Shown in pieces: positions 1-64,000 of a stretch of 64,000 nucleotides of DNA. The notes beneath the pieces were generated by a model that made no database searches, was not told the DNA's origin, and saw nothing but the letters and a program-made list of their open reading frames with translations. Numbering within the stretch: the stretch's first letter is position 1; each line of letters starts with the position of its first letter. Both the position numbers and the translations under genes were made by a program. The stretch comes from Coptis chinensis. Taxonomy: Eukaryota; Streptophyta; Magnoliopsida; Ranunculales; Ranunculaceae. The stretch is taken from the NCBI GenBank assembly GCA_015680905.1, contig CM027380.1, positions 15,518,001-15,582,000 of the forward strand. Reading direction: 5' to 3'.

Positions 1-930
1 GCGAAGTTACTTCCATGACTCGAGTGGTTTCTTTGATGGTGTGGTGTCAACGGTGTAGACATCTTGTTCTTTCCTTAAGATTGTTGTATGCGGATAAAAG
101 AAACTTATAGAAGACAAGAGACGAGAATAACGTAATAACCAAAGCGCGGATTAAACATCCCTTAAGGAAAGATTTAAGCCCTTCCAATGGTGCGAAAGGC
201 AACGATGGCGTCTTCCTCCACAGGATTCAATGGTTAACAATGGTCTAACTTTGCACTAGAATAGACTACCCTCTAGAACGAAATATAACTCTCTCGGGCG
301 GCCGGGGAAGAAGAGAATAAAGATTGAAGCAATAAAGACTTATCCGTTTACGTGTAGGTAAGAGAAGGGTGTATACGACTTCAACAACTTCGTTTATTTG
401 GTTCTATAAGCGGCATGCACGCGACTTACCTCTCGGTCGATATCGAAAGAAAAGACACGAAGTTCTATCTCTGCGTCCTCTCTCTCTCTCTCAGAATTGA
501 TCCACTCTATAGACCGCAGCCGGTGTTTATATAGAGGTGATCCGGTTACCAGATGGGAGAAGGAAACCTCACAAAGTCGGTTTCACAAAACCAACTTGGA
601 GTAGAACTCTAGCAAACCGAAACTTGCTGCAACACTAAAAAATCAGTTTAGGGAATAGGTAAACCACTACCCACTAGACAACCCACCCCAAGCCCACGCC
701 ACGCCCGCGACTCTGGTTCGGTTCGGTTGGTGCGGCAGCGCGGCGATGTGGCTTTGGGTGAGTCCTCCCTCCTAACACAAAAGCATTTGTACCCTAAGGG
801 CACGCCCTTATGCTAGAGGTTCACCTCAAATACCTCACTACCTAGTGGTGGTTCACCAATGTGGGACTAAACAACACACAAGTATTTGAAATACACATGA
901 AGATTCCAACAATCTTAAGGAAAGAGTTTG
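1..930 (-). repeat. LTR- or promoter-like sequence, minus strand
   Basis: Read on the minus strand, this stretch looks like the promoter and leader of an LTR element. A TATATAAAC box sits at 525-533, a CT/GA microsatellite (468-492) lies downstream of it, and no long ORF is present. An 18-bp perfect inverted repeat (CTTTCCTTAAGATTGTTG at 69-86; its complement at 907-924) brackets most of it. I see no primer-binding site or convincing terminal TG/CA pair, so the LTR reading is inference. It could instead be a host promoter running off the left edge. Confidence 0.3.
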
Positions 931-1065
931 AAATACACCAGACATGTTAAGATTGACTATCACTTTGTGCGGGAACGCGTTACTAGAGGTTCCTTACGTA
1001 TTATGTATTTCTCCACCATTAAGCAACAAGTATGCAAACCGTGCTATGCATCGAGGTTTTTTTTT

Positions 1066-1279
1066 GGGTTAACTAGTATTACCCCCCCACTAGATGAGCC
1101 AATTAGGATTTCCCCCCCACTAGATGGGAAATTAGGGTCTCCCCCCTAAATACACACAAAAAAAAGTCAAAATGGGTTGGTCAAATTTTTTGTGTGTATT
1201 TAGGAAGAGACCCTAATTTCCCATCTAGTGGGGGGGAAATCTAATTGGCTCATCTAGTGGGGGTAATACTAGTTCACCC
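1066..1279. mobile_element. Foldback MITE with near-complete hairpin
   Basis: The two halves are almost perfect reverse complements. GGGTTAACTAGTATTACC at the left returns as GGTAATACTAGTTCACCC at the right, and the match continues for about 95 bp per arm, including two CCCCCCCACTAGATG blocks. Only about 20 bp of unpaired spacer remains. Poly-T runs flank both sides, so no target-site duplication can be read. It has no coding capacity. A non-autonomous DNA element or foldback element is the best reading; the superfamily is unclear. Confidence 0.75.
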
Positions 1280-4200
1280 TTTTTTTTTTGAAGTCTTGAA
1301 ACCCGTCATTCGAGATCTATAATTAGCATGGTTTTTTTAGATTCTAATTGTAATTAGATAAGGGATAATTATGTTATTTAAGTGACACTAGGGAGTTTTT
1401 TTCTAAATTATTAATAAAAGAGGACTTGTTCTAAATTAAGAGAGAAAAATAGAGAATAATTATATAATTTAAGTTATATTAGATGGGTTCTTCTAAATTA
1501 TTAATAAAAGAGAGAATTTCTAATTTTTGTGAAGAAGGTGTTTATAAATTGAGCAAATAGAGAAATTTCAATTTGCCTACTTGGTAGTGGAGAGTGGGTC
1601 TCAAAACCCGGCTATCATATAGTGTAGAGATTGACTGACATCATATAGTCTCTCTTCCCTTCGGTTTCGGTTTCTACGTGACAAACTTTCTCTTCGCCTT
1701 CGCAGAGATCAGCTTGCAGGAGGGTAATTGAGTCTAGATATTAGATAACATTTGTTAAGATAAACTTTGTTTAGATTATCACTTATCATTGATTTGTACC
1801 ACAGAAAAGTGGGCATCTTAACGAGTCCAATACTTCTCACACTTTCAGAAAGAACTGAAAAATGAAACAAAAAAGGGAAGATGAAAATTGGTCCTTGGAG
1901 ACAGTGGAAGTGTGGTACCATTAATCAGCTCAAATCTCAAACCCAGTGATATTTGAGAGGACAGAAGTGCCTATCAGAGTGTTGTGGGATTTTTACGCAA
2001 CATAAACATAAGGCACTCTAAACATAAACCAATGGATTTACTTGCTTGAACAGTTGCACCAGTTGATTATTTAAGTTATTGACCAGCAACTTAATTATTT
2101 AGCTTTGATTATCATTTAAGTTGGGTTTCCTTTCCTGGCAAAAAATAGACTTGCAGGGCCGACACTCCAGCCATCTTTCTTTGTACTGTCTAGTTTCTTT
2201 CCTGCAAAACCTGGTCGAAAATTCCTTTTCTTAATGAACGGAAATCTTTTCACATTAATGTTCGTAATCTCCAAAATTACTGAGATAAGACTGTATTAGC
2301 AACTGTCGCGAGAAATTATTAGGTGTTGAGAACTCGAAGATCGACTTTATTATGGAGAAGGGTCAAATGTCAGCATTGATTTTTGAGATTTTTCCTGCTA
2401 GTCAAACACATAAATCATGATATGGTAATCATTACAAGTTTGATTTCATAGTAAAAAAAAAGGGTTATCCAAACTATTATTCTGTTGTAGGTTCAGAGTT
2501 GACTAATAGTGCAATTTGCTCCAAGTCTCCATCTAAGTCGATCTTTAAGTCAGCTTAGCAATTTGGACTTCGATTTCGACTTGATATCTCGTTATGGCGA
2601 TATATACACATTATAAAATATCTCTTCATGTAATCATGTAGATAGTGATTACAGTAGAACATGAAGGCTAATTGAAATCCTATGTATCTTTTTTAAGCTA
2701 TAAAGATGAAGATATGGGAATTCTTTTGCATACTCTAAACTGGCCAAAAGAAGGTTTACCTGCCATTGTGTGGACGATCGGGTTCATCTGTGAGAATGGA
2801 GTCTCAAGAAAACATGCATATCAACTATTTTATACATGTATACTTTTGTCATATAATCAACGGAAGTCAGAATGTGTTTGGTTCACTGGTCTCGATAAGC
2901 TTTTTGTAAGTCAATTATTTCGGTTGCAGATGCCTTATAGAGTTATAGGTAAGTCAGCATTTGGAGAATTTTTGTGTATTTTTGTCGAAATATTGGTTTT
3001 TGAGCGAAATTCCTTGATGACTCTGTGAAGACTTCAAATAGTGAACATTTTTATATCAAAGATTGTGGGAATAGAACGATTAAACTAGGAGGTGCATTGT
3101 ATATTTGTATGACCTTTTCATTTCTATACACTCAGTTCAGTCGATTTTAGATTTGTTGGGATTTATTATGGAAAAAACAAAAAGATTTGTTGGGATTGGT
3201 GTGGCCGTGTGGATCCCTTTTTACCAAGCTACTGGCAGTCTATCATGGGGTTCCACTACTTGCTCTAATATATATTAGTTTAAGAATGGCTGAAATTATT
3301 GAAATGTTTATTGCTACAAAAGTACAAAGTCAAACCATCAAATTCATTAGAGCTAACTAATTAATACATGATTGTGAATTTGGGATCCGCGATGGGTTCT
3401 CAGGAATTTGTGGTCGGTTCAACATCATGGGCATTTTGATTTGTGTATGTCTTGTGTTAAAATTTTAAACCTTCCAGTTTTTCACTCTATCGGAATCCGA
3501 GGATATTGTGGTTGGGAATGTGTATTTGCAAGTCTGCAACTATCCAGATGAAACCATAGTTCGTGATTCCGAACAACTTTTTCAAAAATCAAAATTTTAA
3601 ACATAGTGTCGAAATAATCAAAATTCGAATGAATTTCGAATTTTATAGGGTCGTTTTTAAATTTGGATGAAACCGAATTTTTATCGTTTTAAATTTTGTT
3701 TGTGCAAGCCAAAATGCCAAATGGCTGACAACACCAGCTGCCGGCTTTCCCAAGTTTCTTTATTTACCATAAATACGGTGGGTTCGATTTGGTGAAAATT
3801 GCCTGTGATGCATAGTTCGTTCTCGGATAAATTCAAAACCGTCTCGATTTCATATTCGAATTTCAAATTCATTCGGGTTTTAGAAAACCGAAATTCGCCT
3901 CAGGAACTATGCTGTGAGGACGTGAGGTGTTTTTTTATTTTTTTCTGTAAGATTACGAAAGGATGTACAAAATGCTCCATTTCTTCTGCTCTACTCTTGT
4001 TAGGAAGTTGGGCCTTGAGGTTTTCCCTTGGTATGGCTTTTGTGTGTTTTATGATTTTATCTACTTATTTTTTCCTTGAGATAATTTTGGGTTTCTCTTC
4101 AATATTCGAAAGTACACATAAAGTTATCCTGGTGAACAAATCAAAACAGTAGTTGCATTAATCCCTTTAGATTAAACACAAAGAATTCATCAAGACACCA

Positions 4201-4297
4201 ACCATCACGTTACACCAATGGAATAAAAATCGATAAGATTTGCAATCAAGACAGAGGGGGAACCCTCACCTTAAAAAAGTTCTGGGTGATAAACTTC
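1280..4297. other. Intergenic, no gene seen
   Basis: AT-rich sequence with only short, unsupported ORFs. At 3555-3911 there is a loose inverted-repeat unit with CATAGTTCGTG at the left and CAGGAACTATG at the right. The same end motif recurs inverted at 12101-12111, which suggests an old MITE family. Nothing else could be supported. Confidence 0.5.
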
Positions 4298-4539
4298 GGT
4301 GATAGTTTTCCCGATGGAGATTTATCAAAACCGTGTTGGATTCCAAAAAAATGGGTTTTTTTTCTGAACTGTTAGATTCCGTCTCTCGCATGATTTTTGG
4401 TTTTTTTCGATTTTTTTAATTTCGGACGGGGATGTTTCATTCCGGCCCCGATCAAACATCCCGGTAATATTTTTATCACCTTTTGATTTCACGGTGATAG
4501 AGTGAAAGTGAGATAGATAGAGGGGTGAAAACTATCACC
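4298..4539. repeat. Short element bounded by 13-bp inverted repeats
   Basis: GGTGATAGTTTTC at 4298-4310 is perfectly inverted at 4527-4539 (GAAAACTATCACC). Size and lack of ORFs fit a MITE. The flanks give no clear target-site duplication, so the true ends may lie a little outside. Confidence 0.4.
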
Positions 4540-6206
4540 TGCATTGCAAATGCTCTAACTGAGATCAAATAATGAACGGTGGTGATTGATAGATCATACG
4601 AAAGAATGTATCATGTACATAGGCAAGTAGGCATAGAATGATAGAGATATAGAATAGACCTAGATACAATGATAACATCAGATCTCGAGATTGACCCAAA
4701 TGATGAAAGAATCATGATGAAGTAGATGGGAAGAAGCGGCGGAGAGATCAACACTTTACTCGTTTCAGTGAAAAATGTCAACACATCACTTACACATGGC
4801 AGGCTAGAAAAAACACCAAAATGAGGTAACAAGATAATGAAAGAGGTAACAGAATCTTTATTACAGCGCGTCCGTTAAAGACGAAATGATGAAAATCTTG
4901 TAAAGTAAGGGGTGTCCAGCGTCCTTAATAAGGGCATGGAGCCAAAGATTGGATGACGATTTTTATTTTGATTTGTTTGCGATTGTCCTGAATAATAAGG
5001 GGTATGGATGCTAGGTTCAGTTGGTCCTAGATCTACAGTCTACTATAAAATTTTGTCATCGATTGTTCCCTTCATAAACTAAGCGAAGATTGGCATAATA
5101 AATTGGTCGTTATCTCATGTCTTAAATTCGAACATATTGTAGAGAAAAATGCCTTATCCATTTCAGTTTGAATTTTGAAGTGCATAGTTGTATATACTTT
5201 AACATCATCTATTAGAAACATATTTAGAGAAAAATGCATTAGCTACTATTAACATATTTTTCAATTGTAGTTTGGTTTTATTCACCACTATAGGCAACAC
5301 AATTTTTAGTTCACAACACTAGGCCGGGATGCAAACTCTAGGTATTGGAAGGGACCATCGTTTGTAGGCTAAGACTCACGCTAGACTCAGTAAGCGAACA
5401 TCTCCAAATAAATCCGAATTTCCCTCAATCATCAGTAAAGATCTTTCTAGAGTTATACTCAACTGGGAGCGCATTGTAATCTTGAGTTTTCTTTAGCAAA
5501 ACTAATTAAATATTTTGTCAATAATTTTATTTGTTAATAGAATGTGCATTTATGAATCAATTGTTCCATCAATTATTATATCTTTATGAAATGAGCTAAT
5601 TGACTTGAATCCAATTGAATAATAAAGAATTGAATAATTTATACAACTTATTTAGAAAGTTGTACACATACCTATGAATTCTAAGAAAACTCTTCCAGGC
5701 ATACTAAAGAAACAAAAAATTAAGAAATTTTCATATTTCAAAATCCTCAAGAAACTCACTAACTGAAAAAGAAAAAAAACAAATCCTCAATAAATATTAA
5801 AAAATCAGTTTGAAGATATTCAAAAATCTTTTTTGAACACTTTAGAATATATAATATCTTTATAAGCAAATCAAAAGCATTAATTGAGAAAATAACAAAA
5901 ACAGAAAGGTTAAAAGGATTCAATCATAAAAATTAGGTAGAATAACCAACAAAATGGTGGGTCAATTTTCTAATGAGTGAGTGGGTCCAAAAAGTAGTCC
6001 ATTCAAAGTGTCATCACATGGTAGTTTCACTAGAAACTATACAAAAACCCGCGGGACCAGGAGATACCAACTCCTGCCCCTTCTAACGTGTTAATAGAAA
6101 TTATAGAGACCAAAAAAAGAAGCCTCAAAACGTTGACTGGATTAACGCAATAACCGTCAACTTTTTATTAACAAAGTTAATTCCAAGCCTACGTTTTCAT
6201 TTCCAA
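4540..6206. other. Intergenic / distal promoter of the WAV3-like gene
   Basis: AT-rich upstream region of the gene at 6544. No ORF or repeat could be supported here. Confidence 0.5.
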
Positions 6207-6214
6207 TATAAATA
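6207..6214 (+). promoter_or_regulatory. TATA box of the WAV3-like gene
   Basis: TATAAATA lies 337 bp upstream of the chosen start codon. It is followed by a pyrimidine-rich stretch (TTTTCTTTCTG, TTTTCTTTCTC) typical of plant transcription starts and 5' leaders. The spacing implies a 5' UTR of roughly 300 nt. Confidence 0.6.
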
Positions 6215-6543
6215 CTCGACTTAAAAAGCTATTTTCTTTCTGTGTATTGTTTTCTTTCTCTCATGGTTGTAGTAGTAACAGATCTCTTCATCACACACAC
6301 TATTCTAAAAAAGTTTTGCAGAAAGCATAGCAGCAAAAGAGATAGAGAAACAAAAGCTAGAGCAAGAAGAGAAAAGAGATAAAGCCTTTTTATCCTTGAT
6401 CTAATCTCCTCTTGTCTCCATGCTAAACATCATCCCATCTTATCATTTTGTCTTGTTTAGCTAGCTAGGAATACAACAAATAACAAACTCCCTTTTCTTT
6501 CGTTTTAATTCTTGTGTCTATCATCTTCTATACAGAGAGTGAT

Positions 6544-8937
6544 ATGGGTGGAACTGGGTGGAGAAGAGCTTTTTGCACATCTATTCCAAGAGATTCATCA
6601 TCTTCAGATCATCAAACTTCATTTTCAGATAAACAAAGCCCAAATCCAAGTACACCTAGTACTCCTAGAAGTAGTAGTAGACTCAAGTTTGGGTTTCTTT
6701 CTGGTGGTAGCAATCCATCAACCCCAAGATTTCAATCTTCTCAAGATATTTCCAGCCCAAATTTACGATGTCGAACAACGGCCCAACAAGTACCAACTCC
6801 AGCACAAGTTCAAAATAGTCCCAAACTTCAATGCTACACCACTACCCCCTCACTCAATACCTCCAGATTGTTTCAAAACTTAAATCCTTCTTCCCCCAAA
6901 TCCCCTTCAAGATTCTCTCTCTTCAAAACTAGTCTCCGTTTGTCCAGAGTAAGTAATAATTAATTACTAGTTTCTTTCCATTTCGAATTTTATTATGAAA
7001 GATTAATAATTTGTGTTTTTTTTTTTGTGCAGACTAGTTGTGGAATCTGTGTGCAGAATGTGAAAACTGGGCAAGGAACAGCAATATTCACAGCAGAATG
7101 CTCTCATGCTTTTCACTTTCCGTGCATAGCTGCACACGTTAGAAAGCATGGTAATCTAATTTGTCCTGTTTGTCATGCCAATTGGAAAGAAGTACCTTTA
7201 TTAGCTATCCACAAAAACCAACAACAACAACCACCACCACTTCCACCACCCCAACAAGAAACCAAAAAAGAGATGATTCAATCTTACCCGACTTCTCCTT
7301 CTCTTACAAATGTCAAAATCAAGTCTACTTCTTCTGATCAAAAAAGACTCTACGACGACGATGAGCCTCTACTTTCACCAAGATTCAATCCTATCCCTGA
7401 AGTAGATGAAGATGAAGAAGACAACGAGGACGATGAAGAAGAAATCGAAGAATTTCAAGGATTCTTCACAAATCCCAACACTTGCCCACAACAAGATAAC
7501 AAAGATTCAAGGAGTTGGAGAAATGTTGATGTGAAACTTCTCCCAGTAGCTGCAGTTGTTTCCGTTGGAAGAAATCACGAGACTTACGCGGTAGCTCTCA
7601 AAATCAAAGCACCGCCACCACCACCATCGCGTAATTTAAACGGCCCGGCAGCAGCAAAGCTTCTAGACTCTTCGCGGCGCGCACCAATTGATCTTGTAAC
7701 AGTTCTTGACGTTAGTGGAAGCATGACGGGTCCCAAACTACAAATGTTAAAACGAGCCATGAGATTAGTCATTTCATCACTGAGCTCGGCTGATCGGCTA
7801 TCAATAATTGCATTTTCTTCAACTCCTAAAAGGTTACTAGCATTAAGAAGGATGACAAGTCATGGTCAAAGATCAGCTCGGCGTATTATTGATCGGCTTG
7901 TTTGTGGTCAAGGAACTAGCGTTGGTGATGCTTTGAGGAAAGCTACAAAAGTTCTTGAAGATCGAAGGGAGAGAAATCCTGTTGCCAGTATCATGCTTTT
8001 ATCTGACGGTCAGGACGAAAGGTCATCAAGAGAGAGTACAACGAGAAGACAACAAAATGTTCCATCTTCTAATGGTGACGTGTCGGGGACGAGATTCGCG
8101 CATCTCGAAATTCCAGTTCATTCATTTGGTTTCGGCGAAAACAGCGGAATAAGTCACGAGCCATCTGAAGATGCTTTCGCGAAATGCGTTGGTGGGTTGT
8201 TAAGTGTTGTGGTTCAGGATTTGAGGTTGAGTTTGGGTTTTTCATCCGGTTCGACTCCGGCTGAAATCACAGCCGTTTATTCTTGTAATGGACGTCCTGC
8301 GTTTCTTGGATCTGGATCGGTTCGACTCGGTGATTTATATGCTGAAGAGGAAAGAGAGTTACTTGTTGAGTTAAAGGTTCCAATGGTTCCGGTTGGGGCG
8401 CATCATGTTATGTCTGTGAAATGTTGTTACAAGGACCCAGTTACTCAAGAGTTGATTCAGTGTAAGGAGCAAGCTCTTTTGGTCCCTAGGCCTCATGCCG
8501 TTCGATCTTCTGATCCCAAGATTGAACGGCTGAGGAGCTTATTTGTGACTAATCGCGCGATAGCTGAAGCGAGGCGATGCGTTGATCATAATGATTTTAC
8601 GAGTGCGCATCGAATGCTTACTTCGACACGGGCTTTGTTGAAGCAAGCTAATTCGAGTTCAATTGATGAGTATTTAAGTGGGATTGATGCTGAGTTGAAA
8701 GAACTGAATTATCGACGGCAGCAGCAGCAGTATCTGCATCATGGTACTCCGCAGCAGATTGTGATCCAACGGCGGAGAACAAATGAGCGTGAGCCGACTT
8801 ATTTGGATGAAAATGGCGAGCCGCTTACACCAACTTCAGCTTGGCGAGCGGCTGAGCAGCTTGCTAAAGTGGCTATTATGCGTAAGTCTATGAATAAAGT
8901 TGGCGATTTACATGGCTTTGAAAATGCTAGATTTTAG
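6544..8937 (+). CDS. WAV3: WAV3/WAVH1-type RING-H2 and VWA E3 ubiquitin ligase
   Basis: Two exons, 6544-6948 and 7033-8937, joined in phase 0 across an 84-bp GT-AG intron (donor GTAAGT; acceptor TTTTGTGCAG), encode 769 aa. The start is the ATG opening MGGTGWRRAFCTSIP, the conserved N-terminus of this family; an upstream in-frame ATG at 6514 gives an unconserved extension. A serine/proline-rich region with SGGSNPSTPR precedes a RING-H2 finger (C138, C141, C158, H160, H163, C166, C179, C182). A Q/P stretch (about 196-210) and an acidic block (about 257-277) follow. The VWA domain (about 353-530) keeps the MIDAS DVSGS (D361, S363, S365) and D460. The C-terminal part resembles the VWA-interacting region and conserved tail of the family. 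Known: WAV3-family ligases restrain root gravitropic bending in Arabidopsis. Which paralogue this is (WAV3, WAVH1, WAVH2, EDA40) cannot be settled here. The frame is intact and looks functional. Confidence 0.93.
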
Positions 8938-9407
8938 AATTGTCAAAAAAACATTGAAAAATGAAAAGAAAAAGAATAGAAAAGTGGTCAAGGAGTGAGT
9001 GTAATGGCGACAAGCAGTAACCGACGTTTTGGCCCTTTTGGGATGGAAAAATAGCGGAGAAAACAAAATGGATAAGCCCACACTGATTGGGCTGGGCCCG
9101 CTTGTCTCATGTGTATTTATCCCCAGCTTTAATTATTAGAAGAGTAAAAGATTTATGTTTTTCTCTTTTTTTTCTTTCATTGCAATTGAAGAGGGGAATT
9201 TACAGTGAAATAGAACAACCTTAGAATAGTGAGGGAGTGTTAGTTGTATGATGGATAGAAACGTTTGTTGTTTTGTTTTCTTCTTCTGTTATTTGATCTT
9301 AATAATGTGTAATTTATACATGTTGTTTAGACAAAACTATTACTCCTGTTCTATCCTTTTTAACCTGAATTTTGATTCCGTAGCGTTTTATTTTCCTCCT
9401 ACTGCTT

Positions 9408-9455
9408 ATTAGAAGATGGAACATTTTGTTGTCTTCTCGTTGTACTCTCTCTTGA
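9408..9455 (-). repeat. 48-nt inverted copy of WAV3-like coding sequence
   Basis: The reverse complement of 9408-9455 is identical over all 48 nt to 8026-8073, inside the VWA-coding part of the upstream gene (codons about 467-482). It lies 471 bp beyond the stop codon. AT-rich possible polyadenylation sites around 9290-9320 come before it, so it may or may not be transcribed with the gene. If it is, the transcript would fold into a 48-bp perfect stem. Confidence 0.9.
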
Positions 9456-9675
9456 ACCGCCATCTTCTATCCAACAAGTGTCTTGTCATGAAATTTTTTC
9501 CCACTGTTTACAGAATGTACGACATAATTACATAAACACTGTTAATTGAATATTGAATCCCTCTTTTATGTTACATCTCATGGAATCTGTGTACCATTAT
9601 GAGAAGGAAAATGATTGATACAGTTGCTGCTTTTTGTGGCGCGGCTGTAGTGAACTAGTAGTCTAGTAATAATGT

Positions 9676-9957
9676 AGTAATGTACCAATTATTTCTATCG
9701 AAAAAAAAAAGTAATGTACCAATTATTTCTATCGAAAAAAAAAAAGTAATGTACCAATTACCACCGTCAAATAATCTGATTTTTTAATAAAAAACTTGAC
9801 TTACCATCTAATTCGAATGAGGTACTGATTGTCTGATTCTATCTATCAACGTGTTAACTTTTTGTAGTAATGTACCAATTATTTCTATCGAAAAAACAAA
9901 AAAAGTAATGTACCAATTACCACCGTCAAATAATCTGATTTTTTAATAAAAAACTTA
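9676..9957. repeat. Tandem and interspersed short repeats
   Basis: The unit GTAATGTACCAATTATTTC followed by an A-rich run is repeated at about 9676, 9711 and 9867. A longer partner, ending in TAATCTGATTTTTTAATAAA, is present twice (about 9742-9795 and 9907-9953). A third block, CTTACCATCTAATTCGAATG and about 40 bp after it, occurs at 9800 and again at 11048. This shows that the element at 9958-11047 inserted into a repeat array. Confidence 0.75.
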
Positions 9958-11047
9958 GGGGGGGTTTGGATCCTATTTATTTATTCTATCTCTAGACACT
10001 TTTTTAAATCTTTTGATTCTACTCCAATTTTAAAACTCATTTTTGGATGTATTAACTGTTTTTAAAACTTATTATTTTTCCTTTTTACCCTTTTTATTTG
10101 TAACTGTCAATATCTTCCACAAATAAATAATACAAAAAATCTAAATGTCATTATGCGTGTGTGTGTCAATCAAGGCCACTCATCGAAAAGGTAATTGTGT
10201 TTGCTCCAAGATGTACTAATCAAATAATACAATTGTCTTATTAAAAAAAAATTATTTGTCCTTTTCACAATTTGAATTACATCAAGCTTAAAAAACATGG
10301 TATTTAAAATGATCAAAAAATTGTTAAAGTTATATTGAAATTAGTTGTAATCAACATATATTTTTTTTCCAAGTTGATGCTTTCCACATTGTTTTGGTCT
10401 CTCAGAAATTTATCTCACTTTTAATTGAATTTTTAGATTTCGGATGAATTTTAGTTATTTTGATTAACCCACTTTCTTTTGGTAACTAATTTAAGTTGGG
10501 ACTAATAAAAAGAGTCAAAATTGTAAAAAGTCAGTTTTAAATTTGAGGATAGATGTCAAATTTCAATTTTTATGGAGGAAAAAAAAAAAGTTTGCTATTT
10601 CCTCCGAACTTAAAAAGTTAGTTTTTGTACTATACCCAATTTTCTACGTTTATTTATTCAAAAAAGTGTTTATTGTGTGAAAAAATATTTTTTGAAAAAA
10701 TAAATGTGTTTGGTTTCTATTTAAAAAAAATAGTTTTTCCATCCAAAAACACTTTTGATCCCAAAAGTTGTTTTATGATAATTAGGTCAAACTTGTTTTT
10801 TTCAAGCTTAAAAAAACTATTTTTCACAAACACTTTGAAACAAAAAACGAAATGAGCTCTTTTTAACTTTAGTTTTATCCACGATATGCCAAAAATATAT
10901 CGAAACAAACATCTATTTTTATAAAATAGCCTTTTAAAAAAATCACAACCAAACACGTGTTTATTGGTTTTTAGAATAAATATTTTTTCATAAAAATGTT
11001 TTTTAAGAAAAAATGATTTTTTGAAAAAATGAGAACCAAACACCCAC
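9958..11047. mobile_element. PIF/Harbinger-like non-autonomous element, TTA target site
   Basis: The left end GGGGGGGTTTGG and the right end CCAAACACCCAC are imperfect inverted repeats. Both are flanked by TTA (9955-9957 and 11048-11050), the 3-bp target-site duplication usual for PIF/Harbinger elements. The element is 1090 bp and very AT-rich. Its right half is rich in internal inverted repeats of the TTTTTTGAAAAAAT type. The two ORFs overlapping on opposite strands (10625-10855 and 10717-11043) are low-complexity products of that fold and not genes. Confidence 0.6.
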
Positions 11048-11870
11048 TTAACTTACCATCTAATTCAAATGAGGTACTGATTGTCTGATTCTATCTATCA
11101 ACGTGTTAAATTTTTGTGGAAAAACTAAGACCAATCAATAGGGCATCGTATCCCAAATCTCAAAAACATCTTATTACAAGTCCACAATATTTTTTCAGAA
11201 GATTTCCTTTTAAGGTCTGGACCTTAGTGGGAAAATTATAGCTGTATACTTCTATGATTCTAAATATATACATATAGGCATACGGCATACCTATGCTGAA
11301 CTTAGGACGAACTATGCCCAAAATCATGTCTCTAATTTTTTCATTTTGTGTGTGGTGAAATTGTCTATGAAAATCGACTTAAATAAACACGGGGAATAGA
11401 AATAGTACAACTTTTTGTTTTGTCGAGATGGCTTAAAATGTTTTCAAAGGAAAAGTAAAAAACTGAAAAACAGTGAAAGAAAGCTATTTCCATAATTTGA
11501 GTTGCTATCTTTTAACTTTCTAGTGCGGATCTCCAAATTATCTTTTTTTTTTTCAACTGTCTCTATCATACGATTCATGTTTCGTTTTTCCTTTCTAAAA
11601 TTTGGAGACCGAGACTTTTTGCTCCCATTTCCTCTGTTGAATCCATTCTATATTTGCTTGACCTAGAGCCAATTTTTAAATTTTCTATATAGCTCAGACT
11701 ATCATCATCCCACTCAATTTCTTAGCATCACCATCGATACTGACCATTGGAGCCTACCAAAAGCTTTCCCTGACTCAGCTTTTGATGGGTCATAGTCTGA
11801 TTAGTGTACTGCATCATCTTACCTTACTTGTCTGATCAATGGTGGATAAAATTTGTATCTTTGTCAACAT
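11048..11870. other. Intergenic, no gene seen
   Basis: AT-rich sequence resuming the repeat array interrupted by the preceding element (its first 60 bp match 9800-9862). No supportable gene. Confidence 0.5.
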
Positions 11871-11941
11871 ACTCCGCTAAAATGACTGATGAGTCGGGGA
11901 CTCTAGGCTCTCATCACTCATCAGTCATTTTTTTTCGGAGT
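11871..11941. repeat. Perfect-stem DNA hairpin
   Basis: AAAATGACTGATGAGT (11879-11894) pairs perfectly with 11916-11931 around a 21-nt loop. An outer ACTCCG/CGGAGT pair (11871-11876 with 11936-11941) lengthens the stem. No T-run terminator or gene context explains it. It may be the core of a small foldback element. Confidence 0.75.
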
Positions 11942-12339
11942 TTCAGAATTTTTAGAATTTTGATAAATTCAAAAACTGAAATTTATTAAATTTCAACTCT
12001 TATCACATTTGGAATTTCAGATATTTGAACTCTATATTTGAAATTTTAATTTTTTAAAAAATCAAAATTTCAAATTGAATTTTAAAATTTCATTCGAAAT
12101 CACGAACTATGGCCTAAACTCATCAAATGTTCACCAAATTTAAGTTCACCATTTCACTAAAATAAATACTACCACAATTTCCTTAAATTCTTGATTATAT
12201 CAAGTATATAATGAGTAATGACACATGCATGATCGAAGTAATGAACATTTTTAACTAGTGATTTGATTCTAATTTATCTCATTAATTAAGCTAGGTTTGG
12301 AAATTGGCTATTTGCAATAACATATAATAGATATATCGT

Positions 12340-12657
12340 CAAATTGACACCCCTACCAAACACAATAATTTAATGGTTGATTTTTAGTAGATATGATCTC
12401 TCCACTATGGATATAATCTCCAAAGAAATTTCAGCTCATTTCAATATATAATCTTTCAATCAAACGTTATGTCGGAATTTATAATTTTTGTAACAGTCTA
12501 TATTTTTCAATTTTGTAAATAAATTTGACAAAACTAGAGATATCTAAATGAATTGATATTTTGCAGACATGATCAACATGGTAAAAGAGTTCTCTCCACA
12601 AAAATTCAATCATTAAGTCATTGTAAAAGTGTATTTTTTAGTAGGGGTGTCAATTTG
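12340..12657. mobile_element. MITE-like element with 17-bp perfect inverted repeats
   Basis: CAAATTGACACCCCTAC (12340-12356) is perfectly inverted at 12641-12657. The 318-bp span is non-coding and AT-rich. The target-site duplication is unclear and the superfamily is not assigned. Confidence 0.5.
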
Positions 12658-15299
12658 GGATGTCATTTAGGAGTGTCAATGTAGCTTGACCATATATATA
12701 TATATGGTTCATCTTGTGGAATGAAAATTTGTTGGATTATTGAGAAAGAAAAAAAATCCAAATCTCAAAGAAGACACTTCGTCGATTGGCATTCAATTAT
12801 TAGTTTTGGCTTCGGCGATAATTTGAGAAAGGGTCATATCTAAATATCAAATCAATCAAATGTAATATTAAAATTACGGCACTGTTTGCTTACATGAAAA
12901 TGTACATCATGTGGGTTGATATAATTTTTGACCAAATGTAATATATGTAAACCATTAGGGCCTGCTTGATAATATTGTTTTCCTGCCGGTAAATGTTATT
13001 TTCCCACTTAAAAAAGTATTTGTGCTGTTTGGATGCAATTTAATTTAGGACCTGACAATTTTTTTGACATTTGTCAACTATTCCCCCACGTACCACTTAT
13101 CTATCTCTCCCTTAGATAAAAATTTGCCAGAAGAAAAGTCCTTTCTTTTTCCATTTTCAGATTTGCCTATTTGCCCAATTAAATGGGAATTTTTATCAAG
13201 CACGCCCGTAAATATTTTTTCTTACTTCCATTGCCTTATGGATTTCCGGATGAATAACATGAGAATATACTTGTATTAGTCCCACAGTCCCACCCCATTT
13301 AAGGATACAAATCCATGCATAGTTGTGTGGGTTCATAGATAGCAAAGCAAGAGAAGGGGGAGGAAGGGGACCATGCATATATTGTGTATATTGGTGGTAT
13401 ATGAAGAAAAAAAAAAATTGGTGGTACGAAGTACAAACACCCAGTTGGCTGAGGCTCTCAGGCTCATAGAGTTCCTCATGTGGAATGAATTAAGTCCACG
13501 TTTGCAGGACTGTAGCAACACTTCTATGTCTGTGGAAAGAAAAAAAGGAAAAAAGTTTGGGAGCTTTTCGTAGAATGACAAGTGGAAAAATAAACGAACT
13601 TTAGAATGAAGATGATTCCTTAAACTGCACACTGTTAGGCTAGTAACCTTTCTGTGTTCTTGAATAGTGTACTCTTTACACTATAATAATTGGAACCTTT
13701 TATTGGTATTCCAAAAAGAGATAAAACAAAGAAGTCCCAGTGTGATGGTTTGTGAGGGAACCCAATGAATGAGAAAGTAAGCAAAAGCAATTGATTGATG
13801 GTTATTTAGGTTTCTGAGCAAGTAAAGTATTGCTTGAAATCTGGTTTTAAGGATCTGCTTGCTTAGTTGCTTGCAACACTCTCTCACATGGCTGTATAAG
13901 GCTCCTGTACACTTCTTTCATTGGACCTAAATCCTAAGCCCCCAGGATATATGTGAGGCATGTGTACATGTACAAGTACAAGGCTCCTGCACTTTCACCA
14001 ATATCTATTCTACACAGAAGTATCATCACCCATACTGATTCTGATTTGCGAACCCATCAAAGTATATATTAGAAGGTCAACATATATCAGGACGAAATGT
14101 AAATATTGGAAGTTGGAACAATTCAAAAGGTCAGTTTGGTTACACGTCTTACACCCAAATAATTATTCAAACGCAAACCAAATTTTACATCTTTCCCTCC
14201 GTCTGCGTAGGAGTGGAACTTGAGTAATGAAAGCTAAATAAATAGTTGGTTTAGATAAATACCCATGGACTCTGAATACAGATATACCCATGGACTCTGG
14301 ATCCATAAATAAAGTGTTTCACATGGAATAAAATCAATAAATCCACTTATCCACAACATATGTTTGAAAACACGGTTCAATTTGACCAGAAAACAACTGT
14401 GTTAATGTGCTACTGATCTCAGCAAGTCCAATCAAGAAACATAATCTCATTTTCTGCAGAGACTCACAAACAAACGTAATCTACCCGTGTTTTAAGACAA
14501 TAGGGACAATCTCTTGCAGGGATGTTTCGACAGAGCATGCAGTTTTTGAGAAGTAGCTTTCCCTGTCTTGCATACTGAACATTTTTTTCATAGAATTCAA
14601 GATGGTTTAACTTTCTACGTATGTGGATAATATTGAAATAAGTTTGACAGATTGATGTTGAAAATTCGGACGCCTGAGTGGCTCTATCACTATAATAACG
14701 CATAAATCATGAAATCCATAAAAACAGTACCAAAATATCTTAGCTCACAATCTTCAGTTAAGTTGTTATTACTTATCAGTATCATCGTTATTTTATCTGA
14801 CAGATAGACCTCCAATTAATTCATATTAGAATGTCTATTACTGTATCTGACAATTGTCACCAAAATTAATCTTAACTTACGGGATTAGAAGGTCGATGCA
14901 AAACTAGAACCAATTACAATCCGATCATACTAAAGTTGATTTACATCTGATCTGTATCCTACTCAAATATGATGGGGAAATATTATACAATAATAATACA
15001 ACTGTATTTAAAAGACAAGCAGGAGTGTTGTATAATAAAGCTTCAATATGACAATAATAGAATGTTACATTCCATCATATAAAAATCAAAACTATAAAAT
15101 AGTATACAAGAACTCTGTATGGGAAATTCTAACGGCATTGGGTGTGGGGAACTCCATCATCGTAACGGCTGTTGCTCCTTGCTTTGATGTCAGATGCACA
15201 ATTACCCTTTAGCTAAAAAAATGATATGCCGTATTCTGGAAAGATAAAAAAGAAATTAAATTTTAATATGTTTGTTTTTAGATATATAATAGGGACATA
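12658..15299. other. Intergenic, no gene seen
   Basis: About 2.6 kb with only short ORFs lacking splice context or recognisable domains. A minus-strand ORF at 14464-14703 contains a cysteine-rich tail (CMLCRNIPARDCPYC) but nothing else to support it. Confidence 0.45.
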
Positions 15300-16085
15300 A
15301 TGAAAGAATATTTTGCCTGGGTGGAGTCCTTAGTCACCCAAAGCGTGGTACACCCAAACCGCGCTCTTGCGGCTCTAAAGGCCAAACCGCTCTATCACAT
15401 TTTCAAAACCACGCTTTGTTGTTTTTGAAACCGCGCTCTCAGATAAACGGCGGATGTTAGTCAAAATTTTCATGAAAACAAAGATCCAATCACTCACAAA
15501 GTGATTCCCATGCTATAATTATGTGTGAAATTTCATCACGCACACGCACAACTGATTTTGCTCTTGAACCGCCATCTTGAAAATTTGAAATAACTTGATA
15601 ACTTAAATGAAAAGAGAGAGAAAACGAGAGAAATGATTTTTTCCTTGGGAGAGATTGTGCAATGAAGAGTGAGAAAGGAGAGCTGCTGGATGGAGAGTGG
15701 TTTTATTAAGGTGGACAGGCGGTTTTAGATCAATAGGTGGTATATGAGAATGGGCACTGCACGTCTGCCCCCACTTCTGCATGCCAGCTTTAGAGTTTTA
15801 CCATTTAACACACTTAAGTAAAGAATAAGTTTTTGTTGGTTCTATTGCTCTATCAGGTTAGATGTAACTTATTCATACATATTGACATCAAAATAAATAT
15901 TGATTCATAAGTAACTTTTTAATTCAAAATTTATTTGATTCATGTAATCCAATATACATAAAATATTTTATATTAATATATTAATTAGAGCTCTGAAACC
16001 GCTCTATATCACAGAGCTTGTCAACTTGGGCACTCTCGCGCTCCCGCTTCATGATCTAGTGACTAAGAGGTGGACACAATATAGT
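15300..16085. repeat. Probable old insertion downstream of DUS2
   Basis: The left edge (GGTGGAGTCCTTAGTCAC at 15320-15337) is loosely inverted at the right edge (about 16050-16075, GTGACTAAGAGGTGGAC). Inside, short ACCGCGCTC / AACCGCTCT motifs recur, unlike the AT-rich neighbourhood. It is probably a degraded DNA transposon or MITE. The ends are imperfect and no target-site duplication was found. Confidence 0.35.
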
Positions 16086-16164
16086 GTATGGAATTGATAG
16101 CTTTACCCAGAACAGATCCTTAGTCCTTACCTAAAGAACAGTAGTAAGTTCGCCAGTATCCCAT

Positions 16165-20897
<4,733 letters not shown>

Positions 20898-21189
20898 CGC
20901 CGCAACGTTGAGCTCAGTCTTGGTTTTTCGGATTCAAGTTATTGGTTTTTATAAGTCTGAAGAAGTCATGAGCGCAGACATGGGTGGGTGGAAATATTTA
21001 AAGCCCCAAACACTCATACTCAAATAAGTGTTCAAGGGTCCTGAGGATTTGGACAGTTAACGTGCCATTTAGGGTAGGGTGGGCTTTTAAAGATGATGAT
21101 TAGTTAGTAAGGTCTTTTTTTTTACCCGTCTCACCCATTACTATGAGTCTATGACTACACAAGTTTAATGATCAGCGTCTTATATAATA

Positions 21190-21220
21190 CTAGCATGATG
21201 CATGTGCGGTTCCGCACATG
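21190..21220 (-). mobile_element. Helitron 3' terminus (hairpin + CTAG)
   Basis: On the minus strand a 9-bp stem (CATGTGCGG / CCGCACATG with a 2-nt loop; 21201-21220) is followed by CATCATG, then CTAG, then a host T. This is the canonical Helitron 3' end. The element body would extend to higher coordinates; its 5' TC end could not be placed. It lies about 290 bp upstream of the DUS2 start. Confidence 0.6.
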
Positions 21221-21803
21221 ATGCTCATCCCAAATAGTTGACTAATCCAAAAAGTAAACATAACTAAATTTGTAAATATTGAAAGGTATAAAGGTAAAAT
21301 TATATTAAATCAGACAAAAAATGACGAAGAGACCAAGAGGTACATAAAATAATAATATTTCACTGTTGTCCTACTGTAGATGAGAGTCGTGATTATTATA
21401 GTATTTTAGATATATACTACTACGTGGGTCACACAGATACTCCTCATGTTCCTTGAGTTGTCCTGCTCTTCGTCATCTCCATTATTTAATCAGTTATTGC
21501 TCAGCGCTGAGAACCACCCAAGGAATCTGCATTGTAACATAACCACCCAAGGAGGCAAGGATCATCTTGACCATTACATGAGAATTGTACTCTAAAAGTT
21601 GTCAAGTAAATAAGTTCCACCCAATCATACCGGGTTCGGATATGCCTATATTCGAATCCGAATCAAATCAAAACCTTCAACTGAAACCGAATCCGACCAA
21701 CCCGAATGGATAACACTAAAAATTAAAAAAAAAAATCCAACAATTCTATCCAAACCCAACCGACCTGAATTCAAACCCGACCTAATTCCCTGCACTATTC
21801 TCA
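21221..21803. other. Possible Helitron body, no gene
   Basis: Non-coding sequence between the Helitron 3' end and the foldback element. It includes a stretch of AACCCGAATTC-like short imperfect repeats (21640-21790) but no gene. Confidence 0.35.
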
Positions 21804-22929
21804 GGGGCCATTTGTTTTTGCCTCTTATAAGATGTGGCCTAGTGATTTTGGATATTTTTTTTGTTTGTTTTTTGCCTCTTATAAGAAGCATTCTACTATA
21901 AATGTCTTATAAGAGGCTCCAATTCTATAAGTACCAAAATTGAGAGGTTATTTGTTTTTTTGGGTTAAGTTATAAGAGGGTCTTATATGACCATGTGTTA
22001 TAAGAGGGTCTTATAAGATGGTCTTATAAAGTGGTTTGTTTTTTATTTTAAGTTTCTCTTATAAGCACTTGTAAAAATAGAAAAAACAAATACATGACAT
22101 CTTATAGATGGTTATTTGACAAATATAACCCTACTTTACATCACATTTAATTTGAATATATTAATTTGAAACAAACGTATAGTTTGATTTTCGGTTTCAA
22201 ATCAATTTTGATAATTAGAATATCGATTTTAGGAAACTACTTTAATTGGTGGCGGTGGTGGTAGTGGTCTTAATAGCACGGCGGTGGTGGTAGTGGAGGT
22301 GATGATATTAGTTTTAATAGCATGGTGATAGTGGTGGTAGTAGAAGTGGTGGATGTCTTAATAACGACGGTGGTGGTGGTGGTGGTGGTGGTGGTAGTGG
22401 ATGTGATGATATTGGTCTTAATAGTACGGTGGTAGTGATGGTGGTGGTAGTGGTGGTTTTAATAACACAGTGGTGGTGGTGGTGGTGATAGTCTTAATAA
22501 TACGGTGGTAGTGGTGGTTGAGGTAATGATGGTGGTGGTAGTGGTTGTGGTGATGGTGGTGGTGGTAGTGGCGACAATGGTGGTGGTGGTTTTAATAGTT
22601 TGGTAGTGGTGGTGGTGGTAGCCGGTGATGGCTAGGGTAATAGAGTTATTTGGAAAATAAGATAATAAAAAAGGAAGAAGAGAGAAATGAGGCTAGGGGT
22701 TTATGGACGGGAGTGTTTGAGTCATTTTTCAAGTTATAAGATTTATAGAATTGAAGTAGATCCAATTTTGGTACTTATAGAATTTGAGCCTCTTATAAGA
22801 CATTTCTAGTAAAATGCCTCTTATAAGAGGCAAAAAACAAACCAAAAAAATGTCCAAAATCACTGGGCCACATCTTATAAGAGGTTATAAGATCTCAAGG
22901 TCTTATAAGAAGCAAAAACAAATGGCCCC
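21804..22929. mobile_element. Foldback element A with GGT-triplet core
   Basis: The terminal inverted repeats start GGGGCCATTTGTTTTTGC and continue about 140 bp. They are flanked on both sides by TCA (21801-21803 and 22930-22932), a 3-bp target-site duplication. The interior (22240-22620) is a (GGT)n/(GGTGGTAGT)n array broken every 60-100 bp by TTTTAATA-type spacers. The CTTATAAGA motif is repeated many times in both arms. It is non-coding. The 3-bp duplication and GG-rich ends point to a PIF/Harbinger-like origin, but the long arms are also foldback-like. Confidence 0.65.
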
Positions 22930-24536
22930 TCAATTCTATAAGTCTTATAACTTGAAAAATGACTCAAACACCCCCGTCCATATACCCCTAGCCTCATTTC
23001 TCTCTTAGGGCATCACCAATGCAGCCCTTAAATGGACCTCTATCTCCAAATTTGAGGGAGCAATTGAAGAAACACCCTTCCAATGCAGCCCTTATATGGG
23101 ACTCTATTTCTACCATCCTTGAAAAGTGTCTCTAATTTTATCGGAAGTTTTAAAGGACACAGGTTCTACAAACAAAATTCTACCCACACCTGTTGAAAAG
23201 CATCCAAGAGAAATAATACAACACGCTTGGTTTAATTCTTCGCTCAAGTGATCTAGGAAGTGTTAAACCCGGGTTCGAAGTCATTTGAAGCTTCTCATTT
23301 TTTAGCTTTTAATTTTTTTTTTTTTTTGAATTACAAAATAGAATAGTAAATATGTTCTCACCGAGAATCGAAGCGATGGCTATGTTTGCCTTAGCCAAGC
23401 CATCGCCACTACACCAACTTAAGGTGAATGATTGGTTTTTCCAGGAGCGATCTTCATTTCAAAGTTCTCGCGACCTTTGTAGAACCCCTCCATTGTAGCT
23501 CCTTCATTTTGCTTTTCTCCTTTAACCAGACCTCTAAAAGGATGACGTGGCCCTCTATTTTGAGGGCCAGCATTGGTGATGCCCTTATTCCTTTTTCATT
23601 ATCTTATTCTCCAAATAACTTCATTGCCCTAGACACCACCGGCTACCACCACCACCACCACCAAACTATTAAAACCATCATCACCACCACCACTACCACC
23701 ACCATCATCACCACCACCACTACCACCACCATCATTACCTCCACCACGACTATCACCGTACTATTAAGAGTATCACCACCATTACCACCGTGCTATTAAA
23801 ACCACCACCACCACTTCTACTACTACCACCACCACCATCACTACCTCCACCACCACTACTACCGTACTATTAAAACTATCACCGCCACCACCACCACCGT
23901 ACTATTAAAACCACCACCACCACTTCTACTACTACTACCACCACCATCACTACCTCAACCACTACTACCACCGTACTATTAAAACTATCACCACCACCAC
24001 TACCGTACTATTAAAACCACCACTACTTTTACAACTACCACCATCACCATCACTACTACCGTGTTATTAAGACCAATATCATCACCTCCACTACCACCAC
24101 CACCACCACCACTACCACCGTACTATTAAGACTATCACCACCACCACCATAGTACTATTAAGACATCCACTATTTCTACTACTACCACCACCGTACTATT
24201 AAGACTAATATCATCACCTCCATTACCACCACCGCCAATTAAGATAGTTTCTTAAAATCGATATTCTAATTATCAAAATTGATTTGAAATCGAAAATCAA
24301 ACTATGCGCTTGTTTCAAATTAATCTATTCAAGTTAAATGTGATGTAAAGTAAGGTTATATTTGTCAAATAACCATCTATAAGATGTCATGTATTTGTTT
24401 TTTCTATTTTTACAAGTGCTTATAAGAGGAACTTAAAATGAAAAACAAACCACTTTATAAGACTCATAAGACACTCTTATAATACATGGTCTTATAAGAC
24501 CCTCTTATAACTTAATCCAAAAAAACAAATAACCCC
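22930..24536. mobile_element. Foldback element B, inverted relative of A, with ACC core
   Basis: This is an inverted copy of the inner part of element A. The same flanks occur in reverse complement, the interior is (ACC)n (23640-24240) where A has (GGT)n, and the right end reads back as GGGGTTATTTGTTTTT followed by TCA (24537-24539). Its left end abuts the right end of A at ATTGA and lacks the GGGGCC terminus. It is interrupted by the MITE at 23008-23584. The ORF at 23428-23799 with a His/Thr-rich tail is only the triplet array translated. Confidence 0.65.
23008..23584. mobile_element. Tourist-like MITE (PIF/Harbinger), TTA target site
   Basis: GGGCATCACCAATGC at the left end is perfectly inverted at the right (GCATTGGTGATGCCC). 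TTA flanks both sides (23005-23007 and 23585-23587). The element is 577 bp and non-coding. It is nested inside element B, whose sequence continues uninterrupted after removal. A tRNA-like stretch (GTAGTGGCGATGG and TTCGATTCTC on the minus strand near 23345-23415) lies inside. Confidence 0.8.
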
Positions 24537-24539
24537 TCA

Positions 24540-25317
24540 GTATCAGACCAAGCAATATGCTCAGATGTAAAACAGAGGTAGAGAAAAATATTTCATTTCC
24601 CAAAATAGAGGAAGAATTCTTACTACAAGGAGTGTTCTTCTAATACGAACTCTAAAGTGCAGATCTTTTAGTCGACGTCTTCGAAGCTTTTTATATATGA
24701 AAGTCCGTGGTGATCGAGCTTCCTAAGCATCTCTGCCTTAAACCATATACTCGATCACTAATATAAGACATTAAACTGAAACACATTAGCAACGATTAAG
24801 TGATCTTTAAGGTTAAGACAATGGTAGGTGTTCATGAAGTAGATACAGCCACAGCTTTGAAGGTAAAATAACCTGAGTTCATCCGGTCCAGTGGACACGA
24901 CCTTACTTAAAAATCATTATGCTATATGAGATTGATTAAAAAAAATTTGGGGCCGTGAAACAAAGAGAGATGGATACTGTAGAGGATTGTTCTCAGCATC
25001 CCTCGGCCCATGACTAAAAAAAAAATTAAATTGCATTACTTCCAGGACAAGTATTTGGACCCAGTACTGGTCGTAGACTTGTAGTCTTAGCATGGAGGAA
25101 GTTATAATTAATTAATTAATTAATCTCAAGAAGTTATCTCCATACCCATTTTCGAGTGAAAATCAATTTCAAAATCAGTCAAGGATAAATTTCGGGTAAA
25201 AATAACCCGGAAACCCAATTTTCAAGTGAAAATAACTTTTAAGAATAAATGACTAGATTTAAATAAATATTTTCTAATTTTACTTTTTTTGTCGTTTTGT
25301 TATAAACAATGAGTGTC
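24540..25317. other. Intergenic, no gene seen
   Basis: AT-rich sequence with a TTAATTAATTAATTAA run near 25108. No gene or bounded element could be supported. Confidence 0.45.
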
Positions 25318-25625
25318 CATACTTTATACTGATGTATGAACAATGATTATTTATACCTAAATAGGTGAACTTATATCATACAATATATTGATGTATGAAC
25401 AATGATTGTTCATAACTCATGTTGAGATATACACAATGATTGTTCATACTCCAAATATGTATGAACAATGATTTTTCATAACTCATGTTGATGTATGAAC
25501 AGTGATTGTTTATACTCCAAATAAGTATGAATAATGATTGTTCATATAAGCAATGAGTGTTCATAACTCATGTTAACGTATGAACAATCATACCTCAAAG
25601 TATGAACAATTATTGTTCATACTAT
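25318..25625. repeat. Minisatellite of TGAACAATGATTGTTCA palindromes
   Basis: About ten imperfect copies of a 25-35 bp unit occur in tandem. Each is built around the near-palindrome TGAACAATGATTGTTCA with spacers such as TACTCCAAATA and TAACTCATGTTGATG. The array explains the minus-strand ORF at 25376-25564, which encodes a repetitive peptide, not a gene. Confidence 0.8.
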
Positions 25626-27036
25626 ATATACCGAGTCGTTTCGGTTGGGCCGGACCGTTTATTATTTCGTACCAGGAGTATACTTGACTTTTCATTACCC
25701 GAGCCGTTTTTATTTTGCGTCAAGAGTATATTCGATCTTTCATCTACCCGGTCTTTGTGAGTGATTAAAAAAAAGGTGTCCTCTAGAATTATTTTTTTCT
25801 CCTATATTATGGAGATTGGAGAGTTACTCTTTGTAATTAATTTAGAAAGGAAATTATTTTTATAGTTTATTGGGGGTTTATTATCAGTAAAAATGTAAAA
25901 TACATAGGAATGAAGTTATCTCCAAATTTCAATAAAATAGAGATTAGACTAGACCGAATAAAGATCATCAAGGAATACTATCACTATCAAATGAAAGCCT
26001 GGTGGATGAATCGCACTCTAATAAATATTTTTTTTTGGTAATTCACTTTAATAAATGTTGAACCTGATGATATTATCATTATATATCCATTCCCCATCAA
26101 ATTGCAAAGAAAACAAACCCACTTAATGCGCATGGTCTTTCTTCCAACTAAAAAAAAAAACTATACAAAACAAATTTGACTCGTCTGTTGTCTCACAGGC
26201 GAGGTACTACCAGCACCATTAATGATAGCACCATATGTAAATGGTAAAAACTCTACTTCAATAATTAGACTAAGATCGAATAAGATTTGGTAATGGCCGG
26301 CTTCACTCAGTAAGATTGAGTTGCCTATGTATCAAACTCATTTATGGGCGAACTTAAATCAAGCCAGTAGTTTCTCTGTCCTTCTTATAGTGACTAAGTA
26401 AACGTGGACGTGCTAGGAAAGAAAAATTGGGAAAAAGAATGAACGCATGTAAATTAAAATAGTAAATTAAAAGGTCAATAATGAAAAAACACTTCAATAT
26501 GCTAGTTGTATTCTTTGTCCGATTCTAATTATGATGCTCTACCATCATCTCTTTTTTTTTTTTGTTGATTTAAATAAGTAGGTAGCTTGGACAGAGAAAG
26601 AATTTGTAGCTAGCTTAAAAAAATATTTTTATTTATTTTATTTTATTTTATTTAGAAACGATTACATTTGGAAACAATTAGAAAAAATACATTGGACACT
26701 GTTAATATTTGGAGTGAATTGAATGTGTAAATAATAGTTTTCCGAAAGATGGTTATGTAGCAAGATTACAATTTAAAAGCTTTCAATATAATGTGGATTT
26801 TATTTCATGTGTATGGAGATTGAACGATTCAAATGTTGGAGTGTTGATTTTTTAAACCATCTATATGGAGGCGACAAAAGGAAGAAATTATGGATGCTAG
26901 CTAATTGCATCGCTGAATTTTTACATTGGTTATTGGTCCCCATTCTGAAAATGTTATTAGCATCCAACGCCACATGCAGAACTTTGGCAGGCGTCTGACT
27001 TCAACTTGATTAACATAATGCAATAAAATGTTGGTT
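25626..27036. other. Intergenic, no gene seen
   Basis: AT-rich with homopolymer runs (TTTTATTTTATTT near 26632). No supportable gene. Confidence 0.45.
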
Positions 27037-27333
27037 CACTACTACAGAATGACACTTATACTACTGTTTTTAAGTGTGGTATAAATATATTTATCACTGT
27101 TATACAACCGTGACAATAGGTGGTGTGGTATATAATAATAGCAAAACTGTAGTATATATGTTTAACGGATACCACGGTTTTTCAAAGAACCGTGGTTTGT
27201 ATGCCCATTATATACCACGGTTGTCAACAAAACCATGGCATATAAGCTATTGAAACCATGGTTTATATTAGTGTATGTGTTGTAATACCGTGGTATATAG
27301 TTATACTAAACACTACGATTTATGCCAAACCGT

Positions 27334-27334
<1 letters not shown>

Positions 27335-27391
<57 letters not shown>
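27335..27391. repeat. (TA)n microsatellite
   Basis: About 28 TA units following a CCGTGG subterminal motif of the CACTA element. Confidence 0.95.
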
Positions 27392-27394
<3 letters not shown>

Positions 27395-27710
27395 ATAATG
27401 CTAGTAACAGTCTTCCACTTAAAAACCGAACCTGCATAACAAAATTTACACAGCCTGTCTACATACAACATTTCCATCTTCCCAACAAATTCCAAAATGT
27501 ACAATAAATTATCAAACATTGCAAAAAAAGATAATAATAAAAAAAAAAACTTCCATTAATTTTTTGAGTGCACTAAGAAAACAAACTTCAAGTTCCTTTT
27601 CATAAATTAAAAATGTAAGACTCATAAATTAAACTGGAGGGATCCGAACATAGCTAAAACTCATCCTCATTCGCTTCCGACTGAAACACCCCATTTTCCT
27701 AGATGAACTA

Positions 27711-27711
27711 A

Positions 27712-27750
<39 letters not shown>
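27711..27750. repeat. (ATT)n microsatellite
   Basis: About 13 uninterrupted ATT units inside the CACTA element. Confidence 0.95.
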
Positions 27751-27752
<2 letters not shown>

Positions 27753-28769
27753 AGATACAACTAGCCCTAGCCAGCACCGGTTGCTATATGAACTAGCCAA
27801 GAGCCCAAGATACAACTCTTTTCAAAAACAGTTCATTCCATAAAATACACAATCACACCATCAATCCCATTCAAGAATAAAACATTCATTCCATCACTCA
27901 AAATTATCAAGTCACTTGTAAACACCAAGTACTTCAATTTTCCAAGCTTAAAAGTACAATACAAATCACTTCGTAAATACCAAGTACTTCAATTTTCCAA
28001 ACGAAAAAGTACATTACATTATGCTTACAACTAGCTAGAAAAAAGTCTTATTATTAGAAAGTGTCCAAGTGGCAATATCGACCACCTCTATCCTTCAAGG
28101 TTAGGCAACAAACAAATGTCACGTGCATTACCTGTTTCATTTAACAAAAGAATTTAAATAGACTTTTACCTTAAAATGTAACGAGAGATATATACAACAA
28201 TAGATTCACTTATACTAATTAAAACTAAGTGACATAGTTTCTAGTCTACCAAATTAGTAACATAGCAAGAAGGTAATCATGCCACTAGGATATCAAAGAA
28301 GCTATAGGCTATTACTATTTGATAACACAACACTAATACACCGTAAAACCACTTATGGGAGCCTCTTTAGCCCTATAAGCTATATGAATAACAAGGTGAC
28401 ATATATACAACTAAACGGGTACTGCCTCTACCTTCTAGTAATGTGTGAACAACTATTAAGGATAAATTCCAACCATTAAAGATATATACATCCTTAAGTG
28501 ACAAAAAAGTAATGCGTGAACAACCATTAAGAATAAATTTCACACTGCCAAACATATTTAACAACAACAAATGGCAACAACAAATTGTTAGCTATTCTAG
28601 ACACGGCCACTAAATGAAATGGAAATCTCCTTCTCTGTTAAATACTTGCTACTTGATTCACAAGCTTATTAATATCGCAAACTGAACAATACTAGTCCTA
28701 ACACCGCAAAGACAGTCAAAATGATAATTCAACAAATTACTTGCACCTCAGAATCTATAACCATTATTA

Positions 28770-30625
28770 CTGGATGTCTTTCAATGAATTCAGCTTCAAG
28801 TTCATAAGTTGCTTCTGATATCAGTCGAAAAAAGTATTTAATCTTTGAAGCATTTAAAGATACAAAATCATATATATACATTTAAAAGCGGTGTAACACT
28901 TAACTCAAGTCTAACTTTTAATTTAAAATATAATGGAAAATTATCATATATATACATACATACATCTTGTGATAATAGAACAAAAAATGTGTATAGATTG
29001 AATGCTCAAGGCATGTGTAGTTGCAGGTTTTAGTCAAGTAGATAACAAAGATAACGTAAGGGAAACTACAAGACCATAACTTTCTTCTTCATTGTTTTCC
29101 TCCCTTCTCGAAGGACCAAGTTTAATAGGTTGGAAAACCCTATCTAATTTCCATTTTATGCAATTATGCAATGAAGATGGTGATTAGTGAAGTACAAAGC
29201 GTCTATTGAAAAGAAGGTATAAAAAAATGGTATGTTCTATTTTTGTTTTTCTTTCTATTGGGAAGAGTTTGATTTTGGAGAAGGTGAATTGGTAGAATAT
29301 ATATGAACTCGTAGAGGAAACAAAAGATACAAGCTCATAATGATAGGTAACCCAACAAGCACACTCATCGGTCCAAGTGGTAAAACCTTGAGTAGACAAA
29401 AAAAGGAATTACATCACTTGGAATACCGGTTTGCTTCTTGGTTCAGCAGGGTAAGAAGAGTATTAAATTAGCTTAAAAATGACTAGAATATACAGATGAC
29501 GACATGGGTAACATAGCATGAAGTGAAAATTTTAGCAGACCAGGTACCTAGTGTACAATTGCACAAATTTCTTAAGGTACCATATTCTCTTGGATAAACA
29601 GTATCTGGCAGATCTGACTGCAACATCATTCCCCCTTGGCCACCCCTCCTCCAGGCAAGATGCTTTCAGCAATAGTCTCCCTTACAAACCTGAGAAAGGA
29701 AAAAAACAACGTCCGAAAAATCTCTCAAGAATGTAAGCAAGAACAGATAAAAGGATAACTAGATTACAAAAATGCCATAAGATGACTTTTAGTTTGGATC
29801 AGATGTATAGAGCATTACCACAAGAATGACTGACAAAGGACAAGTAATACATGAATGCCTTGAGCAATTCGTTTTCTTGATAAATGTGACAGATACACTT
29901 ACCTTGCTAGTTTGTCTCGGGAGGATTGCAAGATATAGATCACAAGAATGAAAGATAGCACAAGTCCTGTTTCACATGCAAAAACGAAAACTTATTCAAA
30001 GATTTGTTCACGAAGCCTAACTCTACTCCTATTGATGCACAGTTCCGTTCCATCCCTGATTGTTTGTAGCTAAAAGGAAGCTTATATCACAAGAGTTAAT
30101 CACCAAATTCCACTAATTCCAGTTTCTTGGAAACATCAATCCTGATTCTTAAATTGCCGTGAGAGTAGCAGAGGTATCACATATGTACTATAGTTTCAAA
30201 ATGTCCATTTTCCTCAATAACTTGCTTTCTTTCTTTGCTATATAGAAAATACAATTATTAATAAGTTGATAAGCATGACACGCCTTTTTACGATCCAAAC
30301 AATACATAAAATCCAGCAGCAACATCTATCTCGGACGCCCTCGCCTGTAATATTTGCCAAACCATCAACTTTGGAGAATGGAAATATAACACCATATTAA
30401 CACCATAACAAGGCATGGCATGAAACACAGATCACTAACTTCTAAAATCTTTGAGAATCAACTACTACTTAGAGAGAATACATAATGTATTTGGCTATTT
30501 GCAAAGCTAAAGGCATGTAATTGATATACTAACCATGTATATCGATAAGAACATGTTTTGGCCAATCGCTCGATCCCAAAACTGCTTACGTAAGCGGGAT
30601 GTGTTTCAACAACTGCACAATCAAC
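28770..30625 (-). other. Unrecognised exon-like pieces inside the CACTA element
   Basis: Several minus-strand stretches look like exons with splice signals but match no family I recognise. Near 28817-28745 is LISEATYELEAEFIERH followed by GTGCAAG. Near 30350-30300, after TATTACAG, is ASEIDVAAGFYVLFG followed by GTAAAA. Near 29968-29903, after GAAACAG, is GLVLSFILVIYILQSS followed by GTAAGT. Near 29689, after TTTCTCAG, is FVRETIAESILPGGG. They lie downstream of the ZIFL exons on the same strand. They may be further captured fragments or the remains of transposon genes. Confidence 0.3.
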
Positions 30626-31460
30626 AGAAGGTGAATAAATACTAGATTGATGCATCATAAACGAAGTTGAGAGCTTAAAATTTTATTTGAAGAGAGAGTC
30701 AGCAATATAGTCAGAAAAGTACTTCTCCTGCAGTTAGAGTAATGTGAGTCTTGCATGGAAGCAATACAAGATTAATCATCAATAGGATTTCAACATCAAA
30801 GCCATTCGACATAATAAACCCACAAATTTACATCTCGAGAGAGAAATACACATAGAAGCGTTACTTAATCTAGAGATGCCCAATCGAAGCATGGTCAATA
30901 TGGATTGCTATGTGGCTCACATCATAAGAACTTCAGGCACAATGTGCATTCAAGAGCTTGAAGCACTAAGGAGACAGGTGAACACCTTATTGAAGTGATG
31001 GGCCATGAAACCTAAAACAATATATGATAATGATGTAAAGACTTCGAGGTTAAGTTTAAAATGTGCATTCCGGTCTACTGTTCCATTTACTCAACCTATG
31101 CTAATACGACCTTTGAACCATCGTCTAAGTAATACTCTAATCGACTGATACCAAGTATATTATCTATAAGATCAATTAAATATGTACCAAAGTATTTTCA
31201 AATGGTTATATCGATATGTACCCAAAACACGTGGATACTTTAATGTCTACCAATAAGTTCCTTTGAAAACAAAAAGTCAACCACAAAATGAAAAGCACGA
31301 AACCATATTTAGTACTTGGACAAGAAGGAATGATACAAAAGGGATGGAAGGGAAGTATCACATACAGTGGTGGGGCATGTCTATAACTTTAGCTGTGACC
31401 CCATGTAAATCACTTCCTGAGTACATATACAGAATCTACTCAGAGTTTAGTGCTGCGTAC

Positions 31461-33318
31461 CTGGGAGGAAAGAAGTATCCTGGCGCTTTTGTGTCCAAGA
31501 AACCCTACATATAACAAAGACACAAGTAATTAAGGAACAAGATTGGAATTTGATTTTTCTTTATTCTACCAGATCACCTTAAATATTCAACGAAATATTG
31601 GATTTGCTTTGAAGACAAAGAAATGATGGTATGAATGAAATATGGAAATCAGGGAGAACAATTGTATAGTTGTACACATAAACTCCACAGATGGCAACAA
31701 GTACATTAAACAAGATTGACATTGAAACTGTGGTCAACCTTCCACCATTTCCTTTGGACTCGTCATTCTAAGGTGTGACTTAAATAATGTAATGGTGTCA
31801 CATGTTTGAATGCTCATTATATATCATAAGAAAGAACTGGTATGTTAAACAAATGATCTGAGATATCACTGATATGATCTTGGATTACACTAGCGAGGTT
31901 GCATCATGTTGTACGAGCTAGGAAGATGACTCTAAATTTGTATCTGTCTAGGTCAAACAGGAAGCACAAAACAGAAAGCTGTTCTATTGGCCTATATTAA
32001 AACGACTCCATTTTTGTGAGGGCTCTATGGATTTCACTTGGTCTTCAAGAACAGCTAATCGTGAGTCACTTTCGCTAGGAAAATAAAACTATAATGTCAT
32101 CGTTTTTGAAGCTAGAAGATGATACAAATGATTATATATTGAGAAATTGTTGTATTCATGTGCAAGTACATGTCATTGTCGTAACAAAATACTTCTTAAG
32201 AGTACTTACAGAAAACCTCCTATGGCCAGTCCAAGACCTCTGAAGAGAGACATCCCAGTCATAGCAATTCCATTTGCAGCTCCTCTTTGCTTCTGGTCCT
32301 ATTCGTATGGTAATAAATGCCAATCATTCTAGTGAAAATGGCACAAACAAGCCAATAGATATCAATGCAAATATGATAGTGAAAAGTTACCACCGCATTG
32401 TTCTGTAGTACGGATAGTCCAGTGGCAATGACTATCTGTTAAAGAGAGAAAAACAATATTAAACAGACCATCATTAAGTTCATTTTTTCTTGTAGGCAAA
32501 AAGAAAAGAGAGAAAAAATGACCATCATGAAGTTCATACTTACTGTTAAAACATTCATCAGCATAGATGCACATTCAAAGAAAATTAAAAAGCCGAACCC
32601 GGATAACATAGCTATGAAGGGGTAACTTTGCAACACCGGTACAGATAAAGTCATAAAACCTACACGTATAACATAAAGGGAGCACATTCAATCAATAATC
32701 TGAGCTGAATCTTAAAGATAAACTTTAAACCATGGAAAATCTTGACACCTACCGCTGCTGTAACGCGAGAAACCATGACTGGACCGAGAATTCTCTCTAT
32801 CAATGGATATAGAAAAGTTTGAAAGACTAAAAGGCCCCACCTATACTTGAATAAGTTAGTAATTTAATCCCAAGAACAAACAAAGTCATTAAACTACTTC
32901 ACAAAGATTATATGTACATATACAAAGTAAAGTTGGTGAATTTCTTTTTTAATACTCCTAGATCACTTAACTGCTAACATTGCATTTCTAACAAGACAAA
33001 TTTGATTTTCCAAGAGGAGTTGAAGGAAAAGATTTGACTTTGAGTATCTGTACATATAATATATTATTGCAAAGTAAGCATTATAGATACTATTCACAAA
33101 GAAATTCTCAAGCAATACTTTATCTAATTGAGTAAATAGGTTAAAAAAGAGGTTGGAGAATTTTCTAATTTCAGAAGCACTTCTAATTATAAGTTATAAG
33201 AATTAAAACTATGATGATAAGTATCCAACTTACCAGAGATTGTGAGAACAACGCCAACCTTATTAGTCGAAAAACCTAATCCAAAGGTTTTCGAACTGAC
33301 AGCCCATAGAGAAAATAC
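31461..33318 (-). pseudogene. Captured ZIF1-like (ZIFL) MFS transporter exons
   Basis: Six minus-strand exons with GT-AG borders are recognisable: 33318-33234, 32840-32753, 32659-32544, 32435-32391, 32298-32210 and 31504-31461. They encode the C-terminal half of a zinc-induced-facilitator-like major facilitator, in gene order. Diagnostic stretches are VFSLWAVSSKTFGLGFS, LYPLIERILGPVMVSR, LQSYPFIAMLSG, GLSVLQNNAV, QRGAANGIAMTGMSLF and SWTQKRQDTSFLPG. The N-terminal transmembrane half and the last exon are missing. Exon 2 is one base out of frame after the first splice junction, so no full product can be made. Known: ZIFL proteins move zinc-nicotianamine or potassium and affect auxin transport. 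Here the fragment lies entirely within the CACTA ends, which points to capture by the element. Confidence 0.82.
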
Positions 33319-34297
33319 CTGTGAAAGAAAGTTCAAGCTTCAGTTATACATAGTAATTAGGAGACATTTTACACCCTCGGGAAAATATCCAACTCAAGAA
33401 CATTCGTATAAGCTCACTTGATGAAGTACTAGAATTGAGATTGACTGAAATGAAAGTAGAAAGAAAAAGAAAAAGAAAGACCCCATCTGGCTCCTGGAAG
33501 TGGCAGCGGCAGCGGTTCATCCCTTTTCCCCTTTTGTTTTGTTTACTCTTTTCCAGGTACTGACCAGTTGACCTAATGAGCGGCGAGGTGAAAAAATCCC
33601 ACTAAAATTTTAAGCCTTCTTTCTTTTATTTTTTTTAATTGGTCTCAAATTTTATAATTAGATTTTAACATTAGTCAAGCTTGTGCATCCGTTAGTTAAT
33701 ATCTCTATAAACGCGTTACAAAATAATTCCGATAATTTACTAATGGTTAAGTAATTATGTAACGGAACACTAACTGTTATTAACTTACTAACGATGTATA
33801 TGTGTTACAAATGAGAAATTACAATTGTTAGAAAATCCTTGTTATGGTGTAGTGAAAAAAGCTGTTATGGTGTAGTGACGGTAGGTTTTCTCACTGTTGC
33901 GGGAATCCTAAGAGTCGTAGAACTGTAGAAGTTGTAGGGAGAGACCGAGAGAATAGTGGGAATCCAATTTGAATGAGTTTAAGATCTTGTATTTTTTTTT
34001 TCGTATTTGACTATTTGGTATAAAGTCATAAACCACGGTAGAAAGTGGAAAATTTATATACCACTGTTTATGTTTAAGGTAGTGGGGATGTGGAGTACTC
34101 TCATGCTGAAAAAAAAAACTAACCATGGTATATGGCCCAACTTATCCCACGGTTTTCATGTAACTGTGGCATATACTAGTAAACCAATGACCAAAGAAAT
34201 TTCCGCCGTGGTATATAAGTATTTCCCACGGTTTTTGGAAGAACCGTGGTATAAATGTTCTTATTGACCGTGGTATATGTGTCATTCTGTAGTAGTT

Positions 34298-34679
34298 TTG
34301 AGAGTCAAATTAAGTATATTGGGTCTCTGTCCAATGAATTAAGAATTTCAGAAAGAGTTTTCCTGTTCTTGAGTTGTCGGTTAGTCGATATACGATCAGT
34401 AGATGATGACCTTTCAAGCAGTGCAATTTTTGTGTTCTTGGAACTGAAAAATTGAAACTTAAATTTCTATTAACTTGAGTAATGTAAAATATATCAATGT
34501 GTGAGAACTTTACCTGTTCATTAGATGTTTAAGTTCAGGAATTTCCAAGTTGTAATAAATTTTTGTTGCTCTTGTCGAATTTAGATAGTATACACTTGAA
34601 ATATTTTAAAAATTAGTTCATTCCAAGCGAAGGAATAATATGGTAATATACAGTGATAATTGTATTCATAATAATGAAG
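34298..34679. other. Short non-coding junction between CACTA and Helitron block
   Basis: No gene or repeat is evident in this stretch between the CACTA right end and the RPA-like pseudogene. Confidence 0.4.
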
Positions 34680-35581
34680 TTACCATTATAGATATCAACA
34701 GTCAACGATGTTACAACGACCACAGGCTGATCCACAGTAGAGTTAATGATATCTTTGTCAACCAAGTCCACCCCATTTTCCCATAATGTAATCCTTATTT
34801 TTTTCCCACTGGGTGGTAATGTTTTGCGAGTATATAAATACAGGTAAGAATTTCATATTCATTAAAAAACAAAATTATTGAAAGTTGACCTCTCAGTCCT
34901 CAAGTGAATATTTCTCAGTTGCTTCATTCCTTTGCTAAACGTTATGGATGTATGACATTCCTTCAAGCACGCCATATACATCTGATAGAGATTATAAAGT
35001 TATAAAGAGATATTTGTTATGCATGAATATATAATATAATATATATATATATATATATTCTCAACGTACCTATTAGATTTGTGATTTGTTTGTAATGACT
35101 GCAGATGTTATCAAATTCAACAAAAGCAAACTTGTATGGTGGAATTTCTAATTGAGTTTCACTTAGCAGTCTAACAAATGTGTCCCATTTAAAAAGTATA
35201 ACAAACTCATTTTCATCAGGCCGATAATTTGAGACTGTTTGTACAATGAAATTTTCAGCAGCATACACACAGCCTTCTCAGATAACTTTTGAGAATTTTT
35301 CTACTTGCTTCTTTGGAACAATTGCATGCATTTGATTTCCCTTAAACCAAAATATACGAAAGTAGTTAGTAATTGTTTGCAATAAAAATAATGGAAAAGG
35401 AATTTGTGCAATTCAAATGAAATTGGCTAACTTTATCATCTATCAAAACCATGTCAAATCTGTTAGTTTTTCCTTGCACTTCTTTTCCGATGCTCCATTT
35501 TCTAGAGACGCGGAACTTAATTTTGCATTGCTGATCCTGGTCATTTATGTCAGACAAAGGAAGATATCCCGGCGTTGTCAT
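34680..35581 (-). pseudogene. RPA70-like OB-fold protein of Helitron type (decayed)
   Basis: Four minus-strand pieces with splice borders run in order. The first starts near 35581 (TTPGYLPLSDIN, then FDMVLIDDK). The second is at about 35340-35067 (GNQMHAIVPKK, VSNYRPDENEF, IPPYKFAFVEF). The third is near 34983 (DVYGVLEGMSYI) and the fourth is about 34790-34685 (ITLWENGVDLVD, VVVVTSLTV). These are the OB-fold blocks of replication protein A large-subunit-like proteins that plant Helitrons carry. In-frame stops (after KFSKVI and after GMSYIHNV) show it is dead. Known: RPA-like proteins bind single-stranded DNA; in Helitrons they are thought to assist rolling-circle transposition. Position and strand match the Helitron pieces at 39-41.5 kb. 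Confidence 0.75.
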
Positions 35582-36434
35582 TTCAAAGGAAGCTTATAAA
35601 ATTTTAAAGTCAGAGGAATATAGACCATGGAAGGACTGCTATTTCATTTAAAAAAACTACAGGACTATGAAAAAAAAAAGATAATGAAACAATGCAATAA
35701 TGAGTCTAAGTGAGCTTCTATATTGCTCTAACATAGACATAAGATTGGGCTAGTAGGTTCTATGTTAGCATATTTGCTGGCGTTAATCATATAAGCTTGT
35801 GACTGAGATAGTAGTAAGTATTGGTGACACGATAGAATAAAAAAATGATGTACATTGTCATCAGTACATGTACATAATTATAAAGGTCCTTGCATTGCTG
35901 AATTACGCCGAAAACCGAGTTCATGGGCATAACACGCGGTGAAAACATAGTTGGTTGCACCAAGACCCACATAAACCAATTTTGCAAAAAAAGAAAGTAG
36001 GGTAGCTAGGATAGCCAGCGATAGTGCATGACAAAGAATAGGACATAAGATTATTGATCAACTTCTTAATATTTGCCTCGAACTCTTGGAGATGTGCATT
36101 GGTTGAGAGGGCCATCAATGTGAAGAGTGATCATGGTTTTGTAGTCTAGTCCCCCTAAATTGAGAGCAAGACCTAACAAAACTTAAGATACAACCTATAC
36201 TTTTTGAAGAAGCATATGGTGTATTACTGAGTTTTCAAACTATCAAACCGTCAATAAATTGTACACAGGAACTGAACATTTGAAAGTAATTCATTGATAA
36301 AAAATTACAGTTCACATGAGACATGAGAATGCTTGAGTACACTAACTTATCGTATAGGAAATTGAAGCTCATTGATGTGTTTACTTTGTAGATATACAAA
36401 AGCCACACAAAAATTATCATATGTTAAGCCTTCT
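35582..36434. other. Non-coding part of the Helitron block
   Basis: AT-rich, with ORFs under 75 codons that show no recognisable domain on either strand. Confidence 0.4.
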
Positions 36435-36975
36435 TCATGGGCGAGTTAAGTGTTGGAGTTCAAACACATGTAACCTGTTGCTTATACACTTAATATTCCC
36501 CCAGGTTGAGAATGTCAATTGGTGGGAAAGTAACCTCTTCTCATCACTCCTGTCGGTCTCTAAACCATCATCCTCTTCTTCATAATCAATCTCAGTGACG
36601 CTTTCCTTTCCATTGAGCTTGTGTGATTCTGAAAATTGTACTTGGGAATACTCACCTCCGATAGGAGGATTGTCAAACTCGATCTGTTGCATTTCTGATT
36701 CTATTAACGCTTACATTCGTGCTCTCGCTCTGATCTCTTGGATAAGTGGAGTAGAGGAAGGAGTAGATGAAGCAACATATAGTCATTGGAATTGTTATTG
36801 CTTTGTAAAGAGCTTTGGCAAGTGATGCGGCATTCTCCCTATCTGTTTCAATCTCAATAGTTTGGCTAGACCATCGAGGAACATGTTTATATCCATACAG
36901 ACGCTGAGACAAAATCCCCACTACCGGAGGAGCAAATGAGGCCAGTATCGACTCAAAAGATTAATCCAGGGCATA
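36435..36975 (-). pseudogene. Captured C-terminus of a UNE2-like MFS transporter
   Basis: The minus strand reads YALD, a stop, then SFESILASFAPPVVGILSQ, the periplasm-facing end of the plant UNE2 (AT1G78130) type of major facilitator. The last transmembrane helix (ITIPMTICCFIYSFLY) and the family signature TYPRD follow. After that the frame slips by one base: the continuation with ESEMQQIEFDN and an acidic tail is in another frame and has a TAA where a glutamate codon is expected. Only about the last quarter of the gene is present. It is fused directly, without an intron, to P450 sequence at its 5' side. Confidence 0.8.
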
Positions 36976-37590
36976 GAACACCAAGAGGACGTAAGTGGAC
37001 ACCTTCATTTGTGAGAAAGCAAATTCTTTCCCAGCACAAATTCGCTGGCCAACCTAAGAAGCAAGAAATAACATGAATTTAGTTGTATTCGACTCTGTGC
37101 TCCCACAAATTTAAAAAGAAAAAAAAAATGAAGAGATTGTTTGTAATTGGTCTAAAAAATCACAACGGCATGGATAAAAGTAAGTGTTTTTTGTCTAAGA
37201 GGTGTGAGAGGTCCAAATTAGTACCAATGGGAAAGTTTGTTTAATAAAATCTATTACCTGGAAGGCTAGGATCTCCATGCGGCAACTTGAAAGGGATCTC
37301 CATGCGGCAATTGCCATCTTCGTCGATCTACCTCTCAGGACGATATTCTTCTGCATCCTCACCCCAAATATAGTTCATTCATCCCATGTCATAAGGCTGA
37401 TACGATACCAAATCACATTTCTTCACCCTAAATCCATCTAGCAAGGTATCATCTCCAAAGCAATATATTGCATTCTACATATAACCAAGACCAGATGTAA
37501 TATTTTAATAATCAGCACACGTAAACGCAAATAGCTTGGGAATAATAAAAGTGTAAGCATAAGACTTCTTTGGAGTATCTTTTGGAATTG
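36976..37590 (-). pseudogene. Captured CYP704-like cytochrome P450 fragment
   Basis: Minus-strand blocks in P450 order are present. DDTLLDGFRVKKCDLVSYQP followed by WGEDAEEYRPER is the PERF-region segment of CYP704-type enzymes. After an intron (acceptor TTCTTAG near 37054) comes GQRICAGKEFAFSQMK, the heme-binding cysteine motif and the start of the L helix. In-frame TGA and TAG codons break the first exon, and a 17-bp block (37269-37285) is repeated at 37294-37310. Known: CYP704 enzymes hydroxylate long-chain fatty acids. Here only the last third remains, so it cannot be active. Its downstream end runs straight into MFS sequence. Confidence 0.8.
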
Positions 37591-38165
37591 TTGAAGCCAG
37601 CTCGGTGACTGGAAGAACTTCATCTTGACCTGAATGAACAGGGGCCTCCACAACCTAAACTTCTACAGTGGATATTTCACCATTGTCTAATGGCTCATGA
37701 ACCACCTCTCCATTTCCGTATGACACCTCCACTTCTGGAGTTGTATTCTCAGGCATGGGATGCTCAGGAATATGAGAGGGCTCTGCAACAAAAATTGCCA
37801 AGAATAAACACAAATGGTACCAAGCCACCTGTGGAATATAAAGAAATGAAAAGAAGATGAAGGCAACCTGGATCTGGGGTAACAGGAGTTAATGTGACGT
37901 TTTCAGTGACGCCATTAACTGCAATGGCAACTGCATCGGACTCCACCATTTCATACTCATCCATAAGCCTAAAAACATCATTAAGAACAAAGTACCCTTT
38001 GTCTTGTGGGGCCAGGAAAAATGATTGAGTAAACTTCCTTTTCACAATAAGCCATCCAGTTACTTGAACAACTACTCCACCCTTGTAAGAGTCCTGAGCA
38101 TCAATTGTTTTGATCTCTGCCTTACATTCCTTGTAGTCCATGGAGAGAATGACCACATTAATATC
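37591..38165 (-). pseudogene. Captured G3BP-like NTF2-domain fragment
   Basis: Exon 38165-37868 (minus) encodes the second half of an NTF2-like domain (ILSMDYKECKAEIKTIDAQD, KFTQSFFLAPQDKGYFVLND). It is spliced (GTTGCC donor) to an exon starting at 37782 with the acidic/proline linker of plant G3BP proteins (NGEVVHEPLDNGEIS, VTELASTIPKDTPKKSYA). A TAG interrupts the second exon after STVEV. The RRM that normally follows is missing; the sequence passes into P450 instead. Known: G3BP-like proteins are RNA-binding and stress-granule-associated; NTF2 domains mediate dimerisation. The N-terminal NTF2 exons are not present upstream. Confidence 0.82.
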
Positions 38166-39203
38166 CTGCTCCAAGTTAAATAAAACACTATTATTTCCAG
38201 GTGTAGAAATTGAGAAAAAATAGAAAGTGTACCTATCTGAGAAATGAGTGAATGTCGTAGTTGTATGGCAATGAACAACTTTAAGCAACAACTGGGTGCA
38301 CGTGGAGATCAAATACACACTCAAATTATATTGCCGACTCCTTTTTTATCCTAGAAAAGGTTGATCTCCTGGAAACATAAAACATCACAACAACCCCAAT
38401 ATTCTCTACACAAAAATTCAACCACGTCAACATTGGAATTCTTACAATAAGAATGATTGACAAAAGCTTCTACACCACCATGTGGTAAGGTAGGGAACGT
38501 TTCTTAAAAGAGATATATTAATTAATACCAATACTTAGTAGAGGCAAAAAAAAAAAATTAAAACCAAGGACCGAGTAAATTGTTAAGACTTTAAAACCCA
38601 AAATTCAATTCACAGTAGTTTCGCTCAAAGCATGAAAGTAACAACTTGGTTGAGGCAAATAAAAGAACAACATAATTAACGTTTACCATAATTTTGAAAA
38701 ACATGGACCTTATCCTAACAAAACAAATTTGGCATAGACAACATAACTAAAGAAAAAGAAATCACTTACAAATCCCTAAAAGTACAGGATCTTGATATTC
38801 TTTTTTTCTTCACTTTAAGAAATACTCACTTGACTTTAACAAAAGAAATAAAAACGAAATTAAGTGTGTTTCTCCGAATTCAAATAATGCACTTCTTTTT
38901 ATTACTAAGAGAAAAGTTTGTAATTTTTTTAAAGCAATTTATTAAAAAGACTCTTAATAATGGAAGGTATAACTTCAAACCTGACAATTAAATGAGTGAC
39001 AACTAAACGAGGCTGAAAGATGAAGAATATGATGAGCATACAATAAACATACCCAATCTTCCGTGTGGAGATGAAGAGCAGATAAAGAAAGTTGATGTCT
39101 CAAAGAAAGCATCGTTACTCTTGTAAAATGGTGCCAGCGCAAAAAAATTGGAAACCAAACTTGCCCTAAACAAAATTTAAAAGTAAATTAAAATAATAAT
39201 AAT
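38166..39203. other. Non-coding part of the Helitron block
   Basis: AT-rich. The minus strand near 39120-39060 has a short ORF-like stretch with splice-like borders that might be Helitron-derived. Nothing firm. Confidence 0.35.
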
Positions 39204-41510
39204 CTAACCTCTCCCATGTGGAGAGGAATTTTCAAGATGAAGAAGAGATGTTGTTGAATACGAACTTTTTAGCATTCTGATTCTCAATTTCATGGTCAAT
39301 GTCATAGATGTACATCTGTAAATATCTTGGTTTTTATTAGGCCCCGACAAAAAACTTCTAATCCTATGATAAATAGAAGCTCTTGCACGAAATGAGAAGA
39401 CACCATCTTTACCATTTGCAAGCTCTTTATCAAAATCCACACCCATTGAAGTAAACAAAAATATATGATTGTAGGAGCGGATGTTTTCTCTGAAATGTTT
39501 CCCAAGCCTACTGATAAGTGCTCAAAAAGTGTAATTTAACCCTCGATTATGCCTCTTGTTTAGCCATCTTAGTGGACTAATAGTGTTTGTAAGTTATGTT
39601 TTATGATTCTACAGGTAAAAAAGTGAGTTTTGTGGAATATTAGAGAAAAATGGATAAAACGGAGCAATTCGAGCATTATGGATCACATGGGAAACCCGTG
39701 GACAATCATGGAGAAGGCCAAGGAATCGAAGCTATTAAAGATGCGACTTGGACCTATTTTAAAGTCTATTTAGAAGCCCAAGGCCAAAAGATTCGTTGCT
39801 TTGACCAAAGCCCGCAAAAGAGGATATAAGGATGGAGTAGAAGAGACAAAATAGGCTTATGCGTTTGGGACGCATGGATCGAGCGTCCAAACGCATTGAT
39901 TGCATTTGAGACGCATGAATCGTGTGTCCAGACATATGAATCGACACTGTAGCCAATTCCTTCTCAGTTTTGGAGACGAAGTTGGACTCTGAAAGAAGTC
40001 TATTTGTATTAGGAAACAAATGACGGTTTGGAATGCTTTTAGAACTCATTGTAACCCCTATAAATAGAGGACCTAAGTGCCTCATGTAATTTGCCAATTC
40101 ACTTATATTTTTGTCTCTAGAACTTGAGGTAGAGAGAGATTAATAATAAAAGATCGGTTTTAACTAGTTGAGTCTTAATAAATTAGTCTTTCTAGTCTTA
40201 TGTTCTTCGACTCTTCTTCTTCTCGTTCTTTGTGTTCTTCCTTATTTGTGGAAGGCTAATCTTCTCCTTCAAGGGAGGAGATGAAGCCAGTGCTTAAGGT
40301 TTAATGATTCTTCTTGTTCATGGTGTTCTTTAATCAGGTTAGTTCTTTATGTTTTTAGTTTTTAGTTCCATTGCCCACACCAGGGGATGGAAGTATAGAA
40401 TAGGGTTTATGTTTTGCAATATTAATATCATGTTAGTGTTCTTTACTTTTCTTCTAGTAGTATAATTCTTTAGAGTTAAGGAAATATTCTTTGTGTTGCC
40501 TTAGAAGGGGTAGCTCAGGGAGTGGCTGCCTAGGAGAAGTATTCTTTGTGTTTGCCTTAAGTGGTGATTCATTAAATGACCGCCCTATTAGGAAGTACTC
40601 CTTGATGTTGCTCTCGGTAATACATTGAATGGCTGCCCGAACTTACATAAAAGGAAAGAAGATATTAATAGCATAAACATAGGAACAACTTTAAGTAGAA
40701 TTAATTGTTAACGATATTTCGTCCAAGAGGGCATCGACACTCGCTCGATTGCCTAATTGTAGTCTACTTGTAAGAACAACCATAAAGCAGAATGTCATAG
40801 GTCAAAAGTATTGGTGAATTCTAATATCTTGAATTCCTTTTCTTATAAATTCTCAATAGTTTAGTTAATTTAGTTTAGTTTAGCATTAGAAGCTAAAATC
40901 TCTACAATCATAGTTTTTAATCCCTTAAACCCTATTTCTAGTCCTGTCCTTCACATAACATACACTTAAAAGTGGAACGATATCCTACTCATCTTTTACT
41001 TATTGAGGGATAATTAGGTTTTGATACGTTTCTATTTTGTTCAACGACTATACACCATCTACATACACAAAAAGAGGCTTGTCACCCACCGCCATCACGA
41101 AATAGTTGCACTAATTCGGCTGGCGCCGATGGCCTAGGAAGCTTTATTCTACCTTTTCCACAACATATCTCAGATGTCTCGTGAATGAATTGTTTGGCTC
41201 CATAGTAGTTACAAAGTGTAGGTTCGGGCAACATGTAAGGATTGAAGCTTTGATAAAAAATAAAACCTCTTGCACATCTATAAAACCCATGACTTCTCCT
41301 AGACGGTGTCAAAGATGGAAGAGTTATTGACATTACATGCGAGCTGTCTCTGTTACTCCCTGGAAAGTGTTGATCGAGTAAAGAGATAAGCACAGAAGGT
41401 AATAAAAAGTGCCTCTGAGTGACATAGCATTCTGAGTGAAAAAAACTATTTATTACAATGGACGAATTTAGTAGTCGGAGCAAATGACGTAGAAGAACTA
41501 AAAGCGTCAA
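39204..41510 (-). pseudogene. Helitron N-terminal-domain pieces, split by an LTR
   Basis: The minus-strand stretch before the LTR (about 41300-41063) reads EPTLCNYYGAKQFIHETSEI then CCGKGRIKLPRPSAPAELVQ. This is the CxxC...CC zinc-binding region just ahead of the Helitron-like N-terminal domain. After the LTR (39511-39204) it continues GKHFRENIRSYNHIF, FTSMGVDFDKELANGKDG, then YHRI, matching the start of that domain. The frame is broken in places. Known: this domain precedes the Rep and helicase domains of plant Helitron transposases. Those catalytic parts are not seen here. Confidence 0.78.
39512..41057 (+). mobile_element. Solo LTR, 1546 bp
   Basis: It begins TGATAAGTGCTC and ends ACTATACACCA. 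The five bases flanking it are CCTAC (39507-39511) and TCTAC (41058-41062), a target-site duplication with one mismatch. An LTR-type core promoter (CTATAAATAGAGG near 40058) and an AATAATAAAAG polyadenylation-like signal near 40143 are present. No internal coding region, primer-binding site or polypurine tract adjoins it. It interrupts the Helitron N-terminal coding sequence, so it is younger than that element. Confidence 0.78.
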
Positions 41511-42656
41511 ACTCTAAGTGTCAAAATAGGAACAACAATAAATGTCACCTAAATGTCACACTTACACCTGGATCTAATCCATTAATATAAATCTACAATA
41601 AAAGCAAAATTTTAGTCACCAAATTACATAAGTAATCAATGGGCAAAACAGACGGGCATGAGTGTATGACTCACTGTTGTGCTGATAGAGTTGCCATTGC
41701 ACTGGATTGTTTGGGCAAAGCCTCCAAGTGATGCATATTCATCTACGATTATTGTAAAAGCTAATTTAAGAAACTTAAAAAGAATTGTTTAATAAAGTGA
41801 CAAAGTAAAAAAAAAAAATGTTCATTTGCTTCCATTTACAAATGCGTACTACTATTATGTAATTAATGCATTCTAATGGTTACCTACGTCATCAACCATA
41901 AAGGCATCACATGATTAATCAATAATCAGTAGATTGGAAGTAAGGAATGAAAGATTATCAGAACTTGTAATGCATCTCAGTACAGTGTTCCAAGGCGTTT
42001 GAAGCCCTGCATCTGGGGTTCATTAAGAGCAGAGCTTCCAACCTGTCTCTAGATATATTTTTCACAAAGCTTTACATTTTTCAACCTCCTATCCAATTCC
42101 TTCCTCCCTAAGTAACATATTTGCTTGTCACTGTTAGTGGCAGATCCTATAAAGGGGTCATCTAAATCATTTGGAATAAGCAAAAAAGGCAAGGATCCTC
42201 TAAAGTGAGAACCCTCTAAAATAGACGTAAACCAAAGTTCAACAGATGCAATGAAGATTAAAAATGAGATTTAAAAATGATAAAGTTGTCTATCCATCAT
42301 TAATTGCTAATCAAAATTGCGTAGTCAGAGAAGTATCAAAGTAGTCAGTAGTCAGAGAAGTATCAAATGAGATTTACTTATCATCAATTGATTCAGTTGT
42401 CACAGCTAGTAGGTGTAGTACACCCCTTATATAATTAAACAGATGACAACAACAACAAAAAAAATAGAAAATAAGACAAATAAGTGTGGGTAGTTTCAGG
42501 TTAGATCAATACCTTCCACATGTTCATTGACAATATGGATTGATAGATTTGCCTTTAATTTGTTGAGCATATGAGGCATTCTTTGTCGGTGTCTGCTTTC
42601 GCGTTAGTAACATTGATTTGAGCATTGTGTTGTTCTTTTGCATCCTTTGAACCATG

Positions 42657-43008
42657 GACCAAAATATCGCCAATATATCCTATATATCGCCGATATATAT
42701 CGGTATTTTGGTACACCGACATCGATATTTCCAACATATATCCACCGAATATAGAACTCTTTTTCCCGATATATATCGAATTTCCGATATGAAACTTTAT
42801 ATCACCGATATAATCGATATATATCGGTTGATTTTTGACCATTTTAAAATATAAATCCGTTTTCCAATATGATATATATCCGATTTGATATCCATGATTC
42901 GAACTTAAATAGTTTGGACTGTTACCAAAAAATGGATATATCAAAATATCCGATATATCCGATATATATCGGTTTTGTATATTGATCATCCGATATTTTG
43001 GGCCTTGC
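42657..43008. mobile_element. MITE of CCGATATATATCGG palindromes, 11-bp duplication
   Basis: The 11-bp TTTGAACCATG occurs directly before (42646-42656) and directly after (43009-43019) this 352-bp segment. Its ends are inverted relatives (GGACCAAAATATCG and GGCCCAAAATATCG on the other strand). The inside is almost entirely ATATCGG / CCGATAT repeats in both orientations. The 9-11 bp duplication fits a Mutator-like MITE. The right terminus carries four extra bases, so the exact end is uncertain. Confidence 0.65.
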
Positions 43009-43093
43009 TTTGAACCATGATGAACTAAAGTAGAACAAAGATAAAATGAAAGGCAATTATGTTTTATCTCAATTATGAAAGACATACTAAGAA

Positions 43094-43096
<3 letters not shown>

Positions 43097-43128
<32 letters not shown>
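43097..43128. repeat. (CA)n microsatellite
   Basis: About 16 CA units followed by TATATATATAT. Confidence 0.95.
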
Positions 43129-43139
<11 letters not shown>

Positions 43140-45140
43140 TCTATATATATATTCCCCATATATTGAAGGTGATAAGAAGGTCACATACAAAAACAGGTGA
43201 AGGTCGCATACAATCAATCTCATACAAAAGAAATATAGATGGGCTAAATGTCATACCAACAATGATTCCATTTAACCAAATTCAAAGCGAATAAATTTTC
43301 CAGGACCCAACTAAAGCGTCTGAAAAGGAAAGAATGTAGTAATTTTTTTTTAAAAGAACGTAGTAAATTAGTAATGCCTTTTCATTCATTTTTTTTCCTT
43401 CAAAGTCTTAAATTGGAATAAAAAGTTAACTGGAAAATTAATTAAAATGTGAAAAAAAAAGTGAAAAAGAAGACAACGATTCTGAATGAAAATAAAGTTT
43501 TACAAAAACAAACAATATTTAGATTCTACAAATATTCTGAAGCATACCTGGCGGTGTTTATGTAATGAAGCACTCCTTCTACCAGCAGCAACCTGTGTTT
43601 GACAAAGTGAGACTAACCAATCCAAATAAAACGTAAATGTGAGGATGAAATTTATCTTGTATTTTCTCAAACAATTAAAAGTGAACGGGACAAAAAGAAA
43701 AGGTAAGTAAACCGATTTCTAAGAAGAGAAGTTTTTCTGCAATTGCCTACAAATTAAATGAACCAAAGAATAAACCCCCATGGAGAATTTATTCGCCATG
43801 GAATTTAGATCGAAACTTGGAAGGAGAGAGAAGAAGAGAGCATCATTTTTATTCGTGAAATTGGTACAGTTAGTTATTAGGGAAACTATCCAATTGGTGC
43901 GTTTTCTATTAGGAACGGGTTTCCTATACCTTATTTTGGTGCTGCTTGAAGCATTTTATAGAAGTAGTGGTCTACCATCCCTTCCTAGTATCAAGGAATG
44001 TCATTCAAATTTGGATAGATATCAATGCCAAACTCATTTTCTATAATTTCCAATCCCACACTGAAAACTTTAATCAATATTGTTAACAGTTTCCCATTTT
44101 CAATAATTTGTAACTGTCCAAGTAACACAGAAGAGAATTTATTGGTTGGCAAGTATTATTAAGTTATGTTTGCTTCCTGCAGTTGTATCTTGGCACGGAC
44201 CATACATGCCCGTCCAGATACAACCTCATCGTCTAAGTAAACTCTGTACTGACTCAAGAAAAAACATTCAATGGAACATGATATGTGCACTTGGGAATCC
44301 AAGCCTCTTGAATGAGATCATTAAAGCAAATTATCTCAAGATCCACATCATATTGAACACCTTCAAGATTGTAATGTGATTCTTAGGATGACAGCACTGC
44401 CTCCTCAAACAATTTGTATGACTTGTATGATTGTGGCACGATCACAAACTTGCTCATTTGTTACCAAATTAAAATTTCTAATCATACACAACATACCTCT
44501 AGTCCTCGATGGATATTGTTTAATAATAACACCAATTAGAGTTCCTCTCCCATTCAGCACCAAATATGATCCCAAAGTTGTTTGAACTGCTACGAAGAGG
44601 AAAATACCAGTTTGAAATCTTGAGAGAATGACCATAATTAAATTTAGCAATCAAATTTATTTACTATCAATGATATCTATGCACTGACCTTATCAACCTT
44701 CTCATATTTTTTTTGGGAAAGTATCGAAACGGTTGGTTGGGGAAAAAATAACTGAAAACTTGGTATAAGAAAATGGGGCAACAGATTAGAAGACCATACC
44801 TTTCCGTTTGAGGTGGGAAGTTGGGTAAAAAGTCCTGAATGATAAAGGCACTATTTTGTGGCTGGAACAAAAAAAAAAAAAATAGAAAAAGAAAAATAAA
44901 GAAATAGAACAATAAGAAAATTGCAGACAAATTTGAAGAAATAAACAAAATCCCTACCTATGCGCTTTAGAGTAGGTTTCAATTCATCAATTCAATCAGC
45001 AGAGGAATGAAGAATTTGTTTTTTTAGTGGAAAGAAGATTTTGGTGGAATGACGGAGTTAAATTCGGGAGGGAGCGAACTTAACGGCTTTAATTGGGAAT
45101 ATCAGGAACGAAGAAGACGAACTAACGATGTCTCTGTTTT

Positions 45141-46505
45141 CTTGTGATTCCGTTCCGGATGTCCCAGATGCAGTGCCTGTTCATAGGGATTCAGTTTCGA
45201 AGTTCAAGTGTTGATGTGTAGTGAAATCGGAATAGACTCAAATCCGGGTTTCTCGGGGTGGGATGGCAATATTTCCAATCGATAGGTGGGATAAGAATAG
45301 GATGGATAGATTCACCCCTTTTCACTTCCATTCTCTTGGGGCTAGGCTCATATAAGGGTTTAATTTTAAATGTCTCATGGGTGAAAGTTTCAGAATGGAA
45401 AAGAAGAGGAACAGGTTTTAATTGGGATATATCTGCCAAACGGTGTCTGTTCTGCGAAGATTATTTTTTAGAGTCTGAATGAAGAGAGTTGGGATGATGA
45501 AGAAAAAGAGTTTAGAGAATTTGTGCACCGTTTTTTTTTCGTTGTGATTTATGGAGCGATTTCGTTGTGATTTATGGAGCGATGGAAAGGTGCATATGTT
45601 TGGGTTTTTTTTTCCATTGTACGTTAAGTGATGGAAAGGAGAAATGTATATACAATTTTACCCTTTCCGTGAAGAGCAAAAATAAAGTGGTTGTCCAACT
45701 TTCCGGTACCCTTTGGATTAAAAACTTTGATGTAAAACCGGGAATACGGAAACTAATTGGAAAATCCCTTATCCGTATTATATATAAGATATTTGTAACC
45801 TCTCTTTCCTTTTCACCTTTCGCTCTAAAAGATGTGTTAAATGTTTTTATTGTGCGTGATTGTAATTGATCACTGCGCAAAGTTGCCTTGTTCTGCTCCT
45901 CTTTCTTCATTTTGTAACGATCGTATATAATAAATGCATGTGACTTGGCTGGCGTGTTCTATGCTCGTCGATCTCTCCAAGTCTCTGTACTAGACTAGAT
46001 TTGACTTGTCGTGCTGATTTGACTTTAGGTCGTTGTGATCAAATGAGTGTTGTACACGTGTCTTGTATTCAATTCATTGGTCATGAATATAAGGTACTCA
46101 CACCATAGCACTTTCATCAACTAGTATTCTATTCGACGTTGCAAATATCTTCAGTGTCCAAATGCTTTCACGTACTACTTTCAAATTTCACTTCCTACTC
46201 ATAAATTTTGGGTATTCCCTATAATGAAACCTCCCTCATTAAGCATTATCTTGAGGAACTCTACTTAGGTGCTGCTTATAGTAGCCACTCCACCTTAGAG
46301 ACGAAAGATGACTAGGCCAATATGCAAATGAAGTGGCACAACTACTGAACCTCAAAGGAAGGGATACAAATAAAGATGATACAATTTACAAGTAAGTTTG
46401 CGAACAATGACCTGAAAAAGGCAATAGTGGAGTCGTCAATAGGAGGTTACAACATAACACCTTCAAAATTGTATTCACAAATCATGAAAGTAATTGTGAG
46501 GGAGT
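45141..46505. other. Intergenic, no gene seen
   Basis: Small ORFs on both strands only. A 23-bp unit is duplicated in tandem at 45538-45560 and 45561-45583. No recognisable product. Confidence 0.45.
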
Positions 46506-47053
46506 GATATCCTCATTCTGGAATATCAAGCACGTGTTCAGCATAGCTGTAATATCACACCGATCTCTGACCTAGTTCCCCGAACTATGTCTGGAACGAC
46601 CTACATCATCAAGTTACATCCACGAGCTGCAACATCGTTCTATAACAGATCGACTCGCACATCTTCACATAGAACGTTCTACCTCATGACTCAGCCTATC
46701 TTCTAGAAGCAATCATTACCAAAGCCTTACTTACTCAATCACTTACCGTAAATTACGAACCACCGTAACCACTCCCCATCATTACAGAATTCCTACCAAC
46801 ACCATTCCCATACTCCTTCTCAATCTTGACCATACATTTGTGGTTGTCATTACACGTGTTGGATAGAGATTCACATCCACTAGCTATAAATACCTCCCAT
46901 ATGAACTACGCCAGACCTGATTTTTCTCTCTCCTCAGAATCGAGAGATAGATACGTAGGCAGTTCGCTCAACAACGAACTCGGTCTTCCCATTTCTAAAC
47001 CCAATCTCCTTTCCTATCATATTTGTAAGGGATAACTAAAACACTCCTTTACA
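46506..47053 (+). repeat. Probable 5' LTR of the Tat element
   Basis: It starts TGATATCC and ends CTTTACA just before the primer-binding-like site. A TATA box (CTATAAATA near 46883) sits about 170 bp from the end, giving the expected U3-R-U5 order. Without a second LTR to compare, the left border is a guess. Confidence 0.5.
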
Positions 47054-47054
47054 T

Positions 47055-47071
47055 TGGCGTCGTCTGTGGGG
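47055..47071 (+). promoter_or_regulatory. Primer-binding-like site
   Basis: TGGCGTCGTCTGTGGGG follows the LTR after one base. Plant Tat elements usually have TGGCGCC here, so one C has become T. Confidence 0.6.
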
Positions 47072-47138
47072 TCGATTTCTTGAGAAACCACTTCACAAAT
47101 CCTAAAACCAAAAAGAAAAATCCTCAAGCCCACGAAGC

Positions 47139-48509
47139 ATGGAAAGCCTCGAAGCTCAAATCTAGAGTTTGACTGGTCAATTAGGTCTGATGAATGAGCA
47201 AATTACCCTGCTCAGGTAGGAGAATGTTACGCTACGCGCGCAAGTGGACACACAGAATCCACCAGGTGCCTTAGCAGAGGACGGCATCAATGAAATTAAT
47301 CAACAGATTAACGAATTGTCACAAAGGATCGACCAAAGTGCAGTTAAGAAAGATGCCACCCAGATCGTTCAAAAAATGCTGAAGACATACCGTGCGTCTC
47401 CGTTAGCAGCTGAGGTACTTAGTAGAGCTTCTCCTCCAGATTTCATCCAACCACGTTTTCCAATGTATGATGGCAGCACGTGTCCTGGTCAGCATGTGGC
47501 TAGCTACATTCAAAGCCTTGCACTTTATAGTGCGTCGGAGTTCGACCATCTACATGGTCGTTTGTTTCCCGCTAGTCTCAAAGATGGCGCGCTCGATTGG
47601 TTATTTTCACTCGAGCCAGACTCGATAAAGAACTTCGATCAACTCACTGACCTGTTTGCTAGTCAGTACGTCCACAATAGACGTAAAAAAGCCGATCTTG
47701 ATTCGCTCTTCCAGCTCTCATTTGGCGAGGATGAAACCATTTGCCAATTCCTAGGTCAGTTCAAAACCGAACTGTTATGCATGGATAGCGGTCTCAAAGA
47801 ATCCTTTACCACACTGGCATTCTCCAACGCCTGTCGAGTGCACAACACAGCGCTATCCAGATCGCTCATGAAGGAACGACCAGAAACTTTGTCTGAATTG
47901 TACTCCCGAGTAGACAAGTACATCAAGTTGCAAGAAGACCTGAAACGTCAAGGCCTAACGGAATAACAGGAAGTAGCAGCAATCTCCGACAATGCCCCAC
48001 CTGCAAGAAAGCGACCAAGACCGCAGGAACAGAAGTCTGGGAATAGAACCAACAACAACAACCGCGAGTTCGCTGTTCTCACACGATCTCCCAGTTACAT
48101 ATTAGACAAAATCAAGCGAGCTTCATACTACCGACCTGACATACGAAAGCTAGAAGATCGACCTGGCAAGCCTTACTGTGCCTTCCACCGAGCAAAATGT
48201 CATGAGATTGATGCATGCTGGGGGATCAAGCATTACCTCCAAGACCTCATCGAATCAGGACATATCAAGCAATACACCAACATCGCTGATGGTGATCTGT
48301 GCCATAAGCTCATGGCCAATAGGGAACGAAGTAGATTTCCACCTCGCCATAATCGTTATAATGTCCAAGCTCGCTCCCGTAGCAGAGAACGCCCTAGAGA
48401 CCGTTCCCGCCATGAGCGCCGTCAGCACTCATCAGATAGAGATAATGACAAAACCATTCATATGATCACCTTTCAGGATGATTCCGTTCCATCTTCCAGA
48501 GAAAAATGA
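47139..48509 (+). pseudogene. Tat-lineage gag
   Basis: One frame runs from ATG 47139 to the TGA at 48509 with in-frame TAG at 47163 and 47217 and TAA at 47964. The middle matches the retrotransposon gag family (FPMYDGSTCPGQHVASY, FDQLTDLFASQYVHNRRK, LFQLSFGEDETICQFLGQF). After the TAA, the C-terminal part continues with a zinc-binding segment (YCAFHRAKCHEIDACW) and an arginine-rich SRSRERPRDRSRHERRQHSS stretch. Gag would package the RNA; this copy can make only a truncated product. Confidence 0.82.
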
Positions 48510-48629
48510 AGATGCGTTGGCGTTCTCCAAGAAGTATACCAGTTCTCTTCACAGGCTGCACCTACCCCTCGCAGTTTAGGTCTTAGTTTCGATATAACTT
48601 TCACGAAGGCCGACCTCAACAAGGTTTGC

Positions 48630-49709
48630 CTCCTCTCACAATGATGCACTAGTAGTCCATGTCAAAATTAGCGACTAGACAGTCAAGCGTGTTCTGATAG
48701 ATCTCGATAGTTCATGTGACATCTTGTTCTACCATACCATTCAAGAGATGAACTTGCCCAAGTCGGTCTTCATAGACCCAATTGCTCCTCTCTATGGGTT
48801 CAATGGCTCCAAAGCCGACCCAATTGGTGACATCATACTCCGAGTTACTGTGGGATCCCGAGAAGGCAAAGTTAGCTTCAACACGCGTTTTAGCGTTCTA
48901 GATATCAAATCGTCCTACAACGCCATCCTAGGACAGTGTTGGATTCACCAAATGCAAGCTATACCATCCACACTGCACTAAGTGCTCCGCTTCCCTGGCC
49001 CTAGGGGAATGATGGAGCTTCGCAGCAATCAGCTCGAGGCTTATCCTTGCAACCAGATCCTTTCAGCAAACAAAGTTGCTAATCCATCTATCAGCATGAG
49101 GAATGAGCCCACCAATTACACGATGGCCAAGGATTTAATCGCGGAGGTCAGATCCAAAGCACCAAAACAGAACGCTGGGGGGCTCTAGCAAAAAAGTCTA
49201 TTCGTCTGTCAAGACCCTAGAGGTCGCTTCAGGAGTTGTTACTTTACCAGTCAGGACCTTAGAGGTCGCCCCAGCATATGTTAGTCAATCGATGTAGATT
49301 CTAGAGATCACTCCAGCTCCTGTTGTTATGACCACAGAAGTCACATCAGCCCCTGTTGTCGTAACCACAGAGGTCACTCCAACTCCTGCTGCCAATTCCA
49401 CCATTCCTCAGATCGACAAAGCATCACCAGAGATCAGTTCCCCTGAGATCACCTCATCTTCATAAGCATCAGTTTAGACTATAGGAAGGGAGCGAGTGAA
49501 CTTAGGAACAGAAAAAGATCCCAAGTTCGTCTATGTAAGGGATAACCTTGACCCTACACTCAAAGCCCAACTTATAAAAATTTTATCCATGAATAAAGAT
49601 GTTTTCGCTTGGTCGTATATTGATGTGCCCAGTATAGATCCTACTGTTGCATGTCATAGATTAAATGTCAACCCTAATGCGAGGCTAGTTCGACATTGAC
49701 CTAGGAAAC
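48630..49709 (+). pseudogene. Protease and start of pol (Tat element)
   Basis: The retropepsin core VLIDLDSSCDILF is followed by YGFNGSKADPIGDI and AILGQCWIHQM. The usual D-x-G-S-S active site reads D-L-D-S-S, so catalysis is doubtful. Frame shifts occur relative to gag. The region 49496-49699 holds the linker before RT (LSMNKDVFAWSYIDVPSIDP). The reading ends at the nested LTR. Confidence 0.72.
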
Positions 49710-51617
49710 TGATAAACGCTATTTTATTCGAACGTTTATTTGGGTTTCAGTTACTTATTTTCTTAAGTCCGAGGTCCACAGTCCAAAGTTCGAAGTCCAA
49801 AGACCCAAGTCCAAAGTCCAAATTCCAACGTCTGTATAGTCGTACGTTTTAGTCAAGTTACCTTACTCACGTGGGATTGGTAGGATAGGTCGAGTAAGGG
49901 ATCGTTCAAACCTTAGGGCTCGGATAGGTTCACAACTGGAAATACAACTTTTAGTGAGTAGGATTTTTAGGTTTCTTTTTAGTTGGTTTTAATTAAATTA
50001 ATGGTAATGTAAATTACTACGGCGATTAAATGTAGGTAAACAAAATTAGAGAAACAGGGAGAGTTAATCATGCTCATGCAAGAATCATTTTTCAACAGTT
50101 TTATTACCAAATCACTACATCTCTAGTTCGCCTCGTTTTGAGACGCGCCGAAGTATTGATCCCTAGTGCATGCCCACATCTCTAGGTCGCATTTCATTAG
50201 CATAAGGAGTTTCAATAATACCTCATCTCTACGGTATATTATTTCAGCTCCCGCTTGATTTCACATCACCGGGGCCGAATTAGAGAGCTATCGACACACA
50301 CTGCAGAGTCGCGGCGACATTTTTGGGAGCGCTAGACTGCCTGGAGCATCGCCAATCAACTTTGTACGCGGTCTCGGTCATTTTGGGACCGGATGTTAAT
50401 TCTATGCCTAATTCCTAAGTAGTGATTCTAGAATATTAACGAGTCAATCCAGGATTTTCACACGAGCAGCATAACCCTCCCCCTGAGGGGGAGGAGGGGG
50501 GATTAGCTCATCATCATAGAAGGAACAATAAAACTTGCTGTATACATTAAGTAAATAAATGCGGGGACAGAAATTAAACTAGAAAAGAAATGATCATATT
50601 AAGGGTAAAATAACTTACGATTTTTAAAATTTCTTTGAAAAATGGAAATGGCGGAATGTAAGTCTTGAAGAAAAAAAAAAAAAAGCTAAAGCATTAATAT
50701 CTTTGAAGGCGTTCTAATGAAGGCTGACCCTTCATATATATAGGTTGATACAAGAGTGATCCGTGAATATTTAAGATTTTTTTTTTTATGCTAATTGAAT
50801 GGTTCGAAACAAAACTTTGTTTTCAACTGTTTTAATTTTTGTCCTTTTGCTGATTTAAGGTTTTGTTTTAGCTTATGTCAATTCAAACCACCTGGTTTTG
50901 AATTGAATTGCGATATCTTCTCTCTTTCCAGGTGGTATCAATTTGAAACCATCCTTTTGCCACCTACCTATGTTGACTCATCATGCCTTACGGGCCCGTA
51001 GAGTGTGTCCACTTTAGTGTGTCCATGGCGCCCGATTTTGGCGCTTTTACGACTTTTGTCCTTTAGCGAGAAGTTAAATTAGCCCGTCGCTATGGCAGCT
51101 TCACTAGCCAACGCCGGCACCTAGATTTATCCGATTTGAGCTTCGGAAGTTTCTTGCTTCTTTATATGTGGGCCCGTTCTGCGCGGGTTTTGTTCTTTTG
51201 GAAACTTCGGCTCTAGTCAGGCTTTGTTGGGCTTCACGGGGATTGAGTGGGAATTCCAAATATTCCCATATTCCTGTACTTGGCAGCTTCACTAGCCAAT
51301 GTCGGCATCTAGATTTATCCGATTTGAGCTTCGGAAGTTTTTCGCTTCTTTATATGTGGGCCCGTTCAAGACCGGTTCTCGTTCTTTTGGAAACTTTGGC
51401 TTTAGTCAGGCTTTGTTGGGCTTCACGGGGGTCGAGTGGGAAACTTCAATTATTCCCGTATTCCCGTACTTCGATGCATGTTTTATCACTATATTTATTT
51501 TAATTGCGGAATCCTGCAAAAGTATGAAAATATAATTATTACATGATTATTAAACACATAATCGACCAAAATGCTATGTCTCTCGGGGTTTAATATTACA
51601 GTTTTGGGTGCTTATCA
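49710..51617 (-). mobile_element. Solo LTR, 1908 bp, nested in pol
   Basis: It begins TGATAAACGC and ends GTGCTTATCA with inverted TGATAA ends. GAAAC flanks both sides (49705-49709 and 51618-51622), a perfect 5-bp duplication. The minus-strand start TGATAAGCACCCAAAA resembles the LTR start at 62167, so minus is the likely orientation. The interior has a TATATATAGG stretch, an internal duplication (about 51093-51240 against 51280-51430) and no coding region. The host pol sequence resumes exactly across the insertion. Confidence 0.85.
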
Positions 51618-53190
51618 GAAACTATCCCTGAGGTTTCAAAAAGTAATAAACGATGAGGTCGACAAACTCAAACAAGTCGGCTTCATCTAGAAAGTCGATT
51701 ACCCAGACGGGATCGCTAACATTGTAGCGGTTCCAAAGAAGAATGGCATAGTTTGCCTCTGCATCAACTTCACTAATGTCAACCAAGAGACACCTAAAGA
51801 TAGCTTCCCGTTACCTAGAATCAACCGACTTGTGGACCAAACTTGTGGCCACGAGCTCCTATCATTTATGGATGCGTACAGTGGATACAACCAGATCCCA
51901 CTCGTTGAAGAAGACCAAGAGAAAACGTCATTCATCACAGAACAGGGAATTTACTGCTATAATGTCCTCCGTTTGGCCTCAAGAACGCTAGAGCAACTTA
52001 TCAACGGCTTGTCACTGACATGTTCCAGGGCATGTTAGGTGATACCATGGAAGTCTATAGCGATGACATGGTCATCAAGAGCAAGAAAGAAGGTAACCGC
52101 CTCACTCACCTTGAGTAAGCATTTTCCAGATTACGCCGAACTCGGATAAAGCTGAATCCAGAAAAATGTCTTTTTAGAGCGTCATCCGAGAAGTTTCTGG
52201 GATATCAAGTCTCACAACGAGGGATCGAGGCCAACCCAGACCAAATCCGAGCATTCTTGGACATGCCCCATCCAAAGACAAAGAAGCAAATACAGAAGCT
52301 ATCAGGAATGGTTGCAGCATTCAACCGATTCATTTCAAGGGCGTCAGACAAATGCTGACCTTTCATGCAACTTTTTAAAAAAGGAGAATAGTTCTCATGG
52401 AATGACCAGTGCCACCAAGCGTTCTCCACCCTCAAAGAATACCTGACGACACCACCCGTCCTAGCAAAGCCAACAAATAGAGAAATGCTGGGGCTTTATC
52501 TAGCAGTGTCGGACTTTGCTATCAGTTCGGTTCTCTTCAAAGAAGACAACAACTCAGAGAAACCGATCTACTTTACAAGTAAGACGCTAACTCCAGCTGA
52601 AAAGAACTACTCTTACATTGAAAGAGCAGTACTCGCATTATTATATTCTGTAAGGAAGTCCAGGCCTTACTTTCAAACATGTCCAATCAAGGTACTCACC
52701 GACCTCCCACTGAAGAAAATCCTCCTCAAGGAGAATAAAACAACTTGCATGGTAGTATGGGCAGAAGAACTCGGGGAACATCACATCGAGTTCATCCCAC
52801 GCACCTCTCAGAAAAAGCAGGTCGTTGCAGATTTTCTAGCAGATTTTCCTGTCGACAACCTAAATTGGGAACCAGAAATAGATATCCCACCCATGACGAA
52901 GCAAGGTAAGTCCATCTAGTCTCTCTTTGTGGATGGATCTAGCAACCTTGGAGGAAGTGGAATTGGAGTAGTATTAGTGTCCCCAGATGGAGCTATGATG
53001 GAGAAATCGGTTTGCATTGATTTTGTGACCTCCAACAACAAGCCGGAGTACGAGGCACTAATCATGGTGCTTAGAATGGCGCTATAGCTCGGTGTATAAG
53101 AACTTCAAGTCTTTAGTGACTCGCAATTGGTTGTTCACCAGATTGCTAAAGACTACACTACCCATGAAGGTAACCTTTCTAAATACATTC
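51618..53190 (+). pseudogene. Reverse transcriptase and RNase H (Tat element)
   Basis: RT blocks appear in order: VINDEVDKLKQVGFI, a TAG at 51687, VAVPKKNG, SFMDAYSGYNQIPL, a frameshift near 51970, then YSDDMVIKSK (YSDD at 52056-52067) and FLGYQVSQRGIEANPDQI. The first RNase H follows at 52485-52919 (DFAISSVLFKED, LTPAEKNYSYIERAVLALLY). A second RNase H starts LFVDGSSNLGGSGIGVV at about 52923 and breaks up after 53080. The double RNase H is a Tat-lineage trait. Stops at 52116, 52357 and 52388 rule out activity. Confidence 0.82.
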
Positions 53191-53220
53191 AAATTGTTTA
53201 TTAATTACTTCATTCTTTCA

Positions 53221-54644
53221 AGAAAGCCACAATACACCACTTTTTGCGATGACAAGAACTGCCACGCGGACAGTTTAGCTTACCTAGCTACTCAAACACC
53301 GAACTACTCCCCTAGACAATTACTCATTGAAGTAATTGACCGTCCTGCTTACCAAGCTAAGCACGCCCTAGAAATCAGCGACCTGTGCCCACTTTCTGAG
53401 AATCAGATGAGTCAAACATGGATGAAGCCCATCATAGAGTACATCCAACACGGTACACTCCTAGAAGAGCGTGCCAAAGCCAGACAAAATCCATATCAGG
53501 CACGTCATTACTGCTTGGTAAATAACAAGTTATACCGAAAGTCTGCTGGTGGACCTTATCTGAGGTGCATAATCCCAGAACAAGGTCAGTTGATTTTTGT
53601 AGAAATTCATGAGGGCGAATGCGAGGACCATACTGGAGGTCGCTCTTTGGCTCACAAAGCGATCTCCTAGGGTTACTTTTGGCCACGAATGCAAGTCAAT
53701 GCCAAAAAGTATGTGCTCAAAGCATCAAATGCTAGACATTTGGCCACAATATCATCCAACCAGCTCGCGAGTTAATCAACATTGCAAGCCCTTAGCCATT
53801 CCACATGTGGGGCTTGGACATCATGGGACCATTCATCCCACAAAAAAGCACTGGCTTTCGGTTCGTCTTGGACGCAACTGATTACTTTACTAAGTGGGTC
53901 GAAGCAATCCCCTTAGCTTATGTGAAAGAATCACACATCAGAAACTTTATCTGGACACACATCATCACCAAATTTGGCTTGCCACACACACTGGTAATGG
54001 ATAACAGTTCCCAGTTCAAAGGAAAAATAGTTAAGGAGTTTCTGGCCAAGTGGAATATCGTTCATGCATTTTCCACTGCCCAATACGCTCAAAGGAATGG
54101 CCAAGTAGAAGCTAGCAACAAGGCAATTCTGGAAAATATGAAGAAAAAGATTGAAAAGAACAAGAGCCAATGGCCAAATCAGTTAGAAAACATTATGTGG
54201 GCCCACCACACTACAACTCGCTCTAGCAGGCGAGTCGCCATTCTCTTTATGCTATGGCACAGAGGTCGTTATTCCCATCGAACTGACAATCACTATGACT
54301 CGGTCAGAACTCATTGAGTTTGGACACAATGACTCTGTCCTAGCTCGAGAGGTCGACTTACTGGAAGAATGCCGCGACCTAACCGCCACCAGAGTGGCAT
54401 CTTACCATCAAACTCTAAAAAAGTCCTACAACAAGCGAGTCAATCCTCGATCCTTTCAACCTGGTGATCTAGTTCTGAAAAAGACTCAAAATGACTCTAA
54501 GCTAGCACCAAATATGGGAGGGTCCATACATAGTGGAACACGTCGTCGGCAATAGAGCGTATTAGATCAAGACCCAAGAAGGGAAACCATTACCACGCCC
54601 TTGGAACACTTATTTATTAAAGAAATTTTATCAATAAAAGTGTA
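53221..54644 (+). pseudogene. Integrase (Tat element)
   Basis: A zinc-binding region (HEGECEDHTGGRSLAHK) starts near 53606 and continues out of frame. The catalytic core follows at 53805: GLDIMGPF, FVLDATDYFTKWVEA, LVMDNSSQF, NGQVEASNKAI, supplying D, D and E of the triad. The C-terminal part (YNKRVNPRSFQPGDLVLK) lies in another frame and ends near 54644. It would have inserted the cDNA; it is now broken by at least two frameshifts. Confidence 0.8.
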
Positions 54645-54799
54645 ATGTTTTGCAATCCATATTTCTATTTAGTACAGAGTTTGGTGTAATTTACTTATGT
54701 TCATTATTACAACCTTCTCCGGTCAAATTCATCAACAAGACATGGAATTCGCACTGAAAGCACCACCAAGATATACCGCGCCTCTCAAAGACTTCTCTC

Positions 54800-55660
54800 G
54801 AGTTTCAACGCTCTCAACGAGCAACATGCTCTCCGTGAGCAGCACGCTCTCTTCAGCTTATAGGTTCCAGAGCCTCTCTAATTCTCACTAGTTAAGGACC
54901 TATGATTCTAGGATCAACTCAGTGAGAACGCTCTCAGCGAGCACTACGCTTTCTTAAGCTAACACGCTCTCAACGAGCAACGCGCTCTCTGTGAGCAGCA
55001 CACTCTCTTCAACTTATAGGCTCCAGAGCCTCTCCACTTCTCACTAGTTGAGGACCTATAATTCTAGGATCAACTCAGTGAGAACGCTCTCAGCGAGCAC
55101 TACGCTTTCTTAAGCTAGCACGCTCTCCGTGCAACACGCTCTCCGTGAGCAGCACGCTCTCTTTGAGCTTATAGGCCCCAGAGCCTCTCCAATTCTCACT
55201 AGTTGAAGACCTACAATTCTAGGATCAACTTAGTGAGAATGCTCTGTGAGCAATACGTTTTCTTAAGCTAACACGCTCTCCGTGAGCAGCACACTCTCTT
55301 GAGCTTATAGGCTCCAGAGCCTCTCCAATTCTCACTAGTTGAGGACCTATAATTCTAGGATCAACTCAGTGAGAACGCTCTCAGCGAGCACTACACTTTC
55401 TTAAGCTAACACGCTCTCAATGAGCAGCACGCTCTCCGTGAGCAGCACGCTCTCTTGAGCTTATAGGCTCCAGAGCCTCTCCAATTCTCACTAGTTGTAG
55501 ACCTATAACTCTAGGATCAGCTCAGTGAGAACGTTCTCAGCGAGCACTACACTATAGGCTAGCATGCTCACTCGAGCTATCAGGCTCCATAGCCTATACA
55601 GTTCTTACTAGTAGGCAACCCACAAATGAGAACGTTATCTACGAGCAAAATGCTTCCCTA
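54800..55660. repeat. About six tandem copies of a ~150-bp repeat
   Basis: Units start about every 150-158 bp near 54807, 54960, 55118, 55265, 55405 and 55555. Each contains ACGCTCTC...GAGCA motifs, CTTATAGGCTCCAGAGCCTC, CTCACTAGTTGAGGACC and GATCAACTCAGTGAGAACGC. The last copies are more divergent. The block lies between pol and the antisense genes. Such satellite-like repeats are common after pol in Tat elements. Confidence 0.9.
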
Positions 55661-56046
55661 AGCTAGTTCTCAGGCTTCATAGCCACTATATGCCATATTC
55701 ATTATGAACAAAACAATAAGTACAAGCAATCAAGCATAAATAAATAGCATGCATTCCATAAACCTCCATCAATTGAACTGCCTGAATAGATTCAGGAAAC
55801 CAGTTCACGAATCCACCGATCTGCTGGGTCTACCTAAGAAATCTAGATCGGTATTTTTACAACTTTTGAAAATATCAAATTGCCACTTTCGTGGAAATCA
55901 GTTCGTCCTGTATCTATACCAAAAAGGCAAACTGCCCAGGCGAGCCTGAGAAACCAGCTCTATTGTTTAAGTCTCTTACAGAGAGGAGAACAAACAAAAC
56001 ATTCAAAATTTTCCAACTTACAAGAGAACAAATCCAGCATTCATAG

Positions 56047-57041
56047 TCAAGTATCAGCAACAACATGTTTATCCTTAGGAGCAGCACTGGTCGAGGGAGT
56101 GTGCCTTGTATCTCTAGGTACAACATGCATACTCGTACCCAGAGCCCCACAGTTACTAGCCTCATTCAACTGTAAGTATTTCTCATCCAGCTCGGCATAT
56201 TCGACACAGGCCACGTCGTATGCACCTTGCGCCTTGCGAGCAACCCCCAGTCAATGCTTGGCGTACTCTGTCACTTCGGCTAGCTTTTCCTGCAAGTCCT
56301 TCATCGAGTTAACTAGCATTGACTTCTCATTAGCAACGTCCCGGTATTTCTTTGTCATCACTTACAATTTCTTCTTATCAGCTCCCCATGCAGCTCACAT
56401 GCATCCCAGCTCGACTTTAGCACTATCATCGTTGTTAGCACGTTGAACAGTATTTTTCAGCTTATCATACCCAACAAGGAACTACAAGTAAAATACCAAT
56501 GTTAAGGTCGCCCATCCAGCAACAGGAGGACATATCAGATGAAGAACTTACCAAACAACAAGCCATATCCATGGTCCCTAGCAACGCCCCCATATCTTCA
56601 TCTTCAACCCCCCACCTTATCACCGTCCAACACTATCCCTTCAAGAAGGCAGGTCGCTATGGGTGTCGAGTGGAAGCTGCAGTCAGAACGTTTGACAGCA
56701 CGCTTCTTCCCCGTCTTCCCAACGTAGAAGAACTCGCTCCCTACGTCACTAGAACGTTGTGCTGAGCTACCACCAGCACCATCTTGGCCTTGACCTAGGT
56801 TACCACGGTCCCCATTAGGCAGGTTGGCCCCATCCCTCCAACTAGGGGACTTGAATATAATGCCCTTAGTAGAGCGACCTGCACTTTTGGGTCGCTTGTT
56901 ACTCTTGGCCTCAGAAGTAACAACCTTCATTTTGCCACAATCAACACGACGGCGAGGTTCAAACTCAATCTCTTCCATTACAAGGGGGGAGGCTTCCCTT
57001 GTCCCTTCATCTTCAGCAGCATTCTCACGTCGTCTAGCCAT
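56047..57041 (-). pseudogene. Second, shortened copy of the antisense gene
   Basis: The minus-strand segment 57041-56604 encodes a basic, low-complexity region (PLVMEEIEFEPRRR, GQGQDGAGGSSAQRS) like exon 2 of the longer gene (PLDLEVISFKPRERS). Exon 56481-56047, after acceptor ACTTGTAG, encodes a coiled-coil (FLVGYDKLKNTV, VEYAELDEKYLQL, GALGTSM) that parallels exon 3 of the longer copy (IVSGYQKLKEIA, AEFLELEAKYKAF, GAPSTS). Several stops interrupt it. Flanking DNA is duplicated too: GAAATCTAGATCGG occurs near 55838 and 57637. It is therefore a tandem duplication of the antisense unit with the 5' exon lost. Confidence 0.65.
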
Positions 57042-57824
57042 GGTAGATTATTTAAACACCCAACGGTCAGCAACACAAAGCAACACAGACAGAAAAAGCA
57101 TAACAAAAAAAAACACCTACCTGAGATGAAAAGAAGCTTGCGCAAGAAATTGGGAGCAGCAGCGTCGCGAAATGGTAGAGCAGATACTTTTGATCGTCCA
57201 GACACAGTTCTCTTGTTTATGTTCAAGTAACGTACCTTCCTAAGGCACATCATAATTACATCGAGACGCCAAACGTCAAGCCACCTGGTAACCATCATTT
57301 CATATTCGTAACTGTTTATATTACCACACATGACAAGCACGTGCTACATACGATCTCCTTTCATCAGGGCGCTCTATGAATGAGAACGCTTCATAAGAGT
57401 GAGACGCTAAGATTAAATGGCAAGACGCCTAGTCAGGTTGATTGGTTACTTAGCCTCACCCACTTTTATCAAGGATCGCACACACAGCCTAGACAATTAC
57501 AACAATATCATGAGTCGCATATTCAAACCATCAACGAACTAAACAAAATGAAGAAGCTAAAACAAGCATTGCATAAAAGCAAAAGGACAAACTGCTCCAG
57601 TTCGTCTACAAGCCGAACTGTTTAGTCTACTCAGGAAATCTAGATCGGCTAGATAGCATTCATCATTATAGGCTCCCCCCAGAATAATACAGGGAACCTA
57701 TTAGTTCAACATTTACACAACCAACAAAGACAGGCGAACTGCCCAGGTTACCCTAGGAAACCAGCTCTAATGTATCGCAACTTACAACATCAACACAACC
57801 AAAAGTCACTCTCAACTCATAATT

Positions 57825-60147
57825 TCAAGACAAAACTGACATAGTTTCGGTAGACAAGGGGTCCAGTACGTCCTCTGTAGCGTTCTCATCACCTGCCGCA
57901 AAAGAGAGACCAGTAGCATCCACAGTCACAAACACGTCCGGCACAACACCCTCAACTTAAGACTCAATGACCTCTTGAGCAGGAGCAGCAGAAATAGGAG
58001 CATCACATGCATCTCCCAGTATGGGTACAATTGATGTACTGGGAGCCCCGCGATCATGCACCTCTTTGAAAGCTTTGTATTTTGCCTCCAGTTCAAGGAA
58101 TTCAGCATCCAAATCTTCATACGCAGCCTCCTGAGCGACATCTTTACAATGATGAGCATACTTAGTCAACCTACCAATCTCCGTCCTAGCAGCATCAAGT
58201 TCTACCCTTGATTCTTCAAGCTTCAGATCTTTTCCATTCAACTCGGTACTCATCACTATCTTTTCATAACAAACGTTCTGATGCTCTTTCTTCAGCTCGT
58301 CTAGCTCCTTGCGATCAATAGCATACGCCTCCTAGACATTCTTTAGCTCATCACTCAGCTTGGCCACAGACTCCCTGTCCGATTCTGATATCTGAGCGAT
58401 CTCCTTCAGTTTCTGGTATCCACTCACAATCTACACACACAAAAGTACAACAATAGTCGGTAATTGACATGCACATACAAAACTAAGGAACAAGATTTGA
58501 AGAGCATCACTTACCAGGAAGTGGGCTATGTCCATTCGCCTCAGATTATCGGCAAGACCTTTTGTGTCCAGTTCCTTACGGCTGCCATCTAGAGAAATGT
58601 GGTCGAGCAGGCAAGACACAATCTTACTTAACCTGAAGCCGACATTAGTTCGCTTCACAGTTCGCTACACACCCTGGTTATCCTCGAATGCCATTTGACA
58701 TTCCAGATTGTCATAAGCTATAACCGAGTTCCCACTAACCTTACTCGGGGACTTCAACTTCGCCGACAAGCTGGGTTCTCGAGAAGCTGGAGGTAAGCTC
58801 TGGCCGACCTCAAAGGTCTCCAAGTCCATGAGTGGTGCAGGCCGCGACCTGGTGTTATGAGCGGTCTTACCACCAACTAGTTCCCCACCAGAAGCACCCC
58901 CAGCATCTGAGCCATCCCCAAGCACATGCTTCGCAGCCTTGGCAATCGTAGCAGCGTGATGCTCACTCATCTCAGCCTTCCTCTTCAGCGAGCTGCTACG
59001 CTCGCGCGGCTTGAAGCTGATAACCTCCAAGTCCAAGGGAGAGCCACTAGACCCCCCTTCAGGTCGCCCACTCGACCCACCAACTCCCGAGGCACCAGCA
59101 CCTCCGGTGGATCGCTTAGGGCCAGTACGACCTCAGTTCCGATCTTCCCTTGTCACCAGATCGCTTTTCCGCTTATCCATCGCTGCTTCACTAATTTGAC
59201 CCCGAGCTCTTTTCTTCAGATCCCTCCTCTTCCCCTTGATCACACGACCTCCTCACTCTACAAAATAATGTGCGACCTCAGGCAATTTCTCCCATTTCTG
59301 AGCTCGAGATAGCTTTGTAAAATTTTCTATTATCGACCGCTTAGTTCGCTTCTTTATAGTGAGCTCTACAAAAATAGCAAAGACACAAATTAGTCAAAAT
59401 ATCAACAATTCAAACAGCAAGACAGCAGAACAACACACTCTTACCCACCAGTAAAATTGCAAATCCTAGTTTGCAAACTGCATTCTCACAGAAGTTCCCC
59501 ACTAACAGCAACGACTTCCTCTCCCAAGCCTCATTGCTTACACTATCCAACACGCTCGATTTCCTAATCAACATTTGCAAGCTAAAGTTAAAAGCGCTAG
59601 ATTGCTTTACCGTGTAATGCTCAATAATGTCAGCGACCTCTATGCGGTATTCACCACTCACATTCAGCAAATCAAATACCTTAAGCAGCCGCCAGGTGTT
59701 ACCCACAAACTGGCAGGGCACTTTCCAGCAGAACATCAAAAAATCACAAGTTAGCTTCGAGAACGATATCCTCATACCGGCCCTTAGCTGCCCCTCGCAG
59801 ACTACTATTCCGAAGTTCAGTGGCATATACTTCTCACTGAACACATTTACGCTCTTATCCAATTCGTGTATTTCCAGGTTGTCTCCCTGAATGTCGTACA
59901 CTTCCCTTATATTAGCGAAAGCCTTCGTGGCACGCTTATCTACAACCCTAGGGGGCAACCCACTAGAAGCTGACCCTTCATCATGACCTGAAGTACTAGC
60001 TACAGCAGCAGCAGATTCAGATCATACCTCCTCCTCCACATCCTCAACCCCAAATTCCACTGATTCTTCCCTCTCATCCTCCATTTCCCTACATCTCAAC
60101 GATATCTCTCGAATCTCCTCAGACAGAGTATCATCCGAATTAGACAT
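57825..60147 (-). pseudogene. Spliced antisense gene (aORF) of the Tat element, 719 codons
   Basis: Three minus-strand exons, 60147-59445, 59365-58515 and 58430-57825, have GTAAGA/GTAAGT donors and TTTTGTAG/GTGTGTAG acceptors. The introns are 79 and 84 bp, and all phases agree over 2160 nt. The acidic N-terminus (MSNSDDTLSEEI) is followed by a hydrophobic-patterned domain (GDNLEIHELDKSVNVF, MLIRKSSVLDSVSNEAW), a basic Gly/Ser-rich middle and a C-terminal coiled-coil with an Ala/Pro/Thr tail. About six in-frame stops (first at 60022-60024) make it a pseudogene. A TATA box lies 190 bp upstream. Known: antisense extra ORFs between pol and the 3' LTR have been described in Tat-lineage elements. 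Their function is unknown and I recognise no enzymatic motif. It was likely a structural or regulatory protein; that is inference. Confidence 0.72.
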
Positions 60148-60331
60148 TCCTTTTTTTTAGTAACTATAAATCCTAAACAAGACAACCTAAAGACGACCTA
60201 ACAATTCAACGAAACTAACAAGCATATAAGAAAAATTAGCAGCAACAATGGTGGAAGCACTAACATAAAGTGTTTTTAGTCTCGTCGATTTTGGAAACGA
60301 AACAAAAAATGACTTTTCGAACCTCCAAAAG

Positions 60332-60343
60332 TTATTTTATATA
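60332..60343 (-). promoter_or_regulatory. TATA box of the antisense gene
   Basis: TATATAAAATAA on the minus strand, about 185-195 bp upstream of the ATG at 60147, with no intervening ATG-rich ORF. Confidence 0.55.
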
Positions 60344-60644
60344 ACCGCCCCTCCAGTTCCCAATGCATCATGATTACAACCTACGCCCTAGCCCACACAC
60401 ATATACCAAGGACCTGTCTTTTCAAGATTCCAGAAAAAGCGACGACATGTTTCCTCACCAACTGCTCAGATTCTGTCACGTGCGAGTCGGCGTGCCAACT
60501 AGCTCCTCATATCAGTTCATCATACAACACGAACTGATTTACATAGTACGGTGAGTATTTTCACGCCAGTTCGCTTCTTCACTCATGCTCAACACGCGCG
60601 ACCGTTTTCTCTCAGCAAGTCGCTTCAATGCATAGCACGCCCTA

Positions 60645-62167
60645 TGATAAAAGGGAAAACGATAGTTTTACATACGAATAAGTAACGAAACTCAACGCAA
60701 GTAAAACTAAAACTAATTTCTTGCTTATATTATCAAAATTTTCTACTCTAGATGCTATTGCAATATAGTTGGAATAGAAAATTCGTTCTAATCCTAGTTC
60801 TTTAGAATTTAATGTTAACTACGATTATCAGTCTATCAAAGTTAATGAGAGTAACGACGGAATTATACTACGATGGGAAACTACTAATCAAGATACGATA
60901 ATTCAAACTATAGAATTACTAATTTGACAATATGATGAGGAATTAGGGGGATTTGATTCCACCTTAATTCGACTTAATCAACTAGCGAGGAATTGTCGTA
61001 ATCCAAATTGCAATGCTTTCGCATAACAATTGGGTCTTCCTAATTCCTAATTGTTCATGGTAATCTACCAACTAACAACTAGCATGTGAAACAATCAAAC
61101 CCATTCTCATGGTGAACTAATTGCTTTCTAGAATGGAATAGAATATTACGAACTATTCTAAGCTAACAACAATCAAGTTTTCATCAAGGCTTCTTCAAAC
61201 CCCTCTAATGGAGGTTTTAGCCTTGAATTATCATACTATCATTGATATATAAACAATAACAAGACATGAATAAAGAATATAAATTTACATATTTGATTTA
61301 AAATGAAAGTCTAATCATGCAAGATTAAATTAAAACTAGTAATGATTATTAACTAAATCTATGAATTAAAGCTAAAATGATTTAATGAAATGAAACTAGA
61401 ATTATCAATAGCTAACTAACTTTATTGATCTAATGAATAATAACAATAAACTGATTCAAAACAAGATAATAAAACTAATTAATGGAGTCTAAACTAATTT
61501 ATTTTCTAATCAACTAATTCTATTCAATGTAAAAACTAGATCCAAAACAAGTTCTTGGATAATGGCTAAGTAAAAAAACTAGATGCTTCAGAGCTAAGTC
61601 TTTGTCTCCTATCTGGAGGAGACAAGATCCAATTTTTCATGCAAGGGCTGAGGAGCCATGTTTTGGGCCGAAAAAATCGAGCCCAAAACCCAATTTCTTC
61701 AGTCCACTAGAGGCATTTTCAACTATATTTGACTTCAATAGTTTTTTCATCCACTTTTGCTCCTTTGATTGGGTTAAGGCTTAGACCATTGGAAATTTCT
61801 TTCTAAGTCGGTCGTTTTGACATAAGGTAGGCCCAATTCAAGTCTGAGTCCAAATATAGGGCCTTTGGAAGTTCTGCTGACTTTTGTGCACTTTGTTCTC
61901 CCCACATTGACTTTGACTTTTTAGCTTTGACCGGGCTTTAAATGAGCTTTTTCTCCTTGGATCTTGGCCTTTAATTATAGAACTTCTTAACAACTAACCC
62001 TCACTCCATTATCTCGCAAAAGGGGAGCATTTTTGCACATATCCGACTCCAATGCCTGAAATATATAAGAACACGATAAAAAGCACTAACTCTTACTTAT
62101 TAATCACATAATTGGTCAAAAGCAATATTGTTAAAGGGGTTAAAACTATATTTTTGGGCTCTTATCA
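60645..62167 (-). mobile_element. LTR (minus) with polypurine-tract stub
   Basis: On the minus strand it starts TGATAAGAGCCCAAAA and ends CCCTTTTATCA, 1523 bp. Just upstream, at 62168-62185, is TTTGGGGGAGTGGTT, a polypurine tract. This is therefore the 3' LTR of a minus-oriented element whose body is cut off after about 70-80 bp. The flanking pentamers (CCCTA and AACCA) do not match, as expected for a broken element. Confidence 0.75.
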
Positions 62168-62249
62168 AACCACTCCCCCAAACAACATTTTGCTTGTCCT
62201 CAAACAAATATGAGAAATTAACATAAGTGACCAAAAAATGGTGTCAATT

Positions 62250-63465
62250 ATGTGCAGAAATGTGTCACCTTGGCGAGATAAAGGAGCAAGGGTTGGTTAC
62301 TAAGAAGTTCTGTGATTAAAGGCCAAGATTCAAGGAGAAAAAGCCTTTAAAAAGCCCGGTCAAAGCTGAAAAGTCAAAGTCAACGCGGCGTAAACATCGC
62401 AAGTTAAGCGAACTTTCGGGCCCATATCTTTGGACCCAGACCTCGGAATTGGGCCTACCTTATGTCAAAACGATCGGCTCGGGAAGAGATTTTCAATGGT
62501 CTAAACCTTGACCCAATCAGAGAAGCAAAAGTAGATGAAAAGTCTATTGAAGCAAAATCCAACTGAAAAGGCCTCTATGGACTGAAAAAATTGGGTTTTG
62601 GGCTCGATTTTCCGGCCAAAAACATAGCTCCTCAGCCCATGCACGAAAATGTGGATCTAGTCTCCTCCATTTCAACACACAAGACTTAACTCTTAAGCTT
62701 TCTAGTTTTGTAGGTAGCCATTAGTGAATAATTATAGATCTAGTTTTCTCTCCATTAATTAGTTTTCATATCTTGTTTTAGATCATTTGGAATCATTAGA
62801 TTATTATTGATTAGATCAAATAAGTAAATTTACAATCTTTAATATTATGTCTTGTTTAAATTCAATTGGAAATGATAGTTTAATGACTCTAGGCTAAACC
62901 TCCATTAGAGGGGTTTGAGGGAGCCTTGATGAAAGCTTGATTGTTGTTAGCATAGAATAGTCGTAATTTTCCATTCCAATCTAGAAAGTAATTAGTTCAC
63001 CATGAGAATGGATTTAATTGCTTCACATGCTAGTTGTTAGTTGGTAGAGATTACCATGAACAATTAGGGATTAGGAACACCCAATTGCTATGCAAAAGCA
63101 TTGCAATTCGGATTACAACGAATCTTTACTAGTTAATTAAGTCGAGTTAAGATAGAATCAATCCCCCCTAATTCCTTCTCATAGTATCAATTTAGCATTT
63201 CGTAGTTGAATTATCGTATCTTGTTAGTATAATTTGCATCGTAGTATAAATTCAATCATACTCTCATTGACTTTGGATAGACAGATAACCTTAGGAAACA
63301 TTGAATACTAAAGAACTAGGAGTGGAACAAACTTTCTACTCTAAACGTATTACATTGATAAGAGAGTTGAAAACTTTGATAATTAGCATCGTAAATAGCT
63401 TTAGTTTTACTTGCGTTGAGTTTCATAGCTTATTCGTAGGTAAAACTATCATTTTACTTTTATCA
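62250..63465 (+). mobile_element. Partial LTR (plus), inverted mate of the preceding LTR
   Basis: It mirrors 60645-62040 as a diverged reverse complement. Matching landmarks include GAAGTTCTGTGATTAAAGGC, the AAACCTCCATTAGAGGGGTT block and the end ACTTTTATCA at 63465. The first ~110 bp of the LTR, including its TG end, are missing. It is a second insertion or an inverted copy of the same family. Confidence 0.7.
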
Positions 63466-64000
63466 ACTCACAAACTTTATCTATACTACAACTACTAAGA
63501 AATAAAACAATTGTTTCCTTATTTATCTATACATCTCACTAGCAATGAATACAAAATACTCAAGTCGAAACCTAAGCTAATATATGCATAATAATCAATT
63601 ATCTACGAATAAACATATATACAAAGTGTAATACTACGAAATGAACTAACAGGTCCGTTTCTGAAACTTTGGAATAGCGTCCTTAAGTAGGTCCTCACAT
63701 AAATGTTAAGACAAAAACACTCGATTTTTTCGCTCAAGTTTCGCTACTCTAGTGTGCAGTGGGCACACTTTACCTTACAATCTCAATGACACACAAGGAA
63801 AGCCAAGTTGATCAAACACATCCGCCATTTACTATCGCACTAACCTATTTCTAATTGAGCTAGAGGTCTTATTTAGGTGTTGCGGGGATTAGGTGATGGT
63901 TTAAAAAGGAAGGAAATGGATATTAAAAAAGAACCAGTCTGAGATAATAGAGTCTTCATATTATATAACTAGATAAAACCTTGTTCTTTACTTTTGCTTC
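63466..64000. other. No feature seen
   Basis: AT-rich sequence to the window edge. It does not resemble the probable 5' LTR at 46.5 kb, and no gene could be supported. Confidence 0.45.

Follow-up and report, generated by a model that had tools for sequence, protein, structure and literature searches.

The window (the whole 64,000-nucleotide stretch analysed here, C4:15518001-15582000) contains a Helitron in which pieces of three ordinary host genes are joined, and the finding is real. One piece comes from a G3BP-like gene, one from a P450 gene that we take to be CYP704-like, and one from an MFS transporter gene that we presume to be UNE2-like. It is highly probable that the locus is a non-autonomous, RPA-bearing plant Helitron that took up DNA from three host genes. 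A preliminary description of this DNA had placed three fragments on one strand, head to tail, in the order G3BP, P450, UNE2. The fragments are present at that place and on that strand, as judged from domain matches and donor DNA matches, but the order needs one correction: the P450 resumes beyond the transporter, colinear with its first part, so the UNE2 piece is nested inside the P450 piece. The cargo thus reads, on the minus strand, G3BP, P450, UNE2 and the remainder of P450, as follows (further copies of the composite are named by their contigs, C6, C3, C8 and C4):

37555..38200, minus strand: piece of a G3BP-like (NTF2) gene that includes one intron (~37867-37783, GT..AG), with an NTF2 match and 92.9% identity to its likely donor, L006
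37554..37555, minus strand: joint 1, G3BP/P450, with 0 extra bases; identical in the window, C6, C3, C8 and C4
36988..37554, minus strand: first part of the P450 piece, containing one intron (~37257-37054); 89.6% identity to its likely donor, L038
36978..36987, minus strand: joint 2, where 10 nt separate P450 from UNE2; the same 10 nt in the window, C6 and C3
36238..36977, minus strand: piece of the UNE2-like MFS gene comprising its last exon and 3' flank; 90.3% identity to its likely donor, L041, over 36977-36322, the stretch from there to ~36238 being assigned through related elements (L032-L034) whose match to L041 extends further
36146..36237, minus strand: ~92 nt between UNE2 and the P450 tail; 5 places in the genome, all in these Helitrons (5/5 candidates scored)
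35700..36145, minus strand: second part of the P450 piece, covering the C-terminus and 3' flank; 89.1% identity to L038 over 36145-35916, reaching 35700 against L039, L040 and L042

In profile searches, the NTF2 piece of the window matched Pfam PF02136 (E 8.7e-17) and, among structures, Rasputin/G3BP (best E 1.6e-10). The P450 gave weak matches to PF00067 in two short, colinear pieces (E 0.013 and 0.024, both under the curated cut-off), and a Pfam profile search with the UNE2 fragment gave no match. Donor searches in the host genome, which the preliminary description had suggested together with a comparison of divergence, led to likely donors with gene structure at three separate, widely spaced loci of the same genome. 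The G3BP-like gene L006 (C1:9.12 Mb; 658 aligned bases) matches NTF2 (E 1.4e-8) and, under its cut-off, RRM_1 (E 0.0061). The P450 gene L038 lies at C9:77.27 Mb (567 aligned bases), and four of the five frames tested there match PF00067 (best E 8.3e-17), one of the four under the cut-off. The MFS transporter gene L041 (C1:43.0 Mb; 660 aligned bases) matches MFS_1 (E 6.3e-21) and has a frame change close to its C-terminus. These three genes are likely to be the true donors rather than close paralogues. The same three-gene order as intact host neighbours, named beforehand as the observation that would speak against capture, was found nowhere among the matches listed (best 40 of 64, 10/10, best 40 of 41 and 32/32 candidates scored).

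We searched the plant genome (935.6 Mb, 116 contigs) with positions 36435-38165 of the window, minus strand, and obtained 52 matching rows from the best 40 of 64 candidates scored; along this query the blocks are G3BP at ~1-611, P450 at ~611-1183 and UNE2 at ~1189-1731. Among the matches listed, the three-part join occurs at five places. All three blocks align as one match in the window, at C6:90792215-90793937 (93%) and at C3:752162-753865 (89%); at C8:43312058-43313316 and C4:99723638-99724895 they are present with a middle deletion, a later event that spans joint 2. Joint 1 (37555/37554) is identical in all five copies and joint 2 in the three that retain it. Judged by eye, joints and donors have 0-1 nt in common, the extra sequence being the 10 and ~92 nt given above; since the P450 match to L039 and L040 extends to 36983, about half of the 10 nt may still be P450. 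The five copies diverge by 1.0-8.2%, depending on the block. Neither the P450 tail nor the RPA block was detected by blastn in the 50-kb regions containing the copies C3, C8 and C4, so the backbone of these three copies differs.

The cargo sits in an element with the following parts:

26394..45789, minus strand: Helitron element running from its 5' end at 45789 to its 3' end at 26394 and interrupted by two later insertions; ends common to copies C6, C8 and C4, flanks A/TC and AG/T
45770..45789, minus strand: Helitron 5' terminus, TCTTATATATAATACGGATA; identical start in the window, C6, C8 and C4
41085..41513, minus strand: first of two stretches of a RepHel N-terminal remnant, 41420-41087 being 90% identical to repeat L045
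39512..41057, no strand assigned: probable solo LTR, a later insertion into the RepHel remnant; ends TG..CA, flanks CCTAC/TCTAC, judged by its ends only
39207..39521, minus strand: RepHel N-terminal remnant, second part; 92% to L045 over 39506-39266
34308..35593, minus strand: the Helitron's RPA-like gene, interrupted by a CACTA element; weak REPA_OB_2 match, DUF223 in a relative
27037..34295, no strand assigned: CACTA-type element, a later insertion into the Helitron, right end imperfect; CACTACTACAG ends and CCGTGGTATA-like subterminal repeats
26394..26427, minus strand: Helitron 3' terminus, ending TTAG/T, hairpin damaged in the window copy; compared with C8 and C6

Both termini were sought across the genome (5' terminus, 40 matching rows from the best 40 of 370 candidates scored; 3' terminus, 48 rows from the best 40 of 335). 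In the window, C6, C8 and C4, the 5' TC is preceded by A and the insertion lies between A and T; the 3' ends before this T read TTAG in the window, CTAG in C6, CTAA in C8 and CTAG in C4. The flanks of the four differ, and we therefore regard them as separate insertions. The GC-rich hairpin before the 3' end (GCACGTGC-AAC-GCACGTGC in C8) is whole only in C8, nearly so in C4, and has lost part of its sequence in C6 and in the window. Our search of C3 did not find the 5' end and gave a possible 3' end, defined by the motif with up to three mismatches. The C8 and C4 copies (L021-L022 and L026-L027) each carry two Helitron 5' terminus motifs, ~1.2 kb apart. A strong hairpin with CTAG at 21190 of the window, minus strand, was at first taken as the 3' end and was ruled out by the copies ending at 26394. 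This perfect hairpin (CATGTGCGG-AA-CCGCACATG, 21190-21220, minus strand, with CTAG/T 7 nt later) resembles the 3' end of another Helitron.

The preliminary description had also placed Helitron N-domain remnants upstream of the cargo and an RPA-like gene downstream in the same orientation; the RPA-like gene does lie there in that sense. The repeat that the remnants resemble, L045, is dispersed and belongs to a large family (at least 150 matching rows, best 150 of 546 candidates scored). Pfam searches of the N part (39.2-41.5 kb) and of L045 gave no match, and the tested frames of the Rep region likewise matched none of the Pfam models. However, a relative of the remnant, L046 (76% protein match), has a Pif1 2B helicase domain downstream on the same strand (E 6.8e-20), which ties the N part to RepHel despite the lack of a Pfam match of its own. 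The RPA part of the window matches REPA_OB_2 weakly (E 0.085), its relatives L042/L043 match DUF223 (E 3.4e-8), and a comparison of this part with the PDB gave no useful match. The RPA block, whole or in part, is present in C6, L032-L034, L040 and L042. C6 lacks the segment corresponding to 39270-44707 of the window, RepHel remnant included.

Elsewhere in the window, large inverted repeats (255-nt arms, 92%) flank triplet-rich repeats at 21821-24539, and inverted repeat arms in series at 60650-63461 form a long fold-back structure. The frames at 47220-54317 resemble those of an LTR retrotransposon (gag, reverse transcriptase/RNase H, integrase), the long open frames at 6484-8937 resemble a RING/vWA host gene, and the short frames at 19132-20771 (minus strand) resemble a dihydrouridine synthase gene.

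Elements related to the composite bear on the order of its assembly. Within the window, the P450 halts at donor position 2054 and restarts (36145) at 2104, colinear on either side of UNE2, so that 49 bp are missing at the UNE2 site relative to L038, and 44 bp relative to L039 and L040. Two elements, L040 (C8:55.58 Mb) and L042/L043 (C8:43.91 Mb), carry P450 without UNE2, ending at the point that matches 35700 of the window; past the P450 they have ~810-820 bp not found in the window, after which the RPA block begins, aligned over 671 bases in L042/L043 and over 316 bases only in L040. L040 and L039 are uninterrupted across the UNE2 site, linkage to the RPA block being seen for L040, and L042 has its own small deletion over that site (L038s 1993-2162). 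Three further elements, L032, L033 and L034, contain UNE2 from 36902 of the window together with the 92-nt stretch, the tail of the P450 and the RPA block, without G3BP and without the adjoining first part of P450. Matches of 126 nt to P450 lie 2-3 kb before UNE2 of L032 and L034 (79%; C6:16733768 and C8:75097913) and ~20 kb before UNE2 of L033 (~79%; C6:16281267). These observations fit an order in which P450 came first and UNE2 second, and G3BP may have been lost secondarily from L032-L034. The block trees (8 G3BP, 9 P450 and 9 UNE2 rows, covering part of the places matched) are star-like and do not give the order of the UNE2 and G3BP steps.

Capture and joining by a Helitron, as initially claimed, is supported by the two Helitron ends, by further copies that share the joints and by donors at separate loci. 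Counted against this explanation are the window copy's own TTAG end and damaged hairpin, a RepHel gene reduced to its N remnant and lacking even that in C6, and the differing backbone of C3, C8 and C4. That a different kind of transposon (a Pack-CACTA or Pack-MULE, for example) collected the cargo, with the Helitron incidental, is scarcely credible: there is indeed a CACTA element nearby, but it ends before the cargo, which therefore does not lie between its terminal inverted repeats, and C6 carries the cargo while its counterpart of the insertion site is free of CACTA, which largely refutes this idea; moreover, it is the Helitron ends that the copies have in common. We consider it quite unlikely that the P450 sequences on either side of UNE2 are independent pieces of one gene that came to flank it by chance. 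The ~92 nt of extra sequence at the tail joint would suit such an origin; however, the two P450 parts are colinear with just 44-49 bp missing, and L040 has the same P450 stretch uninterrupted and with the same endpoint.

An internal deletion at joint 1 has to be taken more seriously, and we give it a chance somewhat short of even. According to this reading, an older element, arranged like L007, lost its middle segment, and no capture joined G3BP to P450. L007 contains G3BP (donor 838-2266), a segment shared with L039 and P450 from 1490, in the order and sense of the window, and joint 1 (2123/1501) falls within both ranges; joint 1 is thus possibly a deletion joint. An RTF1-like identity for the intervening segment in L007/L039 was dropped, as a Pfam search gave it no support. 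At 14 G3BP sites, at least 4 of the 5 composites agree with L007 and L008 against the host, which speaks for the deletion. By the same rule, however, host and composites agree against L007/L008 at 30 sites, and host and L007/L008 agree against the composites at only 2. The P450 of L007 is also 15.5-17.8% from the composites versus 11.5% from the host, and L042 has P450 sequence upstream of 1490, so not every P450 element passes through L007.

For the preferred explanation, uptake of three host gene pieces by the Helitron, we envisage that a P450 piece would first have been acquired beside the RPA gene, a state retained in L042 and L040. A break within this piece would then have been mended with UNE2 DNA and short filler, at a loss of 44-49 bp. 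The G3BP piece may have been placed directly before P450 by a capture of its own or by deletion in a longer precursor, and the composite would then have multiplied by rolling-circle transposition using proteins from other Helitrons. The P450 elements without UNE2 (L040 and L042), together with the nested UNE2, favour the repair of an internal break over end bypass. The near absence of shared bases at the joints counts against it, in that the filler-DNA model, in the available part of PMC6544945, predicts short shared stretches.

The preliminary description had emphasized that the three captures share one transcriptional sense and keep their splice sites. The common strand and the GT..AG ends of the two internal introns of the window stand, and the retention of introns indicates that DNA was copied, not mRNA. 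Past joint 1, the G3BP frame is closed in all five copies by a TAA that lies within the retained P450 intron, and the fusion is therefore not one open gene. The P450-UNE2 joint is in frame, with a stop in the window; in C6 it stays open for 113 aa and in C3 for 49 aa. The P450 intron before this joint has an acceptor AG in both C6 and C3 and a donor GT in C3; the donor in C6 is AT, which counts against normal splicing there. The cargo of the window copy most likely has no protein function. It is possible, though doubtful, that this nested capture, with likely donors and insert-free forms in one genome, demonstrates uptake of host DNA by Helitrons through in-element break repair, and that the P450-UNE2 joint of C6/C3, behind its kept splice acceptor, may form part of a chimeric transcript.

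The capture of gene fragments by Helitrons, with multiple fragments per element and stepwise gain, is established in what was available of three reports (PMC3288121, PMC6544945, PMC4683698). The nested position of UNE2 and the coexisting forms without it are a clear example of this known stepwise capture. How Helitrons pick up host exons is unsettled between end bypass and filler DNA, as set out in the accessible part of PMC6544945. Likely donors, joints, copies and UNE2-free elements in one genome make a compact test case for such models: a UNE2 piece internal to an earlier capture is not explained by end bypass, and the in-frame P450-transporter joint illustrates the origin of chimeric exons. 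Among titles and the openings of abstracts, we found no Helitron capture of G3BP or CYP704.

As far as the available parts of the respective papers go, the window element resembles several known systems. Maize Helitrons (Dong et al., 2011; PMC3288121) likewise hold several gene fragments from different loci per element, and include related elements one internal insert apart and elements that have lost internal sequence. There, a 1,366 bp fragment was inserted near the 5' terminus, whereas here UNE2 lies within an earlier captured P450; in the portion of that paper available to us, no captured fragment is described as having received a later one in its interior. Insect Hel1 Helitrons (PMC6544945, in part) also gained sequence internally and stepwise, which was taken to exclude end bypass and to support the filler-DNA model; Hel1 has end junctions of 2-13 bp at its source loci, in contrast to the 0-1 nt plus extra sequence at the joints described here. 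Finally, the rice Mothra family (Roffler et al., 2015; PMC4683698, in part) shares with our element the 5' TC; its 3' CTAG recurs in copies C6 and C4 (TTAG in the window), and its hairpin near the 3' end has a whole counterpart in C8 and a damaged one in the window. Its putative mother element carries an RPA-like gene and no RepHel gene; the window element, unlike Mothra, keeps a RepHel N remnant and has three host genes as cargo.
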